Assembly: GCA_024639935.1 (NCBI GenBank)
Contig: JAHEFZ010000001.1
Span: 62,001-126,000, forward strand
Source: Microbacteriaceae bacterium
GTDB taxonomy: Bacteria; Actinomycetota; Actinomycetes; Actinomycetales; Microbacteriaceae
DNA length: 64,000 bases
Direction of reading: 5' to 3'
Of the stretch, positions 1-64,000 are shown one piece after another (the first letter of the stretch is position 1; each line of letters starts with the position of its first letter). The notes under the pieces are model-generated. The model did no database searches, was not told the origin of the DNA, and saw only the letters and a program-made list of their open reading frames with translations. The position numbers were made by a program, and so were the translations under genes.

Positions 1-232
1 ATTGAAAAATTGTTTGGGCGACGAGTTGTCGATTGGTCCACGTGGAGGGTTCGGCGACGTTGTAAGGCAGTTTGCCGTCATCGATAAAACCTGATGACGT
101 CGGAAATGGTGTCGGCTGCGGCGACAATTCACTATTCAACGAGTCCGTTTCCGGGGTAAGACCACATCCGCCTAACGCAAAAACTACGGCGACAGCAATC
201 ACAGTCGCGACGTTTCTAAGGTGTCGCCTCAT
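1..232 (-). CDS. Lipoprotein, truncated by window start (possibly GH3-like/NagZ family N-terminus)
   Basis: Reverse-strand reading from ATG at 232: MRRHLRNVATVIAVAVVFALGGCGLTPETDSLNSELSPQPTPFPTSSGFIDDGKLPYNVAEPSTWTNRQLVAQTIFQ..., open at the window edge. Signal peptide with lipobox ALGGC. The GH3 suggestion is weak, from the 'W(T/S)xxQLVAQ' pattern. Confidence 0.7.
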   Translation of the reverse strand, partial: MRRHLRNVATVIAVAVVFALGGCGLTPETDSLNSELSPQPTPFPTSSGFIDDGKLPYNVAEPSTWTNRQLVAQTIFQ

Positions 233-311
233 GAGGCACGACCCTATCAGTTGCTTAACTTGATTTATGGAAGTGAACGGGCGGTGAACGGTCCATCGAT
301 CAAATAGAAAT

Positions 312-1079
312 TTAGACGCTGGTGAGTGGAGAAAAAGTTTCCTCTGAAATAAGGTTTCTCATCAATGGATTGGCGTGAATCGTCAGGTTTTCATCGACGT
401 ACAGGACGGCATATCCGCGTCGCCCGGCGTTCGTCGCCGCTTCGTGGCCGCCACTCACAATTGACGTTGCCCACACGTCACTCGCAACGATGTCGTCGGA
501 GATTACGGTTGCTCCTATGGTGCGGGTGCCTGTGGTCACCGATCGCCAAATATGCTCCCCGCGGTCGCCTGTTCCACTTGTCGCGATTGCACTCCACACA
601 GAATTCAACTCAACGGTTGCCAAGGTTCCATGGGTATCGATTGGGTGCCCAATTGCAATCGGCCAGATTCGGGTATCGCCCGACACGATTATGTCCCCGC
701 CAAAATTGAGTGAGAAATCGGTAATGCCGTGGGCACGCAAAACAACTGCCCCGGCCGCAATGGCGTCGGCCTTGACTATTCCGGACAGATCTATGACACC
801 GTCGCTTCGATGAGGGGTGAATGCGCCTCCCGTGTCGTTTCGCCATTCGATTGCACGGGCATAGGTGTCTCGAAAGTCGGCGCTCATCGACTCGAGCGTT
901 ATCTCCCCCCGCGCCAAGTGAGATATCGGTGAGTCTTCCCTATACAGCGAATACTCTTGTTCGAGAGAATCAATTACGCGGGCGACACCCTCGACGGCAG
1001 GTCCCCGAGAATGTTCGAACGCATCCGGAATGCGCAATGAGATAACGGTGCCCATCGCCTCCCAGACATCGACGGTCAT
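312..1079 (-). CDS. apbE: FAD:protein FMN transferase (ApbE family)
   Basis: 255 aa; ApbE-like MGTVISLRI N-terminus, DLSGIVKADAI and LNFGGDIIVSG motifs; adjacent to an FMN-binding protein gene. Confidence 0.85.
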   Translation of the reverse strand: MTVDVWEAMGTVISLRIPDAFEHSRGPAVEGVARVIDSLEQEYSLYREDSPISHLARGEITLESMSADFRDTYARAIEWRNDTGGAFTPHRSDGVIDLSGIVKADAIAAGAVVLRAHGITDFSLNFGGDIIVSGDTRIWPIAIGHPIDTHGTLATVELNSVWSAIATSGTGDRGEHIWRSVTTGTRTIGATVISDDIVASDVWATSIVSGGHEAATNAGRRGYAVLYVDENLTIHANPLMRNLISEETFSPLTSV

Positions 1080-1549
1080 CCGGTGAATCCGGCTTGATCG
1101 AGCGCAGCCTGCGCGGATTGCTTGTATGCCCCGGTCGAAATCGTGGCTCGGGAGACATTCCCGAACTGAACGGTTTGATAGTCAGTCGTGGCCTTCGTGA
1201 GGATTGGAACGACCTGAGCGTTGATCTGGTCGGAGGTTCCATCACCACCAGGGTGCTGCAACGCGGTGGCTGTGGTGATGATGCCACCCTTAATGACAAT
1301 TTCCACCTGCATCGGACCGTACACGGTCTGAACGACGGGCCCGTCGAAGGTGCCGTCCGTCACTGCGGTTGATCCTCCTGCAGTAGAACCTGAGTTCCCC
1401 ACCGAACCATTACCTGGGGTCGAACCAGAGTTAGATGCCGAGTTCTGGCCGGTCGCTGTTCCATCAAGGATTCCAGTTCCGAGAACTATTCCCCCCGCCA
1501 GAACACCCATGGTAGCCATTCCGGTGACAAAAGTTGCTGTTGGTCGCAT
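1076..1549 (-). CDS. FMN-binding domain protein, exported
   Basis: Internal ATG (MRPTATFVTGMATMGVLAGG...) gives a signal/TM segment, a low-complexity G/S/T linker and an FMN-binding domain ('YGPMQVEIVIKGGIITTATALQHPGGDGTSDQIN...VSRATISTGAYKQSAQAALDQAG'). Overlaps apbE by 4 nt. Confidence 0.8.
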   Translation of the reverse strand: MRPTATFVTGMATMGVLAGGIVLGTGILDGTATGQNSASNSGSTPGNGSVGNSGSTAGGSTAVTDGTFDGPVVQTVYGPMQVEIVIKGGIITTATALQHPGGDGTSDQINAQVVPILTKATTDYQTVQFGNVSRATISTGAYKQSAQAALDQAGFTG

Positions 1550-1560
1550 CGTGATTTCTC

Positions 1561-2934
1561 CTACCAAGCAAATTGTTCGTTGTGGATTCGATGTGGCGGC
1601 ACGCCCGCACTGCGGAGGTCTGCAACGAGAGAATTCATCCACGCGCCCGGACCACAGAGGTAAAAATCAACCTCGGATTGCTTATCGATCAGCGCAGAAA
1701 TGCTTACCCCGCGCTCAGATTCTGCCCACGGCAACCATGGGGTTCGGCGTCCCCGTGGCCCTGTTAGCGAATACACGATTCCCTTCTTGGCGTGCGCGAT
1801 TCGGGTGATCTCGTCCATGAGGAACAATTCAGATTCATTTCGGGCGCGCCCGATAACCGTGAGTTCACCCGGTCGGAAGTCCATGGCTTCCACCAGCGCG
1901 CGGATTGGTGCGAGCCCGATTCCTGAACCGATGAGAGCAACTCGAGAAGTCGTCCGTTCGGATTCTGTGAAAATGCCATAAGGACCTTCAAACCACACCG
2001 CGGTGCCTTGTCGAACGTGTTGCAGCAGGGAGGTCGCATCGCCGAGTTCACGCACGGTGATTCGGATTCGATCATCGGTCGGTGCTGCGGAAATCGAAAA
2101 CGGGTGTGACTCTCGCCAAAGGTAAGGGGCGAGGAATCGCCAGTGGGCGAAGTGCCCCGCTTGGAATCCCGCCGCCGCGAGCTCGCGACCGCGCATCGTG
2201 ATTGACACCGTGCCCGGTCCTTCGACCACCACACTTTCGACGACTAGCGCGTGGCGCACCGAGCGCAGCACGGGGAGGATGATGCGGAAAACCACCGTGC
2301 TTACCGTCGCCACCAGATAGAGCCCTAGCCAATACGCTCGGCCGGCGGTGCCTTCAGCGAACAGGGTTCCTTGGGTGAATTGGTGGAACATCCCGAGGTA
2401 CATCGCGACATAACTCAAGAGGTGGATCGCGTGCCACACACCGTGTGGCAAACGTCTCTTGACCGCAACGAGGCTCGTGATGACGATGAGGACAAAGACG
2501 CCCATCGAAAGGAACGACAAGAGCAGGTCATTGACCCCCAGCATCGTGACAATCTCGCTCCACACGTCTGTGTTGACACGTGATGCGTAGTCGACGATGA
2601 GCGCAGCCATGTGCACGATGAGGAGGTAGAGGACGGGTTTACCCAATTTCTTGTGGAGTTCGAGAGCGCGATCGTGGCCGAAGAGCGAGTCGATAATGGG
2701 CACCCGCGCAGCAAGCACCATCATGACGAGGAAGAGGTTGGTGCCAATGAGCCCAGACACCACCCCTACGCCGTAGGGAAGGGCGACGATGTCAAGGAAA
2801 TTCGTTGCGCCACCGTCAGCAAAGAAAAATGCAACAGCGACGGACGTCGAGAGCGGAACCAGCGCCCCCGTAAAGTCCTGCGCTGTCCAGCGGCGTTTCG
2901 CGTGTCGATCGAATTCGCGTTCTCGTGTGGCCAT
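1561..2934 (-). CDS. Ferric reductase-like transmembrane / NAD(P)H oxidoreductase FAD-binding protein
   Basis: 457 aa; several TM helices with His residues, then ferredoxin-reductase-type FAD/NAD domains (HPFSISAAP, GSGIGLAPIRALVE, FYLCGPGAWM). Confidence 0.85.
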   Translation of the reverse strand: MATREREFDRHAKRRWTAQDFTGALVPLSTSVAVAFFFADGGATNFLDIVALPYGVGVVSGLIGTNLFLVMMVLAARVPIIDSLFGHDRALELHKKLGKPVLYLLIVHMAALIVDYASRVNTDVWSEIVTMLGVNDLLLSFLSMGVFVLIVITSLVAVKRRLPHGVWHAIHLLSYVAMYLGMFHQFTQGTLFAEGTAGRAYWLGLYLVATVSTVVFRIILPVLRSVRHALVVESVVVEGPGTVSITMRGRELAAAGFQAGHFAHWRFLAPYLWRESHPFSISAAPTDDRIRITVRELGDATSLLQHVRQGTAVWFEGPYGIFTESERTTSRVALIGSGIGLAPIRALVEAMDFRPGELTVIGRARNESELFLMDEITRIAHAKKGIVYSLTGPRGRRTPWLPWAESERGVSISALIDKQSEVDFYLCGPGAWMNSLVADLRSAGVPPHRIHNEQFAW

Positions 2935-3011
2935 GTTCTCAATAAACGCGAGTCTGCTGTGAAAATACCTGACGTTTCCTGTGAGAAAACTGAGAGTCTT
3001 TCTGCCGTGCG

Positions 3012-3794
3012 TTAAGCGCGGCCAGACTTCATCAAGCCCTTCGCGACAGAAATGAGATAGCGGCGAGGAACAAATCGTCCCGCCATCGCCAAGACGCGGT
3101 TTGCCGCGCCGACGATGACACTGGGGGCCGGAGACCTCGCGTCAAGAGCCGACATGGCGGTGGCAACAACTTGGTTCGGAGTCATGAGCGCGCTTCCCAT
3201 GGACCTTCCACCAGCGACGTCAAAGAATTCTGTAGCCGTGCCGCCCGGGGACACGGCGAGCGCCGTTACTCCCGTTCCCTGTAATTCGCCCCATAGGCCT
3301 TCGGTGAAAGAGAGCACATAGGCTTTCGTCGCCGCGTATACCGCCATGTTGGGGACCGGTTGGTACGCGGCCACCGACGCAATGTTGATGATTGTTCCAC
3401 GACCGCGCTCGACCATAGGAGCCACGAACAACCTGGATAATTGCGTCAGCGAGACGATGTTGACGTTGATTTCGTCGGCCATACTGTCAAGATCTTCGGT
3501 TACGAATTCGCCGATGCGACCCCACCCCGAATTGTTGACGAGAACGTCAATCGGCGTCTTCCCGACCGCGGTCGCGAGTTTTTTCGCCGCTCCCGGAACC
3601 GAAAGGTCGGAGGCGATCACGCGCACAGTCACACCGTGATCCGCGGTGATTTCTTCGGCCAGTGCGGTTAATCGTTCCGTTCGTCGAGCCGCGATGACAA
3701 GATCGTGGCCGCGCGATGCGAATTCGCGAGCAAACACTGCGCCGATTCCACTGCTTGCCCCGGTTATGAGTGCCGTTGGTCGTTTGTCTGTCAT
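3012..3794 (-). CDS. SDR family NAD(P)-dependent oxidoreductase
   Basis: 260 aa; TGASSGIG, NNSG, YAATK motifs. Confidence 0.9.
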   Translation of the reverse strand: MTDKRPTALITGASSGIGAVFAREFASRGHDLVIAARRTERLTALAEEITADHGVTVRVIASDLSVPGAAKKLATAVGKTPIDVLVNNSGWGRIGEFVTEDLDSMADEINVNIVSLTQLSRLFVAPMVERGRGTIINIASVAAYQPVPNMAVYAATKAYVLSFTEGLWGELQGTGVTALAVSPGGTATEFFDVAGGRSMGSALMTPNQVVATAMSALDARSPAPSVIVGAANRVLAMAGRFVPRRYLISVAKGLMKSGRA

Positions 3795-3879
3795 TTCGCC
3801 AGTCTAATCAGAGGACCAACCAGGAAATTCGTCCCACAAATTTCGGAATAATAAACCGAAGTAATGTTAGTATTTTGCC

Positions 3880-4647
3880 ATGGGCCGTCCGCTGAAAGGT
3901 ACGCGACCGATAACCGACCCCACATTGACGAAAGATTTTTGGCTCGAACTATCGGGAATCACCGAGCCATCCCAACGCGAGAAATTCTTGTGGCTGTCAA
4001 TTCATCTCGTTCGCGAGCTTGGCCTCAATCGGTTCAAGGTAACAACAGTCGCACAGATGCTTGGCTATTCGGTGGCAATGGTCAATCATCATTTCGGTTC
4101 ACGCGACGGACTCGTTGCCGAATGCGCAGAACTGGTTCATCAGAACTATTCTCTGGACTTAATTGATGCGACCGAGGCTGCAGAGCGCAATCCACGTTCC
4201 CGACTCGAGGCTTACATTCATGCTCGCGTCGTTTGTGGCCGGAAACTTGGCGGCTGGACACAAGTACTGAATTACCCGTTCCACTCGTTTGAGTCACCCG
4301 AGATTGCGCGCGCGCACTCTGGCGCAGCCTTCGAAAGCAGCTTTTTTCGAAACCTCATGTTCATCACGCAATTGGTTATCGACCTGCAGCAGGGGACTGT
4401 TTCGGAGAATCAACCCGATCGGGAAAAATTCTCGAACGAAATTTTGACGCGGAATCCGAGCGCGATTTTCCACGCGACTAACATCGGTATGGCAACGTCA
4501 GGAGCGGTGATGTGGATGGCGGGACGAATGGATGTTCTCGCTCAGCCACAAGAGTTCGTGGATCTGGCGGATGCGGCCCTCACATGGCAGGTTCAGCACT
4601 TGGTCAACAGCATCACTATCACCGAAAAGGTCGACGCCTCTGCGTAA
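3880..4647 (+). CDS. TetR family transcriptional regulator
   Basis: 255 aa; N-terminal HTH (LGLNRFKVTTVAQMLGYSVAMVNHHFGSRDGLVAE). Confidence 0.75.
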   Translation: MGRPLKGTRPITDPTLTKDFWLELSGITEPSQREKFLWLSIHLVRELGLNRFKVTTVAQMLGYSVAMVNHHFGSRDGLVAECAELVHQNYSLDLIDATEAAERNPRSRLEAYIHARVVCGRKLGGWTQVLNYPFHSFESPEIARAHSGAAFESSFFRNLMFITQLVIDLQQGTVSENQPDREKFSNEILTRNPSAIFHATNIGMATSGAVMWMAGRMDVLAQPQEFVDLADAALTWQVQHLVNSITITEKVDASA

Positions 4648-4682
4648 TACTGGGGACTAATCATTGGTGAAAGGGTTCGATA

Positions 4683-5069
4683 ATGGCGGCTGACAAACTA
4701 ATTTCATCGGGTGGTCCGTGGGAGGACACCATTGGCTATTCGCGAGCAACCGTTGCCGGTCCATCGGTTCATGTCTCGGGAACAACGGCGACCGTAAACG
4801 GTGAGCTCCAGCACGCCGGTGACGCCTATGGCCAGACCAAAGTTGCGCTCGGCATAATCACCGCGGCACTCGCCGAGGCCGGTCACTCGGTGGACGACAT
4901 CGTTCGTACCCGCATGTATTTGTCCGACGCTTCCGACATGGAGGCCGTGGGCAAGGCTCACGGTGAGGTTTTTGCCACAATCAAACCGGCTGCGACCATG
5001 ATTGCCGGACTTCAATTCATCAACCCGCACATGCTCGTCGAAATCGAAGTCGACTCGTACAAACCCTGA
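4683..5069 (+). CDS. RidA family protein
   Basis: 128 aa; YjgF/RidA pattern (YSRATVAGPSVHVSGTTA, RTRMYLSD, P..TMI..L...MLVEIE). Confidence 0.85.
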   Translation: MAADKLISSGGPWEDTIGYSRATVAGPSVHVSGTTATVNGELQHAGDAYGQTKVALGIITAALAEAGHSVDDIVRTRMYLSDASDMEAVGKAHGEVFATIKPAATMIAGLQFINPHMLVEIEVDSYKP

Positions 5070-5099
5070 TCCGTGAGAGCTGCTGGGTAGTATTCGCTC

Positions 5100-6956
5100 A
5101 TGCTCATGGATAGTGCAATCAATCGTCACGGCTTTTCCGGTTTCCGAGAATTACACCAGTGGTCGATTGAGAATCCCGACAACTTCTGGCTCGAGGCGTG
5201 GGACGAATTGGGAATTGTCGGAGTGCGCGGAGAGCGCGCGACGCGAGGGGAAGGCTTCGAAGGGACAGAATGGTTTCCTGACGCTCGACTCAATATTGTT
5301 GACACACTGTTGGCTGGCGATCCGTTGTTTGAGGCGCTGATTTCGTACTCCGAGGATTCGCCGCGACGTTCACTCACGCTTGGGGAACTCCGCGCAGAAG
5401 TCGCAGCCTGCGGATCGGCCCTACGCGCGTCCGGGGTGCACGTTGGCGACCGAGTTGTGGCGTGGACACCGAATGTAATCGAAACAGTGATTTTTGCTCT
5501 TGGCGCACTGTCCATCGGCGCTGTCGTCAGCACGGCATCGACAGATTTTGGTCCGACCGCACTGGTAGATCGGTTCGGCCAGATCGAACCAATCGTCCTC
5601 TTGACGGCGGCATTCGCCCGGTACGGGGGCAAAGAGATCCCCCTTGCCGAATCGATTGCACAGGTGGTCAGTCAATTGCCAACCCTCACGACCGTTGTTG
5701 TGATCGGTGCGACTGACTCGCATTCGACGTGGAATGAGTGGCTTGCACCGCACCACGGTAGCGAGTTGCTGCCCACTCCGCTCTCTTTCAACCACCCGGG
5801 TTTCATTTTGTTTTCGAGCGGAACGACTGGTCGCCCCAAGTGCATTGTTCATTCGGCAGCGGGCGTGTTAATCAAGGTTCTCAGTGAGCAGGGCTATCAC
5901 CTCGATGTGCGATCGGGCGACACCATTCTTTACGCAACCACGTGCGGTTGGATGATGTGGAATTGGTTGTTGTGCGGGCTGGGGCGGGGGGCAACAATCG
6001 TGCTCTGCGACGGTAGCCCTGGGTACCCTGACATTTCCCGCTTGTGGAGAATTGCGCACGACGAACGCTTAACGTTCCTAGGAGTTTCTGCTGCGTTGAT
6101 TGATTCGTGGCGCCGCGCGGCAATTCAACCTCGACATGATTTCGACTTGACCGCACTTCGAACTATCGCGTCCACCGGTTCACCACTTGCGGCGACCGGC
6201 TATGACTGGATTGCCGATGCCGTGTCGAGTGACGTGAAGGTCGCGTCCATCGCCGGTGGCACCGATCTTTGCGGTTGCCTCGTGCTAGGCGTCGATACCG
6301 AGCCGGTCGTGCGCGGTGAAATTCAGGGTCCCGCGTTGGGGCTCGACGTCACCGTATTTCGCGCTGACGGTTCCGAGGCGGAGCGGTCGGAGGAAGGTGA
6401 ACTGGTTTGTCGAACACCTTTCCCCTCGGTCCCGCTGAAGTTTTGGGGGGATGTTGACGGCTCTCGTCGACACGGCGCCTACTTCGACCGCTTTCAGGGG
6501 GTCTGGGCGCACGGGGATTATGCGCGACGAACCGAGGCGGGGGGATTCGAAATCCTTGGTCGTCTCGATGCGACGCTCAACGTCAATGGGGTTCGCATCG
6601 GAACCGCCGAGATTTATCGCGTTGTTTCTTCGATTCCTGGGGTGTTGGAGGCGATGGCGATTGAACAGCCCGATCGTGACAGCGCGCGCGTTGTGTTGTT
6701 CGTGGTCCTCGATCAGCCCCTCACTGACGAGATGGCGGGGCTCATTCGGACCACCCTCCGAACCCAAGCGAGCCCGAGACACGTTCCGGCGATCATCGTC
6801 GACGTTCCTGACCTTCCCCGAACCCGAAGCGGCAAGATGACCGAACTCGCGGTCGCTGACATTGTCACGGGACGCGCTGAGCGTGACACCTCATCGCTAG
6901 CGAACCCCGAATGCCTTCAGTGGTTCAGAGAGTGGGCAGTCGCGTCTAAGCCCTAG
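5100..6956 (+). CDS. Acetoacetate--CoA ligase
   Basis: 618 aa ANL superfamily; ILFSSGTTGRPKCIVH, YATTCGWMMWNWL, GDYARR..GGFEILGRLDATLNVNGVRIGTAEIY, RTRSGKMTELAV. Confidence 0.85.
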   Translation: MLMDSAINRHGFSGFRELHQWSIENPDNFWLEAWDELGIVGVRGERATRGEGFEGTEWFPDARLNIVDTLLAGDPLFEALISYSEDSPRRSLTLGELRAEVAACGSALRASGVHVGDRVVAWTPNVIETVIFALGALSIGAVVSTASTDFGPTALVDRFGQIEPIVLLTAAFARYGGKEIPLAESIAQVVSQLPTLTTVVVIGATDSHSTWNEWLAPHHGSELLPTPLSFNHPGFILFSSGTTGRPKCIVHSAAGVLIKVLSEQGYHLDVRSGDTILYATTCGWMMWNWLLCGLGRGATIVLCDGSPGYPDISRLWRIAHDERLTFLGVSAALIDSWRRAAIQPRHDFDLTALRTIASTGSPLAATGYDWIADAVSSDVKVASIAGGTDLCGCLVLGVDTEPVVRGEIQGPALGLDVTVFRADGSEAERSEEGELVCRTPFPSVPLKFWGDVDGSRRHGAYFDRFQGVWAHGDYARRTEAGGFEILGRLDATLNVNGVRIGTAEIYRVVSSIPGVLEAMAIEQPDRDSARVVLFVVLDQPLTDEMAGLIRTTLRTQASPRHVPAIIVDVPDLPRTRSGKMTELAVADIVTGRAERDTSSLANPECLQWFREWAVASKP

Positions 6957-7956
6957 TTTTTAAGCGCCCGGTTGTTCCTCGAATCACCAAAGTTGCTGAA
7001 ACATGTTGGCGGACGGCCGGTGCGGTGCGGTTGTTGATTCGATAGAGCATGTGCTGTGCCGCGAGTCGACCAAGGTCGGCAAGTGGTTGTGCGATTGTCG
7101 TGAGGTTGAGTCGTCGCAGGCCACCGATGCTGATTCCGTCGTATCCGATGACCGAGATGTCTTCAGGAACCCGCAGGTTCGAGTTCTCCACCGCGGCAAT
7201 CGCCCCAATTGCGGCGACATCGTTTGCGACGAACAGTGCCGTGGGTGACGATGACAATGCCTCGCAGGCCGCCGCGTACCCTTTTGCATCAGTGAGCCCC
7301 CCGGGCACGACCCGAATGTGTTCCGACAATCCGTGCTGGGTCATTGCCAGCCGGTAGCCATCAGCCCGTGCGTGCGACACCGGATTTTCGCCGCCGTCCA
7401 AGTGCACGATTCGAGAATGTCCTAATTCAACGAGGTGATTCACCGCCAGACGAGCTCCCGCAACATCGTCATTGGAAACGGAGTCCATGTTAGGGACCGC
7501 GATATCGTCACGGGTCACAACGACCGTTGGTACGTCTGCGGCGATGGCCCTAAGGACGGATGCGGGCAGCCGATGTGCGATGAGAACTAGACCTTCAACT
7601 TGGAACTGTAAGAGCGTTTCGATTTCTGCGCGTTCCAGTTCTGGGTCTGCCCCTCCCGAAATCAACATCGTGCTGAAACCGTGTTCACGAACTTCAATTT
7701 GAACCCCGTCGAGTATCTCCGCGAAAACCGGGTTGTGTAGATCGAGGATGAGCACCCCGATGGTGTGGCTTCGGCGAACCGCGAGACTTCTCGCCGCCGC
7801 ATTTCGGCGGTACCCCAATTCGGCAACCGCATCCACGATTCGTTGCCGACTCGCATCACTCACCTTCGTCGATCCCGAAAGGGCCAGCGACACGAGCGAC
7901 TTTGACACGCCGGCTCGGGTCGCGACGTCATTAATGGTGGGGCGGGAGGTCGACAT
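6946..7956 (-). CDS. LacI family transcriptional regulator (probable inositol-cluster regulator)
   Basis: 336 aa; TINDVATRAGVSKSLVSLALSGSTKVSDASRQRI HTH; 4 nt downstream of a Gfo/Idh gene in a divergent iol cluster. Confidence 0.9.
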   Translation of the reverse strand: MSTSRPTINDVATRAGVSKSLVSLALSGSTKVSDASRQRIVDAVAELGYRRNAAARSLAVRRSHTIGVLILDLHNPVFAEILDGVQIEVREHGFSTMLISGGADPELERAEIETLLQFQVEGLVLIAHRLPASVLRAIAADVPTVVVTRDDIAVPNMDSVSNDDVAGARLAVNHLVELGHSRIVHLDGGENPVSHARADGYRLAMTQHGLSEHIRVVPGGLTDAKGYAAACEALSSSPTALFVANDVAAIGAIAAVENSNLRVPEDISVIGYDGISIGGLRRLNLTTIAQPLADLGRLAAQHMLYRINNRTAPAVRQHVSATLVIRGTTGRLKTRA

Positions 7957-7960
7957 CGGC

Positions 7961-8953
7961 TCAGTTCACGTCTATAAGCCGAACCGCGGAACCCGTTTCC
8001 ACCGATTGCTCGCACGCGACGGCGATGCGCAAACTTTCGACCGCCGACTCAGGCGGACAGGGGTTCGCAATTTCTCCCGCCGCGAATGAGACGAACGAGT
8101 GCGTCTCGTTTCGGAACGCGTCGCGAAAACGGTCGACGAATCCACGGTACGGGTCGGTGTTGAGGGGCAGGCTGTTCTCCGCGGTTCGTAACGGTGTGCG
8201 CGGGTTGAGCCCAGCGGATATCGAGTCGTAGGAACCGAACGCCTCGAGTCGAACATCCTGGCCGAGTGCATCGTGACGCGTTCCGGTAATGACTACCTGG
8301 ACACCGCTGGTCGTGACGGCGATAACGGAGCACACGTCCGCATCATCAAAATCGGCATAATCAGCGTGAGCGAGGACACCCTTTGTGGCGAAAACCGTTT
8401 CGATCTCGCTTCCCGTTAGCCAGCGAACAAGGTCAAAATCGTGAACGAGCATGTCTCGGAAAATCCCGCCACTACCGGCAATGAACTCCCGTTCGCTCGG
8501 TGTGTGATCGTGCGCCGTCATGGTCAGGGAATACAGCGTTCCGACTCGACCCGATTCGATCGAATCGTGAACCACCCGAATTGCATCATCGAATCGACGC
8601 TGGAATCCGATCTGAAGTGACGAGCCGTGGGCGGACGCCGTGTAAATCACGCCCTGTGTCGCGGCGAGGGTCAGTGCGATGGGTTTTTCACACAACACGG
8701 GAATCCCTCGCGGGAGAACGGCATCGAAAACGAGTTCGTGGGCGTCAGTGCCAACCGCGACAACCGCTGCGTCGGCATCCGTGTCGGCGATGGATTCCCA
8801 GGGTACGACGGTGGCGCCAAACTGAGCCGCAACGGTTTGTGCTCGTTCGTTACTCCGATTTGTAACGGATACGCTGCTCACTCGGGGGTCCGCGACGAGG
8901 TCTTCGATACGAATCGACCCCATTCGGCCTGCCCCGGCAACGAGAACTTTCAC
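7961..8953 (-). CDS. iolG: Gfo/Idh/MocA oxidoreductase (probable inositol 2-dehydrogenase)
   Basis: 330 aa; VAGAGRMGSIRIEDL Rossmann start, CEKPIALT motif; in the inositol cluster. Confidence 0.75.
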   Translation of the reverse strand: MKVLVAGAGRMGSIRIEDLVADPRVSSVSVTNRSNERAQTVAAQFGATVVPWESIADTDADAAVVAVGTDAHELVFDAVLPRGIPVLCEKPIALTLAATQGVIYTASAHGSSLQIGFQRRFDDAIRVVHDSIESGRVGTLYSLTMTAHDHTPSEREFIAGSGGIFRDMLVHDFDLVRWLTGSEIETVFATKGVLAHADYADFDDADVCSVIAVTTSGVQVVITGTRHDALGQDVRLEAFGSYDSISAGLNPRTPLRTAENSLPLNTDPYRGFVDRFRDAFRNETHSFVSFAAGEIANPCPPESAVESLRIAVACEQSVETGSAVRLIDVN

Positions 8954-9014
8954 GGCAAACTCCCTTTTCTCAAAAACGATGTATTGCGGTGCGGACTTTT
9001 AGTCTGCCATACTT

Positions 9015-9030
9015 GTTGGAGCGTTCCAAC
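9015..9030. promoter_or_regulatory. Candidate LacI-family operator palindrome GTTGGAGCGTTCCAAC
   Basis: 16-bp inverted repeat with central CG and one mismatched pair, in the divergent region between iolG-lacI and iolE, 12 nt upstream of the iolE GTG. Confidence 0.6.
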
Positions 9031-9042
9031 GAAAGGTTTCCC

Positions 9043-9939
9043 GTGTCCGACTTCCTCTCCCGCGTCGCTTCTGCTCCCATCTCGTGGGGCATTTGCGAAG
9101 TTCCCGACTGGGGCGCGATGCTCCCTAAAGAACGTGTCTTGGGGGAAATGGCTGGGCTGGGTTTCACCGCGACAGAACTGGGCGCGGCGGGGTTCCTGCC
9201 GGATGATCCTGCGGAATTGACCGCAGAACTCAATCAGCACGGAATGGCACTGCTCGGAGGTTTTACTCCCGTGGTCGTTCACGACCCGGCTCAACGTGAC
9301 GCGACGATTGCAAGCGCCACCGCCGTCGCGCAATTGTTTCAGAAAGCCGGCGCGACCAAGATGGTGTCGTCAACTATCCAGGACTGGGACTGGGCATACC
9401 CACGCGCCTTGACGACCGAGGAAAAACGTCACATGACCGAGATGCTCAACGTGATTGATGACATCTGCGGCGAGCACGGTATTCAGCAGGTACTCCACCC
9501 GCATGTTCAGACGCTCGTCGAGACGAAAGATGACATTTCGCGCGTGCTCGACAGTTGTGATGTCAGTTTCTGTCTCGACACGGGACACATGGCATTCGGC
9601 GGCCAGGACCCCGTGGAATTCGCCAAGACAGCTTTCAACCGCGTCGGACACGTCCATCTCAAGGACATCCGTCTCGACATGACCGCGGCGGTACTTCGAC
9701 GTGAAGTCTCGCTCATGGCGGCGACACAAGCCGGAGTGTTCACAAACCTCGGGGCCGGTGATGTCGACATCCTCGGTGTCGTGCAAACCCTCGAAGCCGG
9801 CGGTTATCGCGGGTGGTACGTCATCGAACAAGACACCGCAATCACGAACGGGTTCCCCTCCGAGGGCGAGGGGCCGGTCACAAGCGTCTCGGCATCACTC
9901 AAATACTTGACCGACATTGTCGCCCCCACTCTCGGATAG
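9043..9939 (+). CDS. iolE: Sugar phosphate isomerase/epimerase TIM-barrel protein, IolE-like (myo-inosose dehydratase)
   Basis: Likely GTG start at 9043 with GAAAGG upstream; APISWGICEVPDWG, HPHVQTLVE, CLDTGHMAFGG, VGHVHLKDIR. Confidence 0.8.
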   Translation: MSDFLSRVASAPISWGICEVPDWGAMLPKERVLGEMAGLGFTATELGAAGFLPDDPAELTAELNQHGMALLGGFTPVVVHDPAQRDATIASATAVAQLFQKAGATKMVSSTIQDWDWAYPRALTTEEKRHMTEMLNVIDDICGEHGIQQVLHPHVQTLVETKDDISRVLDSCDVSFCLDTGHMAFGGQDPVEFAKTAFNRVGHVHLKDIRLDMTAAVLRREVSLMAATQAGVFTNLGAGDVDILGVVQTLEAGGYRGWYVIEQDTAITNGFPSEGEGPVTSVSASLKYLTDIVAPTLG

Positions 9940-9943
9940 ACCA

Positions 9944-10888
9944 TTGGAAACCGTGGATGTTTTGAGTGTCGGCCGGATAAGTGTCGACCTGTATTCGATG
10001 GAACCGAATGTCGGATTCGACGGTCAACAGAACTTCCAGAAATCCGTGGGCGGAAGCCCAACAAACGTGGCGGTTGCCGCGGCGCAGCTCGGACTTCGAG
10101 TCGCGCTCGCCACGAAAGTCGGGGGCGACGCGTTCGGCGAATACGTGAAAACTCGACTTGCGGAATGGGGTGTCGACACAACTTTTGTGGACACCGTGAA
10201 AGATGCGCAAACACCTCTCGCGTTCGCCGCCCTGACACCCCCCGAGAGTCCGACCGTCATTTTCTATCGAGGCCCGGCCGCCCCCGACACCTCATTGACC
10301 ACCGCTGATGTGCCCGCCGATGTCGTGAAAGGTTCTCGCATTCTGTGGATCAGCCAAGCGTCGCTTGCACAAGGGTCAACGGCAGCGACATGCCTCGATT
10401 GGATGTCACTTCGGTCTCGAGACACCCACACCATCCTCGACCTTGACTACCGACCAACGCTGTGGGCGAGTCCCGCGGATGCTCGAGCGATGGCCACGCG
10501 GGCAATTTCCCTAGCAACTGTTGTCGTAGGCAATCGCGAAGAAAGCGCAATAGCCGTCGGAACCGACGTGCCCGACGAGGCGGCCGATGCGCTTCTCGCA
10601 GCCGGAGTTCAACTTGCGATCATCAAACTAGGTGCTGAAGGTGTGTTGCTCGCGACCGCAACCGAACGGCTCCGTATTCCCTCACTTCCCATCGAGGTGG
10701 TGTGTGGGCTCGGAGCTGGCGACGCTTTCGGCGGTTCGCTCTGCTACGGACTTCTCCACGAATGGGGACTCGACCGAATTGGTCGCTTCGCGAGTGCCGC
10801 GGGCGCGCTAGTTTCGACGCGTCTAACCTGTGCCGACGCGATGCCGACGGTGAACGAGCTCGCCGACATGATGGGCGAAGCCGCATGA
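9944..10888 (+). CDS. iolC: 5-dehydro-2-deoxygluconokinase (PfkB family)
   Basis: PfkB fold: VGRISVDLYSMEPNVGF, GGSPTNVAVAAAQLG, GLGAGDAFGGSLCYGLL. Start codon uncertain (TTG 9944 or GTG 9953). Confidence 0.85.
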   Translation: METVDVLSVGRISVDLYSMEPNVGFDGQQNFQKSVGGSPTNVAVAAAQLGLRVALATKVGGDAFGEYVKTRLAEWGVDTTFVDTVKDAQTPLAFAALTPPESPTVIFYRGPAAPDTSLTTADVPADVVKGSRILWISQASLAQGSTAATCLDWMSLRSRDTHTILDLDYRPTLWASPADARAMATRAISLATVVVGNREESAIAVGTDVPDEAADALLAAGVQLAIIKLGAEGVLLATATERLRIPSLPIEVVCGLGAGDAFGGSLCYGLLHEWGLDRIGRFASAAGALVSTRLTCADAMPTVNELADMMGEAA

Positions 10889-11802
10889 ACCTCGACCACG
10901 CCCGCTATCGCGAATTGATTGACGCGCGCGCGTTCTCTCCGGACTCATTCACCGCGGCACTCCGGTCACGACACCGACGTCCGATTGTCGGAACAGATGG
11001 ACGGCTCATCATCCTCGCAGCTGACCACACCGCACGGGGCAAGATTTCACTCGGATCCGACCCTGTGGCGATGTCTGACCGATTCACCCTTCTCGATCGA
11101 CTCGTTCGCTGTCTCGCCATGCCCGAGGTAGATGGCGTACTCGCGAGCGCCGACATTCTCGAGGAACTCGCGTGGCTTGGTGCGCTCAACGACAAAGTGG
11201 CGATCGGCACGATGAATCGCGGGGGCATCATCGGGGCGGCCTGGGAATTGGACGACCGCCTGACCGCGTACGACACGAACCACATCGAAGCGATGGGTTT
11301 GGACGGCGGAAAAACGCTCGTTCGAATCGACTATTCCGACCCCGGTGTGGCTCGAACGATTGAGACGGTTGCGCGCCTGACCACCGAACTCGCCGATCGA
11401 CAACTGATGGCGATGATCGAACCGTTGCCGTATCTGAAGGACTCGGCAGGGCGGGCAATCCTCGACACATCCGTTGAGGCGCTCACCACGGTGGTGGCCA
11501 TAGCGTCGGGCCTCGGCTCTTCCTCCGCCTACACCTGGTTGAAAATACCCGCGACCGCTCGTATGGCCGAGGTGGCTGCGGCGACGACGCTTCCCATCCT
11601 GATGCTCGGCGGCGAGCCGGTGGGTGATTCCGACGAGACCTTTGCTCTGTGGGAGACGGCGATGAAAGAACCTAATGTGCGCGGCGTTGTCGCCGGACGC
11701 ACACTCTTGTACCCCAACGACGGTGACCCGGAAGGAGCGGTGGGTCGCGCGGTCGCAGCTGTTCGACCCGCCGCATCAATTCAGCCGAGAGGAACGAAAT
11801 GA
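10885..11802 (+). CDS. Cgl0159-type (beta/alpha)8-barrel aldolase-like protein of inositol catabolism
   Basis: Internal ATG overlaps the iolC stop (ATGA); LIILAADHTARGKI, GTMNRGGIIGA, LKIPATARM; located between iolC and iolB. Confidence 0.75.
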   Translation: MNLDHARYRELIDARAFSPDSFTAALRSRHRRPIVGTDGRLIILAADHTARGKISLGSDPVAMSDRFTLLDRLVRCLAMPEVDGVLASADILEELAWLGALNDKVAIGTMNRGGIIGAAWELDDRLTAYDTNHIEAMGLDGGKTLVRIDYSDPGVARTIETVARLTTELADRQLMAMIEPLPYLKDSAGRAILDTSVEALTTVVAIASGLGSSSAYTWLKIPATARMAEVAAATTLPILMLGGEPVGDSDETFALWETAMKEPNVRGVVAGRTLLYPNDGDPEGAVGRAVAAVRPAASIQPRGTK

Positions 11803-12692
11803 CCTGGTTTTTCCCCGCAGGAACTCTCGCCCACGACGTTGCCGACGTGAATGTCACGCCGGAAAACGCGGGCTGGGCTTACAGCGGCCTTCGCGTCTAC
11901 ACGCTGAACCCCGGCATCACCATCACGGTGACACTCGATGGCGAGGAGGGCGTGCTCGTACCACTCTCGGCAGAAAATGTGTCGGTCACAGTGGGCGATA
12001 CCACTTTTTCTCTGGCCGGGAGAAAAGGAGTTTTCGCGTCAGTTTCTGACTGGATTTATATTCCAGTCGGATCAGTCGTCTCAATAACGGGAGATTCAGG
12101 CGAGATTGCGATGTGCACCGCGCGCGCCAGCAACGTCCTCCCCGTACAGCATGTCCCCGCAAATGCGGTGCCCGTCGAAGTACGTGGGTCGGGCCGCGCG
12201 ACGCGTCAGGTGACCAATATCGCGACACCGACGTCATTCACGGGGGCACACCGCATCAACGTGTGTGAGGTCATCACTCCCGGAGGAAACCTTTCATCGT
12301 GGCCGCCCCACCGACACGACGGAATCGGTGATTGCCCAACCACGAACGAAGAAATTTACTATTTCCGCATCGGGCGCGGCGAAAGTCCTCACGGCGACCC
12401 GACCGGTCAGGGATTGTTCCACATCTATACCGTCGACGGATCAGTCGACGATACAGTCACGCTTCACGACGGTGACGTCTATAACGTTCCGCAGGGCTAT
12501 CACGGTCCGACAGTAGCTCCGCCGGAGTATCCGATGTACTTTCTTAACGTACTGGCTGGTCCGGGAGACGAGAGAACGATGGCGTTTTGCGATGACCCCG
12601 AGCACCACTGGATTCGAGAGACTTGGAACACCCAAACACAAGACCCCCGTCTGCCGATGACCTCGGCATCGGGCCGCGTAGAAAAGAGTTGA
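11799..12692 (+). CDS. iolB: 5-deoxy-glucuronate isomerase
   Basis: 297 aa; LSSWPPHRHD, EEIYYFR, HDGDVYNVPQGYHGPTVAPPEYPMYFLNVLAGP. Confidence 0.9.
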   Translation: MTWFFPAGTLAHDVADVNVTPENAGWAYSGLRVYTLNPGITITVTLDGEEGVLVPLSAENVSVTVGDTTFSLAGRKGVFASVSDWIYIPVGSVVSITGDSGEIAMCTARASNVLPVQHVPANAVPVEVRGSGRATRQVTNIATPTSFTGAHRINVCEVITPGGNLSSWPPHRHDGIGDCPTTNEEIYYFRIGRGESPHGDPTGQGLFHIYTVDGSVDDTVTLHDGDVYNVPQGYHGPTVAPPEYPMYFLNVLAGPGDERTMAFCDDPEHHWIRETWNTQTQDPRLPMTSASGRVEKS

Positions 12693-12694
12693 GT

Positions 12695-13879
12695 ATGAAC
12701 CGTCGAATTGGTGTCGCCGTATTGGGTCTCGGCTGGATGGGGCAGGGGCACAGTCGTTCAATGCTTCGAATTCCATCGCTTTTTCCGAATCGCTCGTTCG
12801 ACCCGGTGCTCGTTGTCTGCGCAGACACCGAAGAGGAACGACGCGAGTGGGCGGTGCGTGACTTCGGATTCCAACGTGCCGTCGCAGACTGGCGCGAAGC
12901 GATCGCATCAGACGACGTCGACGTGGTCTGGGTTACCGCTCCCAACATGTTGCACCTCCCGATGATTGAAGCGGCGTGTGCAGCAGGTAAATCCGTTTTT
13001 AGCGAAAAGCCGATTGGGGGAAAGCCCGAACAGACGGTCGCCGCCTATGAGATGGCAAAGAAGGCCGGTGTTCGAACCGGTGTCGGCTACAACTATCTGT
13101 GGGCTCCTCTAGTGATGCACGCGCGGAATCTCATTGCCTCCGGTGAACTGGGCGAAATCACCCACTATCGCGGTCGATTTGTGTCGATGTACGGTAGCGA
13201 CGAACTCGGGCTGCTCACCTGGCGCTTCATCCTTGACCAAGCAGGTTACGGTGTGACAAGCGACATCCTCAGCCATTCCGTGTCGCTCGCGCAGTACCTT
13301 ATTGGGGACATCACCGACGTTGTGGGGACGCGTAACACGACGATTCCACGACGTCCGCTTCCCACGGGAGCAGCAAGCCACTATGGCCGCGGACGGCCCG
13401 ACGACCCGACGGGTGAGGTAGAAAACGAAGACTTTGCCTCGATGCTTTGTAACTTCGAGAACGGTGCGACGGGAACGTTCGAAGTGAGTCGCACGTTGGT
13501 CGGCCCCGAAAGTCAAAATGCGTTCGAGGTTTTTGGCACGAAAGGTGCATTGTCGTGGAATCTCGAAAAGATGAACGAATTGCAGTACTACAAACTGACC
13601 GACGACATTAGTTCCGGATATACCACGATCTACGGTGGCGATCGCTTCCCGTTCCACGGAGTTTTTTCACCCGGTCAAGCAAACCCGATTGGGTTCGAAG
13701 ACCTCGTCGCGATCGAAGACTATTCATTCCTCGAAGCATTAGCGACGGACGGGGCGTTCTCGCCGAGTTTCCGCGAAGCCGTTGATGTCGTGAACGTACA
13801 ACAGGCTCTGATCAATTCATGGGATTCCAAGACGTGGGAATCCGTGACAGACCTCACAGGAGAAAAGCGTGGCAATTAA
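12695..13879 (+). CDS. Gfo/Idh/MocA family oxidoreductase
   Basis: ATG at 12695 two nt after the iolB stop; VLGLGWMGQGHSRSM, FSEKPIGGKPEQ; second oxidoreductase of the cluster. Confidence 0.85.
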   Translation: MNRRIGVAVLGLGWMGQGHSRSMLRIPSLFPNRSFDPVLVVCADTEEERREWAVRDFGFQRAVADWREAIASDDVDVVWVTAPNMLHLPMIEAACAAGKSVFSEKPIGGKPEQTVAAYEMAKKAGVRTGVGYNYLWAPLVMHARNLIASGELGEITHYRGRFVSMYGSDELGLLTWRFILDQAGYGVTSDILSHSVSLAQYLIGDITDVVGTRNTTIPRRPLPTGAASHYGRGRPDDPTGEVENEDFASMLCNFENGATGTFEVSRTLVGPESQNAFEVFGTKGALSWNLEKMNELQYYKLTDDISSGYTTIYGGDRFPFHGVFSPGQANPIGFEDLVAIEDYSFLEALATDGAFSPSFREAVDVVNVQQALINSWDSKTWESVTDLTGEKRGN

Positions 13880-15719
13880 GACCATTCGAATCACGACCGC
13901 CGAAGCGCTCGTGCGCTTTCTCATCGCTCAGCGCACCATAGTGGACGGCGCGAACGTCCCCCTCTTTCCGGGCGCGTATGGAATTTTTGGCCACGGAAAC
14001 GTGACGAGCCTCGGGCATTCGTTGGAGACGCATCGGGATGCGTTCCCCGTATGGCGTGGTCAAAACGAGCAAGGTATGGGACTGGCCGCCGCTGCTTTCG
14101 CCAAAGCGTCACGCCGTCAACAAATTATGGTGTGCACGAGCTCAATTGGGCCGGGGGCGACCAACATGGTGACGGCAGCCGGTGTCGCCATGTCCAACAG
14201 GCTTCCCGTCCTTTTCATCGCGGGTGACACCTTTTCGACTCGACTACCGGACCCCGTACTTCAGCAGGTCGAACACTTCGGCGTTCCCTCAACTACTGTC
14301 AATGATGCGTTCCGGCCAGTCGTTCGATATTGGGATCGCATCACCCACCCTGCACAAATACTCAGTTCGCTACCGCAGGCGGTCGCGACGATGCTCGATC
14401 CCGGTGATTGCGGGCCGGCATTTATCGGCTTACCCCAAGATGTCGCCGCCGACGCATTCGACTTTCCGGAGTCGTTCTTTGCGATGACAGTGCACGAGTC
14501 CCCCAGGCCTCGACCTGACCGCGGTCAACTCGCGCGCGCAGTCGAATTGCTGCGATCGGCACAGCGACCCGCGATCATCGCGGGGGGCGGGGTGCATTAT
14601 TCGAGGGCAGAAACCGAACTGGCACACTTCGCCGAAAAGCACGGAATCCCTGTCGTTGAGACGGTGGCAGGCAAGTCTTCGCTCGTTGCGAGCCACTCCC
14701 GCTACGCCGGACCGGTCGGAGTGACGGGTGCGGAAGCGGCAAACGCGGTGGTTCGAGACGCCGACGTCGTTCTCGCGGTCGGCACACGTCTGGAGGACTT
14801 CACCACGGGTTCGTGGACGTTGTTCCCGCCCGAAACGCAATTTGTCGGTCTCAACGCGGCACGCTTCGATGCAATCAAGCACCGATCTGCACCACTCGTC
14901 GCGGATGCCCGTGAAGGACTCCTCGAATTGAGCGAAGCGCTCGGTGATTGGACAACTGATTCGTCCTGGACCGAGAGCACGTCACAACTGCGAAGCCAAC
15001 TCGACGTCTTTGTCAGCAGCCGCACCGCGGACGACGGAGTATGGCCACCCAGTTACGCTCAACTCGTTGGTTTGGTTCATGATTCCGCGACAGAAGAAGA
15101 TTATGTGCTCACGGCCGCAGGCGGACTGCCCGGCGAACTCAACATCAATTGGATGAGTAAAGCCGTCGCCAGTTTCGATTGCGAGTACGGCTATTCCTGC
15201 ATGGGGTACGAAATATCGGGCGCGTGGGGCGCAGCTATGGCTCGATCGCGCGGTGAAGTATTTGCCATGGTCGGCGACGGTTCGTATCTGATGATGAACT
15301 CGGACATTTACGCCTCGGTGCTGTCTGGACACAAAATGATTCTCGTGGTCTGCGATAACGAGGGATACGCCGTCATCGAGCGACTACAAACAAACCAAGG
15401 TGGTGCGTCCTACAACAACATGTTGGCCGATTCCTCGGGAACCGGAACCGACGCACGCGTCAACTTTGCCGCCCACGCCGCATCGATGGGTGCGGTGACG
15501 TTCGAGGTGCACAGCCTCACAGAATTCGCCGACGCGCTCGTCAAGGCGCGTCAGGTGGACACCACCGCGGTAATCGTGACAAAGGTTCGTGCACATGACT
15601 TCACCGAAGGTGGTGCGTTTTGGCAGGTCGGAGTGCCCGAAGTGTCCGACCGGGCAAGCGTGGCCGCCGCGCGCGTCTCAATGGACGAGGGACTCAAGCG
15701 ACAGCGTCCCGGCGTTTAA
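13869..15719 (+). CDS. iolD: 3D-(3,5/4)-trihydroxycyclohexane-1,2-dione acylhydrolase (ThDP-dependent)
   Basis: 616 aa; IFGHGNVTSLGHSL, ThDP-family GDGSYLMMNSDIYAS; GTG start with AGGAGA upstream. Confidence 0.9.
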   Translation: MAIKTIRITTAEALVRFLIAQRTIVDGANVPLFPGAYGIFGHGNVTSLGHSLETHRDAFPVWRGQNEQGMGLAAAAFAKASRRQQIMVCTSSIGPGATNMVTAAGVAMSNRLPVLFIAGDTFSTRLPDPVLQQVEHFGVPSTTVNDAFRPVVRYWDRITHPAQILSSLPQAVATMLDPGDCGPAFIGLPQDVAADAFDFPESFFAMTVHESPRPRPDRGQLARAVELLRSAQRPAIIAGGGVHYSRAETELAHFAEKHGIPVVETVAGKSSLVASHSRYAGPVGVTGAEAANAVVRDADVVLAVGTRLEDFTTGSWTLFPPETQFVGLNAARFDAIKHRSAPLVADAREGLLELSEALGDWTTDSSWTESTSQLRSQLDVFVSSRTADDGVWPPSYAQLVGLVHDSATEEDYVLTAAGGLPGELNINWMSKAVASFDCEYGYSCMGYEISGAWGAAMARSRGEVFAMVGDGSYLMMNSDIYASVLSGHKMILVVCDNEGYAVIERLQTNQGGASYNNMLADSSGTGTDARVNFAAHAASMGAVTFEVHSLTEFADALVKARQVDTTAVIVTKVRAHDFTEGGAFWQVGVPEVSDRASVAAARVSMDEGLKRQRPGV

Positions 15720-15771
15720 ATTTTCGTTGAACGAGGTTGGATGGTTCGACTTCACTGAGGGGAGGTGTGCC

Positions 15772-16239
15772 GTGGAAGAAATTAAACTTGTCATCTGGGA
15801 CCTCGATGACACGTTTTGGGTCGGCACCATCTCTGAAGGTCCCATCCGTCAGGTCAAACGTCATCACGAAATTGTCGTCGCTCTCGCTCAACGCGGAATC
15901 ATCAGTTCGATTTGCTCGATTAATGAACCCTCGGTGGCCTTCGCAGAACTTCGCACATCGTCGATAGTTGACTATTTTGTGCTCCCGAGTATCGATTGGA
16001 GCCCCAAGGGCCCGCGAATTCGACAGCTGATCGCGGATCTGGGTTTGCGTCCCATCAACGTCCTTTTTATTGATGACCTCGTTACAAACCTTGACGAAGC
16101 TCGATTTACTTCTCCTGGGTTAAATGTCGCGCTTCCAGAAATTCTTGAGTCCCTTCTTGACGAGCCTTCGGTTGACGGGGTGCCTGACCCAGAACTAAAA
16201 ATATTGAAACAGTACAAGGGTCTTGAAAATAAGGTTTAG
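15772..16239 (+). CDS. HAD-IIIC family phosphatase (FkbH-like stand-alone domain)
   Basis: GTG at 15772 preceded by GGAGG; VIWDLDDTFWVGTISEGP, CSINEPSVAFAEL, NVLFIDDLVTNLDEA. Confidence 0.7.
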   Translation: MEEIKLVIWDLDDTFWVGTISEGPIRQVKRHHEIVVALAQRGIISSICSINEPSVAFAELRTSSIVDYFVLPSIDWSPKGPRIRQLIADLGLRPINVLFIDDLVTNLDEARFTSPGLNVALPEILESLLDEPSVDGVPDPELKILKQYKGLENKV

Positions 16240-16296
16240 GAACGCCCCAGAATTTTTCGAGCCAATCCCTTACCCCCTCGACGGCACGCTGGACAT

Positions 16297-17220
16297 TTAT
16301 TGGGCGAGCTGCCATTCAATTTGCTTGCGAATTCCTTCACTGAAGCTGGTGGTAGGGGCAAATCCAAAGGTTTTATGAGCCTTTTCCGTCACGCCTGAGG
16401 TGGTTCGTTGATCTCCTTTACGGGCTTCCATGTTCTTAATACGAGCGGGTTTTCCGATTTCTTGTTCAATGGAGGCAATAGCGTCATTCAGCGTTACCGA
16501 ATCGCCTCCCGCAATATTAAAGACTTCGTTTGTTGCGCCGGTCTCCGCAATTGTTGCCACGATTCCCACGCAGTCGTCAATATACGTGTTAGTTCGCGAC
16601 TGAAGTCCGTCACCGTAAACGATAAATTCCTTCCCCGCACTGATTGCCTCGATGAGTTTGTGATACGCCATGTCAGGCCGCTGTCCCGGTCCAAAAACCG
16701 AGAAAAGTCGAAGAATGGTGTGGGGTAATCCTTGCGTACGGTGATAGGCGCGGATGAGTTCCTCTGCGGCCAGCTTGGTCACACCGTAAGGCGAGGTCGG
16801 CAGGCATTCGCTTTTCTCGTCACCGATTGCCGTGATGCCGTAAACGGACGACGTTGAAAACTGGACAAAATGGGTCTTTTCACCGACGCGATGTGTGATG
16901 AGGTTCTCCACCAGCTTGATATTGCAGGTCATGTAAGTGTCAAACTCCGACCAGCTCGTCATGAGGCCGGGCATTGCCGCCGCATTGACAACCACGTCAA
17001 ATTGGTCAGGAAGAACATCAAGCTCACCCCGCAAATCAACCACTATTTTGTCGATGTTGGGGACGCTACTCAACCGTTCCCAATTGACAAATTTTGGCTC
17101 GTTCGGATACAGCCGGTCCAAAAACATGTCTGCCGCAACAACATGATGCCCGCGATTGGCTAGCTCACGTGCGACGCCGGATCCGATGAACCCGGCAGCC
17201 CCCGTTACCAATATTTTCAA
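16297..17220 (-). CDS. NAD-dependent sugar epimerase/dehydratase (extended SDR)
   Basis: 307 aa; TGAAGFIGSGVA, SSVYG, YGVTKLAAEELIRAY, FSVFGPGQRPDMA. Confidence 0.85.
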   Translation of the reverse strand: MKILVTGAAGFIGSGVARELANRGHHVVAADMFLDRLYPNEPKFVNWERLSSVPNIDKIVVDLRGELDVLPDQFDVVVNAAAMPGLMTSWSEFDTYMTCNIKLVENLITHRVGEKTHFVQFSTSSVYGITAIGDEKSECLPTSPYGVTKLAAEELIRAYHRTQGLPHTILRLFSVFGPGQRPDMAYHKLIEAISAGKEFIVYGDGLQSRTNTYIDDCVGIVATIAETGATNEVFNIAGGDSVTLNDAIASIEQEIGKPARIKNMEARKGDQRTTSGVTEKAHKTFGFAPTTSFSEGIRKQIEWQLAQ

Positions 17221-17362
17221 TCGTCAGACCTTCCTGAGTAGCTTCTTTCCCATTATCGAGGGTGCGCACCTAATTAGACGCCTATTAAGGAAACTGACAG
17301 CCACAGTTCCGTCCGAAGGTCATTTTCCCGTCGCAAGGACGGAAATTGAGCGGCATACAGTG

Positions 17363-17435
17363 CGCGCCTGGAGGGATTCGAACCCCCAACCGTCTGATCC
17401 GTAGTCAGATACTCTATCCGTTGAGCTACAGGCGC
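17363..17435 (-). tRNA. tRNA-Arg(ACG)
   Basis: Reverse complement GCGCCTGTAGCTCAACGGATAGAGTATCTGACTACGGATCAGACGGTTGGGGGTTCGAATCCCTCCAGGCGC folds as a cloverleaf; anticodon loop CTACGGA. Confidence 0.95.
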
Positions 17436-17540
17436 ACATTGTCTCTCGACAACTTGACGAGTCTATCAGAGTGGATTATCGCGCCAAAACCGAGGTCTCG
17501 CTGGGGGCTAGGGTTGGAAATCTTCTAGAATAGAGAGATT

Positions 17541-18587
17541 GTGACGACAAACTCTGGAGCACCCCGACTGAGGGCCGTTGTCTACATCGGGCCAGTCAAA
17601 ACGGGCTCCACCGCATTCACGTTACAAATGTGCGCGTCACAAGAGCGTGGTGAACTGGGGAAATCCGTTGTTTATGCCATGCCGCGAACTATTCGCGTAC
17701 ACAACGAGTCGCATGTGGTAATCCCTGAACACATCAGGCATCTCGCGCCAAAATTATCCTGGAACCGACAAACAGGGGAGGACCAGGTTGTCAAAGGTAA
17801 GTTGCAAAAGGTTTTCCGCGATCAAGTGCGTGCTTATCTGGATGACCTGACGAACGAACTTCGTTCTCGTGCGACGTCAGACACAACCGTGTTTTTTGTC
17901 GAAGAAACATTGTCGCGACGACCTAACCCCGGAGACCTGACTTCGGAACTTCTGACTCGCTTTGATTCCGTTGACTATGTCTTTGTTGCTCGCGCACAGC
18001 AATACATTGTTTCGTCCGCCATCGGACAGAGACTAAAAGGGGGCGCCCATCCCAGTTCGTGGGATGCTCGAGTCTCGACTTTTCTATCCAATGAGAACCT
18101 TGCACACCAATTCGATTACGCAAGCATCATTGATCGATGGGGATCGAGCGAACCGCGAGTGAGGTCAATTGTGGTGCCGTTCCTTGAATCAGATCGCGGC
18201 ACTCAAAAATTGTTCGAGCGAATCCTGAAATCAGTAGACGTTAGTGCAAATCTCGGCAAACCGCTCAAACGAAGCGGTAACTTTATGGCCTCGCGTTTTG
18301 AAATTTCTGCCATCGGGTTTTACAAGAAGGTAGCTTTTCGATTCTCGCAAAAACGTATACAACGCGGCCTTCGACGTTTCAGCCTCTTCGGCGTCTTCAG
18401 ACTCGCGATCGCGCTGGTCGCTCGGTTAATCAGAAGCCCTCGCTGGGAAATCCTTCCAGACGAGCGAATCGTCATCATCGATCACTATCGCGAATCCAAT
18501 TTGCGCTTCCGAAAGAAGTTGGGCGACTTGGCTGAGTCCGTCGAATGGACTGAATGGTTTCAACGCGGCAACCTCATCAACCGTTGA
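17541..18587 (+). CDS. Sulfotransferase-like P-loop protein, paralog 1
   Basis: 348 aa; VVYIGPVKTGSTAF (PAPS 5'-phosphosulfate loop-like), VDYVFVARAQQYIVSSAIGQRLK (3'-phosphate R...S motif-like), C-terminal HYRESNLRFRKKLGDL...WTEWF shared with four other ORFs in the window. Confidence 0.65.
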   Translation: MTTNSGAPRLRAVVYIGPVKTGSTAFTLQMCASQERGELGKSVVYAMPRTIRVHNESHVVIPEHIRHLAPKLSWNRQTGEDQVVKGKLQKVFRDQVRAYLDDLTNELRSRATSDTTVFFVEETLSRRPNPGDLTSELLTRFDSVDYVFVARAQQYIVSSAIGQRLKGGAHPSSWDARVSTFLSNENLAHQFDYASIIDRWGSSEPRVRSIVVPFLESDRGTQKLFERILKSVDVSANLGKPLKRSGNFMASRFEISAIGFYKKVAFRFSQKRIQRGLRRFSLFGVFRLAIALVARLIRSPRWEILPDERIVIIDHYRESNLRFRKKLGDLAESVEWTEWFQRGNLINR

Positions 18588-18630
18588 GGCAACTTTCAAT
18601 TCTCGAACGGTTTCGTGTGCGCCTGTGAGG

Positions 18631-20028
18631 TCAGGAAATTTTGTTCCAAATCGCCAGCAGCCTGTTGAGCATTCGCGCAAAGTTACGGTTCGATTGCGAA
18701 CCAATGGGGGCGATTCCGTGGAGTCGCTGCGTGGCCACCGTTTGAGATTCGGTGTACTTGAGAATGCCGTCGCGACCGTGGCGACGACCCATTCCTGACA
18801 TCTTCATCCCCCCCATTGGAGCTCCGTGTGAGGCCCAACTCGCCGAAAAACCTTCGTTCACGGTGATCGTTCCCGAGTGAATCTGCTGGGCAATTTCCGT
18901 GGAGCGATTCGTCCAGAGACTCGCATTAAGCCCGTATTCAGACTGATTGGCGCAACGAATCGCCTCGTCGTCGTCGGCAACCCGATACACCGAAACGACG
19001 GGGCCGAACGTTTCCCCGGCGCCGAGTTCCATGTCATCCGTTACGCCAGTAAGGATGGTCGGCTCAAAAAAGTTTGGCGCGATATCCGGCCGCCTTGACC
19101 CGCCCGCGACGACTGTCGCGCCACGTTTCACCGCATCAGCTACGTGAGCGGCCACTCGATCACACTGTGCGGCAGAAATAAGCGGACCCATATCGATGTC
19201 CCAGTCGAATCCCGCGCCCAGGTTCATCGTGCGCACGTTGTGGGCAAACGCGGCGAGAAAACGATCGTAAAGTTCCTCAACGATATAGATTCGTTCGATG
19301 CTGACGCACAACTGACCCGAATTGGAAAAACACGCGCGAACTGCGGCGCGCGCTGCCGCCTCGAAATCGGCACCTCCAAGGACCATCATCGGGTTTTTTC
19401 CACCCAACTCTCCGGAAAATCCGATTAGTCGCGTCGCACACTTTTCGGCCACTGTTCTGCCTGTTGCGGTTGAACCCGTGAACATAATGTAGTCAGCATT
19501 CGCAACGAGATCGTCACCGTGTACCCGCCCACCCCCGTGAATGACCGTGAGTACGCCCGCTGGTAGTCCAGCGTCACGCAACAACCGTTCAACAATGTCC
19601 GCGGTTGCCGGAGTCGCGGCGTCGGGAAGAAGCACAACGGAGTTACCGGCGATGAGTGCTGGAATCACGTCAGACGCGGGGAGCGTGAACGGGTAATTCC
19701 ATGGGGTGATAACACCGACAACTCCGATGGGCCTGTGGTGTTCGATTGCGCGGGTCAAAAATGGGATTGCACCCCGGCGGCGCGCTGATCGCAAATGCCC
19801 CGGACCCTTTCGCCCGTAGTAATGGGCTAGTTGCGCTGCGTCGACCGCTTCTTCGAAAGCGCTGAGTCGGTTCTTCCGTGTTTCGGTCTGAATGGAGTCC
19901 AGGATTTCGGGCTGATGCCGGTAAACAAGCCGTGCAAATCTCGTGGCGATTGCGGCACGTTTTCGAATGGGGACACGTGCCCATTCACGCTGAGCCTCGC
20001 GAGATCGAGCAACGACATCCTGATTCAC
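18631..20028 (-). CDS. Succinate-semialdehyde dehydrogenase-like aldehyde dehydrogenase
   Basis: 465 aa; GVVGVITPWNYPFTLPASDVIPAL, FTGSTATGRTVAEKC, GELGGKNPM, NSGQLCVS catalytic Cys. Confidence 0.85.
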   Translation of the reverse strand: MNQDVVARSREAQREWARVPIRKRAAIATRFARLVYRHQPEILDSIQTETRKNRLSAFEEAVDAAQLAHYYGRKGPGHLRSARRRGAIPFLTRAIEHHRPIGVVGVITPWNYPFTLPASDVIPALIAGNSVVLLPDAATPATADIVERLLRDAGLPAGVLTVIHGGGRVHGDDLVANADYIMFTGSTATGRTVAEKCATRLIGFSGELGGKNPMMVLGGADFEAAARAAVRACFSNSGQLCVSIERIYIVEELYDRFLAAFAHNVRTMNLGAGFDWDIDMGPLISAAQCDRVAAHVADAVKRGATVVAGGSRRPDIAPNFFEPTILTGVTDDMELGAGETFGPVVSVYRVADDDEAIRCANQSEYGLNASLWTNRSTEIAQQIHSGTITVNEGFSASWASHGAPMGGMKMSGMGRRHGRDGILKYTESQTVATQRLHGIAPIGSQSNRNFARMLNRLLAIWNKIS

Positions 20029-20031
20029 TCC

Positions 20032-21039
<1,008 letters not shown>

Positions 21040-21168
21040 CTAATTGACGGGGCCCTTACCCGAATCAAATCGTCACCACTGTTTGCCTCAACGCAGTCGC
21101 TCGCCACGTTTCCCTGACCAACCTTCTCTCAACCCTTGACAAGTTGGGGAGACGGTAGGCTGGAGCGT

Positions 21169-22089
21169 ATGAATTCGAAGAGCTCGCGCGACGAAGACGC
21201 CGTACTTGACGCCCTCGAAGCCGAGGCGATTTGGATGATTCGCGAGGCCGCCAGCGCGTTCCAGAAGCCTGTCATCTTGTACTCCATTGGCAAGGATTCG
21301 ACCGTTTTATTGCGTCTGGCCGTCAAAGCATTTGCACCGGCGCCAGTCCCTTTCCCCGTGTTGCACATTGACACGACCTGGAAGTTCAAAGAGATGATCA
21401 AGTTCCGCGACGACACTGCGCGAGCGAACAACCTGGATCTCGTTGTGCACACCAACCCAGATGGTCGTGATGACAAGATCACACCATTCACCCACGGATC
21501 GGACGAATATACCCGTTTGATGAAGACTGTTGCACTTCGTGCGGCACTCGATAATGGTGGATACGATGTTGCCCTCGGTGGTGCCCGTCGTGACGAAGAG
21601 CGTTCGCGGGCCAAGGAACGGATGTTCAGCCTTCGCGAGCCAGGACATGCGTGGGACCCTTCGAGCCAACGCCCCGAGTTTTGGCACACCGTTAACTCGA
21701 CGCTTAAGCCGGGCCAGACGATGCGCGCATTCCCCATTTCAAACTGGACTGAACTCGACGTGTGGAAGTACATCCGACGCGAAAAACTTGACGTCGTTCC
21801 CCTTTATTTTTCGAAAGAACGACCCACCATCGAGCGCAATGGACAACTCATCATGATCGATGACGACCGATATCCTCTCGAACCAGGCGAAGAAATCGTG
21901 AATCGCCGAATTCGTTTCCGCACTCTCGGTTGTTACCCACTCACTGCCGCGGATACGGGCGAGGCCGCGTCGGTGGACGAAATCATTGCAGAATTGACAC
22001 TCTCGACCACCTCAGAACGATCGGGACGTCTTATCGATGGAAAAGGCGCGTCCTCGATGGAGCGCAAAAAGCACGAGGGGTATTTCTAA
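21169..22089 (+). CDS. cysD: Sulfate adenylyltransferase subunit 2
   Basis: YSIGKDSTVLLRLA, FPVLHIDTTWKFKEMI, GGARRDEERSRAKER, FPISNWTELDVWKYI, LGCYPLT. Confidence 0.95.
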   Translation: MNSKSSRDEDAVLDALEAEAIWMIREAASAFQKPVILYSIGKDSTVLLRLAVKAFAPAPVPFPVLHIDTTWKFKEMIKFRDDTARANNLDLVVHTNPDGRDDKITPFTHGSDEYTRLMKTVALRAALDNGGYDVALGGARRDEERSRAKERMFSLREPGHAWDPSSQRPEFWHTVNSTLKPGQTMRAFPISNWTELDVWKYIRREKLDVVPLYFSKERPTIERNGQLIMIDDDRYPLEPGEEIVNRRIRFRTLGCYPLTAADTGEAASVDEIIAELTLSTTSERSGRLIDGKGASSMERKKHEGYF

Positions 22090-23906
22090 TGTCGAGTGCG
22101 CTTCTTCGCATCGTTGTCTGCGGCGCAGTCGACGACGGTAAATCAACAGTTCTCGGTCGGCTTTTGGTCGAAACGAACTCAATCCCGCTGGACGAAATTG
22201 ATGATTCACGACTCATGGCAAACGGTGAGGTCGATTACAGCCAGCTCACCGATGGACTCGAATCGGAACGTGAACAGGGCATCACCATTGACGTCGCTCA
22301 CCGTCACGTGTATTTGCCGTCTGGCCGTCGTGCGATTCTTGCCGACTCGCCCGGCCACGAGCAGTACACGCGCAACATGGCTGTTGCTGCGAGTGAAGCA
22401 GACCTTGGATTGCTCCTCGTTGATGCGGTCAAAGGTGTTCGTGACCAATCAGTCCGTCACGCTGCGATCAACTCGCTCATGGGAGTGAAACACGTTGTTG
22501 TCGCTGTCAACAAGATGGATGCCGTCGGCTACGACCAGTCAATTTTTGACGGAATTGTAGACGAACTTAGCCGTCGCTTCGAGCCGTTCGGATTCGAGGA
22601 CATCACCTACATCCCTGTGTCAGGAATGGTGGGTGACAACGTCACGGTTCCATCAGCGAACATGCCCTGGGGCGCTTCGGTAACAATCCTGTCGCTGCTG
22701 GACCAGGAGCGAGAGCTTGACCGCTCGGGTGGGGACGGAAGCCTTCGTCTTCCCGTTCAGTTTGTGTCGAAGGCCGGCGACGTCCGCTGGTACGCCGGCA
22801 CCATCGCGCGTGGTTCCGTCACCGTCGGTGACACTGTTCGGGTCTGGCCAGCGATGACCGAAGCGGTCATCGCTGGTATCTATTCACCCAACGAAACAAA
22901 GGTCGCGGGAGAAGCTGAAGCCGTTCATGTCACCCTGGATAGAGAGGTGGACATCGCCCGCGGAGACGTGATCGTTGGTGCTGCCGGCGAAATCCCCTCG
23001 TCGCGTGCCCACCTCGCGGACCTCGTCTGGATCGATACCAAGCCACTCGACACCCACGCGTCGTACATCCTGCGCAGTGGTCCGATCGAGATCCCTGCTC
23101 GAGTCGAGACTGTCCGCTACGTGCGAAACATCACAACTGGCGAACAAGCTCGTGGTCACGCCCTTGAGGTGAACGATATCGGACGTGTCGAAATCGTCAC
23201 CGACCGACCTATTTTGCTTGACCCCTACGCAGAATCGATTCATACGGGTGGATTCATCCTTGTCGATCGACTTACCGCGATGACGGTTGCGGCGGGAATG
23301 TCGAAACATCCACTCGTGCGCGAGTCTGACGTTGTCAAACACGATTTCGCAGTTGGCCGCGCCGAGCGCGAAAAACTCAACGGCCTGCGCTCGTGTGTTC
23401 TCTGGCTGACCGGCCTTCCCGGTTCAGGAAAAAGCACCGTCGCCGATGAGCTCGAAAAATCACTCATTACTCTTGGTCTTCGATCGTTCACTCTCGACGG
23501 CGATACCGTTCGGTCGACACTATCCGAGGACCTCGCATTCTCGCCCGAAGACCGCAAAGAAAATGTGCGCCGCGTTGCCCGCGTTGCGGAACTCATGATG
23601 GAAGCGGGAATCGTCGTCATTGTGTCGCTCGTTTCACCATTCCGTGAGGACCGCGAAATGGCGAAAGAGCGTTTTGCGGACGGCGACTTCATTGAGGTAT
23701 TCGTTGATACCCCGCTCGAAATTTGTATGCAACGCGATCCCAAAGGCCTCTACGCCCGCAGCCAAGCCGACACCTCAATGCAGATGACGGGAGTTGGCCA
23801 AGGCTACGAAGTGCCGCTCGCGGCGGATGTGACGCTCGACGGGACACAGCCTGTGGAGGATTCCGTTCAGACGCTGCTGGGGCTCGTCCTCAGCCGTCGA
23901 ATCTGA
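22089..23906 (+). CDS. cysNC: Bifunctional sulfate adenylyltransferase subunit 1 / adenylylsulfate kinase (CysN-CysC fusion)
   Basis: ATG overlaps the cysD TAA (TAATG). GTPase VVCGAVDDGKSTVLGRLLVE, DSPGHEQYTRNM, NKMD; C-terminal APS kinase GLPGSGKSTVADELE, LDGDTVRSTLSEDLAFSPEDRKENVRRVA, FVDTPLEICMQRDPKGLY. Confidence 0.95.
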   Translation: MSSALLRIVVCGAVDDGKSTVLGRLLVETNSIPLDEIDDSRLMANGEVDYSQLTDGLESEREQGITIDVAHRHVYLPSGRRAILADSPGHEQYTRNMAVAASEADLGLLLVDAVKGVRDQSVRHAAINSLMGVKHVVVAVNKMDAVGYDQSIFDGIVDELSRRFEPFGFEDITYIPVSGMVGDNVTVPSANMPWGASVTILSLLDQERELDRSGGDGSLRLPVQFVSKAGDVRWYAGTIARGSVTVGDTVRVWPAMTEAVIAGIYSPNETKVAGEAEAVHVTLDREVDIARGDVIVGAAGEIPSSRAHLADLVWIDTKPLDTHASYILRSGPIEIPARVETVRYVRNITTGEQARGHALEVNDIGRVEIVTDRPILLDPYAESIHTGGFILVDRLTAMTVAAGMSKHPLVRESDVVKHDFAVGRAEREKLNGLRSCVLWLTGLPGSGKSTVADELEKSLITLGLRSFTLDGDTVRSTLSEDLAFSPEDRKENVRRVARVAELMMEAGIVVIVSLVSPFREDREMAKERFADGDFIEVFVDTPLEICMQRDPKGLYARSQADTSMQMTGVGQGYEVPLAADVTLDGTQPVEDSVQTLLGLVLSRRI

Positions 23907-23911
23907 TTGAC

Positions 23912-24823
23912 ATGCACGAGTTCTATTTTCTCTGTCGTACCTTCCGATGGGAATTGGCGTATCGAATTGTTTCGGCCTTTCTAACAACCTTCCTTGGGCT
24001 TTTGGTGTTCGGGATGGTTCTCGCGGACAATCTGCCTGACTGGATTAAGTCGTTCTCGTGGCTTCAAGTATTTGCCACGGCAATGCGCGAGCTCCCGCCG
24101 TGGGATTTCATTCTCATCGCTTTTGCTGTAACGCTGATCGGTGGATACCTTCTCCGAATTACGACCTATTTGTTCCGTAAGCGCAACACGTCACGCCTTG
24201 GCAAAATCACGATAAAGGAACACGGCGAAGGCCTCGATGGCCTCGCGCTCCAACAGCGACGGCGACACATGTTTGGCAGAAGCAGGCTTCTGAGCATGGT
24301 CTTTGAACTCGGAAGTGCCGTCAGTGCCGTATTCGGTGTCGTCGGTGCGTTGATTGTTTTCGGCTATTACCCGTCGGCGATTGTACTCGTCGTTTTGGTC
24401 TCCGTCGCCGTCTTCTACCTGCCCGTCGCTGTTAAAAGGTGGCTTGCCGGGCTTGAGAAAAATGAAAAGGACCACGAGGAGTTGCGTAACCAGCTCAAAG
24501 AAGCGGGCTCCGACAGTGATTCCGCCGAAATCCACGTTCACGCCGAACGTATTCGGATTCGGGCGAAGAATCCAATCCTTCGCTTTACGGTGATTTGGCC
24601 TTTACTGGCCATTATTGTCCCGTGCACAATCGGCGCCGCAGCAATGGAATCATGGTTTTTTGCTGTGAGCATCAATGACTCAGCGCTCAACAAGTTGCTC
24701 ATCGTCCTGATGGCGATGTCACTCCGAACGATGTTGACTGCGATGACCGTTGTCGAAAGGGTGTCCAACCGAATCGCGCGCATCAGTATGCCCGATCCGA
24801 CCGAGGATGATGAAGACTCCTAA
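23912..24823 (+). CDS. Multi-pass membrane protein of unknown function
   Basis: ATG 6 nt after the cysNC stop; 303 aa with about 5-6 hydrophobic segments and a charged central loop (LAGLEKNEKDHEELRNQLKEAGSDSDSAEIHVHAERIRIRAKNP). No family recognised. Confidence 0.65.
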   Translation: MHEFYFLCRTFRWELAYRIVSAFLTTFLGLLVFGMVLADNLPDWIKSFSWLQVFATAMRELPPWDFILIAFAVTLIGGYLLRITTYLFRKRNTSRLGKITIKEHGEGLDGLALQQRRRHMFGRSRLLSMVFELGSAVSAVFGVVGALIVFGYYPSAIVLVVLVSVAVFYLPVAVKRWLAGLEKNEKDHEELRNQLKEAGSDSDSAEIHVHAERIRIRAKNPILRFTVIWPLLAIIVPCTIGAAAMESWFFAVSINDSALNKLLIVLMAMSLRTMLTAMTVVERVSNRIARISMPDPTEDDEDS

Positions 24824-24827
24824 GTTG

Positions 24828-26021
24828 CTAGAGCCATTGGACAGTCCGATACGCGTCACGAATCTGATCCATATCCACGGTGTATCGCCGCTGGGCAAAC
24901 TCCCGAGTTGGCATGACGTGACGATAATGAAGTCCGCGTAGGTCCGCAATTCGTCGTTGCCAATGGTTGTTTTCGGGCTTCATCCGCGCCGAAATATAGA
25001 TCAATTTAGTCCCCGTTCGTGAAAACAGCGTGTTGTGAGGTGCGCTTCCACCTTCCGCGATGATGTAGTCAGCATCGCGAAACATCGCCACCTGCTCGAG
25101 GAACGTAAATCTCTCTGGATACACAATCTCGAATCCTTCGGCGGCAAAAAACTCTTCAAGTTCCTCCCGGTTTTGACAACCATCTCGATACTGGGCCACA
25201 TCTCTGCTTGACCTCGAAACGTAAAGTTTTTGGCCCACCGGACTACGAGTTTCTGACGCAAGAGAAAGAAAGTCCGATGACATCGCGTCAAATCGTTCGG
25301 TCCCAAGGGGAAAAAGCTCAACGTTTCCTCGAGGTGCAGCGTGCGAAATCACCAAGCCATGCTTGACATGCACGTATCCTCCGTCCGGCCCGCTCTGAGG
25401 AAAGAAAATGACGTCCTCAGGAGTCAAACCCACCATCGCAAGAAGACCACTCGGGTTCCACCCGGGGTGGCGTGTCAGTATTCGTTTTGTCGCATCGATC
25501 TGTATCGCACGGTGAATTCGGGGCAGAACGTGCAGAAGCCAATGCCCAAAGGCGTCAGAGCCGTTCTGAATAATCCACACCGATTCGTCGACCGACATCA
25601 CAACCCCCTCAGCCGTGTGGCCCCGCGGGGGATGAATATTGACGAACGGGAATTGCAGCCATTGACCGTTCTCAAGACGCGCTTCACCGTGCGAGCCCAG
25701 TGTCACATCGGTGAGCGCAACGACCCACTCACCAATAACTTCGGACTGGTAAATGTTGCGGGGGGTGGCTTCCCAGAAACCATCCCGATACGTTTCGTCC
25801 GACGCCGCAAAGCGCAATGTAGAACGTGGCTTGAATCCCGACGGTTTCGACTCCAGATTTACTCCCGGAGGTGCCGTGCGGTTTCGCCGAAAAACGCGGT
25901 AAAGGTTAATGAGATTCGGTGATCGGCCTAGAAAATTGGAATAACCCTGTTTCAGAAGCCCCACGTAGTGCTTCGCTCGGGCAGATAGCCGCCGTAAAAG
26001 CGCAACTTTTTTCCTCGTCAC
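24828..26021 (-). CDS. Glycosyltransferase family 61-like protein (DUF563)
   Basis: 397 aa; WIIQNGSDAFGHWLLHVLPRI, KLYVSRSSRDVAQYRDGCQNREELEEFFAAEGFEIVYPE, ADYIIAEGGSAPHNTLFSRTGTKLIYIS. Confidence 0.75.
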   Translation of the reverse strand: MTRKKVALLRRLSARAKHYVGLLKQGYSNFLGRSPNLINLYRVFRRNRTAPPGVNLESKPSGFKPRSTLRFAASDETYRDGFWEATPRNIYQSEVIGEWVVALTDVTLGSHGEARLENGQWLQFPFVNIHPPRGHTAEGVVMSVDESVWIIQNGSDAFGHWLLHVLPRIHRAIQIDATKRILTRHPGWNPSGLLAMVGLTPEDVIFFPQSGPDGGYVHVKHGLVISHAAPRGNVELFPLGTERFDAMSSDFLSLASETRSPVGQKLYVSRSSRDVAQYRDGCQNREELEEFFAAEGFEIVYPERFTFLEQVAMFRDADYIIAEGGSAPHNTLFSRTGTKLIYISARMKPENNHWQRRIADLRGLHYRHVMPTREFAQRRYTVDMDQIRDAYRTVQWL

Positions 26022-27337
26022 CGCGGTTTCGCCATGACCCTCGTACCAAATTCGCGCCAGTTCTTGGGGAACTCCCTGGACAGTTTCACTGGCGAAAGGG
26101 GGGGAAGTTGGTTCGCGCGACGAATGGCATCAGCCCAGCCCTTCACATCGAACGGATCGATGATTGTCACCGCATCCTTGTCAAACTTGGTCGCGAGTTC
26201 CGTTAAAGCGGTTGAATCCGCGGCGATGACTCGCTTCCCCCGCGACAGCGCTTCAACGACCGGCAGACCAAAGCCCTCCGCGAGTGAGGGAACGACGACA
26301 ACGTCCACGGCCTCATAAATTGCAAGGAGTTCGGCATCCGAAACGATACCCTGAATGCTGATACGCGTTCGTTGCTCTGGCGTGAATTCGTCCAGCGCGC
26401 TCCGCAAATCATCATCGGTGATAACGGAATATCCCGCGAGAATTCCCAGCCGCGCGTCCTCTCCGTTGTTGAGAAGCTCGCGTACGGCCGACACAACCAC
26501 CTGGAAGTTCTTGCGCTTGTCGAGTTGACCGATGGCGAGAACGCGTATCGTCGCGTCCTGAAAAATTCTTCCGGCGACTGAATCGTCCTTTGCACCGATT
26601 GCACTGAAATGCGGGCAAGGAAGATAGACGACCGACTGACTCTGTCCATGATTCGTTCCCGTTTCCATCAGATCGAGAAAACGGCGATATTGACTCAGAG
26701 TGAATTCGGAATTCGTGACGACGTCCGTCGCATCACTGACGGCGTCGAGATATTCCAGATGAAGTCCGCGCACGCCGCCGAGGTGTTCTCGTTCAAATAG
26801 ATGCCTATGTGACAACGGAAAAAGGTCGTGCACATAGACGATGCTGCGCATTTTCTTTGAGGCGAAAATATCTTGCATTGCCCACGTGTGCGAAATCTTG
26901 ACGGGAATATCCATCATGAGATAGGTCTGATTTGGATTTGGCTCCCAGGTTGGCTGAGATTTGAGGGAATAAGTTTGCTCAACCAATTGTGGCCGTAGGT
27001 TTCGCGCGACGAACCTGTTCAACCACTTGTAGATAAGTCGCGCGAAAGGAATTTCACGCAAAAATTTACGGGTGGATGTACGGCGACCCAAGTGGACGAC
27101 TCCGACGGTAGCCTTGACCGCCGCCTCTCGAGCTTGAGCGATAAATATCGATTCGTCACGAACGACGATGCTTCCCAGCTCTGGGACGCTACGCCACACG
27201 TTTGCACCATCGTCGTAACGGATAAACTCGATGTTCTCGATGTTTGCGGCGACAAACTGGCGAATCACGCGCTGCACACCGGTGGTGAAATTCATTTCCG
27301 CTATTGCAGTGATGTCAAGAGCAATCGGCTTGGTCAC
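26018..27337 (-). CDS. Glycosyltransferase family 4 protein
   Basis: ITAIAEMNFTTGVQRVIRQFV, VYVHDLFPLSH, VLAIGQLDKRKNFQVVVSAV, VVVPSLAEGFGLPVVEALSRGKRVIAAD. Likely GTG start at 27337 overlapping the upstream stop. Confidence 0.9.
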   Translation of the reverse strand: MTKPIALDITAIAEMNFTTGVQRVIRQFVAANIENIEFIRYDDGANVWRSVPELGSIVVRDESIFIAQAREAAVKATVGVVHLGRRTSTRKFLREIPFARLIYKWLNRFVARNLRPQLVEQTYSLKSQPTWEPNPNQTYLMMDIPVKISHTWAMQDIFASKKMRSIVYVHDLFPLSHRHLFEREHLGGVRGLHLEYLDAVSDATDVVTNSEFTLSQYRRFLDLMETGTNHGQSQSVVYLPCPHFSAIGAKDDSVAGRIFQDATIRVLAIGQLDKRKNFQVVVSAVRELLNNGEDARLGILAGYSVITDDDLRSALDEFTPEQRTRISIQGIVSDAELLAIYEAVDVVVVPSLAEGFGLPVVEALSRGKRVIAADSTALTELATKFDKDAVTIIDPFDVKGWADAIRRANQLPPLSPVKLSREFPKNWREFGTRVMAKPR

Positions 27338-28365
27338 AGAGAGTTCTCCTCTACTTGTCGAATCCACTCATCCCAGCTCGAATCGTGCGAGGACTGCATG
27401 GACCGCAACGTTTGGTTGGATTTCGCAAATCGACGCATCACCCATTGGCGATCCGCTGCCGTCAGTGTCCACGGTTCGAATGGAGTTCCGTCTTCGTTAG
27501 GCAGACTGCCTATCGCTTGATTGTGATAGTTGAAGGACCGTGACTTCCACGCCGTCGTCAATCGCGGTCGAAGCGGTGGCCAAAGCCACGCAATGCGGGT
27601 GACGGATTTTATCCACGCCAACTTTTTCATTCCCTCGATTGAATAGGTGGGGTGGATGCGCAATCCCTCGATTCCCTCTACTCGAGGTGCAATTCCCAAT
27701 TGTGCAAACTCAAAGATTCGGTCGATCGTCCCGAATGACCCGTGATCGTCTTCGTCGTACGGCACAACGATGACATGATCGGCGCCGACACCGTCTACCC
27801 AACGTCGGTACTGCGCGGAATAGTCGAGGGCGGCAAAATCTCGAAGCCTCGGGATCTTGAACATCTCCCAACGTGGGTTGAGTGTGGCCCACCAACTTTC
27901 CCACATTTTCATGTGTTGGGAAACTATCGAACTCACAAGCTTGTCCTGTCGACGAGCGATGAACAGATAGTCCACAACATCGAAATGGCGCCTCATAACG
28001 GAGTCAAGGTGGCGGGGATCAAAGCGAGGGAGGCCCGTTTCTACCACAAAAATAGCGGTAGCGGATTTTAGCGTGGTTGCTCGAAGCGCTTCGGATACTT
28101 TTGCTAGTGCGAGGTCCACGTCACTGCCGGGAACTGATGCGTCCGCCTTGTTTCCCTCTGGTCGGTGCGCTTTGCCCATGAGACCTTCCATCTCGTATCG
28201 CTGCCGAACGATATTGCCGTCTGCCCCAAACCACAAATCTCCTGTGGGGTAAATGATGGATTTCGGCGTGATACCAAATTTATTGGTCAGCGTGAAATAG
28301 CGAGAAAGCGCGGTGGTTCCCGTCTTGATGGGACCGAGATGAACTAGGGCGCGAGTAACCGTCAT
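27334..28365 (-). CDS. Sulfotransferase-like P-loop protein, paralog 2
   Basis: ALVHLGPIKTGTTALSRYF, VDYLFIARRQDKLVSSIVSQHMKMWESWW, C-terminal AKSNQTLRSMQ...WDEWI. Start ATGA overlaps the paralog 3 stop. Confidence 0.65.
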   Translation of the reverse strand: MTVTRALVHLGPIKTGTTALSRYFTLTNKFGITPKSIIYPTGDLWFGADGNIVRQRYEMEGLMGKAHRPEGNKADASVPGSDVDLALAKVSEALRATTLKSATAIFVVETGLPRFDPRHLDSVMRRHFDVVDYLFIARRQDKLVSSIVSQHMKMWESWWATLNPRWEMFKIPRLRDFAALDYSAQYRRWVDGVGADHVIVVPYDEDDHGSFGTIDRIFEFAQLGIAPRVEGIEGLRIHPTYSIEGMKKLAWIKSVTRIAWLWPPLRPRLTTAWKSRSFNYHNQAIGSLPNEDGTPFEPWTLTAADRQWVMRRFAKSNQTLRSMQSSHDSSWDEWIRQVEENSL

Positions 28366-29375
28366 GCCGCGGGGCCTAGCGTCAAGGCGAACCAATTTGC
28401 CCATCGAGCGGTGTCTGCTTCCGCGCCCAATTTCTCTTGAAATTGTTCATTGGATTGGCGGTACTCCTCCACAACAAAGGAGCGTTCTAATGATGTGAGT
28501 GTCCACGAATCGTGGGTTTCCGACGAGTTACGCTTCAACTCATCATGTGCCTTGCGCACCACAAATACAAAAAGCAATCGGAAAACTTCTCGAGCGCCGG
28601 GGATCACCGAGAAGCGGTGTGCCCAGCGTTTGATAGAGGCCAATTCGTTCATACGTTCGTGAGAAAAAGTTGAATGAATTCGTTCGCCGTTTGCGAGTTT
28701 CGGGCTGTGCGGAAACTCACCGAACCCGACAGTGTTGAAAATGTCTTGTGAGAGATCGGATGTGCCGACTCCGGATCGATAGGGGACAAAGTGCACGGCG
28801 TAATCCTTGGAACCCGTGTTCCACTTGTCCCACAACCGCGCATAGTCATAGGACCCTCGAACAGCGTGTTTGCGCATGAAAGCCCCGGAATCGAGAGCGG
28901 TAACCGAGGTGCGGTCCCACATTCGAATTTGCTGTGCGAGAAGGGAACGAATCGCACTCGGCTGGTCCCGCGCGACAATCACAAAATCCACGGTATCGAA
29001 ATATCCACGTAGGATCTTTCCCAGTTTCGGAGTGGCGCGTTGGTCGCCAATCTCACACACCATCACCACCTGAATATCTCCGCCTCGGGACTTTGCCTCT
29101 GCCGCTATGGCGGATAATTTTTCGCGGATGAGAGCGGGAGTTGCGCTTGTGTTCCGTCGACGTTCACCGGACGCATTAAGTGGCGCAAGCGCGAGTTCAA
29201 CGAGATCGTGATGTTTAACAATTTCTCCCCGAGAAGGAAACCACAAATCGTTCGTTGGATAGATCAGGTTTGTCGGAAGTGTGCCGTGTGATGCGAGAAG
29301 TGAAAATTGGTACGCAAAAGAACTTGTCCCGGTTTTCATCGGCCCCAGGTGGACAAGGAGTCGTACTTTTGCCAT
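28362..29375 (-). CDS. Sulfotransferase-like P-loop protein, paralog 3
   Basis: LLVHLGPMKTGTSSFAYQF, VDFVIVARDQPSAIRSLLAQQIRMW, C-terminal EYRQSNEQFQEKLG...WANWF. Confidence 0.65.
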   Translation of the reverse strand: MAKVRLLVHLGPMKTGTSSFAYQFSLLASHGTLPTNLIYPTNDLWFPSRGEIVKHHDLVELALAPLNASGERRRNTSATPALIREKLSAIAAEAKSRGGDIQVVMVCEIGDQRATPKLGKILRGYFDTVDFVIVARDQPSAIRSLLAQQIRMWDRTSVTALDSGAFMRKHAVRGSYDYARLWDKWNTGSKDYAVHFVPYRSGVGTSDLSQDIFNTVGFGEFPHSPKLANGERIHSTFSHERMNELASIKRWAHRFSVIPGAREVFRLLFVFVVRKAHDELKRNSSETHDSWTLTSLERSFVVEEYRQSNEQFQEKLGAEADTARWANWFALTLGPAA

Positions 29376-30392
29376 CTAGAGTCCCGTCGCCTTAAACCAC
29401 GAACGCCATTCGGATTGACTCGATTGCGCCCCCAAGGCCTTTCGCAGGTCGTCTCCTAGATTTGCGTAAAGACCTAAAATTCGAACACGTTCTTCACTTG
29501 GGATCACCCAGTCGCCCGAAATTGACGAGCGAGTTTTGAATCCCGCACGCATAACTTTGGAGCGATCCGCATTCAAGATTCGGAGAAAAAGCGTGTGAAG
29601 AATAGATACAACAAATGGGACGCGTTCAAATTTAGTCCTTGCCTTCTTGAGAGAGGCCAGACGCTTGAGCGATGCAAGTGGAAGGCTTGGGTGAATGCGA
29701 CGTGAACCGAAATCACCCCCCAATCGGATGGCGGGTTTTCCGGTGACAATATTCATGAATCGATCAATGACTGCATACCCGTCCGATTCATCTTCAAAAT
29801 AAGGGATTATGACAAATTCGTCGATAGGCAGTTCGTGAAGTTGTGTCAACATGCGCCGATAATCGTATGCGACAGACCCATTGGCGCGCTTGAGCATCCC
29901 ATACAAATCGAGATCAGCGCGATCCGATCGCCACTCCTTGATCTTGTGGACAAGTAACGATTGCGTAGCCTCTATCGGAGAACGCACTGCAATCACAAAA
30001 ACCACTTCATCAAACGACTTCTTCAACAGATCGACCAAGCGGCCGAGGTTCGCACGACCCACCAGCGTCTCACTGATAAACACCGTGGTCTTTCGCGAAC
30101 CGCGTCCTTTCGCTGCATGCGCGGCGAGTTCCTTGACTTTTTGAGCAACGTCATCCGGAAGTTGAATCGCCGTTTTACGGCCGGCCTCGCGTCGACCCTC
30201 TGGATACAAATAATCGGCGAGTTGACCGTGCTTTGTGATGCTTCCCGATGCAGGAAACCACAGATCGCCCGTCGGGTATATAACCTCGGACGGAAGCAAC
30301 CCCGCCTTGTGCGCTGCCGAAAAGTACGCGCCAATTGCTGTCGTCCCGGTTTTCATTGGACCAACGTGAACAACGACTCGGGTGGTGACCAT
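29376..30392 (-). CDS. Sulfotransferase-like P-loop protein, paralog 4
   Basis: VVVHVGPMKTGTTAIGAYF, VVFVIAVRSPIEATQSLLVHKIKEW, C-terminal LYANLGDDLRKALG...WRSWF. Confidence 0.65.
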   Translation of the reverse strand: MVTTRVVVHVGPMKTGTTAIGAYFSAAHKAGLLPSEVIYPTGDLWFPASGSITKHGQLADYLYPEGRREAGRKTAIQLPDDVAQKVKELAAHAAKGRGSRKTTVFISETLVGRANLGRLVDLLKKSFDEVVFVIAVRSPIEATQSLLVHKIKEWRSDRADLDLYGMLKRANGSVAYDYRRMLTQLHELPIDEFVIIPYFEDESDGYAVIDRFMNIVTGKPAIRLGGDFGSRRIHPSLPLASLKRLASLKKARTKFERVPFVVSILHTLFLRILNADRSKVMRAGFKTRSSISGDWVIPSEERVRILGLYANLGDDLRKALGAQSSQSEWRSWFKATGL

Positions 30393-30438
30393 GGCGAATC
30401 TCCTTTGTTCCCAAGCTCCGAATTAAACCGTTACTGAG

Positions 30439-30527
30439 CGGAGACGGTGGGATTTGAACCCACGGCTCCCTAAAGGGAACTCCACCTTAGCAGGGTGGTG
30501 CACTAGGCCGAACTATGCGACGTCTCC
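30439..30527 (-). tRNA. tRNA-Ser(GCU)
   Basis: Reverse complement GGAGACGTCGCATAGTTCGGCCTAGTGCACCACCCTGCTAAGGTGGAGTTCCCTTTAGGGAGCCGTGGGTTCAAATCCCACCGTCTCC; long variable arm; anticodon GCT. Confidence 0.95.
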
Positions 30528-30548
30528 CGTACCAGTCCATGTTACCCA

Positions 30549-31460
30549 TTATTTTCTGGGCGGTGCTTCCAGTTCCGAGAACCAACGTTTCCAGATTTCG
30601 CGACGAGATTCCGACCCCAAGAGCTTCTTGAATTGTGCATTCGATTCCCGATATCGCTCGATAATTTCGCGTCGCTCCACGGTTTTCAAGGACCAGCGTG
30701 TGCCCTGAATTTCGTTTTGGATTTTTGTGCGTGCGGAGTAGTACAGCCATGCCGCAAACTTTTCGAGAACAGGAATTGACCGAAGTCTGGCCAACTTCCG
30801 CTTGATCTCGCCCAGACGCACGAGCTGCTCTTTACCGAGTGATGCATTTCCACGGTCGGCCTTGACGGACTCGGGCACCCGAATTCCCGTGTGGCGTGTA
30901 AATCGCTTCATGAGTTCGTCCGTCAAACGGTCGCCCTCAAAATAAGGGAGGGCCGTCAGAGAGTGTCCGTCACCGGACCACCGATTTAAGTAGACATCAT
31001 AATAAAACCGCTTTCGTGTTGCCCTAAGGATTGCCGCGTACTCTGGTCGAATGTAACTCGGCGATGTCCACGATTGGACCCGGTGCGCGACGAATGAGAG
31101 CAGTGCCGCGCTCTGAGCACGTGCAAAAAAGACAATTTCCAGGGTGTCCGCCAATTGCGACAGCTTCGTGATGATGTAGTCAGGGAACCGAGCAACGTTC
31201 AGCGCCTCGGCGATGAGCAATATCGTGACATCCGGCACATTACGTCGACGAGCTTCGCCCACAATTGACTCGAGGCGACGTTCAATGGGTGCGCCGCGAC
31301 GCGTTCCCAGCAGTTCAAGTTCAGGGTGCTTGGCGACGTCTATCCGGCTTTGGGGCCACTCGGTTCCGGACGGCAGAATGAGCGAGTCCGGAAGCGGCTC
31401 GGACAAAAGGCGGGACGACAATGCTTCGGTTCCCGTTTTCATGGGACCGATATGCAACAC
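30549..31460 (-). CDS. Sulfotransferase-like P-loop protein, paralog 5
   Basis: MLHIGPMKTGTEALSSRLL, LEIVFFARAQSAALLSFVAHRVQSW, C-terminal RYRESNAQFKKLLG...WKRWF. Start codon uncertain. Confidence 0.6.
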   Translation of the reverse strand: MLHIGPMKTGTEALSSRLLSEPLPDSLILPSGTEWPQSRIDVAKHPELELLGTRRGAPIERRLESIVGEARRRNVPDVTILLIAEALNVARFPDYIITKLSQLADTLEIVFFARAQSAALLSFVAHRVQSWTSPSYIRPEYAAILRATRKRFYYDVYLNRWSGDGHSLTALPYFEGDRLTDELMKRFTRHTGIRVPESVKADRGNASLGKEQLVRLGEIKRKLARLRSIPVLEKFAAWLYYSARTKIQNEIQGTRWSLKTVERREIIERYRESNAQFKKLLGSESRREIWKRWFSELEAPPRK

Positions 31461-31482
31461 GATGCGGACGCCGATGATATGC

Positions 31483-32703
31483 CTAATAGTTGTAGGAGAC
31501 GGAGCAAGTGTTTTGCGCAGCGGACTGCCCCTTGACTCCCGTCAAAATCGGTCCAGATCCCGTTTGTTCCGCGTTGGGGTCTATTTCGGAATCGCCAGGT
31601 TGTGCCTCAATTTCCGACCCGACGCCGGTGGCGTCCTTGTCGAGTTGGAACGGTTGGTCATTCACAATGGCGGTGAACAATGCATCCGCAAGTTCGGGTA
31701 ACGGTGCGACCTTGCCCGCATAAACCCCACCCAACCCCGTAGTGCTGGGGTATTGCACAAACACAATGTTCTCACGGGGGATCTCTTTCAAAACCATCGC
31801 CATGGCAACCATGGTGTCAAGGCTCGAAAGAGAATTCGACAATGTCATCGAGTTTGCGGCGACCGAGGCAAGTCCGTAAATCTTGGCCGGATCGAGCAGG
31901 ACCCCCTCATCTTGAACTTTCCGAACAAGCGACGAGAGATAGACCTGTTGAGAAGAGATGCGGCCGAGGTCGGATCCGTCGCCCACACCGTGACGGGAGC
32001 GCAAGAACGCGAGAGCTTCCCAACCAGAGATATTGTAGGTACCTTTTTCCGGGAATTTGAGTCCGGTATACGGATCATCCACGGCGGCGTTGACACACAC
32101 GTCGACGCCGCCGATCGCGGTGGCAAGAGACGCGACTCCGCTAAACGTGATCAGTCCGGCGTAATCAATCGTGAGTCCCGTTAACGCCTCCGCCGTGAGC
32201 ACAGCACACGCGAGCCCACCGTAGGACAGCGCGACGTTGATGGGTTGCGCCGCCATCGCCGATGACATGCTGGTTCCGTCTTCGCTTGGGCAAGACGGAA
32301 TCGGAATCACCATGTCTCGAGGCACCGACACCGCAACGGCGCGCGAGTGGTCCTCGGACACGTGGACCACAATGTTGACGTCGTTGAGGGTTCCGCCGGC
32401 CGCGTCGCCGCCAAATCGCCCAGGCTGATTCGCGCGCGTATCCGACCCGACGATGAGAACGTTGAAAGCCCCCTCAATCGCGCCAACACCCGAGAGCTTG
32501 ATTTCTTCGCCGGCCAAAAATACGGAGTCAAATGACGAGGTAATTTTCCACGCGAGAATTCCCGCAATTGATGCTGACGAAACGAGGGCGATGGCGAGAG
32601 ATAGTCCGACAACACGCATAAACGTCCCCCACGGCCGGCGAACAGATAGTGCCGCGTGGCGTGGAGATTCGTGCGTATGTGTGATCGGTGTTGCCTTGGT
32701 CAC
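31483..32703 (-). CDS. LytR-CpsA-Psr (LCP) family protein
   Basis: N-terminal TM; NVLIVGSDTRANQPGRFGGDAAGGTLNDVNIVVHVSEDHSRAVAVSVPRDMVIPIPSC, FLRSRHGVGDGSDLGRISSQQVYL. Start moved inside the ORF because the longer ORF overlaps tRNA-Ser. Confidence 0.9.
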   Translation of the reverse strand: MTKATPITHTHESPRHAALSVRRPWGTFMRVVGLSLAIALVSSASIAGILAWKITSSFDSVFLAGEEIKLSGVGAIEGAFNVLIVGSDTRANQPGRFGGDAAGGTLNDVNIVVHVSEDHSRAVAVSVPRDMVIPIPSCPSEDGTSMSSAMAAQPINVALSYGGLACAVLTAEALTGLTIDYAGLITFSGVASLATAIGGVDVCVNAAVDDPYTGLKFPEKGTYNISGWEALAFLRSRHGVGDGSDLGRISSQQVYLSSLVRKVQDEGVLLDPAKIYGLASVAANSMTLSNSLSSLDTMVAMAMVLKEIPRENIVFVQYPSTTGLGGVYAGKVAPLPELADALFTAIVNDQPFQLDKDATGVGSEIEAQPGDSEIDPNAEQTGSGPILTGVKGQSAAQNTCSVSYNY

Positions 32704-32724
32704 TGTTCTCCTGGGTGGTTGTGG

Positions 32725-32809
32725 CGGAGGGCGTGGGATTCGAACCCACGAGACATTTCTGCCCACTGGTTTTCAAGACCAGCTCCATCGGCCTCTCGGA
32801 CAGCCCTCC
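32725..32809 (-). tRNA. tRNA-Ser(UGA)
   Basis: Reverse complement GGAGGGCTGTCCGAGAGGCCGATGGAGCTGGTCTTGAAAACCAGTGGGCAGAAATGTCTCGTGGGTTCGAATCCCACGCCCTCC; anticodon TGA, long variable arm. Confidence 0.95.
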
Positions 32810-32841
32810 GTTATTAAGTCTAACCGAGTGAATCGAGAGAG

Positions 32842-33660
32842 TTAATCGAGCGTCGCCAGTGCAGACGGAAGTCCGCCTTCTGACTCATCGAGGGTCATTT
32901 CACTGGCCGCGATACGAACTTCTTCCGGGGCTTGACCCATCGCAATTCCACGACCAAACTCACCCGCCCATTCGAGCATGTCAATGTCGTTACGGCCATC
33001 TCCGATCGCCATCACTCTACTTCGCGGAATTCCGGATCGCAGCCGAACCTTTTCTAGAGCTGTCGCCTTATTGACGCCTTGCGGCCCGATATCAAGCCAT
33101 GACGTATACCCGATTGAATAGGTCACCTTGTGTAAACCAAGCATGTCCACGACGTCCGTGAAATAGTCCTGTCGCGAATCGGGCGCTATGACCACCACGC
33201 GGGTTGCCTGATCCGTCAAAAGTTCCTCGAACGTTTCCATCTTCTGTGTTTGCATATTCACGCCGGTGTCAGGAAACCAGCCCGTATAGCGCAGCAAGCC
33301 CGTCTCGTCCTCAACCGCATAGTGCGCGTCCGGAATGGTGTCATGAATCTCGCGGAGAACAAGACCAGGGTCAAACAACTCGACAGTGTCCCGCACATAT
33401 CCCGATGGTTCCGATTCGTCTCGACGAACAATAATCGCGCCATTCGCGCAGACCACTAGTTCCGGTGAAATTCCCAGTTCTTCAATGAACGGAATTGACA
33501 TCGGAACGGAACGCCCGGTCGCAATAGTGACGTAGTGACCTGCCTCCACCAAACGCTGAACTTCGACGATGGTCCAAGGGTTGAGTGTGCCAAAGTCGGA
33601 CACGAGTGTTCCGTCTATATCAATCGCGACAAGCCACGGTTCGGGTTGTTCCGCCGTCAC
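32842..33660 (-). CDS. Cof-type HAD hydrolase
   Basis: [57 protein letters not shown] start overlaps the serS stop. Confidence 0.85.
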
Positions 33661-34922
33661 GAAAGCGGCTCCGCGACGGCTAGGCCGCCGAGGTACGGAC
33701 GAAGGGCCTCCGGTATTGTCACGGATCCGTCCGCATTTTGATGTGTCTCTAAAATCGCGACAAGCCATCGGGTCGTCGCGAGGGTTCCGTTCAGCGTGGC
33801 TACGGTTTCTGTTGACCCGCCATCCGGCCGGTACCGGATGTTCAGCCTGCGCGCTTGATACGTCGTGCAGTTCGACGTCGACGTGAGTTCACGATACGTT
33901 CCTTGGGTTGGTATCCACGCTTCGATGTCGAACTTTCGGGCGGCCGATGAACCTAAATCGCCTGCGGCAACATCAATCACACGATAAGCCAATCCGAGCA
34001 GCCCCATCATCTCTTCCTGCCATGAAACAAGTCGGTCATGCTCGAGCTCTGCCTCGGCGGGGGCGCAATATGAAAACATTTCGAGTTTGTTGAACTGGTG
34101 AACACGTAGAATTCCGCGGGTGTCTTTTCCATACGATCCCGCTTCGCGACGATAACACGTAGACCAGCCCGCGTAGCGTTTGGGGCCGTCAGCAAGGTCG
34201 ATAATTTCATCCGCATGGAATCCCGCCAGCGCGACTTCGCTCGTCCCCGTCAGATACAAATCATCTGCGGGCAAATAGTAGATCTCGTCGGAGTGTGCAC
34301 CGAGGAAGCCCGTCCCCTGCATAATCGCCGGGCTGACGAGGGTCGGAGTGATAAGCGGGGTAAATCCGGCCGCAATCGCGCGGTCAAGGGCCAGTGACAT
34401 GAGGGCGATTTCGAGTCGGGCGCCGATTCCAGAAAGGAAATAGAAACGAGAACCCGACACTTTGGTTCCACGAGCGGTGTCGATCGCACCGAGCATTTCA
34501 CCGAGTTCGAGGTGGTCTCGGGGCGCAAAATCAAATGTCGGAATCGTGCCGACCTCTCGGAGCGTGATGAAATTGTCTTCACCGCCCTCCGGGACACCGC
34601 TGATAATGATGTTTCCAATGCCGCCAGCGATTCGACTGAATTCTTCGCCCGCGTCGGCGGCAGATTTTTCCGCTGCCTTTACCCGATTGGACAAGTCTTG
34701 AGCAGCGGCAACGAGCACTGCTTTCTCTTCCTTAGGAGCGACCGCCACAAGTTTGCCGTGTGCGTTTTGCTCAGCACGAAGTTTCTCGAAGGCGGAAATG
34801 GCGTCACGACGGACCTTATCGGCGGCGATTGCGTCATCAACAATGGAAGGGTCCTCTCCGCGCGCGACGAGGGACGAACGAACGGTGTCTGGCTGAGTTC
34901 GCAAAACAGTCGAGTCAATCAT
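33657..34922 (-). CDS. serS: Serine--tRNA ligase
   Basis: 421 aa; [74 protein letters not shown]. Confidence 0.97.
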
Positions 34923-34924
34923 CG

Positions 34925-35848
34925 TTATGCCTCAATCCCACCGACAAGACCATCCAGCCACTTTCGCGCATCGACGAATGCCGTGTCGGAGTGATGTGCG
35001 GCAACTTTGGGGGTATGACCATCAGCACGATGGTAGGACCCGAGGAACTGCAGTCCGGGGCTGTAACGCCGGAGTCCGAGGAGTGCGTCGGCGACACGTT
35101 CGTCTTCGATGTGTCCGTCAATATCGATGACGAATCGGTACCGTCCAAGAGCATCACCGATTGGTCGCGATTCGAGTAGCGACAGATTCACCCCGCGAGT
35201 AGCAAATTGTTCCAGCATTTCAAGCAAGCCGCCGGGTCGGTCGTCGGGAAGTTCAACAATGACCGTCGTCTTGTCCGAGCCGGTTCGTGGCGAAACCGGT
35301 CGACGCTGGCCAATCAAAACAAATCGCGTGACCGCGGAAGGATTATCACCGATTCCCGCATCGAGGGTCACGAGGTCGACATGCGTTTCAAATCCCGCCG
35401 GAGCAATCGCCGCGTCTCCGCGCACGCCATCAACGATTTCACGCGCCGCCGCGACATTAGAGGTTGCGGGAAGATGCTCATGATGAGGGACATTTACTTC
35501 GAGCCAGCGACGACACTGTGCGTATGCGACGGGGTGTGCGACGACAATGCGAATGTCGGCAAGTGCCGTCCCTGGACGAACGACGACGTCGAAGTTCACC
35601 GGAACTAGGTACTCACCCAATATCTGAAGTCCTGTCGACTGTGCTAGCGCATCCTGCGCTGCACTGACACCACCTTCAATGGAATTTTCCACGGCGATCA
35701 TTGCCGCTTCTGCTCGTCCATCAATGACCGAAGAAAGCGCATCCCCGACGTTGTTCACGGGCAGCCAATCGGCGCCTGCGGCCGCGGGAACTTGTCCAAG
35801 AGCGGTCCAGGTGAAGGTGCCAACGGGTCCCAAATACGCATATGTCAT
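34925..35848 (-). CDS. pheA: Prephenate dehydratase
   Basis: [55 protein letters not shown] (ACT domain). Confidence 0.93.
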
Positions 35849-35911
35849 GTCGGCTCCTTCCAATCACCCGGGGATTCCAGACTATCGCCAGAAGCACCGC
35901 GCAGTAGTGGG

Positions 35912-36679
35912 TTACGGGGCGTAGTCAGGGGCTGCTGGCAGATTGAAGAACTCTTCCATCGTGATTTTCGGCGTGAGGTGCAGTTCCGTCGCGAGTTCAA
36001 CTCCGACGTATCGCCAATGCCACGGCTCGAACTTATATCCCGTGACAGCGGTCTTTCCGTTGGGGTAGCGCAAGTGCCATCCGAACCGCCACGCGTTCTT
36101 GTTCAGCCACTTGCCCTCGGGTGTCGTCGAAAAACACGCCTGGATTGTGCAACCCGCCGTCGCGGACGCGATGTCGACGGACAACCCGGTCTGGTGTTCG
36201 GAATAACCCGGCCGCGCACTCTGCAAATCCGCCGCTTTGCGACCCAACGACGCTACCCATCCGTTGTAAACCGTGACCTGCGTTGAATAGGAACGGTACG
36301 CGCTTTGAACAACAAGGTTCACGTTGTCGCTTTTCGCCGCGCGAAACATTTTCAGATACGCCTTCGCTGCGTCATCTCGAAGTGTTGGCTCGGAAGAGTG
36401 AGGAACATTTATCGTCTTTAGTCCTGCGGGGACGTACCGCTTAGGTTGCAATGGGCGTAACTTGTCGGCAACAACCCAAATTGAGTCGGCCTCGTTTGTT
36501 GAATACAACGTCACATTAATTGCCGCGACCGTTGGTGCGGGAATCGGCACAGGAGAAATCGCGGGTGCGGCAACCGGCTTTTGAGTTGGGGCGGGGATCT
36601 CTGAATGGGCCGGCGTAGTCGGGACACAACCCGCGAGGATCAGGGCGAAAAGGAGAGGGAGCGTTCGTCCACGATTCAT
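35912..36679 (-). CDS. D-alanyl-D-alanine carboxypeptidase family lipoprotein (VanY-like, M15B)
   Basis: Lipobox ALILAGC; SAYRSYSTQVTVYNGWV, SARPGYSEHQTGLSVDIAS, EPWHWRYVG. Confidence 0.9.
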   Translation of the reverse strand: MNRGRTLPLLFALILAGCVPTTPAHSEIPAPTQKPVAAPAISPVPIPAPTVAAINVTLYSTNEADSIWVVADKLRPLQPKRYVPAGLKTINVPHSSEPTLRDDAAKAYLKMFRAAKSDNVNLVVQSAYRSYSTQVTVYNGWVASLGRKAADLQSARPGYSEHQTGLSVDIASATAGCTIQACFSTTPEGKWLNKNAWRFGWHLRYPNGKTAVTGYKFEPWHWRYVGVELATELHLTPKITMEEFFNLPAAPDYAP

Positions 36680-36699
36680 TCGTCAAGGCTATCGGGCGT

Positions 36700-38394
36700 A
36701 TGCTTTCCCCCGTGCCTCAATCAACTCAATCTAAAAAAGATTCGTCCGCAGATGCGATGTCTCCCCGTGAAATCTGGCTGGTGCTAGTCGGTCTGATGTC
36801 CGGGATGTTCCTCTCGTCACTCGATCAAACGGTTGTCGGAACTGCCATGAGAACAATTTCGGACGACCTCAACGGCCTGTCGCTGCAGGCGTGGGTGACA
36901 ACCGCCTACCTGATTACGTCGACGGTCGTCACACCGATTGCGGGTAAATTAAGCGACATTTACGGTCGTCGCCCAATCTACATGGCGTCAATTTTTATCT
37001 TTTTAGTCGGATCAGTCTTGTCTGGTTTCGCGTGGTCGATGCCCACTCTCGCAGTGTTCCGCGCCATTCAGGGAATCGGTGGTGGTGGACTCATGTCGCT
37101 CGCTTTCACGATCATCGCCGACATGGTTGCGCCGCGCGAGCGGGCAAAGTACCAAGGCTTCTTCATCGCTGTGTTCGGTTCCTCGAGCGTGCTCGGGCCA
37201 CTCGTTGGCGGTTTCTTCGCGGGTGCTGACCAGATTCTGTGGATTGACGGCTGGCGGTGGGTGTTCCTCGTGAACATTCCGATTGGTGCGGTTGCCGTCT
37301 ACATGGTGTGGCGATTCCTTCACGTCCCACAAATTAAGCACCTCGTCAAAATTGACTGGATGGGAGTCGCCACCGTGATTCTGGCAGTTGTGCCGCTCCT
37401 CCTCGTCGCGGAACAAGGTCGCGAGTGGGGATGGCTCTCGTGGAATTCGATCATGATGTACGCGCTCGGCATCCTGGGAATTGTCGGCTTCATCATCGCC
37501 GAAGCGCGCATGGGCGACGCCGCACTCATCCCACTGTCACTATTCAAATCGACGACTTTCAGTCAAATAACCGTTCTTGGAATCCTGGTTGGCTTCGCAA
37601 TGTTCGGTGCGATGATGACCATCCCACTTTTCCTGCAACTCGTCGTTGGATCTACTCCGACAGAAAGCGGAATCCAAATGTTGCCGATGGTCCTCGGAAT
37701 CATGACGGCCACAGCAATTGGTGGTCGCGTAATTTCGAAAACAGGGCGCTACAAGGCACTTCCTATTTTCGGAACCGGACTGCTCGTCGTGGCGTTCGTG
37801 TGGCTGGTCCAAATCAATAAAGACTCTGACCTCTGGTTCCTCATGATCGGCATGTTGATTGTGGGCTCTGGGCTCGGGTTAATGATGCAGACCTTGACAA
37901 TCGCCAGCCAAAACGCTGTCGAACCAGGACAGGTGGGGGTTGCGACCGCGGGTGCGACATTCTTCCGCCAGATCGGTGGCACTCTCGGCACTGCCGTGCT
38001 GTTTTCTGTATTGTTTGGCAAGATTCCCGAAGCCCTCAAGGAAATATTCAGTCGAGCGGAAACCCAAAAACAGCTCGGAGCGGCGCTGGCCGATCCGGCG
38101 ATTGTGAATGACCCCGCCAACGCGGGCATCGTCGAGATGTTCACTAGTTCCTCGTCAAACCCTGAATCACTGGCGGACTCCCTGAGTGGAAACACGTCGT
38201 TTCTCAATGGTGCCGCGGACGTACTCAAGGCTCCGTTCATCGAAGGCTTCGCATTGTCAGCACAGTCGGTGTATTCCGTCGCGTTGGTTATCTCCATCAT
38301 CGCGTTTGTTCTGTCGTGGTTCATTAAGGCCGAGCCGCTTCGAGAGAAAAGTGGCCACCAAGAAGCAGCCGACGCGGCTGCCGCTGCACACTGA
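36700..38394 (+). CDS. MFS transporter, DHA2/EmrB-QacA-like drug exporter
   Basis: 564 aa; about 14 TM segments; MFLSSLDQTVVGTAMRTI, KLSDIYGRRPIY, GIGGGGLMSLAF. Confidence 0.9.
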   Translation: MLSPVPQSTQSKKDSSADAMSPREIWLVLVGLMSGMFLSSLDQTVVGTAMRTISDDLNGLSLQAWVTTAYLITSTVVTPIAGKLSDIYGRRPIYMASIFIFLVGSVLSGFAWSMPTLAVFRAIQGIGGGGLMSLAFTIIADMVAPRERAKYQGFFIAVFGSSSVLGPLVGGFFAGADQILWIDGWRWVFLVNIPIGAVAVYMVWRFLHVPQIKHLVKIDWMGVATVILAVVPLLLVAEQGREWGWLSWNSIMMYALGILGIVGFIIAEARMGDAALIPLSLFKSTTFSQITVLGILVGFAMFGAMMTIPLFLQLVVGSTPTESGIQMLPMVLGIMTATAIGGRVISKTGRYKALPIFGTGLLVVAFVWLVQINKDSDLWFLMIGMLIVGSGLGLMMQTLTIASQNAVEPGQVGVATAGATFFRQIGGTLGTAVLFSVLFGKIPEALKEIFSRAETQKQLGAALADPAIVNDPANAGIVEMFTSSSSNPESLADSLSGNTSFLNGAADVLKAPFIEGFALSAQSVYSVALVISIIAFVLSWFIKAEPLREKSGHQEAADAAAAAH

Positions 38395-38409
38395 GGACTG
38401 AGGTCATCA

Positions 38410-38682
38410 ATGGATTTACGAGTCGAGAGCGAGCGCATTACAGGGCTTCGTGATGGCGTCGATGTTGGCTGGGTTGATTTCGAGGTGTCGGACGGCGTCG
38501 CACGCCTTTTTCACACCGAGGTCCTTCCGACAATGCGCAACACGGGCGCTGGCACCGATCTGGTCGTTTCGGTTCTCGAATGGTTTCGTGACAACACGGA
38601 TTATCGAATTGTTGGGGTGTGCCCCTTTATTCCTGTCGTAATTCGCCGTCACCCTGAGTTCGAGGCTTTGACGACACGCTAA
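38410..38682 (+). CDS. GNAT-like N-acetyltransferase (small)
   Basis: 90 aa; VGWVDFEVSDGVARLFHTEVLPTMRNTGAGTDLVVSVLEW resembles the GCN5/YjdJ short acetyltransferase fold. Confidence 0.6.
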   Translation: MDLRVESERITGLRDGVDVGWVDFEVSDGVARLFHTEVLPTMRNTGAGTDLVVSVLEWFRDNTDYRIVGVCPFIPVVIRRHPEFEALTTR

Positions 38683-39462
38683 CTAGCCGAAACGACCCGA
38701 GATGTAATCCTCGGTGTTCTTCTGAGTTGGGTTCGAAAAAATTACGGACGTGTCGTCGAATTCAATGAGTTTTCCCGGCTCGCCCTCGCCTGCGATATTG
38801 AAAAAAGCGGTTCGGTCGGATACTCGCGCAGCCTGCTGCATGTTGTGCGTGACAATGACGATTGTGTAGTCGTTCTTTAGTTGTGACACGAGGTCTTCGA
38901 TTGCCTGAGTAGAGATCGGGTCGAGTGCTGACGTTGGCTCGTCCATCAACAGCACGCGGGGCCGAACTGCGATTGCGCGTGCAATGCACAAACGCTGTTG
39001 CTGTCCGCCTGACAAGCCCCCACCGGGCTTGTCGAGTCGGTTTTTGACCTCTTTCCACAGGTGAGCGCTCTTGAGCGACGACTCGACGATGTCGTCTTGT
39101 TCCGACTTCGAGTTTCGGTCGTTGTTGAGTTTGTAGCCCGCCAGCACGTTGTCACGGATGGACATCGTGGGGAAGGGGTTTGGGCGCTGAAAGACCATCC
39201 CCACGTCGCGTCGAACCGCCACCGGGTCGACCTCATCGCCGTAAAGATTGAGGCCGTCAAGGCGAATGTCTCCCTTAACCCGCGCCCCGGGGATGACCTC
39301 GTGCATGCGGTTGATCGTGCGCAAGAGAGTGGACTTTCCACAACCGGACGGACCGATGAATGCGGTCACGGTCTGGGGTTCAATCGTGAGGGAGACGTCC
39401 TCGACAGCGAGAAACTGACCATACAGTACGTCGACGTGGTCAAGTTCGATAATTTTTCCCAT
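38683..39462 (-). CDS. pstB: Phosphate ABC transporter ATP-binding protein
   Basis: 259 aa; [61 protein letters not shown]. Confidence 0.97.
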
Positions 39463-39474
39463 TTTTTTCCGTTC

Positions 39475-40524
39475 CTAGTGATTCCCTGCGGGCCGAAACA
39501 CGCGCGAGACAATTCGAGCTCCGAGATTGAGGGCCATGACAATGACGATGAGTGTCAGGGCTCCAGCCCACGCCCGGTCGATGTACGCCTGAGCATCCGT
39601 TCCTTGGCTGGAATACGAGTTATAGACAAAGACAGGTAAAGTCATCATTCGCTCGCTGAACGGGTTGTAATTCATGCTTTGCGTGAATCCGGCCACAATT
39701 AGTAGTGGCGCCGTCTCGCCAATCACTCGTGCAATCGCGATCATGATTCCCGTAACGAGCCCACCGATCGCCGTGGGTATAACGACTCGAACGATCGTGA
39801 GCCACTTGGGTACGCCGAGCGCAAGGGACGCCTCACGTAATTCGTTAGGCACGAGCCGGAGCATTTCTTCAGAGCTACGGACAACGACGGGAATCATCAG
39901 CACACTGAGTGCGACGGCACCCGCGACGCCCATTCGAACCCCAGGACCAAAAAACAGGGAAAACATCGCAAACGCGAACAGTCCGGCGACAATGGATGGA
40001 ATTCCCGTCATGACATCCACCATCGTCGTCACCCAGTTTGAGAATCGACCTCGACCGTATTCGACAAGATAGACACTGGTCAAAAGCCCAATGGGAATCG
40101 AGATGACTGCGGCGATAAGAGTAATTTCTAGCGTGCCGATGACTGCGTGAAGCGCGCCACCACCCGCTCCGACAATGTTGCGCATGGAACTTCCGAAAAA
40201 CTGACCGTCGAATCGAGCGAGACCCAGTGTGACGACCGTCCAGACAAGCGATACCAGCGGTATTAGCGCGAAACCGAAGGCCGAAAAAACAAGTCCCGTC
40301 ATTGTTCGATTGATTGCCTTCCGACGACCCTCGACCAACCATGACGCGGGAACGACGAGCAGTCCAAAGACCACCATGCCCAGAGCGAATATTCCGAGTG
40401 GGACGATTTCGCCATCACCACGGGTAACCGCGGAGATAAAAAATGAGATGGTCATTCCACTGATGAAAAGCGTGAGAACAATTCCTTTCGTCAGTGAGGT
40501 GGCACGACCGTGAATTGTCGTCAT
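39475..40524 (-). CDS. pstA: Phosphate ABC transporter permease
   Basis: 349 aa, six TM permease; LVEYGRGRFSNWVTTMVDVMTGIPSIVAGLF; between pstB and pstC. Confidence 0.95.
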   Translation of the reverse strand: MTTIHGRATSLTKGIVLTLFISGMTISFFISAVTRGDGEIVPLGIFALGMVVFGLLVVPASWLVEGRRKAINRTMTGLVFSAFGFALIPLVSLVWTVVTLGLARFDGQFFGSSMRNIVGAGGGALHAVIGTLEITLIAAVISIPIGLLTSVYLVEYGRGRFSNWVTTMVDVMTGIPSIVAGLFAFAMFSLFFGPGVRMGVAGAVALSVLMIPVVVRSSEEMLRLVPNELREASLALGVPKWLTIVRVVIPTAIGGLVTGIMIAIARVIGETAPLLIVAGFTQSMNYNPFSERMMTLPVFVYNSYSSQGTDAQAYIDRAWAGALTLIVIVMALNLGARIVSRVFRPAGNH

Positions 40525-41456
40525 CAGTTTTCACCCATCTTGACGCGTTGACGTGTCACGATCGCGCGCGCGAATGAGTTGACCACCATCGTGATCGCAA
40601 AGAGAACAAGCCCTGCCGCAATGAGTGCGTTGACATCTAGTCCCGACGCTTCAGGGAAGTCGAGGGCAATGGTAGACGCAATTGTCGAAGGGTTTTCTGA
40701 AGTGAGAAGTTTGAACGATACCGCTGCCGCTGGCGACAAGACCATCGCCACCGCCATCGTTTCGCCCAACGCTCGGCCGAGCCCGAGCATCGCGGCAGAT
40801 AAAAGGCCGCTGCGGGCGAACGGGAGAACAGCCATGTGAATCATCTCCCAGCGCGTTGCACCCAGGGCGAGGGCCGCTTCCTCGTGCAATCGCGGTGTCT
40901 GCAAAAATACTTCTCTAGCGAGGGCCGACATAATGGGCAAAATCATGATGGCAAGAACGACTCCAACGGTGAGAATCGTGCGACCAGTGCCCGAGACCGG
41001 GCCTTCGAAAATCGGCAGGAAACCCCAGTTGTCGGACATCCACTGGTAAACCGGCTGGATGAACGGTGCGAAAACCTGAATCCCCCACAGCCCGTAGACA
41101 ACCGACGGGATTGCCGCCAACAAATCGATCACATAGCCGAGTGCCGATGCAATACGTCGCGGGGCGTAATGGGAAATGAAAAGTCCGATGCCGATGGATA
41201 ACGGCGTCGCAAAGACGAGAGCCAGCGTCGCGGAAAACAACGTGCCAAAAACAAGCGGCCCAACGAAGGCCAGAAACCCGTTCGGTGTCGATTCGATGTG
41301 TACCGAAGGGTCAAGTGCCGGTAGCGCCTTGAATACCAAAAACACCGCAACAAGGACCAAGACCGAAAGAATGACGACACCGGCCGCAACGGAAACGCCA
41401 CGGAATATTCGATCGCCTCTCCGAAGTCGGGGCATTGTGGGCGGCGCTGAGGTCAC
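40524..41456 (-). CDS. pstC: Phosphate ABC transporter permease
   Basis: 310 aa; YVIDLLAAIPSVVYGLWGIQVFAPF, GLGRALGETMAVAMV. Confidence 0.95.
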   Translation of the reverse strand: MTSAPPTMPRLRRGDRIFRGVSVAAGVVILSVLVLVAVFLVFKALPALDPSVHIESTPNGFLAFVGPLVFGTLFSATLALVFATPLSIGIGLFISHYAPRRIASALGYVIDLLAAIPSVVYGLWGIQVFAPFIQPVYQWMSDNWGFLPIFEGPVSGTGRTILTVGVVLAIMILPIMSALAREVFLQTPRLHEEAALALGATRWEMIHMAVLPFARSGLLSAAMLGLGRALGETMAVAMVLSPAAAVSFKLLTSENPSTIASTIALDFPEASGLDVNALIAAGLVLFAITMVVNSFARAIVTRQRVKMGEN

Positions 41457-41476
41457 AGCGAAATCCTAACGACAGA

Positions 41477-41513
41477 AGAGGGGCGCTGCATCATGAAGAT
41501 TCAACGCCCCTCT
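41477..41513 (-). terminator. Stem-loop between pstS and pstC (attenuator/processing candidate)
   Basis: Perfect 9-bp inverted repeat AGAGGGGCG / CGCCCCTCT with a 19-nt loop in the pstS-pstC gap. Confidence 0.6.
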
Positions 41514-41527
41514 CGTGGCCCTAGTCG

Positions 41528-42631
41528 TTATTTGATTGCTGCAGTGATTGCGGCTGCTTCTTCCTGAACCGCGCCCGAAACGGGTGCCGATCCGGCGTTG
41601 GCAGCAGCGGTTGCCTGACCTTCGACACTCGTCAGATACGTTGCGTACGCGTTTACGAGGGCACCGACGGCGTCATCTGCGTAATCGTTACATCCGATGA
41701 GGTACGAAACGAGAACAAGTGGGTAGGCGGTCGGGTCCGACAGAGTGCGGTCGATGGATACCGCCATGTCCGTTGCCGAACGACCTTCGACCCGCGGTGA
41801 CAATGCGACGACAGCGGCGGCTCCTTCTGGGGTGTGTCCGACCCAGGTGTCGCCAACTTTGATATTGGCGGTTCCGAGATCTCCAGCCTTCGACGCGTCT
41901 GCGTATCCAATCGTCCCGGTTCCGTTGGTGACGGCATCAACAACTCCCGAAGTACCGGATGCCCCTTCACCAGTCGCATACGGGAATGCGTCCCCGACTT
42001 CGCCGTCCCAGATATCCCCTGCGTTCTTGCTGAGGTAGTCCGTGAAGTTCTTGGTCGTTCCCGAATCATCCGAACGGTGAACTGCGGTAATGGCGAGGTC
42101 GGGAAGAGCCACATCAGGGTTATCTGCAGCAATCGCCGAGTCGTTCCAGTTGGTGATGTCGCCTTTGAAGATTCCCGCGATGGTTGCGGGTGCAAGATTA
42201 AGCGAGTCCACACCGTCGAGGTTGTAAATCACGGCGATGGGCGAGACATAAATCGGGACCTCGAAGTAACCAGCATCAGCTACACAGACCGGCGAGGACA
42301 TTGCGAGTTCCTCATCCGACAGTGCCGAGTCCGTGCCGGCGAACTCAACAGCACCGGCGAAGAACGACTCACGACCAGCACCGGAACCACTGGGGTCGTA
42401 GTTGACCGTGACGCCTGCATTGGCCGTCTGGAACTCAGCGATCCACGACTCTTGGGCAGTTCCCGCTGACGATGCGCCGGCACCATTGAGTGTGCCGGTA
42501 AGGCTTCCCGCGGGGGTTTCCGCATTTCCGCCTTCGTTCGCGGCGCACCCGGAGAGGGTCAGTGCGACGAGAGCAACCGCACTCGCAGCTTTTACTAGAT
42601 TGAACATTGTCAATGTACCTTTCGTTTTCAT
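41528..42631 (-). CDS. pstS: Phosphate ABC transporter substrate-binding lipoprotein
   Basis: 367 aa; lipobox TLSGCAANEGG; GAGASSAGTAQESWIAEFQ, DPSGSGAGRESF, HRSDDSGTTKNFTDYL. Start may be the internal ATG at 42607. Confidence 0.95.
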   Translation of the reverse strand: MKTKGTLTMFNLVKAASAVALVALTLSGCAANEGGNAETPAGSLTGTLNGAGASSAGTAQESWIAEFQTANAGVTVNYDPSGSGAGRESFFAGAVEFAGTDSALSDEELAMSSPVCVADAGYFEVPIYVSPIAVIYNLDGVDSLNLAPATIAGIFKGDITNWNDSAIAADNPDVALPDLAITAVHRSDDSGTTKNFTDYLSKNAGDIWDGEVGDAFPYATGEGASGTSGVVDAVTNGTGTIGYADASKAGDLGTANIKVGDTWVGHTPEGAAAVVALSPRVEGRSATDMAVSIDRTLSDPTAYPLVLVSYLIGCNDYADDAVGALVNAYATYLTSVEGQATAAANAGSAPVSGAVQEEAAAITAAIK

Positions 42632-42694
42632 GGGACCTCTAGATTCGACAAAACTTGGGTTCTCGATCTAGGTGGTTGCTCTTAGGACACCAGG

Positions 42695-42727
42695 ACTAAA
42701 TGAACGGAACACAAACAGCGGGTTTAC
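42695..42727 (-). promoter_or_regulatory. Candidate PHO-box-like 11-bp repeat units upstream of pstS
   Basis: Minus strand reads GTAAACCCGCT / GTTTGTGTTCC / GTTCATTTAGT, three consecutive 11-mers starting GT(T/A). Confidence 0.35.
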
Positions 42728-42733
42728 GGCACC

Positions 42734-43420
42734 CTAATCTTCGAGATCGTTGTCTGACCAATCACCCGTCGTGAGGTAACTAACCTTTGATGAGATCTCC
42801 ACAACATGGTCAGCGATTCGCTCGAAATAACGGCTGGCGAGAGTCACATCCACCGTGTGAACAGCTTTTTCTTTCCACGATTTGTCGAGTACGACCTCGA
42901 AGACCTCTCGATGAAGCTCGTCGACACGGGCGTCGGCAGCCTGAATCGAGCGCGCTAAATCGACCGATGTGTTTTTGAGCAACTTGATCAGTTTTTTACA
43001 CAAGCGGATGTCCAGTTGCGCCATCTCGTCAAATGTGTCAGAAAGTGAGTCGGGGATCGCGGAATCAGGAAAACGAAACCGGGCAATGGTGGCAATGTGT
43101 GACGCGAGAGCGCCCATTCGCTCAAACGAGGCCGAGATTCGCAAGGTCGAGACAAGGATACGAAGGTCGCGCGCAACCGGGGCCTGGAGCGCAAGAATCC
43201 GGATAACCAGTTCATCCAAAGACAGTGCCTTCTCACTAATGAGCTCCGCGCCGACGAGAGCGCGATCTGCGGACTTTACGTCCGCATCAAGAAGCGCAGT
43301 TGTAGCGTCCGAGACAACGGTGAACACAGTCTCGGCAATCGCAACAATTCGGTCTTGAACCGATTCAAGCTCTTGGTCGAACATCTCGCGCATGGCAACC
43401 CCTTCGATACGTTTTTTCAC
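42734..43420 (-). CDS. phoU: Phosphate transport system regulatory protein
   Basis: 228 aa; PhoU helical repeat (MREMFDQELESVQDRIVAIAETVFTVVSDATTALLDAD...ILALQAPVARDLRILVSTLRISASFERMGALASHIA). Confidence 0.93.
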   Translation of the reverse strand: MKKRIEGVAMREMFDQELESVQDRIVAIAETVFTVVSDATTALLDADVKSADRALVGAELISEKALSLDELVIRILALQAPVARDLRILVSTLRISASFERMGALASHIATIARFRFPDSAIPDSLSDTFDEMAQLDIRLCKKLIKLLKNTSVDLARSIQAADARVDELHREVFEVVLDKSWKEKAVHTVDVTLASRYFERIADHVVEISSKVSYLTTGDWSDNDLED

Positions 43421-43440
43421 CGAACCAGAGAGAGGTTAAT

Positions 43441-43473
43441 ACTGTTCTAACAACTCGCTAACACATGGTGAAA
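43441..43473 (-). promoter_or_regulatory. Candidate PHO-box-like 11-bp repeat units in the phoU/senX3 divergent region
   Basis: Minus strand reads TTTCACCATGT / GTTAGCGAGTT / GTTAGAACAGT, three 11-mers resembling the GTTCACCNNNN direct-repeat unit. Confidence 0.4.
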
Positions 43474-43535
43474 TAGGCAAACCAAATGGTCCGATAACCA
43501 CGATAGCGCGCCGTTCGTCACCTAACCTGAAATGA

Positions 43536-44678
43536 ATGGTAACAATTGAGATTCTGGTAACGGTGGCGACCTTCGTGGCCGCCATCTCAGTCGGCGTTAC
43601 ATTGTTGTTTTTCCGATTGGCGCGAACGCGCACCAATAAATCCCCATCCGACGAATCCTTGACTGACATGGCGTCGAGTCTCATCAGCGTTTTGGCGTCG
43701 GCCGGGTTTATCGCAGATAGTTCACTCACGGTTCTTCGGGCGACCAACTCTGCGATAGCTCTCGGATTGGTCTCTGGCCGTGTCATCCGCAGCACCGAGA
43801 TTCAAAACCTGGTCCGCAAAATCAACGACTCCAGCTCGACACACGAGGTCGAATTTGAGATTGAGCTTGGTTCACGTGGTGACGTTCGATACCTGCACGC
43901 GAGAGCCGTCTCCATCGGAAGCGGATTCGTGCTGGTTCTCATTGAAGACTCAACCGAAGAGCGCGACTTCGACACGATCCGTCGAGACTTTATCGCCAAT
44001 GTCACCCACGAAATCAAAACTCCCATCGGTGCAATAACTCTTCTCAGCGAGGCAATCGAGGGTGCGCTCGACGACCCTCAGCAGATGCACAAATTTGCTG
44101 ACAGTCTCCGGCGCGAAGCGCGGCGATTGTCAAATCTCGTCAACGAAATCATTCAGTTGTCCCGGGTCGAATCGTCCGACATTCTGTCGAATGCGCGTCC
44201 CGTTAACATCGGAGCGGTTATCCGCGAGGCTCTTGAACGCACTATCGTCATCGCCGAGGCGAAAAGCATCACTATGAACGCGAAAGTGCCAGAGGACATC
44301 CTCGTTATGGGGGACGGAGAACTGCTGACTGTAGCCGTCAAGAATTTACTTGAGAACGCAATTCAGTATTCCGACAAAAATCAGCAGGTTGGGATTGGGG
44401 TAACAACCCGAAACGGACACCTCGACGTTATCGTGACGGATCAGGGGATCGGTATCCCCGTGGACGAGCAAGCGCGTGTTTTTGAACGGTTCTACCGCGT
44501 GGATGAATCACGCGACCGCACCACGGGAGGAACGGGACTCGGACTCAGTCTCGTGAAACACATCAGCTTGAGCCACCGCGGTGAAGTAACGCTATTTTCG
44601 CAGCAGGGCGTGGGCTCAACCTTTACCATGCGCCTGCCTAGACTGGTGGACACGAGCGAGGAGAAGAGTCATGAGTAG
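43536..44678 (+). CDS. senX3: Sensor histidine kinase of phosphate response
   Basis: 380 aa; N-terminal TM, PAS-like region, IANVTHEIKTPIGAITLLSEAIEGA H-box, NLLENAIQYS, TGGTGLGLSLVKHI. Confidence 0.9.
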   Translation: MVTIEILVTVATFVAAISVGVTLLFFRLARTRTNKSPSDESLTDMASSLISVLASAGFIADSSLTVLRATNSAIALGLVSGRVIRSTEIQNLVRKINDSSSTHEVEFEIELGSRGDVRYLHARAVSIGSGFVLVLIEDSTEERDFDTIRRDFIANVTHEIKTPIGAITLLSEAIEGALDDPQQMHKFADSLRREARRLSNLVNEIIQLSRVESSDILSNARPVNIGAVIREALERTIVIAEAKSITMNAKVPEDILVMGDGELLTVAVKNLLENAIQYSDKNQQVGIGVTTRNGHLDVIVTDQGIGIPVDEQARVFERFYRVDESRDRTTGGTGLGLSLVKHISLSHRGEVTLFSQQGVGSTFTMRLPRLVDTSEEKSHE

Positions 44679-45354
44679 AGTGCTCGTGGTCGAAGACGAA
44701 CAATCCCTGCGCGAACCGCTCGTGTACATCCTCCAGCGAGAAGGATTCGATGTACTCGAAGCGGCAGATGGACCCGCTGCGCTGGTTCAATGGCGACACA
44801 ACTCGCCGGATCTGATTTTGTTGGACTTGATGCTTCCGGGTATGAGCGGGGTAGACGTTTGTCGTGAAATTCGAACGCTATCTGCCGTACCGATCATTAT
44901 GGTCACGGCAAAGGATTCCGAGGTCGACAAGGTGGTTGGTCTAGAAATCGGAGCGGATGACTATGTCGTCAAGCCCTACTCCACCCGCGAATTGCTCGCC
45001 CGGATCAAGGCAGTTTTGCGCCGAGGGGCGGTTCAGGATTCGCATGAGGCACGATCTGTTCTCGAAGCAGGCCCTGTTCGACTCGACACCGAACGCCACA
45101 CGGTCACTTTAGATGGGGAACCCGTGACCCTGCCCCTCAAGGAGTTTGAATTACTCGAATATCTGATGGACAACACCAATCGGGTATTGACCCGAGGTCA
45201 AATAATTGATCGGGTGTGGGGGTCGAACTATTACGGGGATACAAAGACGCTCGATGTCCATGTGAAGCGCATTCGAAGCAAAATCGAACCGGACCCCGCG
45301 AATCCGAGGTACATCTTGACGATTCGCGGTCTCGGCTACAAATTCGAGGCCTAG
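44671..45354 (+). CDS. regX3: Response regulator of phosphate response (OmpR/PhoB family)
   Basis: 227 aa; VLVVEDEQSLREPLVYILQREGFDV, DLMLPGMSG, winged helix ...TLDVHVKRIRSKIE. Confidence 0.93.
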   Translation: MSRVLVVEDEQSLREPLVYILQREGFDVLEAADGPAALVQWRHNSPDLILLDLMLPGMSGVDVCREIRTLSAVPIIMVTAKDSEVDKVVGLEIGADDYVVKPYSTRELLARIKAVLRRGAVQDSHEARSVLEAGPVRLDTERHTVTLDGEPVTLPLKEFELLEYLMDNTNRVLTRGQIIDRVWGSNYYGDTKTLDVHVKRIRSKIEPDPANPRYILTIRGLGYKFEA

Positions 45355-46400
45355 GGGACCCGCAATAACCACTCGTCGGTGAGGAATTTGTCGGTCACGA
45401 GAAGGGCAGCTCGAGCACGCTCGTCCGCAGTGATTTCCCCGTCTGTCAGTCCGTACAGTTCACGGAACGTCTCAACCATCCTGCCGATGACCTCGATTCG
45501 TGACATTCCCGACTGGCTTTTGATGGGGTCCACGCGCTTCGCCGCACTCGCCACCCCTTTGTCGCTCAATTTTTCGCGGCCAATTCGCAAAACCTGCATC
45601 ATCGCGTTTGCATCGATGTCGTAGGCCATTGTCACGTGATGCAACACTGCGCCGTTTCCCAACCTCTTCTGCGCTGCACCACCGATCTTGCCCTGTGGGC
45701 TCGCGATATCGTTGAGCGGCTTGTATTCTGCCGCGATTCCAATGGAGTGAAGTGCCTGCAGCACCCAATCGTCAAGGAACGCGTAGGAGTCGGCAAACGA
45801 CATGCCGCGGACAAGTTCGGCGGGGGCGTAAATCGAGTAGGTGATGGTGTTTCCGGGTTCGATAAACATCGCGCCACCACCGCTCACTCGGCGAAACACC
45901 CGGACTCCCCGCGAAGCGGCTTCGTCGATATCGACCTCGTTTCGAAGTGATTGAAAAGACCCGATGATCACCGCTTTTTCATTCCACTCCCAAAAACGAA
46001 GCGTTGGCCCGCGACGACCCGCGCCAACTTCTTCCGTCAAGACTTGGTCGAGCGCCATGTGTTCGGCCGCCGAGAGCGGCTCGGGAGCGAGAAACTCCCA
46101 GTTGTATTCTGCGAAAGACCGAGCATCCGCAATCGCGCGTCGGACCGCTGTTGCGACCGCTTCCGGGTGAATTCCGAGCATGACGACGTCGTCAGGAAGA
46201 GCGTCACGAACTCTGCGCGCGATTTCCCCTGCTTCAGACGTAATCGGGAGTCCCTCGATTGCGCGAGTCATTGCTTCCAAGGCTTCGTCCGGTTCAAGAA
46301 AGAAGTCCCCCGAAATAACGACGTTGACAAGTCGACCGCCGCGTTCCTCGGCCTCGACAATAATCAGCTTTCCGCCAGGGACCTTGTATTCACCCTTCAT
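45351..46400 (-). CDS. Lipoate--protein ligase family protein
   Basis: Likely start at 46400: MKGEYKVPGGKLIIVEAEERGGRLVNVVISGDFFLEPDEAL, then a BPL/LplA domain (RRVSGGGAMFIEPGNTITYSIY, GGAAQKRLGNGAVLHHVTMAYDID). Confidence 0.85.
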   Translation of the reverse strand: MKGEYKVPGGKLIIVEAEERGGRLVNVVISGDFFLEPDEALEAMTRAIEGLPITSEAGEIARRVRDALPDDVVMLGIHPEAVATAVRRAIADARSFAEYNWEFLAPEPLSAAEHMALDQVLTEEVGAGRRGPTLRFWEWNEKAVIIGSFQSLRNEVDIDEAASRGVRVFRRVSGGGAMFIEPGNTITYSIYAPAELVRGMSFADSYAFLDDWVLQALHSIGIAAEYKPLNDIASPQGKIGGAAQKRLGNGAVLHHVTMAYDIDANAMMQVLRIGREKLSDKGVASAAKRVDPIKSQSGMSRIEVIGRMVETFRELYGLTDGEITADERARAALLVTDKFLTDEWLLRVP

Positions 46401-46505
46401 TTCGCCGCGAAGTCGACAGGGGTGTGGCAGGTTCCGCAAACCGTAGACATGCGCCCATTTTAGGCGGTGCGGGCGTTGCGCCATCCCCTGCTTAGGATGA
46501 GAGAC

Positions 46506-47843
46506 ATGGTCAGTGGTCGAAAGCGAAAAGCACGTGATCCAAGACCGTCCATGTTTCGCGCCCTGTCGAACCGCAACTTCCGCATTTGGATCTTCGGTGC
46601 ACTCCTGTCCAACATCGGCGGATGGGGGCAACGTGCCGCGCAGGACTGGCTTGTCCTCACCGAGCTCACCAACGACGATGCCGTCGCGCTAGGAGTGAGT
46701 CTCGCTCTGCAGTTCGGTCCGATCCTAATTCTCGGACCGTTTGTTGGTCCGTTCATCGACCGATTTCGGGGCCGGACGATAATCCTCTGGGCAGCAGTCT
46801 TGGAAACTCTGTTCGGAGTTGTCCTCGGTATCGCCGTATTGACCGGTGTTGCAAATCTTGGGCTCGTTTATGCGCTCGCGCTGGGACTTGGCATTGTCCA
46901 ATCGATAGAGACCCCCGCCCGCCAAGTTTTTGTCAACGAACTCGTTAGCAAAGACACCGTATCCAACGCGATTGGACTCAACTCAACGATGTTCAACACC
47001 TCGCGCCTCATTGGACCGGCATTGGCGGGGATCGGAATCTCGGCAGTAGGGACGGGCTGGACAATTCTTGTTGCCGGACTCCTCTTTTCCTCTGCCGTCG
47101 TGTCAATTTCATTGCTCCGGCGCAAGGAATTGCACGCAGTGCCGAAGGCGCCGAAAGAACGCGGACAATTCCGAGCCGGGCTCGCCTACATCCAATCTCG
47201 CAAAGACCTTGTTGTCGTGCTCGCCATGCTGTTCATCGTCGGCACAGTTGTATTCAACTTCGGAATTTTTTCTAGCACCATGGCGGTAATCGAATTCGGG
47301 CTCGGCGCACACGATTACGGTTTCATCATGTCGGCTCTGGCTGTGGGGTCACTGGGCGGTGCTTTACTGGTTGCTCGGAGCTCCCGGCCACGACTTTCGG
47401 TCATCACCATGGCTGCCGCGTCGATCGCCGTCGGTGGGTTGGCAGCGGCACTGGCGCCGACCGTGACCACGTTTGTTGTGCTGTATCCGATTTTGGGCTT
47501 CGGAGCCGTTCTGATGGTAGCGACAATCAACAGCTACATCCAAACCACGACTGACGAAATTTATCGAGGGCGGGTGATGGCCATTTTCTCAACATTGCTG
47601 GTCGGAGCGACGCTCATCGGCTCGCCCCTCGCGGGTTGGGTATCGAATGCGTTTGGTCCGCGGTGGGCGATCGGTGTGGCGGCGCTCGGTGGGTTTATTG
47701 CGGCGATCATCGCAGTGGTCTGGATGCGAAGCTCACACAACATCTCGACTATGGACACCGTTCGATCCGCCTTTACTCGGTCGTCTACAGAACAGCCCGA
47801 CACCGCAACGCAGTTGATCACCATTACCGAACGTGGGCCTTAG
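46506..47843 (+). CDS. MFS transporter
   Basis: About 12 hydrophobic segments; FRALSNRNFRIWIFGALLSNIGGWGQRAAQDWLVLTEL. Confidence 0.85.
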   Translation: MVSGRKRKARDPRPSMFRALSNRNFRIWIFGALLSNIGGWGQRAAQDWLVLTELTNDDAVALGVSLALQFGPILILGPFVGPFIDRFRGRTIILWAAVLETLFGVVLGIAVLTGVANLGLVYALALGLGIVQSIETPARQVFVNELVSKDTVSNAIGLNSTMFNTSRLIGPALAGIGISAVGTGWTILVAGLLFSSAVVSISLLRRKELHAVPKAPKERGQFRAGLAYIQSRKDLVVVLAMLFIVGTVVFNFGIFSSTMAVIEFGLGAHDYGFIMSALAVGSLGGALLVARSSRPRLSVITMAAASIAVGGLAAALAPTVTTFVVLYPILGFGAVLMVATINSYIQTTTDEIYRGRVMAIFSTLLVGATLIGSPLAGWVSNAFGPRWAIGVAALGGFIAAIIAVVWMRSSHNISTMDTVRSAFTRSSTEQPDTATQLITITERGP

Positions 47844-47900
47844 CGCGCCAAAACCACCGAATTATCGGTACACGCGCACCAAACCGCCTAGAATAGCGGC

Positions 47901-48338
47901 GTGGACGCAACTGACAAGCGAATTATTGAGCAACTCCGCGAAAATGCTCGCGCTGGATACGCCGAAATCGGCGATGTTGTTGGTCTGTCGGCGAGCGCCG
48001 TCAAGCGTCGCGTCGACCGTCTCGTTGATTCAGGAGCAATCCGTGGTTTTACCGTCAACGTCGACCCGGCCGCTGAAGGCATTGGGGTCGAGGCCTACGT
48101 CGAACTGTATTGTCGCGGGACCGTATCGCCCGATGATCTGCGGAAACTCCTCCACGGCGTGCCAGAAGTGGTCTATGCGGGTACCGTTTCCGGTCAGGCC
48201 GATGCGATCGTCCACATGCGCGCCTCGTCAATTCCGGCCTTGGAAGCGGCGTTGGAAAAGGTCCGCAACGCTCCGAATGTTGATCACACGCGATCGTCCA
48301 TCATGTTGTCGCGACTTGTTCATCGGCGAATTCTCTAA
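47901..48338 (+). CDS. Lrp/AsnC family transcriptional regulator
   Basis: 145 aa; DATDKRIIEQLRENARAGYAEIGDVVGLSASAVKRRVDRLVDSGAIRGFTV. Confidence 0.93.
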   Translation: MDATDKRIIEQLRENARAGYAEIGDVVGLSASAVKRRVDRLVDSGAIRGFTVNVDPAAEGIGVEAYVELYCRGTVSPDDLRKLLHGVPEVVYAGTVSGQADAIVHMRASSIPALEAALEKVRNAPNVDHTRSSIMLSRLVHRRIL

Positions 48339-48390
48339 AATATGTTGTGACATGTGCCCCGGGCGGTGTTCGTAACGCGAGAATAGACAC

Positions 48391-49416
48391 ATGCGAATCG
48401 GAGTCCTCACTTCAGGTGGCGATGCCCCTGGTCTCAACGCCGTCATCCGTGGTGCTGTGCTCAACGGTGAGCGTCACTATGGGATGTCCTTTATTGGCAT
48501 CAGAGACGGGTGGCGCGGCCTCGTCAACGCCGACTTCCAAAAGCTTGAACGTGCAGAAGTCAAGGGAATCGGCAAGATGGGTGGAACGATTCTCGGTTCC
48601 TCTCGAACCAATCCATTCGAAAACAACGGCGGCATTGACCGCATCAACCAGGTTATGGCGGACGCCGGAATGGATGGGCTGTTGGTAATCGGCGGCGAGG
48701 GAACTCTCGCGGCAGCGAACCGGCTCTCCGAGGCAGGTATCAAGATTGTTGGTGTCCCCAAGACGGTCGACAATGATCTTTCCGCCACCGATTACACGTT
48801 TGGATTTGACACCGCGGTCAACATTGCCACCGACTCCATGGATCGCCTCCGCACGACCGGTGATTCACATCACCGATGCATGGTCGCAGAGGTTATGGGT
48901 CGTCACGTGGGTTGGATCGCGTTGCATTCAGGAATGGCCGCGGGTGCCCACGTAATCCTGATTCCGGAGCGCAAGACGTCGCTCGAGGAAATTGTTGGGT
49001 GGGTCACGTCGGCCTACGAGCGCGGTCGAGCTCCACTCGTGTGCGTCGCGGAGGGTTTCCTGCTGGATACGATGGACGACGCACACAGCGAGCGGGGTCT
49101 CGATGCTTTTGGTCGACCTCGACTCGGCGGAATTGGCGAAATGCTCGCACCCCTCATCGAAGAGGCGACGGGAATTGAGACTCGCGCAACGACGCTCGGC
49201 CACATTCAACGCGGCGGGACTCCGTCAGCCTTCGATAGAGTTCTCGCCACCCGCTTTGGAATGAATGCGGTTCGCGTGATTTCCGAAGGCGGATGGGGAG
49301 GTTTGGTGGCGCTTCGTGGGACCGAAATCGTCACGACCACCTTCGAGTCCGCACTGGGGCAACTCAAAACGGTACCTGACGCGCGCTGGTCCGAAGCTGC
49401 ACTGTTGTTTGGTTAA
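48391..49416 (+). CDS. pfkA: 6-phosphofructokinase
   Basis: 341 aa; MRIGVLTSGGDAPGLNAVIRG, GGEGTLAAA, PKTVDNDLSATDYTFGFDTAVN, EVMGRHVGWIALHSG. Confidence 0.97.
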   Translation: MRIGVLTSGGDAPGLNAVIRGAVLNGERHYGMSFIGIRDGWRGLVNADFQKLERAEVKGIGKMGGTILGSSRTNPFENNGGIDRINQVMADAGMDGLLVIGGEGTLAAANRLSEAGIKIVGVPKTVDNDLSATDYTFGFDTAVNIATDSMDRLRTTGDSHHRCMVAEVMGRHVGWIALHSGMAAGAHVILIPERKTSLEEIVGWVTSAYERGRAPLVCVAEGFLLDTMDDAHSERGLDAFGRPRLGGIGEMLAPLIEEATGIETRATTLGHIQRGGTPSAFDRVLATRFGMNAVRVISEGGWGGLVALRGTEIVTTTFESALGQLKTVPDARWSEAALLFG

Positions 49417-50210
49417 GCGTCTCGGAATTCTAACAACGCGTCAATGAGCGCTTCGTTACTGCGCTCCGACGCGGTGTGTGAAACCGCCAGACCGGCCTGC
49501 TGTGCGTCAAACGCCGTTCGAGGACCAATACATATAACGGCGGTTGATTCCGGTATCGGGCTGAGTTGATCGGCAAGCTGTCGCGCGACACTTCCCGAAC
49601 TCACGAGAATTGCCGTGATATCCCCGGAGTGAACCCGAGTGCGTACATCCGCTGAGACCGGGACCCCGACGGTTCGGTAGGCAGACACAAAGGTTGCGTG
49701 GATTCCCCGCTCGTCGAAACCTGCGGCAAGAATTGGTTCCGATGTTTCCGAGTGCGGTACAAGAATTGTCGACTCTACAAACCCTTCGGGTAATGCGTTG
49801 ATGAAACCTCGGGACGAATTGTCGGTCGGGGGCACAAAATCAACTCGGATGTTCGCAAACGAGAGCGCCTGGGCTGTCGTTTCACCGATCGCAGCAACTC
49901 GTGTCTGTTCAGGGATTTCAACCTTGTGGTGTTGCAGGACGTCGACGGTCGTCGCGCTCGTCAGGACGATCCAGTCGTACCGTCCCGACGTGAGTGCCTC
50001 GAATTCCGCCTGAAGGGCGCCGGCGTCGTCCGCCGAAGCAAAATTTACGACAGGTGCGACAACCGTGCGCGCACCGAGAGTCGTGAGGAGGTTTGTGATG
50101 TCCTCGGCGAAACGTCCGCCGCGTGGGATGAGTACCGTCTGGTCGCCAAGTCTGCGAATCACCGGGATGCTCGCAGTTGGACTCACTTCGCGAATGGCAA
50201 AATCAGTCAT
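49413..50210 (-). CDS. hemD: Uroporphyrinogen-III synthase-like protein
   Basis: Start at 50210; VLIPRGGRFAEDITNLLTTLGARTVVAPVVNF, YDWIVLTSATTVDVL, AAIGETTAQAL, VICIGPRTAFDAQQAGL. Confidence 0.85.
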   Translation of the reverse strand: MTDFAIREVSPTASIPVIRRLGDQTVLIPRGGRFAEDITNLLTTLGARTVVAPVVNFASADDAGALQAEFEALTSGRYDWIVLTSATTVDVLQHHKVEIPEQTRVAAIGETTAQALSFANIRVDFVPPTDNSSRGFINALPEGFVESTILVPHSETSEPILAAGFDERGIHATFVSAYRTVGVPVSADVRTRVHSGDITAILVSSGSVARQLADQLSPIPESTAVICIGPRTAFDAQQAGLAVSHTASERSNEALIDALLEFRDA

Positions 50211-50436
50211 CCCCGAAGACCGCCCAGGCAATTGAACTGACCACAATGACACCGAGAATTCCCGCGCCGACCAACCATGGCACGGGGTTTGCTTGGAACG
50301 AACCCGCGACACGTTCGCCCAAAATTTTGCGTTGTTCCGTCAGGTCGAGTTTGTTCTCAAGTTCGGAAACCGACTTCTGAAATTGTTCGCGGCGTGCTGC
50401 GATGTCCGCCGCGATCTTCTGACGCTCATTCGCCAT
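50203..50436 (-). CDS. DUF3618-type small membrane protein
   Basis: MANERQKIAADIAARREQFQKSVSELENKLDLTEQRK..., single C-terminal TM. Confidence 0.7.
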   Translation of the reverse strand: MANERQKIAADIAARREQFQKSVSELENKLDLTEQRKILGERVAGSFQANPVPWLVGAGILGVIVVSSIAWAVFGDD

Positions 50437-50824
50437 CGATTGTCCCCTTACCCAGGTTTCGGAAATCCTTCGAAATCTGATCGACCGATTCAAACGGCGT
50501 AAAACCTTTACGAATCGACGCGATGCCGAGCGCGATAAATGCGATGCCGACAAAAAGAGCGGTGGCGGCAACTATGAGCGCGGCTGCCCAGGGCGGCATG
50601 AATTCCGCTAGACCGAGAATCAAGGCCACGACAAGCATCGTCATGAACAGGGAAATCAACGTCACGCCCAGTGTCACCCAGCCAATGCCAATACCGGCGG
50701 CGCGCAACTTTCCCGCAAATTCGGATTGAAGCAAGCGAATTTCAGCACGGATCAAATCACTGAGCTCGCGAGGCAAATCCGCCAGCAGTCGAAAAAACCC
50801 CCGCGCCTTCGCGTCTTTCGCCAT
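50426..50824 (-). CDS. Phage-holin-superfamily / DUF1469-type (Actinobacterial Holin-X-like) membrane protein
   Basis: 132 aa; LLADLPRELSDLIRAEIRLLQSEFAGKLRAAGIGIGWVTLGVTL, two TM segments. Confidence 0.7.
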   Translation of the reverse strand: MAKDAKARGFFRLLADLPRELSDLIRAEIRLLQSEFAGKLRAAGIGIGWVTLGVTLISLFMTMLVVALILGLAEFMPPWAAALIVAATALFVGIAFIALGIASIRKGFTPFESVDQISKDFRNLGKGTIDGE

Positions 50825-50830
50825 AAGCGG

Positions 50831-51175
50831 TTACTTCTTCGGTCGAGAAGTGTTTGCTGATGTAGTCGTCTTCTTTGACGCTGGCGCCGACGCCGGCTTT
50901 CGCGCAGGGGTTGCACGTTGCGCGGGCTCGGTGACTGATCGGGCTGCCTCGACACGCTCGGCAATCTTCTTGACGTTGACCGAAACTGCTGCCGCGACCT
51001 CGGGCGCGTTCTCCTTGACAAATTCCGTCGCAGCGGAAACCTGTTCTTGCACTCGCGGGTCATTCCAGAACTTGAGTGCTGCGTTCTTCATCTGGTTGTA
51101 CCGAGCACGCCCGTCTCGAGTGCCGAGGACGTAGCCGATACCCAGACCGAGTACCAAAAGAATTTTTCCACGCAC
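50831..51175 (-). CDS. YtxH-like membrane-anchored protein
   Basis: 114 aa; MRGKILLVLGLGIGYVLGTRDGRARYNQM, then an A/K-rich tail. Confidence 0.6.
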   Translation of the reverse strand: MRGKILLVLGLGIGYVLGTRDGRARYNQMKNAALKFWNDPRVQEQVSAATEFVKENAPEVAAAVSVNVKKIAERVEAARSVTEPAQRATPARKPASAPASKKTTTSANTSRPKK

Positions 51176-51274
51176 TGTAAACCCCCTTGTAAGCCTTTGG
51201 GTTTAATAGCCTAACCCTGATTCGCAACGGCGAAAACCGATTGACCACGTTTCACCCAAAGCGCGGAACCCGTG

Positions 51275-53230
51275 TTACCAGATCGTCACGCGCTCGGCTG
51301 GATCGAGCCACATCGGATCAGCTGCCGTGACCCCAAATGTTTCGTGAAAAACATCCAAATTTCTCACGATTTGGTTGCATCGAAATTCTGGCGGCGAATG
51401 CGGATCAATCGCCAAAAGTCTGAGGGCTTCTTCGTCACGCGCGGATTGCCGCCATGCCTGCGCCCACGACAAGAAAAACCGTTCCGCGCCGGTCATTCCG
51501 TCAACGAGAGGTGGTTCGCCACCGTCCAAAGACAGCAGGTACGCCTTCCAGGCAATGCTCAATCCACCAAGGTCACCGATGTTTTCACCAATCGTCAATT
51601 CACCGTTGACCGTGTGACCCGGAAGGGCTCGGGGCTCCAACGCGTTGTATTGGTCTATCAGTGCCTTGGTGCGTTCCGTGAATTGCTCGCGGTCAACATC
51701 GCTCCACCAATTTGACAAGCGTCCGTCTCCATCGAACTCGCTTCCTTGGTCGTCAAATCCATGCCCGAGTTCGTGCCCGATCACGGCCCCGATTGCGCCG
51801 TAGTTTGCCGCTGGATCCCGCTCAGCAACAAAGAATGGGTACTGAAGAATTGCCGCAGGAAAAACAATCTCGTTGAAGCCGGGGTTGTAATACGCGTTGA
51901 CTGTTTGGGGCAACATGAACCATTCGTCACGGTCGAGTGGCTTTCCAATCTTGCCCATTTCGCGTTCAAAATCGAATCGCGCAAGAGCAAACATGTTCCC
52001 CACGAGGTCGCCGATAGTCACATTAACCGACGAATAATCACGCCAACGAACCGGATAACCAATTTTGGGCGTGAATTTATCGAGCTTTTCATGCGCGCGA
52101 GTCTTAGTCTCGTTGCTCATCCATTCGAGGTTTGCGATCGATTCGCGATACGCCTCGATGAGATTCGCGATCAACAAATCCATCTGGGTCTTCGCCGCTG
52201 GCGGAAAGTGGCGCGCAACGTACAGTTTGCCCACCGCTTCGCCGAGCCCTCCCTCGACGAAACCAACTCCGCGTTTCCACCGGTCACGCAGTTGGGGAGT
52301 GCCCGACAGAGTCGTTCCGTAGAACGCAAAGTTCTCGTCGACAAATTCCGCCGAAAGATAAGGGGCAAGCCCATGAATGATCTTCCAGCGCAACCAGTCA
52401 GCTAGTGCGTCAAGGTTGGTGGACTCGAGGATCGCACGAGCGCCTTCGATAAATGAGGGCTCGCGGACAACCAGTTCGGCAAAGACATTGTCTGCTACCC
52501 CAAGCGCATCACGCCACGGCGCGGCGATCGGTCCGAGTGACGTCGAAAACTCGTCCCACCCAACAAGGTTGTATGTCGCATGTGTATCGCGCGTTTTCAC
52601 GTTGTCCCAGTGCACACTCGCAAAATTTTCTTCAATGGCATAAACATGCGCAGCCCGGTCTTTAGCATCAGAAAAACCTGCAATCGTAAACATTCTCTCG
52701 AGATGCCCTCGGTAGGCCTCTCGAATCGACGCGAAGGTCTCTTCGCGGAAGTACGACTCGTCGGGTAAACCGATTCCGCTCTGTTCGACGAAGACGAGGT
52801 ATCGCTCTGGGTCGCCCGGGTCGTTGTCGACCCACATCGACACAAAAGAGCCGATACCGTCTCGCTCGAATTGCCCCAGCACTGACATGAACTCTGCCAG
52901 GCTTCCGACGCTGTCGATTCGGCGCAGAAGAGGAGTCAGGGGTGAAGCGCCGAGTGCATTAACGGTGTCGACATCCATGAAACTCGTATACAAATCCCCA
53001 ACCTTGCGAGCCTCCGTCCCGGCCGCCGCTGATTGGCACTCTTCGATAATCTCGCGAACGGCTTTCTCGGCTTCTTCGGCAAGGACGTGAAACGACCCAT
53101 ATCGGGCGCGATCGTCGGGGATCGGAGTCCGCTCTATCCACCGTTCATTAATGTGGCGGTACAGATCATCCGCCGGGCGAATCGCGTCGTCGCGTTCGTC
53201 AATTTCAATACCTGACGTCGTCATTGCCAC
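51275..53230 (-). CDS. M13 family metallopeptidase (neprilysin/PepO-like)
   Basis: 651 aa; VIGHELGHGFDDQGSEFDGDG zinc motif, GENIGDLGGLSIAWKAY, HSPPEFRCNQIVRNLDVFHETFGV. Confidence 0.95.
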   Translation of the reverse strand: MAMTTSGIEIDERDDAIRPADDLYRHINERWIERTPIPDDRARYGSFHVLAEEAEKAVREIIEECQSAAAGTEARKVGDLYTSFMDVDTVNALGASPLTPLLRRIDSVGSLAEFMSVLGQFERDGIGSFVSMWVDNDPGDPERYLVFVEQSGIGLPDESYFREETFASIREAYRGHLERMFTIAGFSDAKDRAAHVYAIEENFASVHWDNVKTRDTHATYNLVGWDEFSTSLGPIAAPWRDALGVADNVFAELVVREPSFIEGARAILESTNLDALADWLRWKIIHGLAPYLSAEFVDENFAFYGTTLSGTPQLRDRWKRGVGFVEGGLGEAVGKLYVARHFPPAAKTQMDLLIANLIEAYRESIANLEWMSNETKTRAHEKLDKFTPKIGYPVRWRDYSSVNVTIGDLVGNMFALARFDFEREMGKIGKPLDRDEWFMLPQTVNAYYNPGFNEIVFPAAILQYPFFVAERDPAANYGAIGAVIGHELGHGFDDQGSEFDGDGRLSNWWSDVDREQFTERTKALIDQYNALEPRALPGHTVNGELTIGENIGDLGGLSIAWKAYLLSLDGGEPPLVDGMTGAERFFLSWAQAWRQSARDEEALRLLAIDPHSPPEFRCNQIVRNLDVFHETFGVTAADPMWLDPAERVTIW

Positions 53231-53248
53231 TCCTGTTGATGGGGGTTG

Positions 53249-53929
53249 TTAGTTGAGCAGACCGAACTGTTCCGCTTCCTTGGTCGGCCCCGCCACCAAG
53301 ACTTCGTCGAATTCGGCCACAATCGTGTCACTATCGGCGTTTACCCATTTTCCTTTACCCCGTTTGACTGCCATCACGGTCACGCCGTAGTTTTTCCGGA
53401 TCTCGGAATCACCCAGTCGGGTGCCGATGATGTGCTGGTTTGCCGTGGTTTTGATGATGGCGTAGGTCTCGTCAACTTCAATGAAGTCCGTTGATCCCTT
53501 TACTTGATGCGCCACGCGGCGTCCCATGTCGTTCTCTGGGTACACCACGTGGTGAACTCCTACTTGCTCCAAGATTTCGCCATGTTCCCGTGATGTGGCC
53601 TTTGCCCAAATCTCTTTGACACCGATTTTGGTGAGGTAGGCGGCTGTCAAGATGCTGGCGAGAATGTCCGATCCAATCGCGATCACACAAACGTCATACT
53701 CCTGCACCTTCAATTGCTCAAGGGCTTCATTGACTCCAGGGTCAACGCGAACAACTTTCGTCAACAATCCGTTATGGCGCTGGACACGGTCTTCGTCCGT
53801 TTCGATTCCGAGCACCTCGATTCCAATTTCGACAAGTTCAACGGCCAATGCGCTACCGAAGCGCCCAAGCCCAAACACAGCGGCGTTGCGGACGTTTTTA
53901 CGTGGACCAGTTGTGATGCGCTTAACCAA
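53249..53929 (-). CDS. TrkA/KtrA-type potassium channel regulatory subunit (RCK)
   Basis: 226 aa; AAVFGLGRFGSALAVELVEIGIEVLGIE, TrkA-N and TrkA-C pattern; next to the Trk transporter gene. Confidence 0.9.
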   Translation of the reverse strand: MVKRITTGPRKNVRNAAVFGLGRFGSALAVELVEIGIEVLGIETDEDRVQRHNGLLTKVVRVDPGVNEALEQLKVQEYDVCVIAIGSDILASILTAAYLTKIGVKEIWAKATSREHGEILEQVGVHHVVYPENDMGRRVAHQVKGSTDFIEVDETYAIIKTTANQHIIGTRLGDSEIRKNYGVTVMAVKRGKGKWVNADSDTIVAEFDEVLVAGPTKEAEQFGLLN

Positions 53930-55286
53930 GGATCGGCCTCTCTTTCGGGAATTCGTACAGTTTAGGACGGTGGGACAGGATGAGCGCCGTGCTCAGCGTG
54001 AGTGGTCCCAGTCGACCAATGATCATGAGCAAAATGAGGTTGATGAGCGCGGGGTCGGGAAGGCTTGCAGTGATGCCGGTCGACAATCCCACCGTTCCAA
54101 ACGCACTGATAACTTCGAAGATGATTCGATCAGTGCTTTCATGCGTCGTCAGTTGCATGAGAATTGTTGAGAATGCGATGTAGGCGACCGCCAAAAGAGC
54201 AATCGTGATGGCTTGCCGGTGGACGGAACGCGAGAGACGCTTCCCAAAGATGTTGACGGCGGAATCACCTTTGAGTTCTGTCCAAACGATGAATGCCAGG
54301 ACCGCAAATGTCGTGACCTTGATGCCTCCGGCCGTTCCCGCGGGACCACCACCAATAAACATGAGCGCGTCCATTCCCAGCCAGGTTTCGGGATTCATCG
54401 CACCAATGTCCACTACATTGAATCCGGCGGTGCGCGTTTGCACTGATTGGAAAAACGAGGCCAGAATCTTTGAGCCCGGATCGAGCGGTCCGAGAGTTCC
54501 GGGGTTCGACCATTCGAATGCTGCGATGTAGATTGTTCCCCCGACGAGAAGAACGGCCGTCATGAACATGACGAGATTGAAATTCATGGTCCACCGGCGC
54601 GGGGCCCAGCCGATGCGGCGAAGTTCCATGATGACGGGGAAGCCTAAACCGCCGATGATGATGAGGGCACAGATCGTGAGCGACACCACCGGATCAGAAA
54701 CAAAACCCGCAAGATTGTCCGGATAAAGCGTGAACCCCGCATTGTTGAAGCTGCTGACCGCGTGGAATACGCCCATCCACACGGCTTTGGGTGCGTCATA
54801 GTGATGAGCCCATCCAAACCAGACCGCCAAAATCAATGCACCGATTGCTTCGAAAAAGATCACCATTCGAAGAATTCGCAAAATAGTGGACTTCATGGTC
54901 GAATCAGCCGATTGCGCGCGAAATTCGCTCGAGATGAGTTCGGCGCCGCCCGTCGAGAGTCGACGGAAAATTGCGATTGCTACCAATCCCGATACGGCCA
55001 TGATTCCAAGTCCGCCCAATTGAATGAGTGAAAGAAGAACGACTTTGCCGAAATCGGTCAATCCAGTGGAAATATCGAAGACTGATAGCCCCGTGACACA
55101 CACTGCGCTGGTGGACGTAAAGAACGCTTCGACTATCGATAAGGGCTCACCGGTCGACGAGAGTGGGAGCGCAAGCAGGATTGCTCCGATTGTGATGAGC
55201 CCAACATAGGCGAGCACCGTTGTTTGCGTGGGGTGAATTGAGAATCGGGGACGCGTGATTGCGCGAAATGACCATTTGGAATCCAC
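53922..55286 (-). CDS. TrkH/KtrB family potassium transporter
   Basis: 454 aa; TSTSAVCVTGLSVFD, SSFNNAGFTLYP, QSVQTRTAGFNVVDIG, FIGGGPAGTAGGIKVTTF selectivity-filter repeats. Confidence 0.95.
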   Translation of the reverse strand: MDSKWSFRAITRPRFSIHPTQTTVLAYVGLITIGAILLALPLSSTGEPLSIVEAFFTSTSAVCVTGLSVFDISTGLTDFGKVVLLSLIQLGGLGIMAVSGLVAIAIFRRLSTGGAELISSEFRAQSADSTMKSTILRILRMVIFFEAIGALILAVWFGWAHHYDAPKAVWMGVFHAVSSFNNAGFTLYPDNLAGFVSDPVVSLTICALIIIGGLGFPVIMELRRIGWAPRRWTMNFNLVMFMTAVLLVGGTIYIAAFEWSNPGTLGPLDPGSKILASFFQSVQTRTAGFNVVDIGAMNPETWLGMDALMFIGGGPAGTAGGIKVTTFAVLAFIVWTELKGDSAVNIFGKRLSRSVHRQAITIALLAVAYIAFSTILMQLTTHESTDRIIFEVISAFGTVGLSTGITASLPDPALINLILLMIIGRLGPLTLSTALILSHRPKLYEFPKERPILG

Positions 55287-55316
55287 CTCGCTAGATTACG
55301 CCCCTAGGCTGAAAAC

Positions 55317-56012
55317 GTGAGATTAGTCGTGGCGCGCTGTTCGGTGGATTACGCCGGTCGTCTCACCGCGCATTTGCCGCTCGCTACACGAACGCTGATG
55401 GTGAAACGTGACGGTAGCGTACTCATTCACTCGGACGGCGGATCCTACAAACCCCTCAATTGGATGAGCCCACCGTGCGTCATCGATGTCACGCACCCCG
55501 ACGACGACCTCGCCGCAACCGGGGTGATTGAACTGTGGCGGGTGACCAACACGAAAACTACCGACATGCTCGTTATCTCTCTCTTCGAAATCCACCACGA
55601 TTCAACCCACGAATTGGGTGACGACCCTGGATTAATAAAGGACGGGGTAGAGGCTCACTTGCAGCGTCTCTCGTCCGAGCAGATCGGGATTTACGGAGAA
55701 GGGTTCAGCTTGATTCGACGCGAGTATCCGACCGCGATCGGTCCCGTTGATATCCTCGCCCGAGACGCGACTAATTCGGTCGTCGCGATTGAAATCAAGC
55801 GCCGTGGTGACATCGATGGCGTTGAACAGCTCACGCGTTATCTGGAACTTCTCAATCGTGACCCAACCCTTGCTCCTGTTTCCGGCATCTTCGCGGCCCA
55901 AGAAATCAAACCCCAAGCCCGCACTCTTGCCGAAGACCGGGGCATCCGATGCGTGGTGCTCGATCTCGAAGAATTGCGCGGCAGCGAGTCCGACCAAGAC
56001 AGACTGTTCTGA
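55317..56012 (+). CDS. nucS: Endonuclease NucS/EndoMS (mismatch-specific)
   Basis: 231 aa; [62 protein letters not shown]. Confidence 0.95.
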
Positions 56013-56662
56013 TGACCTATACCGCTGTCCTGTTCGACCTCGACGGGACGATTGTTGATTCAGCTCCCGGAATCTTCCATTGTTTCGAGCACACGTTTCG
56101 CATGCTGCATCGTGAAGTTCCGAGCCGCGAGGTGATGCGTCCGTTCCTCGGACCACCGCTCACGACAACGTTTGGCGACTTCCTCGGGTTGGCCGACGAT
56201 GAACTCGAACGAGCAATCGCGATCTATCGTGCCGAATACGCCGCGGGCGGCGCGATAACGGCAGACCTCTATCCCGGCGTGATCGAGGTTGTCCGTGCGG
56301 TTCGAGCCGCCGGAATTCCCGTCGCGTTAGCGACATCCAAGGTTGAAACAGGAGTTCGCATGGTGTTACGACACTTCGGACTCGAGGACGATTTCGATGT
56401 TCTGGGGACCGCCTCGGACGACGACGTGAGATCGGCGAAAGCGGATGTCGTTCGATTCGCGCTTGACGGACTCGACGAGGCGGGCGCAGACATTTCGCAC
56501 GTCGTATTGGTCGGTGATCGAATTCACGATGTTGACGGTGCCGCCAGTCACAACGTCGACTGTGTTTTGGTGCAGTGGGGTTACGGAAACAGTGGTGAAT
56601 GGTCCGCGGCGACCGCGACGGTAGCTACTCCTGCGGACCTTCGACAGTTCCTCGGCGTTTAA
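56012..56662 (+). CDS. HAD hydrolase, phosphoglycolate phosphatase-like
   Basis: ATG overlaps the nucS stop; TYTAVLFDLDGTIVDSAPGI, VALATSKVE, LVGDRIHDVDGA. Confidence 0.88.
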   Translation: MTYTAVLFDLDGTIVDSAPGIFHCFEHTFRMLHREVPSREVMRPFLGPPLTTTFGDFLGLADDELERAIAIYRAEYAAGGAITADLYPGVIEVVRAVRAAGIPVALATSKVETGVRMVLRHFGLEDDFDVLGTASDDDVRSAKADVVRFALDGLDEAGADISHVVLVGDRIHDVDGAASHNVDCVLVQWGYGNSGEWSAATATVATPADLRQFLGV

Positions 56663-58857
56663 CTCGTGCGAAACGCCCGAAGTCGCGCTGAGTTAAGCAC
56701 GACAAACACCGACGAGAACGCCATCGCGAGACCGGCAATGGCTGGGCCCATTATTCCCGCCACGGCGATAGGAATAGCAATCGCGTTGTAGCCGAATGCC
56801 CACACCACGTTGCCTCGGATTGTTCCCAGTGTCGAGCGAGAAAGTCGAATCGCGTCGGCTACTCGGCGAAGGTCGGTTGAGACCAGCACAATGTCGCTCG
56901 TCTCAATTGCAACATCGGAGCCACTCCCCATCGCGATACCCAGATCGGCTTGGGCGAGCGCGGCCGCATCGTTGATTCCATCGCCGACCATTGCCACGAC
57001 TTCTCCCTGTCGCTGAAGACGTATCACGAGGTCGCGCTTGTCCGCCGGATTCATTGCGCCATAGAACTCGTCAATGCCCACGTCACGCGCAACCGATTGC
57101 GCGACGGCGCGGCTATCACCCGACGCCAACACAGCGCGTATGCCCAATTTCGATAAGGCACTGATTGCGTCCTTTGCGCTGGGCTTCACGACGTCACTCA
57201 GTGCGATTATCCCCACCACGCTGTTATCGTGCGAAACCGCAACAAGGGAACGCCCTGCCGTAGACCACTTGTCCGCCAGATCACTTATCGCCGTTGGAAC
57301 AGTAAGCGATGACTCGGCGAGCCATTTTAGAGACCCGACTCGCACGATCGACTTCTCCACAATTCCGGTCACTCCTAGCCCCGGCTTGGCTTCTATTCCG
57401 CCTGCAACGTCACCCAGGATCCCGCGGGTGGTTGCTTCGGCGACGACGGCCCGAGCCAACGGATGATCGGTTCCCATCTCAACGCGCGCTGCATTGTGAA
57501 CAATGGTGTCTGCCGAAACGCCGACACCGAAAACGTCGACTACCGAGGGACGTCCGGTCGTGAGGGTCCCAGTCTTATCTACAATGATGGTCGTGATGCG
57601 ACGCGTGCTCTCGAGCACGTCGGTTCCACGAATGATTATTCCGCTGCTGGCTCCGCGTCCGGTCCCGACAAGGAGCGCCATCGGAGTTGCCAGCCCTAGC
57701 GCACACGGGCACGCAACGACAAGTGTTGCCACCGCAATCGAGACGGCGTGCGTCGCGTCGCCCGAGACAGTGAACCACACCATCCCGGCGGCGGCGGCAA
57801 TAACGACGACGAGTGGAACAAATACCGCCGAAATTCGGTCAACTAGTTTTTGAACAGGGGCTTTGCCCGCTTGGGCTTCTTCCACCATTCGAGTGAGCCG
57901 AGCAAGTTCGGTACCGGAGCCGACCGCAATCGCCTCGACCACAAGGCGGCCCCCCGCATTGATTGTTCCGCCAATCAGCATCGAACCCGGACCGACGGGA
58001 ACGGGCGCACTTTCCCCGGTCACGGCACTCGAATCGATCTCAGACTGTCCTTCAATGATTCGTCCATCCGTTGGAACAATCGCGCCAGCAAGGACGACAA
58101 ACGTATCGCCCTTCTGAAGTGCGCCTGCCGGCACCGAAACCTCACGTCCGTCGACGAGAAGTATCGCGTCTTTCGCGGCCGTATTGAGAAGCGCGGTGAT
58201 CGACATTTTTGCCGAACGTTTAGAGCGCGATTCCACGAGTCGTCCTAGTAAAACGAACGCCGTGACCACGGCCGCTGACTCAAAGTAGAGGGAATGTGGG
58301 CTGTAGCCGAACAGAGACATTTCCATGCGCATCCCAATAACCCCCGCCATGGTGAAGAGCAGCGCATAGATTGACCACGCGTACGCTACGGTGACGCCGA
58401 GCGAAACGAGAGTGTCCATCGTCGTTGCTCCATGGCGCGCGTTGCGCAGGGCAGCTCGGTGAAACGGCCACGCTCCCCACGTGACCACGGGTGTCGTAAG
58501 AGCGGCAACAAGCCATTGGAATCCGTCGAATTGCCAGGCGGGAATCATTGAAAAGAGCAATACCGGTATTGCGAGGGTGAGTGAGACGCCGACTCGCGCC
58601 GTCAGGATCGGGTCCGCGGGGGGTTCCGACTCGCGCTCGTCGCGGTTGATGATGTGCGCGCCGTATCCAGCCTTCGCAATGACCGCAATGAGGTCGTTCG
58701 CGTTAGTCCTGCCCTCAATGTCCACCGACGCGCGCTCAGTCGCAAAATTCACCGTGGCCATCACGCCGGGAACAGTTGCCAGTGCGCCCTCAATTCTGCC
58801 GGCGCAGGTCGCACACGTCATCCCCTCCAGTGCAAGGTCGACGTGTGACGTGACCAT
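56659..58857 (-). CDS. copA: Copper-translocating P-type ATPase
   Basis: 732 aa; HMA motif MTCATCAGRIE, VACPCALGLATPMAL (CPC), DKTGTLTTG, GDGINDAAALAQADLG. Confidence 0.95.
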   Translation of the reverse strand: MVTSHVDLALEGMTCATCAGRIEGALATVPGVMATVNFATERASVDIEGRTNANDLIAVIAKAGYGAHIINRDERESEPPADPILTARVGVSLTLAIPVLLFSMIPAWQFDGFQWLVAALTTPVVTWGAWPFHRAALRNARHGATTMDTLVSLGVTVAYAWSIYALLFTMAGVIGMRMEMSLFGYSPHSLYFESAAVVTAFVLLGRLVESRSKRSAKMSITALLNTAAKDAILLVDGREVSVPAGALQKGDTFVVLAGAIVPTDGRIIEGQSEIDSSAVTGESAPVPVGPGSMLIGGTINAGGRLVVEAIAVGSGTELARLTRMVEEAQAGKAPVQKLVDRISAVFVPLVVVIAAAAGMVWFTVSGDATHAVSIAVATLVVACPCALGLATPMALLVGTGRGASSGIIIRGTDVLESTRRITTIIVDKTGTLTTGRPSVVDVFGVGVSADTIVHNAARVEMGTDHPLARAVVAEATTRGILGDVAGGIEAKPGLGVTGIVEKSIVRVGSLKWLAESSLTVPTAISDLADKWSTAGRSLVAVSHDNSVVGIIALSDVVKPSAKDAISALSKLGIRAVLASGDSRAVAQSVARDVGIDEFYGAMNPADKRDLVIRLQRQGEVVAMVGDGINDAAALAQADLGIAMGSGSDVAIETSDIVLVSTDLRRVADAIRLSRSTLGTIRGNVVWAFGYNAIAIPIAVAGIMGPAIAGLAMAFSSVFVVLNSARLRAFRTS

Positions 58858-59072
58858 TAGCGAACGAGTTCGTAGCCAGCGTCGCCGATTGCCCGTTCGA
58901 GAGCGGCAGCGTCGATTACTGCTTCGCTCTCGACGTGCAGAGTCGACTGGCCATTCGCTACAAGATCAATGCTGACCCCGGTTACTCCCGATACGAGTGC
59001 CGCTGCTCGTGACACTGTCATGACGCAGTGGTTACAGGTCAATCCGGTGACCCCAAAATCTGTTGTGCTCAT
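58857..59072 (-). CDS. copZ: Heavy-metal-associated domain copper chaperone
   Basis: 71 aa; GLTCNHCVMTVSRAA; overlaps copA by 1 nt. Confidence 0.9.
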   Translation of the reverse strand: MSTTDFGVTGLTCNHCVMTVSRAAALVSGVTGVSIDLVANGQSTLHVESEAVIDAAALERAIGDAGYELVR

Positions 59073-59154
59073 GCGATCATCCTTTCACTACAGCGTGAAA
59101 CAACTAATCATCCCGAGTTATTCCGAGCAACAATCAGCAGAGAATAGTTTGTGG

Positions 59155-59237
59155 TGCGCAAGAGGGGACTTGAACCCCTACGCCCTTACGGGCACTGGCA
59201 CCTGAAGCCAGCGCGTCTGCCATTCCGCCACTTGCGC
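59155..59237 (-). tRNA. tRNA-Leu(CAG)
   Basis: Reverse complement GCGCAAGTGGCGGAATGGCAGACGCGCTGGCTTCAGGTGCCAGTGCCCGTAAGGGCGTAGGGGTTCAAGTCCCCTCTTGCGC; anticodon CAG, long variable arm. Confidence 0.95.
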
Positions 59238-59351
59238 GCGTCCCGGGACGTGCTCGACAAGGTTACCACGGCGTGCGCCGGCGAATCCCGCGAGGTGCGG
59301 AGACGGGACACCCGCCGCGGTTAGAATTGGGGCGACCGTGGAGGGGGAACC

Positions 59352-60023
59352 GTGGGTTTGTTGGACAACGTTGAACGTGGTCTTGAGCGACTCGTCGGCG
59401 GCGCTTTCGCGAAGTCTTTTCGGGGCGGGGTTCAGCCAATTGAGATTATCGCGGCTCTCAAACGAGAGATTGATTCACACGCGGTCGTCGTCCAACGCGA
59501 CCGTATCCTCGCTCCTCACTCGTTTACCGTCGGCCTCAATTCAGAGGATTTCGAGCCACTCAATGCTCACGGTTCGGTTTTGATTGGCGAACTGACGGAT
59601 GGTGTCCGCGCATACGCGAACCGTCAACGCTATAGCTTTACCGCCCCCGTCTCAATTTCTATCGTCGCCGCCTCAGACATTTCGCGTGGCGTCATCAAGG
59701 TCGCGTCGCAAGCACTCGATTCAGTGTCGGAATGGCATCCCGCTCTCGAAATTAACGGCGAAACAGTTCACTTAAACGGCCCCGAAATCATCATCGGCCG
59801 TGGTTCGACGGCAACGGTGGTTCTCAGCGACAGCGGCGCATCGCGTCACCACGCTCGAATCGTCTGGAGCGGCAGAATTGCGGGGCTGGAAGATCTGAAG
59901 TCGACAAACGGAACGAAACTCAACGGAACACGGGTGGTGTCATCACCCCTCGATCAAGGAGACGTCATTCAGATCGGCGGAACACAGCTTGTTTTCCGAA
60001 TTCTTCCGGGGGCTTCGGCGTGA
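59352..60023 (+). CDS. fhaA: FhaA-like protein (DUF3662 + FHA domain)
   Basis: 223 aa; MGLLDNVERGLERLVGGAFAKSFRGGVQPIEIIAALKREID, C-terminal FHA (IIIGRGSTATVVLSDSGASRHHARI...LKSTNGTKLNG). Confidence 0.92.
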   Translation: MGLLDNVERGLERLVGGAFAKSFRGGVQPIEIIAALKREIDSHAVVVQRDRILAPHSFTVGLNSEDFEPLNAHGSVLIGELTDGVRAYANRQRYSFTAPVSISIVAASDISRGVIKVASQALDSVSEWHPALEINGETVHLNGPEIIIGRGSTATVVLSDSGASRHHARIVWSGRIAGLEDLKSTNGTKLNGTRVVSSPLDQGDVIQIGGTQLVFRILPGASA

Positions 60024-60517
60024 GTGAACTAACACTTTTCGTACTCCGCTTCGGATTCCTCGGGTTGATGTGGGTTTTCGTTTTCGCCATCGTGTTTGCG
60101 TTGCGCAGCGACCTGTTCCGCCACTACGTTCGCCGGGGTGATCGACAGCAGGGGGACATCACCCATAATCCGAGCGCCGAATCACTTCCGTTTCTCCCGC
60201 CGGTCGCGACCACCTCGACATCGAACCCGGCACAAAAACTCGTAATCGTGGCTGGTGCAAGGGAAGGGCTTGAAATCCCCCTTGAGTCTGACAAGCTCAC
60301 TATCGGTCGTAGCGCTCAATCAGGTCTCGTCATTCGGGACGAGTACACCTCGACCAACCACGCGCGCCTGCAATTGTGGAACGGGGACTGGGTGATCCAA
60401 GACCTCGGCTCCACCAACGGCACCTTTGTCGATAACCAGCGCGTCAGTGTCCCCACTCCTGTTCCGATGTATACGCCGGTTTCCGTCGGTTCAACAATTT
60501 TTGAACTGAGGCCATAG
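60020..60517 (+). CDS. fhaB: FHA domain membrane-anchored protein
   Basis: 165 aa; N-terminal TM, FHA LTIGRSAQSGLVIRDEYTSTNHARL...LGSTNGTFVD. Confidence 0.92.
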   Translation: MSELTLFVLRFGFLGLMWVFVFAIVFALRSDLFRHYVRRGDRQQGDITHNPSAESLPFLPPVATTSTSNPAQKLVIVAGAREGLEIPLESDKLTIGRSAQSGLVIRDEYTSTNHARLQLWNGDWVIQDLGSTNGTFVDNQRVSVPTPVPMYTPVSVGSTIFELRP

Positions 60518-61755
60518 TGGACGCCCGTGTCCTTTCGGTGGCAAGCAGTCACATCGGAAGAGTCCGAGCGAGCAATCAGGATTCGGGTTATGCCGGAACG
60601 CATCTGTTCCTCGTTGCCGACGGGATGGGCGGTCACGCGGGTGGTGACGTTGCAAGCTCCCTCGCGACGCAGGCGGTCACAGCAGTAGCGGACGAGAGAT
60701 TTAGTTCAATCGAAATCGCTCAACAACGTTTAGTTGAATCGGTAAAGAACAGTGCAGCCGAATTGCGGGAAGCGGTTCGAGAACACCCCGACCTTTCGGG
60801 TATGGGAACGACCGTGAGTGCACTTCTCCGTCATAACAACCACGTCGTCATTGCGCACATTGGAGATTCCCGTATTTACCGTCTTCGAAACGGGGTTCTT
60901 GAACAAATCACTACCGACCACACCTTTGTTCAGAAGCTCGTGGAAACGGGCCGGATTACGGCTGAAGAAGCGCTGGTGCACCCACGTCGAAATGTTCTCA
61001 TGCGGGTACTCGGTGATGTCGAGGGGAATGTCGATGTCGACACTGCGGTCCTCGACACCGAACCGGGCGATCGCTGGATGCTGTGTTCGGATGGTCTGTG
61101 CGGCTATGTGGCTGAAAGCGCCCTTGCAAACGTCTTGAATTCTGAACCTGATGCGTCCAAGGCAGCACGCAAACTCATCAACCTTGCTCTCGAACGCGGT
61201 GCACCCGACAACGTGACGGTGGTGATCGCCGGGGTCAATGAGACCAAAATGAGTGCAGCCGCAAAACCGATGCTCGTTGGAGCAGCATCCCAACCTCTCA
61301 TCTTTGACGCGATAACTCAAAGATTGCCTAAAGTTGCGTCGCGAATGTTCTTCCCTGGGTCTGCCACTGAGGAAGGGGAACACTTTGAGACACCCGACTA
61401 TCTCGACACGCTGATTGCCGAGGACAAGCAGCGTGCGGCGAAGCGCCGAATGCGGTGGACCCTCTATCTCTCCAGTGCACTCGCGCTGCTCGGACTCGGT
61501 GGTATTTATGGATATGTCTGGACGCAATCTCAATTCTTTGTCGGTTCCGACCAGGACAGCGTCGTAATTTACCGAGGTGTCAACGCCGACATTGGGTCCA
61601 TTCCCTTGAATTCAGTCGTGCGCGACACCAACATCGCGTTGACATCTCTCTCTGAATTCGTCCGAACCTCTGTCGAACAAACAATCCCTGTCTTGAGCCT
61701 GAAACAAGCTCTTCTCGTTGTCGAAAGGATTGAGTATGTCTCTCAGTCCAAATAG
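60517..61755 (+). CDS. pstP: PP2C family Ser/Thr phosphatase
   Basis: 412 aa; VRASNQDSGYAGTHLFLVADGMGGHAGGDVASSLA, SGMGTTVSALL, GDSRIYRLRNG, RGAPDNVTVVI; C-terminal TM. Confidence 0.94.
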   Translation: MDARVLSVASSHIGRVRASNQDSGYAGTHLFLVADGMGGHAGGDVASSLATQAVTAVADERFSSIEIAQQRLVESVKNSAAELREAVREHPDLSGMGTTVSALLRHNNHVVIAHIGDSRIYRLRNGVLEQITTDHTFVQKLVETGRITAEEALVHPRRNVLMRVLGDVEGNVDVDTAVLDTEPGDRWMLCSDGLCGYVAESALANVLNSEPDASKAARKLINLALERGAPDNVTVVIAGVNETKMSAAAKPMLVGAASQPLIFDAITQRLPKVASRMFFPGSATEEGEHFETPDYLDTLIAEDKQRAAKRRMRWTLYLSSALALLGLGGIYGYVWTQSQFFVGSDQDSVVIYRGVNADIGSIPLNSVVRDTNIALTSLSEFVRTSVEQTIPVLSLKQALLVVERIEYVSQSK

Positions 61756-63130
61756 CCTCGAAAATTCAACAATCACCGAACAGTTGATGCTGCGCCTTAA
61801 GGTGCCCACAAAGTTACGGAACCTCGAGGCGACATTGATTATCTTTGCGATGGTCGTGACGTCGGCCGCGCTCGCGCTCGTTGACCTCGGCGCTACGGGA
61901 AAACTCAATCCACCGATTATCGGGTTGACGCTGGGACTGGGCGCAATTGTGCTCGCCATGCACATCGCGCAGAGATTCGTCGCTCGCGATGCCGATCCGC
62001 TCATCCTTCCCATCGTGACCCTCCTCAATGGGCTCGGAATAGCGATGATTCACCGGCTTGATATTTCTGGTGGGTTGACCGGATGGCAAGCCAACGCGAC
62101 TCGTCAGATGGTGTGGACCGCGATCGCCATTGTTGTCGCAATCGTTGTCATCATCGTCGTGCGAAACCATCGTGTGCTCCAGCGCTATCGCTACGTCTGG
62201 ATGCTCGTCGGTGTCGGCCTTCTGATGCTCCCGCTTGTCCCTTTCATTGGCACGACCATAAACGGCGCCCGATTATGGGTCAACCTTGGTTTCGTCACGT
62301 TCCAGCCGGGCGAAATCGGCAAAATCGCTCTAGCACTCTTCTTTGCGGGTTACCTCGTCACAGCGCGCGACTCACTGTCGGTCGTCGGAAGAAGAATGTT
62401 CGGGGTGACCTGGCCGCGAATCAAAGACCTCGGTCCAATTTTTGTTGTGTGGGGAATCGCGATGCTCGTCTTAATCTTCCAGCGCGATTTGGGAACATCA
62501 CTGTTGTATTTCGGTCTCTTCCTCGTCCTCATGTACGTCGCGACCGGTCGTGCCATTTGGTTTGTCGTAGGCGGGGGCCTGTTTGGCACCGGGGCACTGG
62601 TCGCGAGCCAATTTCTCGGGTACGTTCAGGGTCGCTTCGCAGCCTGGCTCGATTCGTTCAACCAAGAAAACTACGACGCTGTCGGTGGTTCGTACCAACT
62701 CGTGCAGGGCCTGTTCGGTTTTGCCTCGGGCGGAATTGTGGGAACGGGACTTGGTGCAGGCCATCCCGGAATCGTCCCGCTCGCCGAATCGGACTACATC
62801 ATGGCGAGCCTTGGTGAAGAACTCGGCCTTATCGGGGTATTCGCAATTCTGACGCTTTTCATGCTTTTCGTCGCGCGAGGAATTCGGATCGGAATTAACG
62901 GTTCGGATGATTTCGGCCGACTGCTTGCGATTGGGCTGACCTTTGTCATCGCCCTTCAAGTGTTTATCGTGGTCGGCGGAGTTACCCGAGTGATACCGGT
63001 CACGGGATTGACAACTCCGTTTCTCGCTGCAGGAGGGTCGTCGCTCGTGGCGAACTGGATTATTGTCGCGCTGCTTTTGCGACTCAGCGACACGGTTCGC
63101 CACCAGCGCGAAGAGGCGGTGGGGACATGA
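61736..63130 (+). CDS. rodA: FtsW/RodA/SpoVE family peptidoglycan glycosyltransferase
   Basis: About 12 TM; NGARLWVNLGFVTFQPGEIGKIALALF, QRDLGTSLLYFGLF, QLVQGLFGFASGGIVGTGLGAGHPGIVPLAESDYIMASLGEELGLIG. Confidence 0.94.
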   Translation: MSLSPNSLENSTITEQLMLRLKVPTKLRNLEATLIIFAMVVTSAALALVDLGATGKLNPPIIGLTLGLGAIVLAMHIAQRFVARDADPLILPIVTLLNGLGIAMIHRLDISGGLTGWQANATRQMVWTAIAIVVAIVVIIVVRNHRVLQRYRYVWMLVGVGLLMLPLVPFIGTTINGARLWVNLGFVTFQPGEIGKIALALFFAGYLVTARDSLSVVGRRMFGVTWPRIKDLGPIFVVWGIAMLVLIFQRDLGTSLLYFGLFLVLMYVATGRAIWFVVGGGLFGTGALVASQFLGYVQGRFAAWLDSFNQENYDAVGGSYQLVQGLFGFASGGIVGTGLGAGHPGIVPLAESDYIMASLGEELGLIGVFAILTLFMLFVARGIRIGINGSDDFGRLLAIGLTFVIALQVFIVVGGVTRVIPVTGLTTPFLAAGGSSLVANWIIVALLLRLSDTVRHQREEAVGT

Positions 63131-64000
63131 TTAAAGAGCTGAATCGAGTAAGCCTCGGAATTGGCGTCCTGTTCGGTGCGCTTTTCGTCTCGGCAACCAT
63201 CATTCAGGTTTTTCAGGTCGATAACCTTCGCGTGGACCCGCGAAATGTCCGCACGGTCTACGACTCCTACGCAACCGAGCGTGGATCGATTCTCGTCGGT
63301 TCCACTCTTATCGCCGAGTCAATTCCCGCCGATGACGTCTATCGCTACCAGCGGGTTTACCACGGTGGCGGGCTGTACGCACCGATCACGGGCTATTACA
63401 CAATCAACCAGGGAATCAGTGGGCTCGAGTTTGCGATGAACGACAAACTGAGTGGGCAGTCAAATTCACAGTTCTTCGACCAGGTCATGGCCCTCGTCTC
63501 TGGAACCGATCCGCGAGGGGCATCGGTCAAACTCACCGTAAACGCCGCCGTTCAACAAGCCGCCCGTGACGCCCTTGGCGAATTGACGGGTGCAGCCATC
63601 GCGCTCGAACCCTCAACCGGGCGAATCCTCGCGCTCGTCAGCTCACCGTCCTTCGATCCGAACGACCTGGCGTCACACAACACCGACTTGGTTCTCTCGA
63701 AATACGCGAGTCTCGTCAATTCGGCGTCTCAGCCATTGATCAACAGGGCAATCACCGGCGACCTGTACCACCCTGGATCAGTCTTCAAACTGGTTGTCGC
63801 CGCCGCTGCTCTCGACTCGGGCGTCATGTCGGAGCTGTCAACCGTTCCCAACCCAGCGCGGTTGAAGCTGCCCTTAAGTGACTCATCGATTCGGAACTGG
63901 AGCGGAAATTCCTGTGGCCCCGAGAATTCGGTAACAATCGCTACGGCATTGCGCTTGTCGTGCAACATTCCGTTTGCCGAGATTGGTGCGCAAGTCGGTG
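63127..64000 (+). CDS. pbpA: Penicillin-binding transpeptidase (PbpA), truncated by window end
   Basis: ATGA overlap with rodA; translated by eye: MIKELNRVSLGIGVLFGALFVSATIIQVFQVDNLRVDPRNVRTVYDSYATERGSILV...LHPGSVFKLVVAAAALDSG (SxxK motif). Absent from the ORF track because it runs off the edge. Confidence 0.92.
   Translation, partial: MIKELNRVSLGIGVLFGALFVSATIIQVFQVDNLRVDPRNVRTVYDSYATERGSILVGSTLIAESIPADDVYRYQRVYHGGGLYAPITGYYTINQGISGLEFAMNDKLSGQSNSQFFDQVMALVSGTDPRGASVKLTVNAAVQQAARDALGELTGAAIALEPSTGRILALVSSPSFDPNDLASHNTDLVLSKYASLVNSASQPLINRAITGDLYHPGSVFKLVVAAAALDSGVMSELSTVPNPARLKLPLSDSSIRNWSGNSCGPENSVTIATALRLSCNIPFAEIGAQVG

Follow-up and report, generated by a model that had tools for sequence, protein, structure and literature searches.

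A conserved Microbacteriaceae locus combining five diverged copies of a putative, uncatalogued sulfotransferase family with PAPS synthesis genes

Why would an actinobacterium with a small genome, from a lineage found largely in fresh water, carry five related genes that resemble sulfotransferases, four of them side by side, and on what would their products act? The first-pass annotation of the window, by which we mean the whole stretch of 64,000 nucleotides analysed here, proposed a tandem array of duplicated sulfotransferases whose acceptor specificities had diversified. We denote the five copies S1 to S5 (Table 1).

The arrangement itself is borne out: four open reading frames occupy 27334-31460 on the reverse strand, and one distant copy, S1, lies on the other strand, although about 8.7 kb from S2 and not the 10 kb previously given. 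As read from the DNA, the S4/S3 junction is TAG followed by ATG with zero spacing, the S3/S2 junction is an ATGA overlap, and the S2/GT4 and GT4/GT61 junctions are both GTGA overlaps; S2 to S4 are thus contiguous, as had been claimed, and S5 does lie just beyond the tRNA-Ser(GCU) gene that separates it from S4. Because of the ATGA overlap with S3, the start of S2 is probably at 28365 rather than at the longest-ORF start. An AAAGGAG, resembling a ribosome-binding site, stands upstream of S4.

All pairs of S1 to S5 are homologous (BLASTP E-values from 5.8e-11 to 2.7e-42), and their alignments, of about 290-330 residues, show 20-29% identity, so that the description of the copies as diverged paralogs holds. 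The N-terminal blocks that had been listed for them are present, and among the five copies the segment IYPT(G/N)DLWF is common to S2, S3 and S4 only. A genome-wide search detected no sixth copy in the rest of the genome.

Table 1. Features of the sulfotransferase locus, in window coordinates.
Feature	Position	Strand	Basis
S1, fifth sulfotransferase-family copy, outside the array	17541..18587	+	full-length profile match; ortholog clade in 6 loci
Aldehyde dehydrogenase (succinic-semialdehyde-type)	18631..20028	-	NCBIfam NF006916 above cut-off
dTDP-glucose 4,6-dehydratase (RmlB)	20032..21030	-	TIGR01181 above cut-off
CysD, sulfate adenylyltransferase small subunit	21136..22089	+	TIGR02039 above cut-off
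CysNC, ATP sulfurylase large subunit fused to APS kinase	22056..23906 (start approximate)	+	TIGR02034, TIGR00455 above cut-off; PF01583 E=3.9e-56
Membrane protein after cysNC	23912..24823	+	position kept in relatives; AF2 pLDDT 72
GT61 glycosyltransferase, last gene of array operon	24828..26021	-	PF04577 E=1e-18; GTGA overlap with GT4
GT4 glycosyltransferase	26018..27337	-	PF00534/PF13692; GTGA overlap with S2
S2, sulfotransferase-family copy	27334..28365	-	longest ORF reaches 28404; ATG at 28365 overlaps S3 stop
S3, sulfotransferase-family copy	28362..29375	-	homology, ortholog clade
S4, sulfotransferase-family copy	29376..30392	-	homology; AF2 pLDDT 88.6; Foldseek to 3rnl, 4gbm
tRNA-Ser(GCU)	30438..30527	-	between S5 and S4; position kept in relatives
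S5, sulfotransferase-family copy, short N-terminus, GTG start	30549..31460	-	homology, synteny
LytR-CpsA-Psr (LCP) protein, glycopolymer-to-cell-wall ligase family	31483..32721 (start approximate)	-	PF03816 E=4.1e-34; synteny

The part of the window from S1 to the array operon also holds the genes for PAPS synthesis, cysD and cysNC, whose products would make PAPS from sulfate and ATP in the cytoplasm. The first-pass annotation had noted neither these adjacent genes nor the lack of sulfate reduction. CysD is the only PF01507 (PAPS_reduct) protein of the window's genome, where no NIR_SIR (PF01077) sulfite reductase was found, and neither a second PF01507 protein nor a sulfite reductase occurs in any of the sampled family-bearing genomes (8/8). 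Therefore, PAPS seems to be dedicated to sulfation in the host genome, and its use for cysteine synthesis is rejected as far as is detectable. The window's genome is about 96% complete, so that a reductase gene might in principle have escaped the assembly, but its absence in 8 genomes makes this unlikely. Of 250 genomes, 23 have a real APS kinase, and these include all 8 that bear the family (p = 1.5e-9, hypergeometric test uncorrected for kinship). In addition to the window's genome, five of the 8 (G131, G185, G112, G190 and G146) carry the APS kinase and a copy on one contig, at most about 2-7 kb apart, and two same-genus genomes that lack the family also lack CysD.

Since PAPS genes stand beside five anciently diverged sulfotransferases and no other use of PAPS was detected, the locus probably serves to place sulfate on cell surface sugars at several positions. 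We consider it likely that the locus is a dedicated sulfation module, in which CysD and CysNC supply PAPS to five sulfotransferases acting on a surface or cell-wall glycan. This reading draws on homology, motifs, a sulfotransferase-like fold, synteny, the PAPS synthesis genes and the lack of detectable PAPS reduction genes. The five PAPS-dependent enzymes would transfer the sulfuryl group to hydroxyls of the glycan or of a lipid-linked precursor, most likely with one position or sugar per paralogue. The most likely acceptor, we infer, is a surface glycan assembled with the co-operonic, translationally coupled GT4 and GT61 glycosyltransferases, and the LCP protein may link the product to the cell wall.

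The surroundings of the copies are partly kept in relatives. The LCP gene retains its position upstream of S5, and the neighbours of S1 across its six ortholog loci are the aldehyde dehydrogenase / RmlB or tRNA-Arg, with the aldehyde dehydrogenase adjoining S1 in L032, L042, L044 and L045. When the neighbours in other genera were scanned with Pfam for glycan genes, most gave no family; the queries were stop-to-stop ORFs, many of which are probably not genes. Among the scanned neighbours at the locus itself, no flippase, polymerase or polymer structure was recognised, and the acceptor could be something other than a glycan.

Sulfotransferases that act on lipids are established in mycobacteria, and the five enzymes might accordingly modify small molecules or lipids, such as a sulfolipid or a secreted metabolite, instead of a polymeric glycan. 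The want of recognised polymer-export genes would agree with such substrates, as would the membrane protein kept after cysNC, which is predicted to form an ABC-exporter-type transmembrane domain lacking its nucleotide-binding domain (every listed Foldseek match is an ABC exporter). We nevertheless think this unlikely, because the array is translationally coupled to two glycosyltransferases, an S2-like gene precedes GT4 in other genera as well, and S5 has an LCP gene as its neighbour.

The copies might also be redundant or dosage copies that share one acceptor. S5 is missing from one relative's locus (L033), and S2 is missing between S3 and GT4 in two others (L036 and L039). Therefore single copies can be lost. 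The five copies, however, represent five clades, each a separate ortholog clade across several Microbacteriaceae MAGs, and the commonest residue, taken per 20-residue block, occurs in 71-87% of the members of a clade but in only 33-64% family-wide; most positions outside the invariant residues differ between copies. Moreover, the copies have been kept over long divergence under purifying selection (dN/dS of 0.08-0.22 for the five). Redundancy is thus quite unlikely. The same dN/dS values give no sign of positive selection at the gene level; the proposed diversification of acceptor specificity is plausible. Decay of the copies is rejected, given their low dN/dS and intact catalytic and PAPS residues.

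The suggestion of a local, recent tandem duplication fares worse. S2 to S4 are adjacent in one orientation and have the IYPT(G/N)DLWF segment in common, and the AU test rejects neither an S3+S4 clade (p-AU 0.18) nor an S3+S4+S5 clade (p-AU 0.12), as duplication in this lineage would allow. Against this, the test rejects S2+S3+S4 as one clade (p-AU 0.0006), and the ortholog clades, like the gene order of the locus, are kept across several Microbacteriaceae MAGs; in G190, which belongs to another genus, an S3-like gene is likewise followed by an S2-like gene. An exclusive clade of S1 to S5 is rejected as well (p-AU 0.0018), and S2 groups with copies that adjoin the same GT4 gene in other genera. 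We therefore regard an origin of S2 to S4 by local tandem duplication in this lineage as very improbable, and as largely refuted for S2. Nor do the copies fall in distant, unrelated families. The tRNA-Ser gene, which occupies the same place in seven relatives' loci, one of them without S5, is rejected as the mark of a recent insertion. Plasmids, searched with S3, and viral contigs gave no match, and horizontal carriage on either is unsupported.

The sulfation module presupposes that S1 to S5 are sulfotransferases, a label that is not certain from sequence alone but that motifs, fold and structural matches favour. In the numbering of S4, residues E108, R137, S145 and P197 are invariant across homologues, and so, in all homologues that extend over them, are G11, P12, K14 and G16; the PAPS-binding residues are thus predicted to be intact, and none of the predicted catalytic residues is lost. 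A phosphosulfate-type loop, GPxKTG(T/S), spans residues 11-17, between a strand (3-9) and a helix (17-29) in the AF2 model (pLDDT 88.6), where the loop follows strand 1. R137 and S145, invariant in 46/46 sequences, form a 3'-phosphate-type motif R-x7-S; R137 closes a strand, and the helix that this strand runs into carries S145. E108 follows the second strand, a position that would fit a catalytic base. The invariant Glu would thus act as the base, while the GPxKTG loop and the Arg/Ser pair would hold PAPS; the corresponding predicted residues of S2 are E122, R151 and S159 (longest-ORF numbering).

The S4 model shares its fold with two bacterial sulfotransferases, 3rnl from Alicyclobacillus (Foldseek probability 1.00, E 6.2e-4) and 4gbm of the curacin pathway (probability 1.00), but differs from them in sequence, with 14-16% identity and modest TM-scores of 0.39-0.54. 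A sequence profile search of the PDB gave nothing significant, only weak partial SULT matches at E=0.22 and worse. The best family match is Pfam Sulfotransfer_3 (PF13469), whose fold and PAPS motifs are expected to be common to the family, and which matches S4 below its cut-off (E=0.0012, 19.6 bits versus 27). The Pfam scan found no match to it in S1, S2, S3 or S5, this being the sole Pfam match among the five; across the window's genome it has none at E<=0.001, and it matches 5/43 family members at E<=0.01. Profile comparison with the PF13469 protein of a same-genus genome aligns over 38 columns only. No Pfam or NCBIfam model thus exceeds its cut-off for the family (five copies; 43 members by PF13469), and S1 to S5 appear to form an uncatalogued family of putative PAPS-dependent sulfotransferases that current annotation misses. 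That they are instead P-loop kinases or GTPases is hardly credible: Foldseek does list SRP54, PFKFB and GPN-loop GTPases, a P-loop protein being first by E-value, but among the listed matches only 3rnl and 4gbm reach probability 1.00, the loop is not a Walker A GxxxxGK(T/S), the R-x7-S spacing matches that of the 3'-phosphate motif of the sulfotransferase superfamily, and an APS kinase is present in every family-bearing genome.

The use of PAPS for cell-wall sulfation and not for reduction was already published in 2018 for Pontimonas salivibrio, likewise a member of the Microbacteriaceae with a streamlined genome, which has sulfate activation genes, no PAPS reductase or sulfite reductase, and sulfotransferases presumed to modify the cell wall (BMC Genomics 2018, PMC6106888). 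Our host follows this pattern, with ATP sulfurylase and APS kinase present and PAPS and sulfite reductases absent, as does genome G030, very probably the same P. salivibrio strain, by PF01507 and NIR_SIR searches. G030, however, carries a different version of the module: its CysD and CysNC are 53% and 39% identical to those of the window, and the sulfotransferase family has no profile match there even at E<=10. Sulfotransferases and glycosyltransferases also share one locus in the sulfated exopolysaccharide cluster xss (synechan) of Synechocystis (PMC8205485) and in the putative wps-1 of Actinoplanes missouriensis, whose product is itself unverified (PMC13390465). In the latter, two sulfotransferases from different recognised families accompany Wzx/Wzy/Wzz-type genes, whereas the window has five copies of one uncatalogued family together with its own PAPS synthesis genes. 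What is new is this family, together with the conserved locus that holds its several copies.

Reports of sulfated polysaccharides from bacteria are rare, and in actinomycetes such polysaccharides are unproven (PMC13390465). We hold it evenly balanced whether sulfation by this family follows a position-specific code on a surface glycan; the hosts, mostly freshwater Gram-positive bacteria with small genomes, would then be unable to reduce sulfate and would activate it only for envelope decoration. Besides adding a sulfotransferase family, a conserved sulfation locus that encodes several enzymes and supplies its own PAPS, for which no competing use was detected, offers a clean genetic way into the question why an aquatic bacterium with a streamlined genome spends ATP on surface sulfation, for which phage or grazer pressure may be a reason.

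The five copies in the window (S1–S5, listed in the table) are homologous throughout, since every pair matches by BLASTP at 20–29% identity (E from 5.8e-11 to 2.7e-42), which bears out the first-pass annotation's description of an array of four with a distant fifth. No sixth family copy was found in the genome, a 1.31 Mb assembly of 23 contigs that is 96% complete and has close relatives among Microbacteriaceae MAGs. Because the junctions joining S4, S3, S2 and the glycosyltransferase genes GT4 and GT61 have either zero spacing or a four-base overlap, these genes are probably one translationally coupled operon. Between the inositol genes and tRNA-Ser(GCU) (16240-30437) the GC content drops to 53.9%, against 56.9% elsewhere in the window, a dip of the kind seen in surface-glycan islands.

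Coordinates of the five sulfotransferase-family copies
Copy	Position	Strand	Evidence
S1	17541-18587	+	homologous ORF
S2	27334-28365 (alternative start 28404)	-	homologous ORF
S3	28362-29375	-	homologous ORF
S4	29376-30392	-	homologous ORF
S5	30549-31460	-	homologous ORF

We are highly confident that this family consists of sulfotransferases. NCBIfam gives no match on S1–S5, and the only Pfam match (Sulfotransfer_3 on S4, E=0.0012) lies under the cut-off. Among 43 aligned homologues four residues never vary (E108, R137, S145 and P197, numbered as in S4), and the GPxKTG loop, K249 and three tryptophans scarcely do. A further alignment, with 46 rows and residue numbers offset by three, shows no variation in the loop's G, P, K and G or in two tryptophans at covered positions. 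R-x7-S is the customary 3'-phosphate motif of the sulfotransferase superfamily, and glutamate is the known base in several carbohydrate sulfotransferases. In the AlphaFold model of S4 (pLDDT 88.6) the loop follows strand 1 and R137 also follows a strand; Foldseek matches this model to two sulfotransferases with probability 1.00 and modest TM-scores.

CysD and CysNC, encoded between S1 and the array, synthesize PAPS. CysD is the sole protein with a PAPS_reduct domain (PF01507) in this 96% complete genome, in which no sulfite reductase was found, and therefore PAPS is most likely dedicated to sulfation alone. The family occurs in 8 of 250 Microbacteriaceae genomes, all eight sharing this pattern, and in a sample of the phylum it yields, the window's own genome aside, three weak partial matches only. 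A true APS kinase (E below 1e-50) is present in 23 of the 250, including all eight (p 1.5e-9, uncorrected for kinship among genomes that span five genera), and CysD is absent from the two sampled genomes of the same genus that lack the family. The genome encodes two inositol-monophosphatase-family proteins, among which a PAP phosphatase could be found. In one relative (L036:16097-18782, minus strand) cysD is followed by ABC importer genes, among them one for an NMT1-like binding protein, in place of the window's RmlB, aldehyde dehydrogenase (ALDH) and S1 genes; L030 shows this arrangement in part, and the importers perhaps take up sulfate or sulfonate.

Overlapping loci of relatives (L030-L033, L036-L040, L042-L045, L047) assemble into a composite order of SerS, HAD, tRNA-Ser(UGA), LCP (a LytR-CpsA-Psr protein), S5, tRNA-Ser(GCU), S4, S3, S2, GT4 and GT61, followed by convergent TM, CysNC and CysD and then by RmlB, ALDH, S1 and tRNA-Arg. 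L033 lacks S5, L036 and L039 lack S2, and genus g74 (G190) has S3-like, S2-like and GT4 genes ordered as in the window. The tRNA-Ser genes (30438-30527 and 32722-32809, minus strand) keep their positions across relatives; since the longest LCP ORF runs into tRNA-Ser(UGA), the true start is probably downstream. A short HAD-like ORF in the window (15700-16239, plus strand) matches a 359-aa ORF in L043 and a portion of a 640-aa ORF in L045 at about 75% identity, and is perhaps what is left of a truncated gene. G131, of the same genus, has true PF13469 sulfotransferases as well (L060:1495-2379), on the contig that holds its array and at distances of about 13 kb and 30 kb; the closer one adjoins ORFs that read as aminotransferase-like and GT61-like by sequence.

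The proposed origin by duplication stands as regards homology, but not as a single clade of S2, S3 and S4, which is rejected (AU test, p 0.0006), as is an exclusive clade of all five (p 0.0018); clades of S3+S4 and S3+S4+S5 are not rejected. Each copy falls in a separate ortholog group with several MAGs in the maximum-likelihood tree, which covers 46 proteins and has some long rows and weak support at its deep branches. The duplications appear older than these genera, with single copies lost or gained later.

Decay, one outcome that the annotation had set against its own reading, is ruled out by dN/dS between orthologues of 0.08-0.22 for S1–S5, versus 0.017-0.054 for CysD, CysNC and SerS (simple Nei-Gojobori estimates, some pairs being near synonymous saturation). 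That is, the copies are constrained, yet evolve several-fold faster than the PAPS-synthesis genes. In the 46-row alignment few positions (32) are fixed inside all five clades, 13 of them with the same letter throughout; a conserved PAPS pocket with a variable acceptor cleft would be consistent with the data.

Sulfate activation without reduction is already known in Pontimonas salivibrio, whose sulfotransferases were presumed in 2018 to modify the cell wall (PMC6106888), the only relevant work found in the open literature on Microbacteriaceae and sulfotransferases. Unlike the window's genome, G030 in our sample, very probably the genome of that strain, lacks the S1–S5 family. The family, its conserved five-copy locus and the genome-level co-occurrence test are new.

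A conserved membrane protein after cysNC (23912-24823, plus strand), with no Pfam or NCBIfam match, has a medium-confidence model resembling the transmembrane half of an ABC exporter without its nucleotide-binding domain, and is possibly a partner in export or in PAP/sulfate handling. Because GT4 and GT61 are coupled to the array, RmlB is present and an LCP gene flanks the locus, the acceptor is likely a surface or cell-wall glycan, of which, somewhat less surely, each paralogue would sulfate one site.
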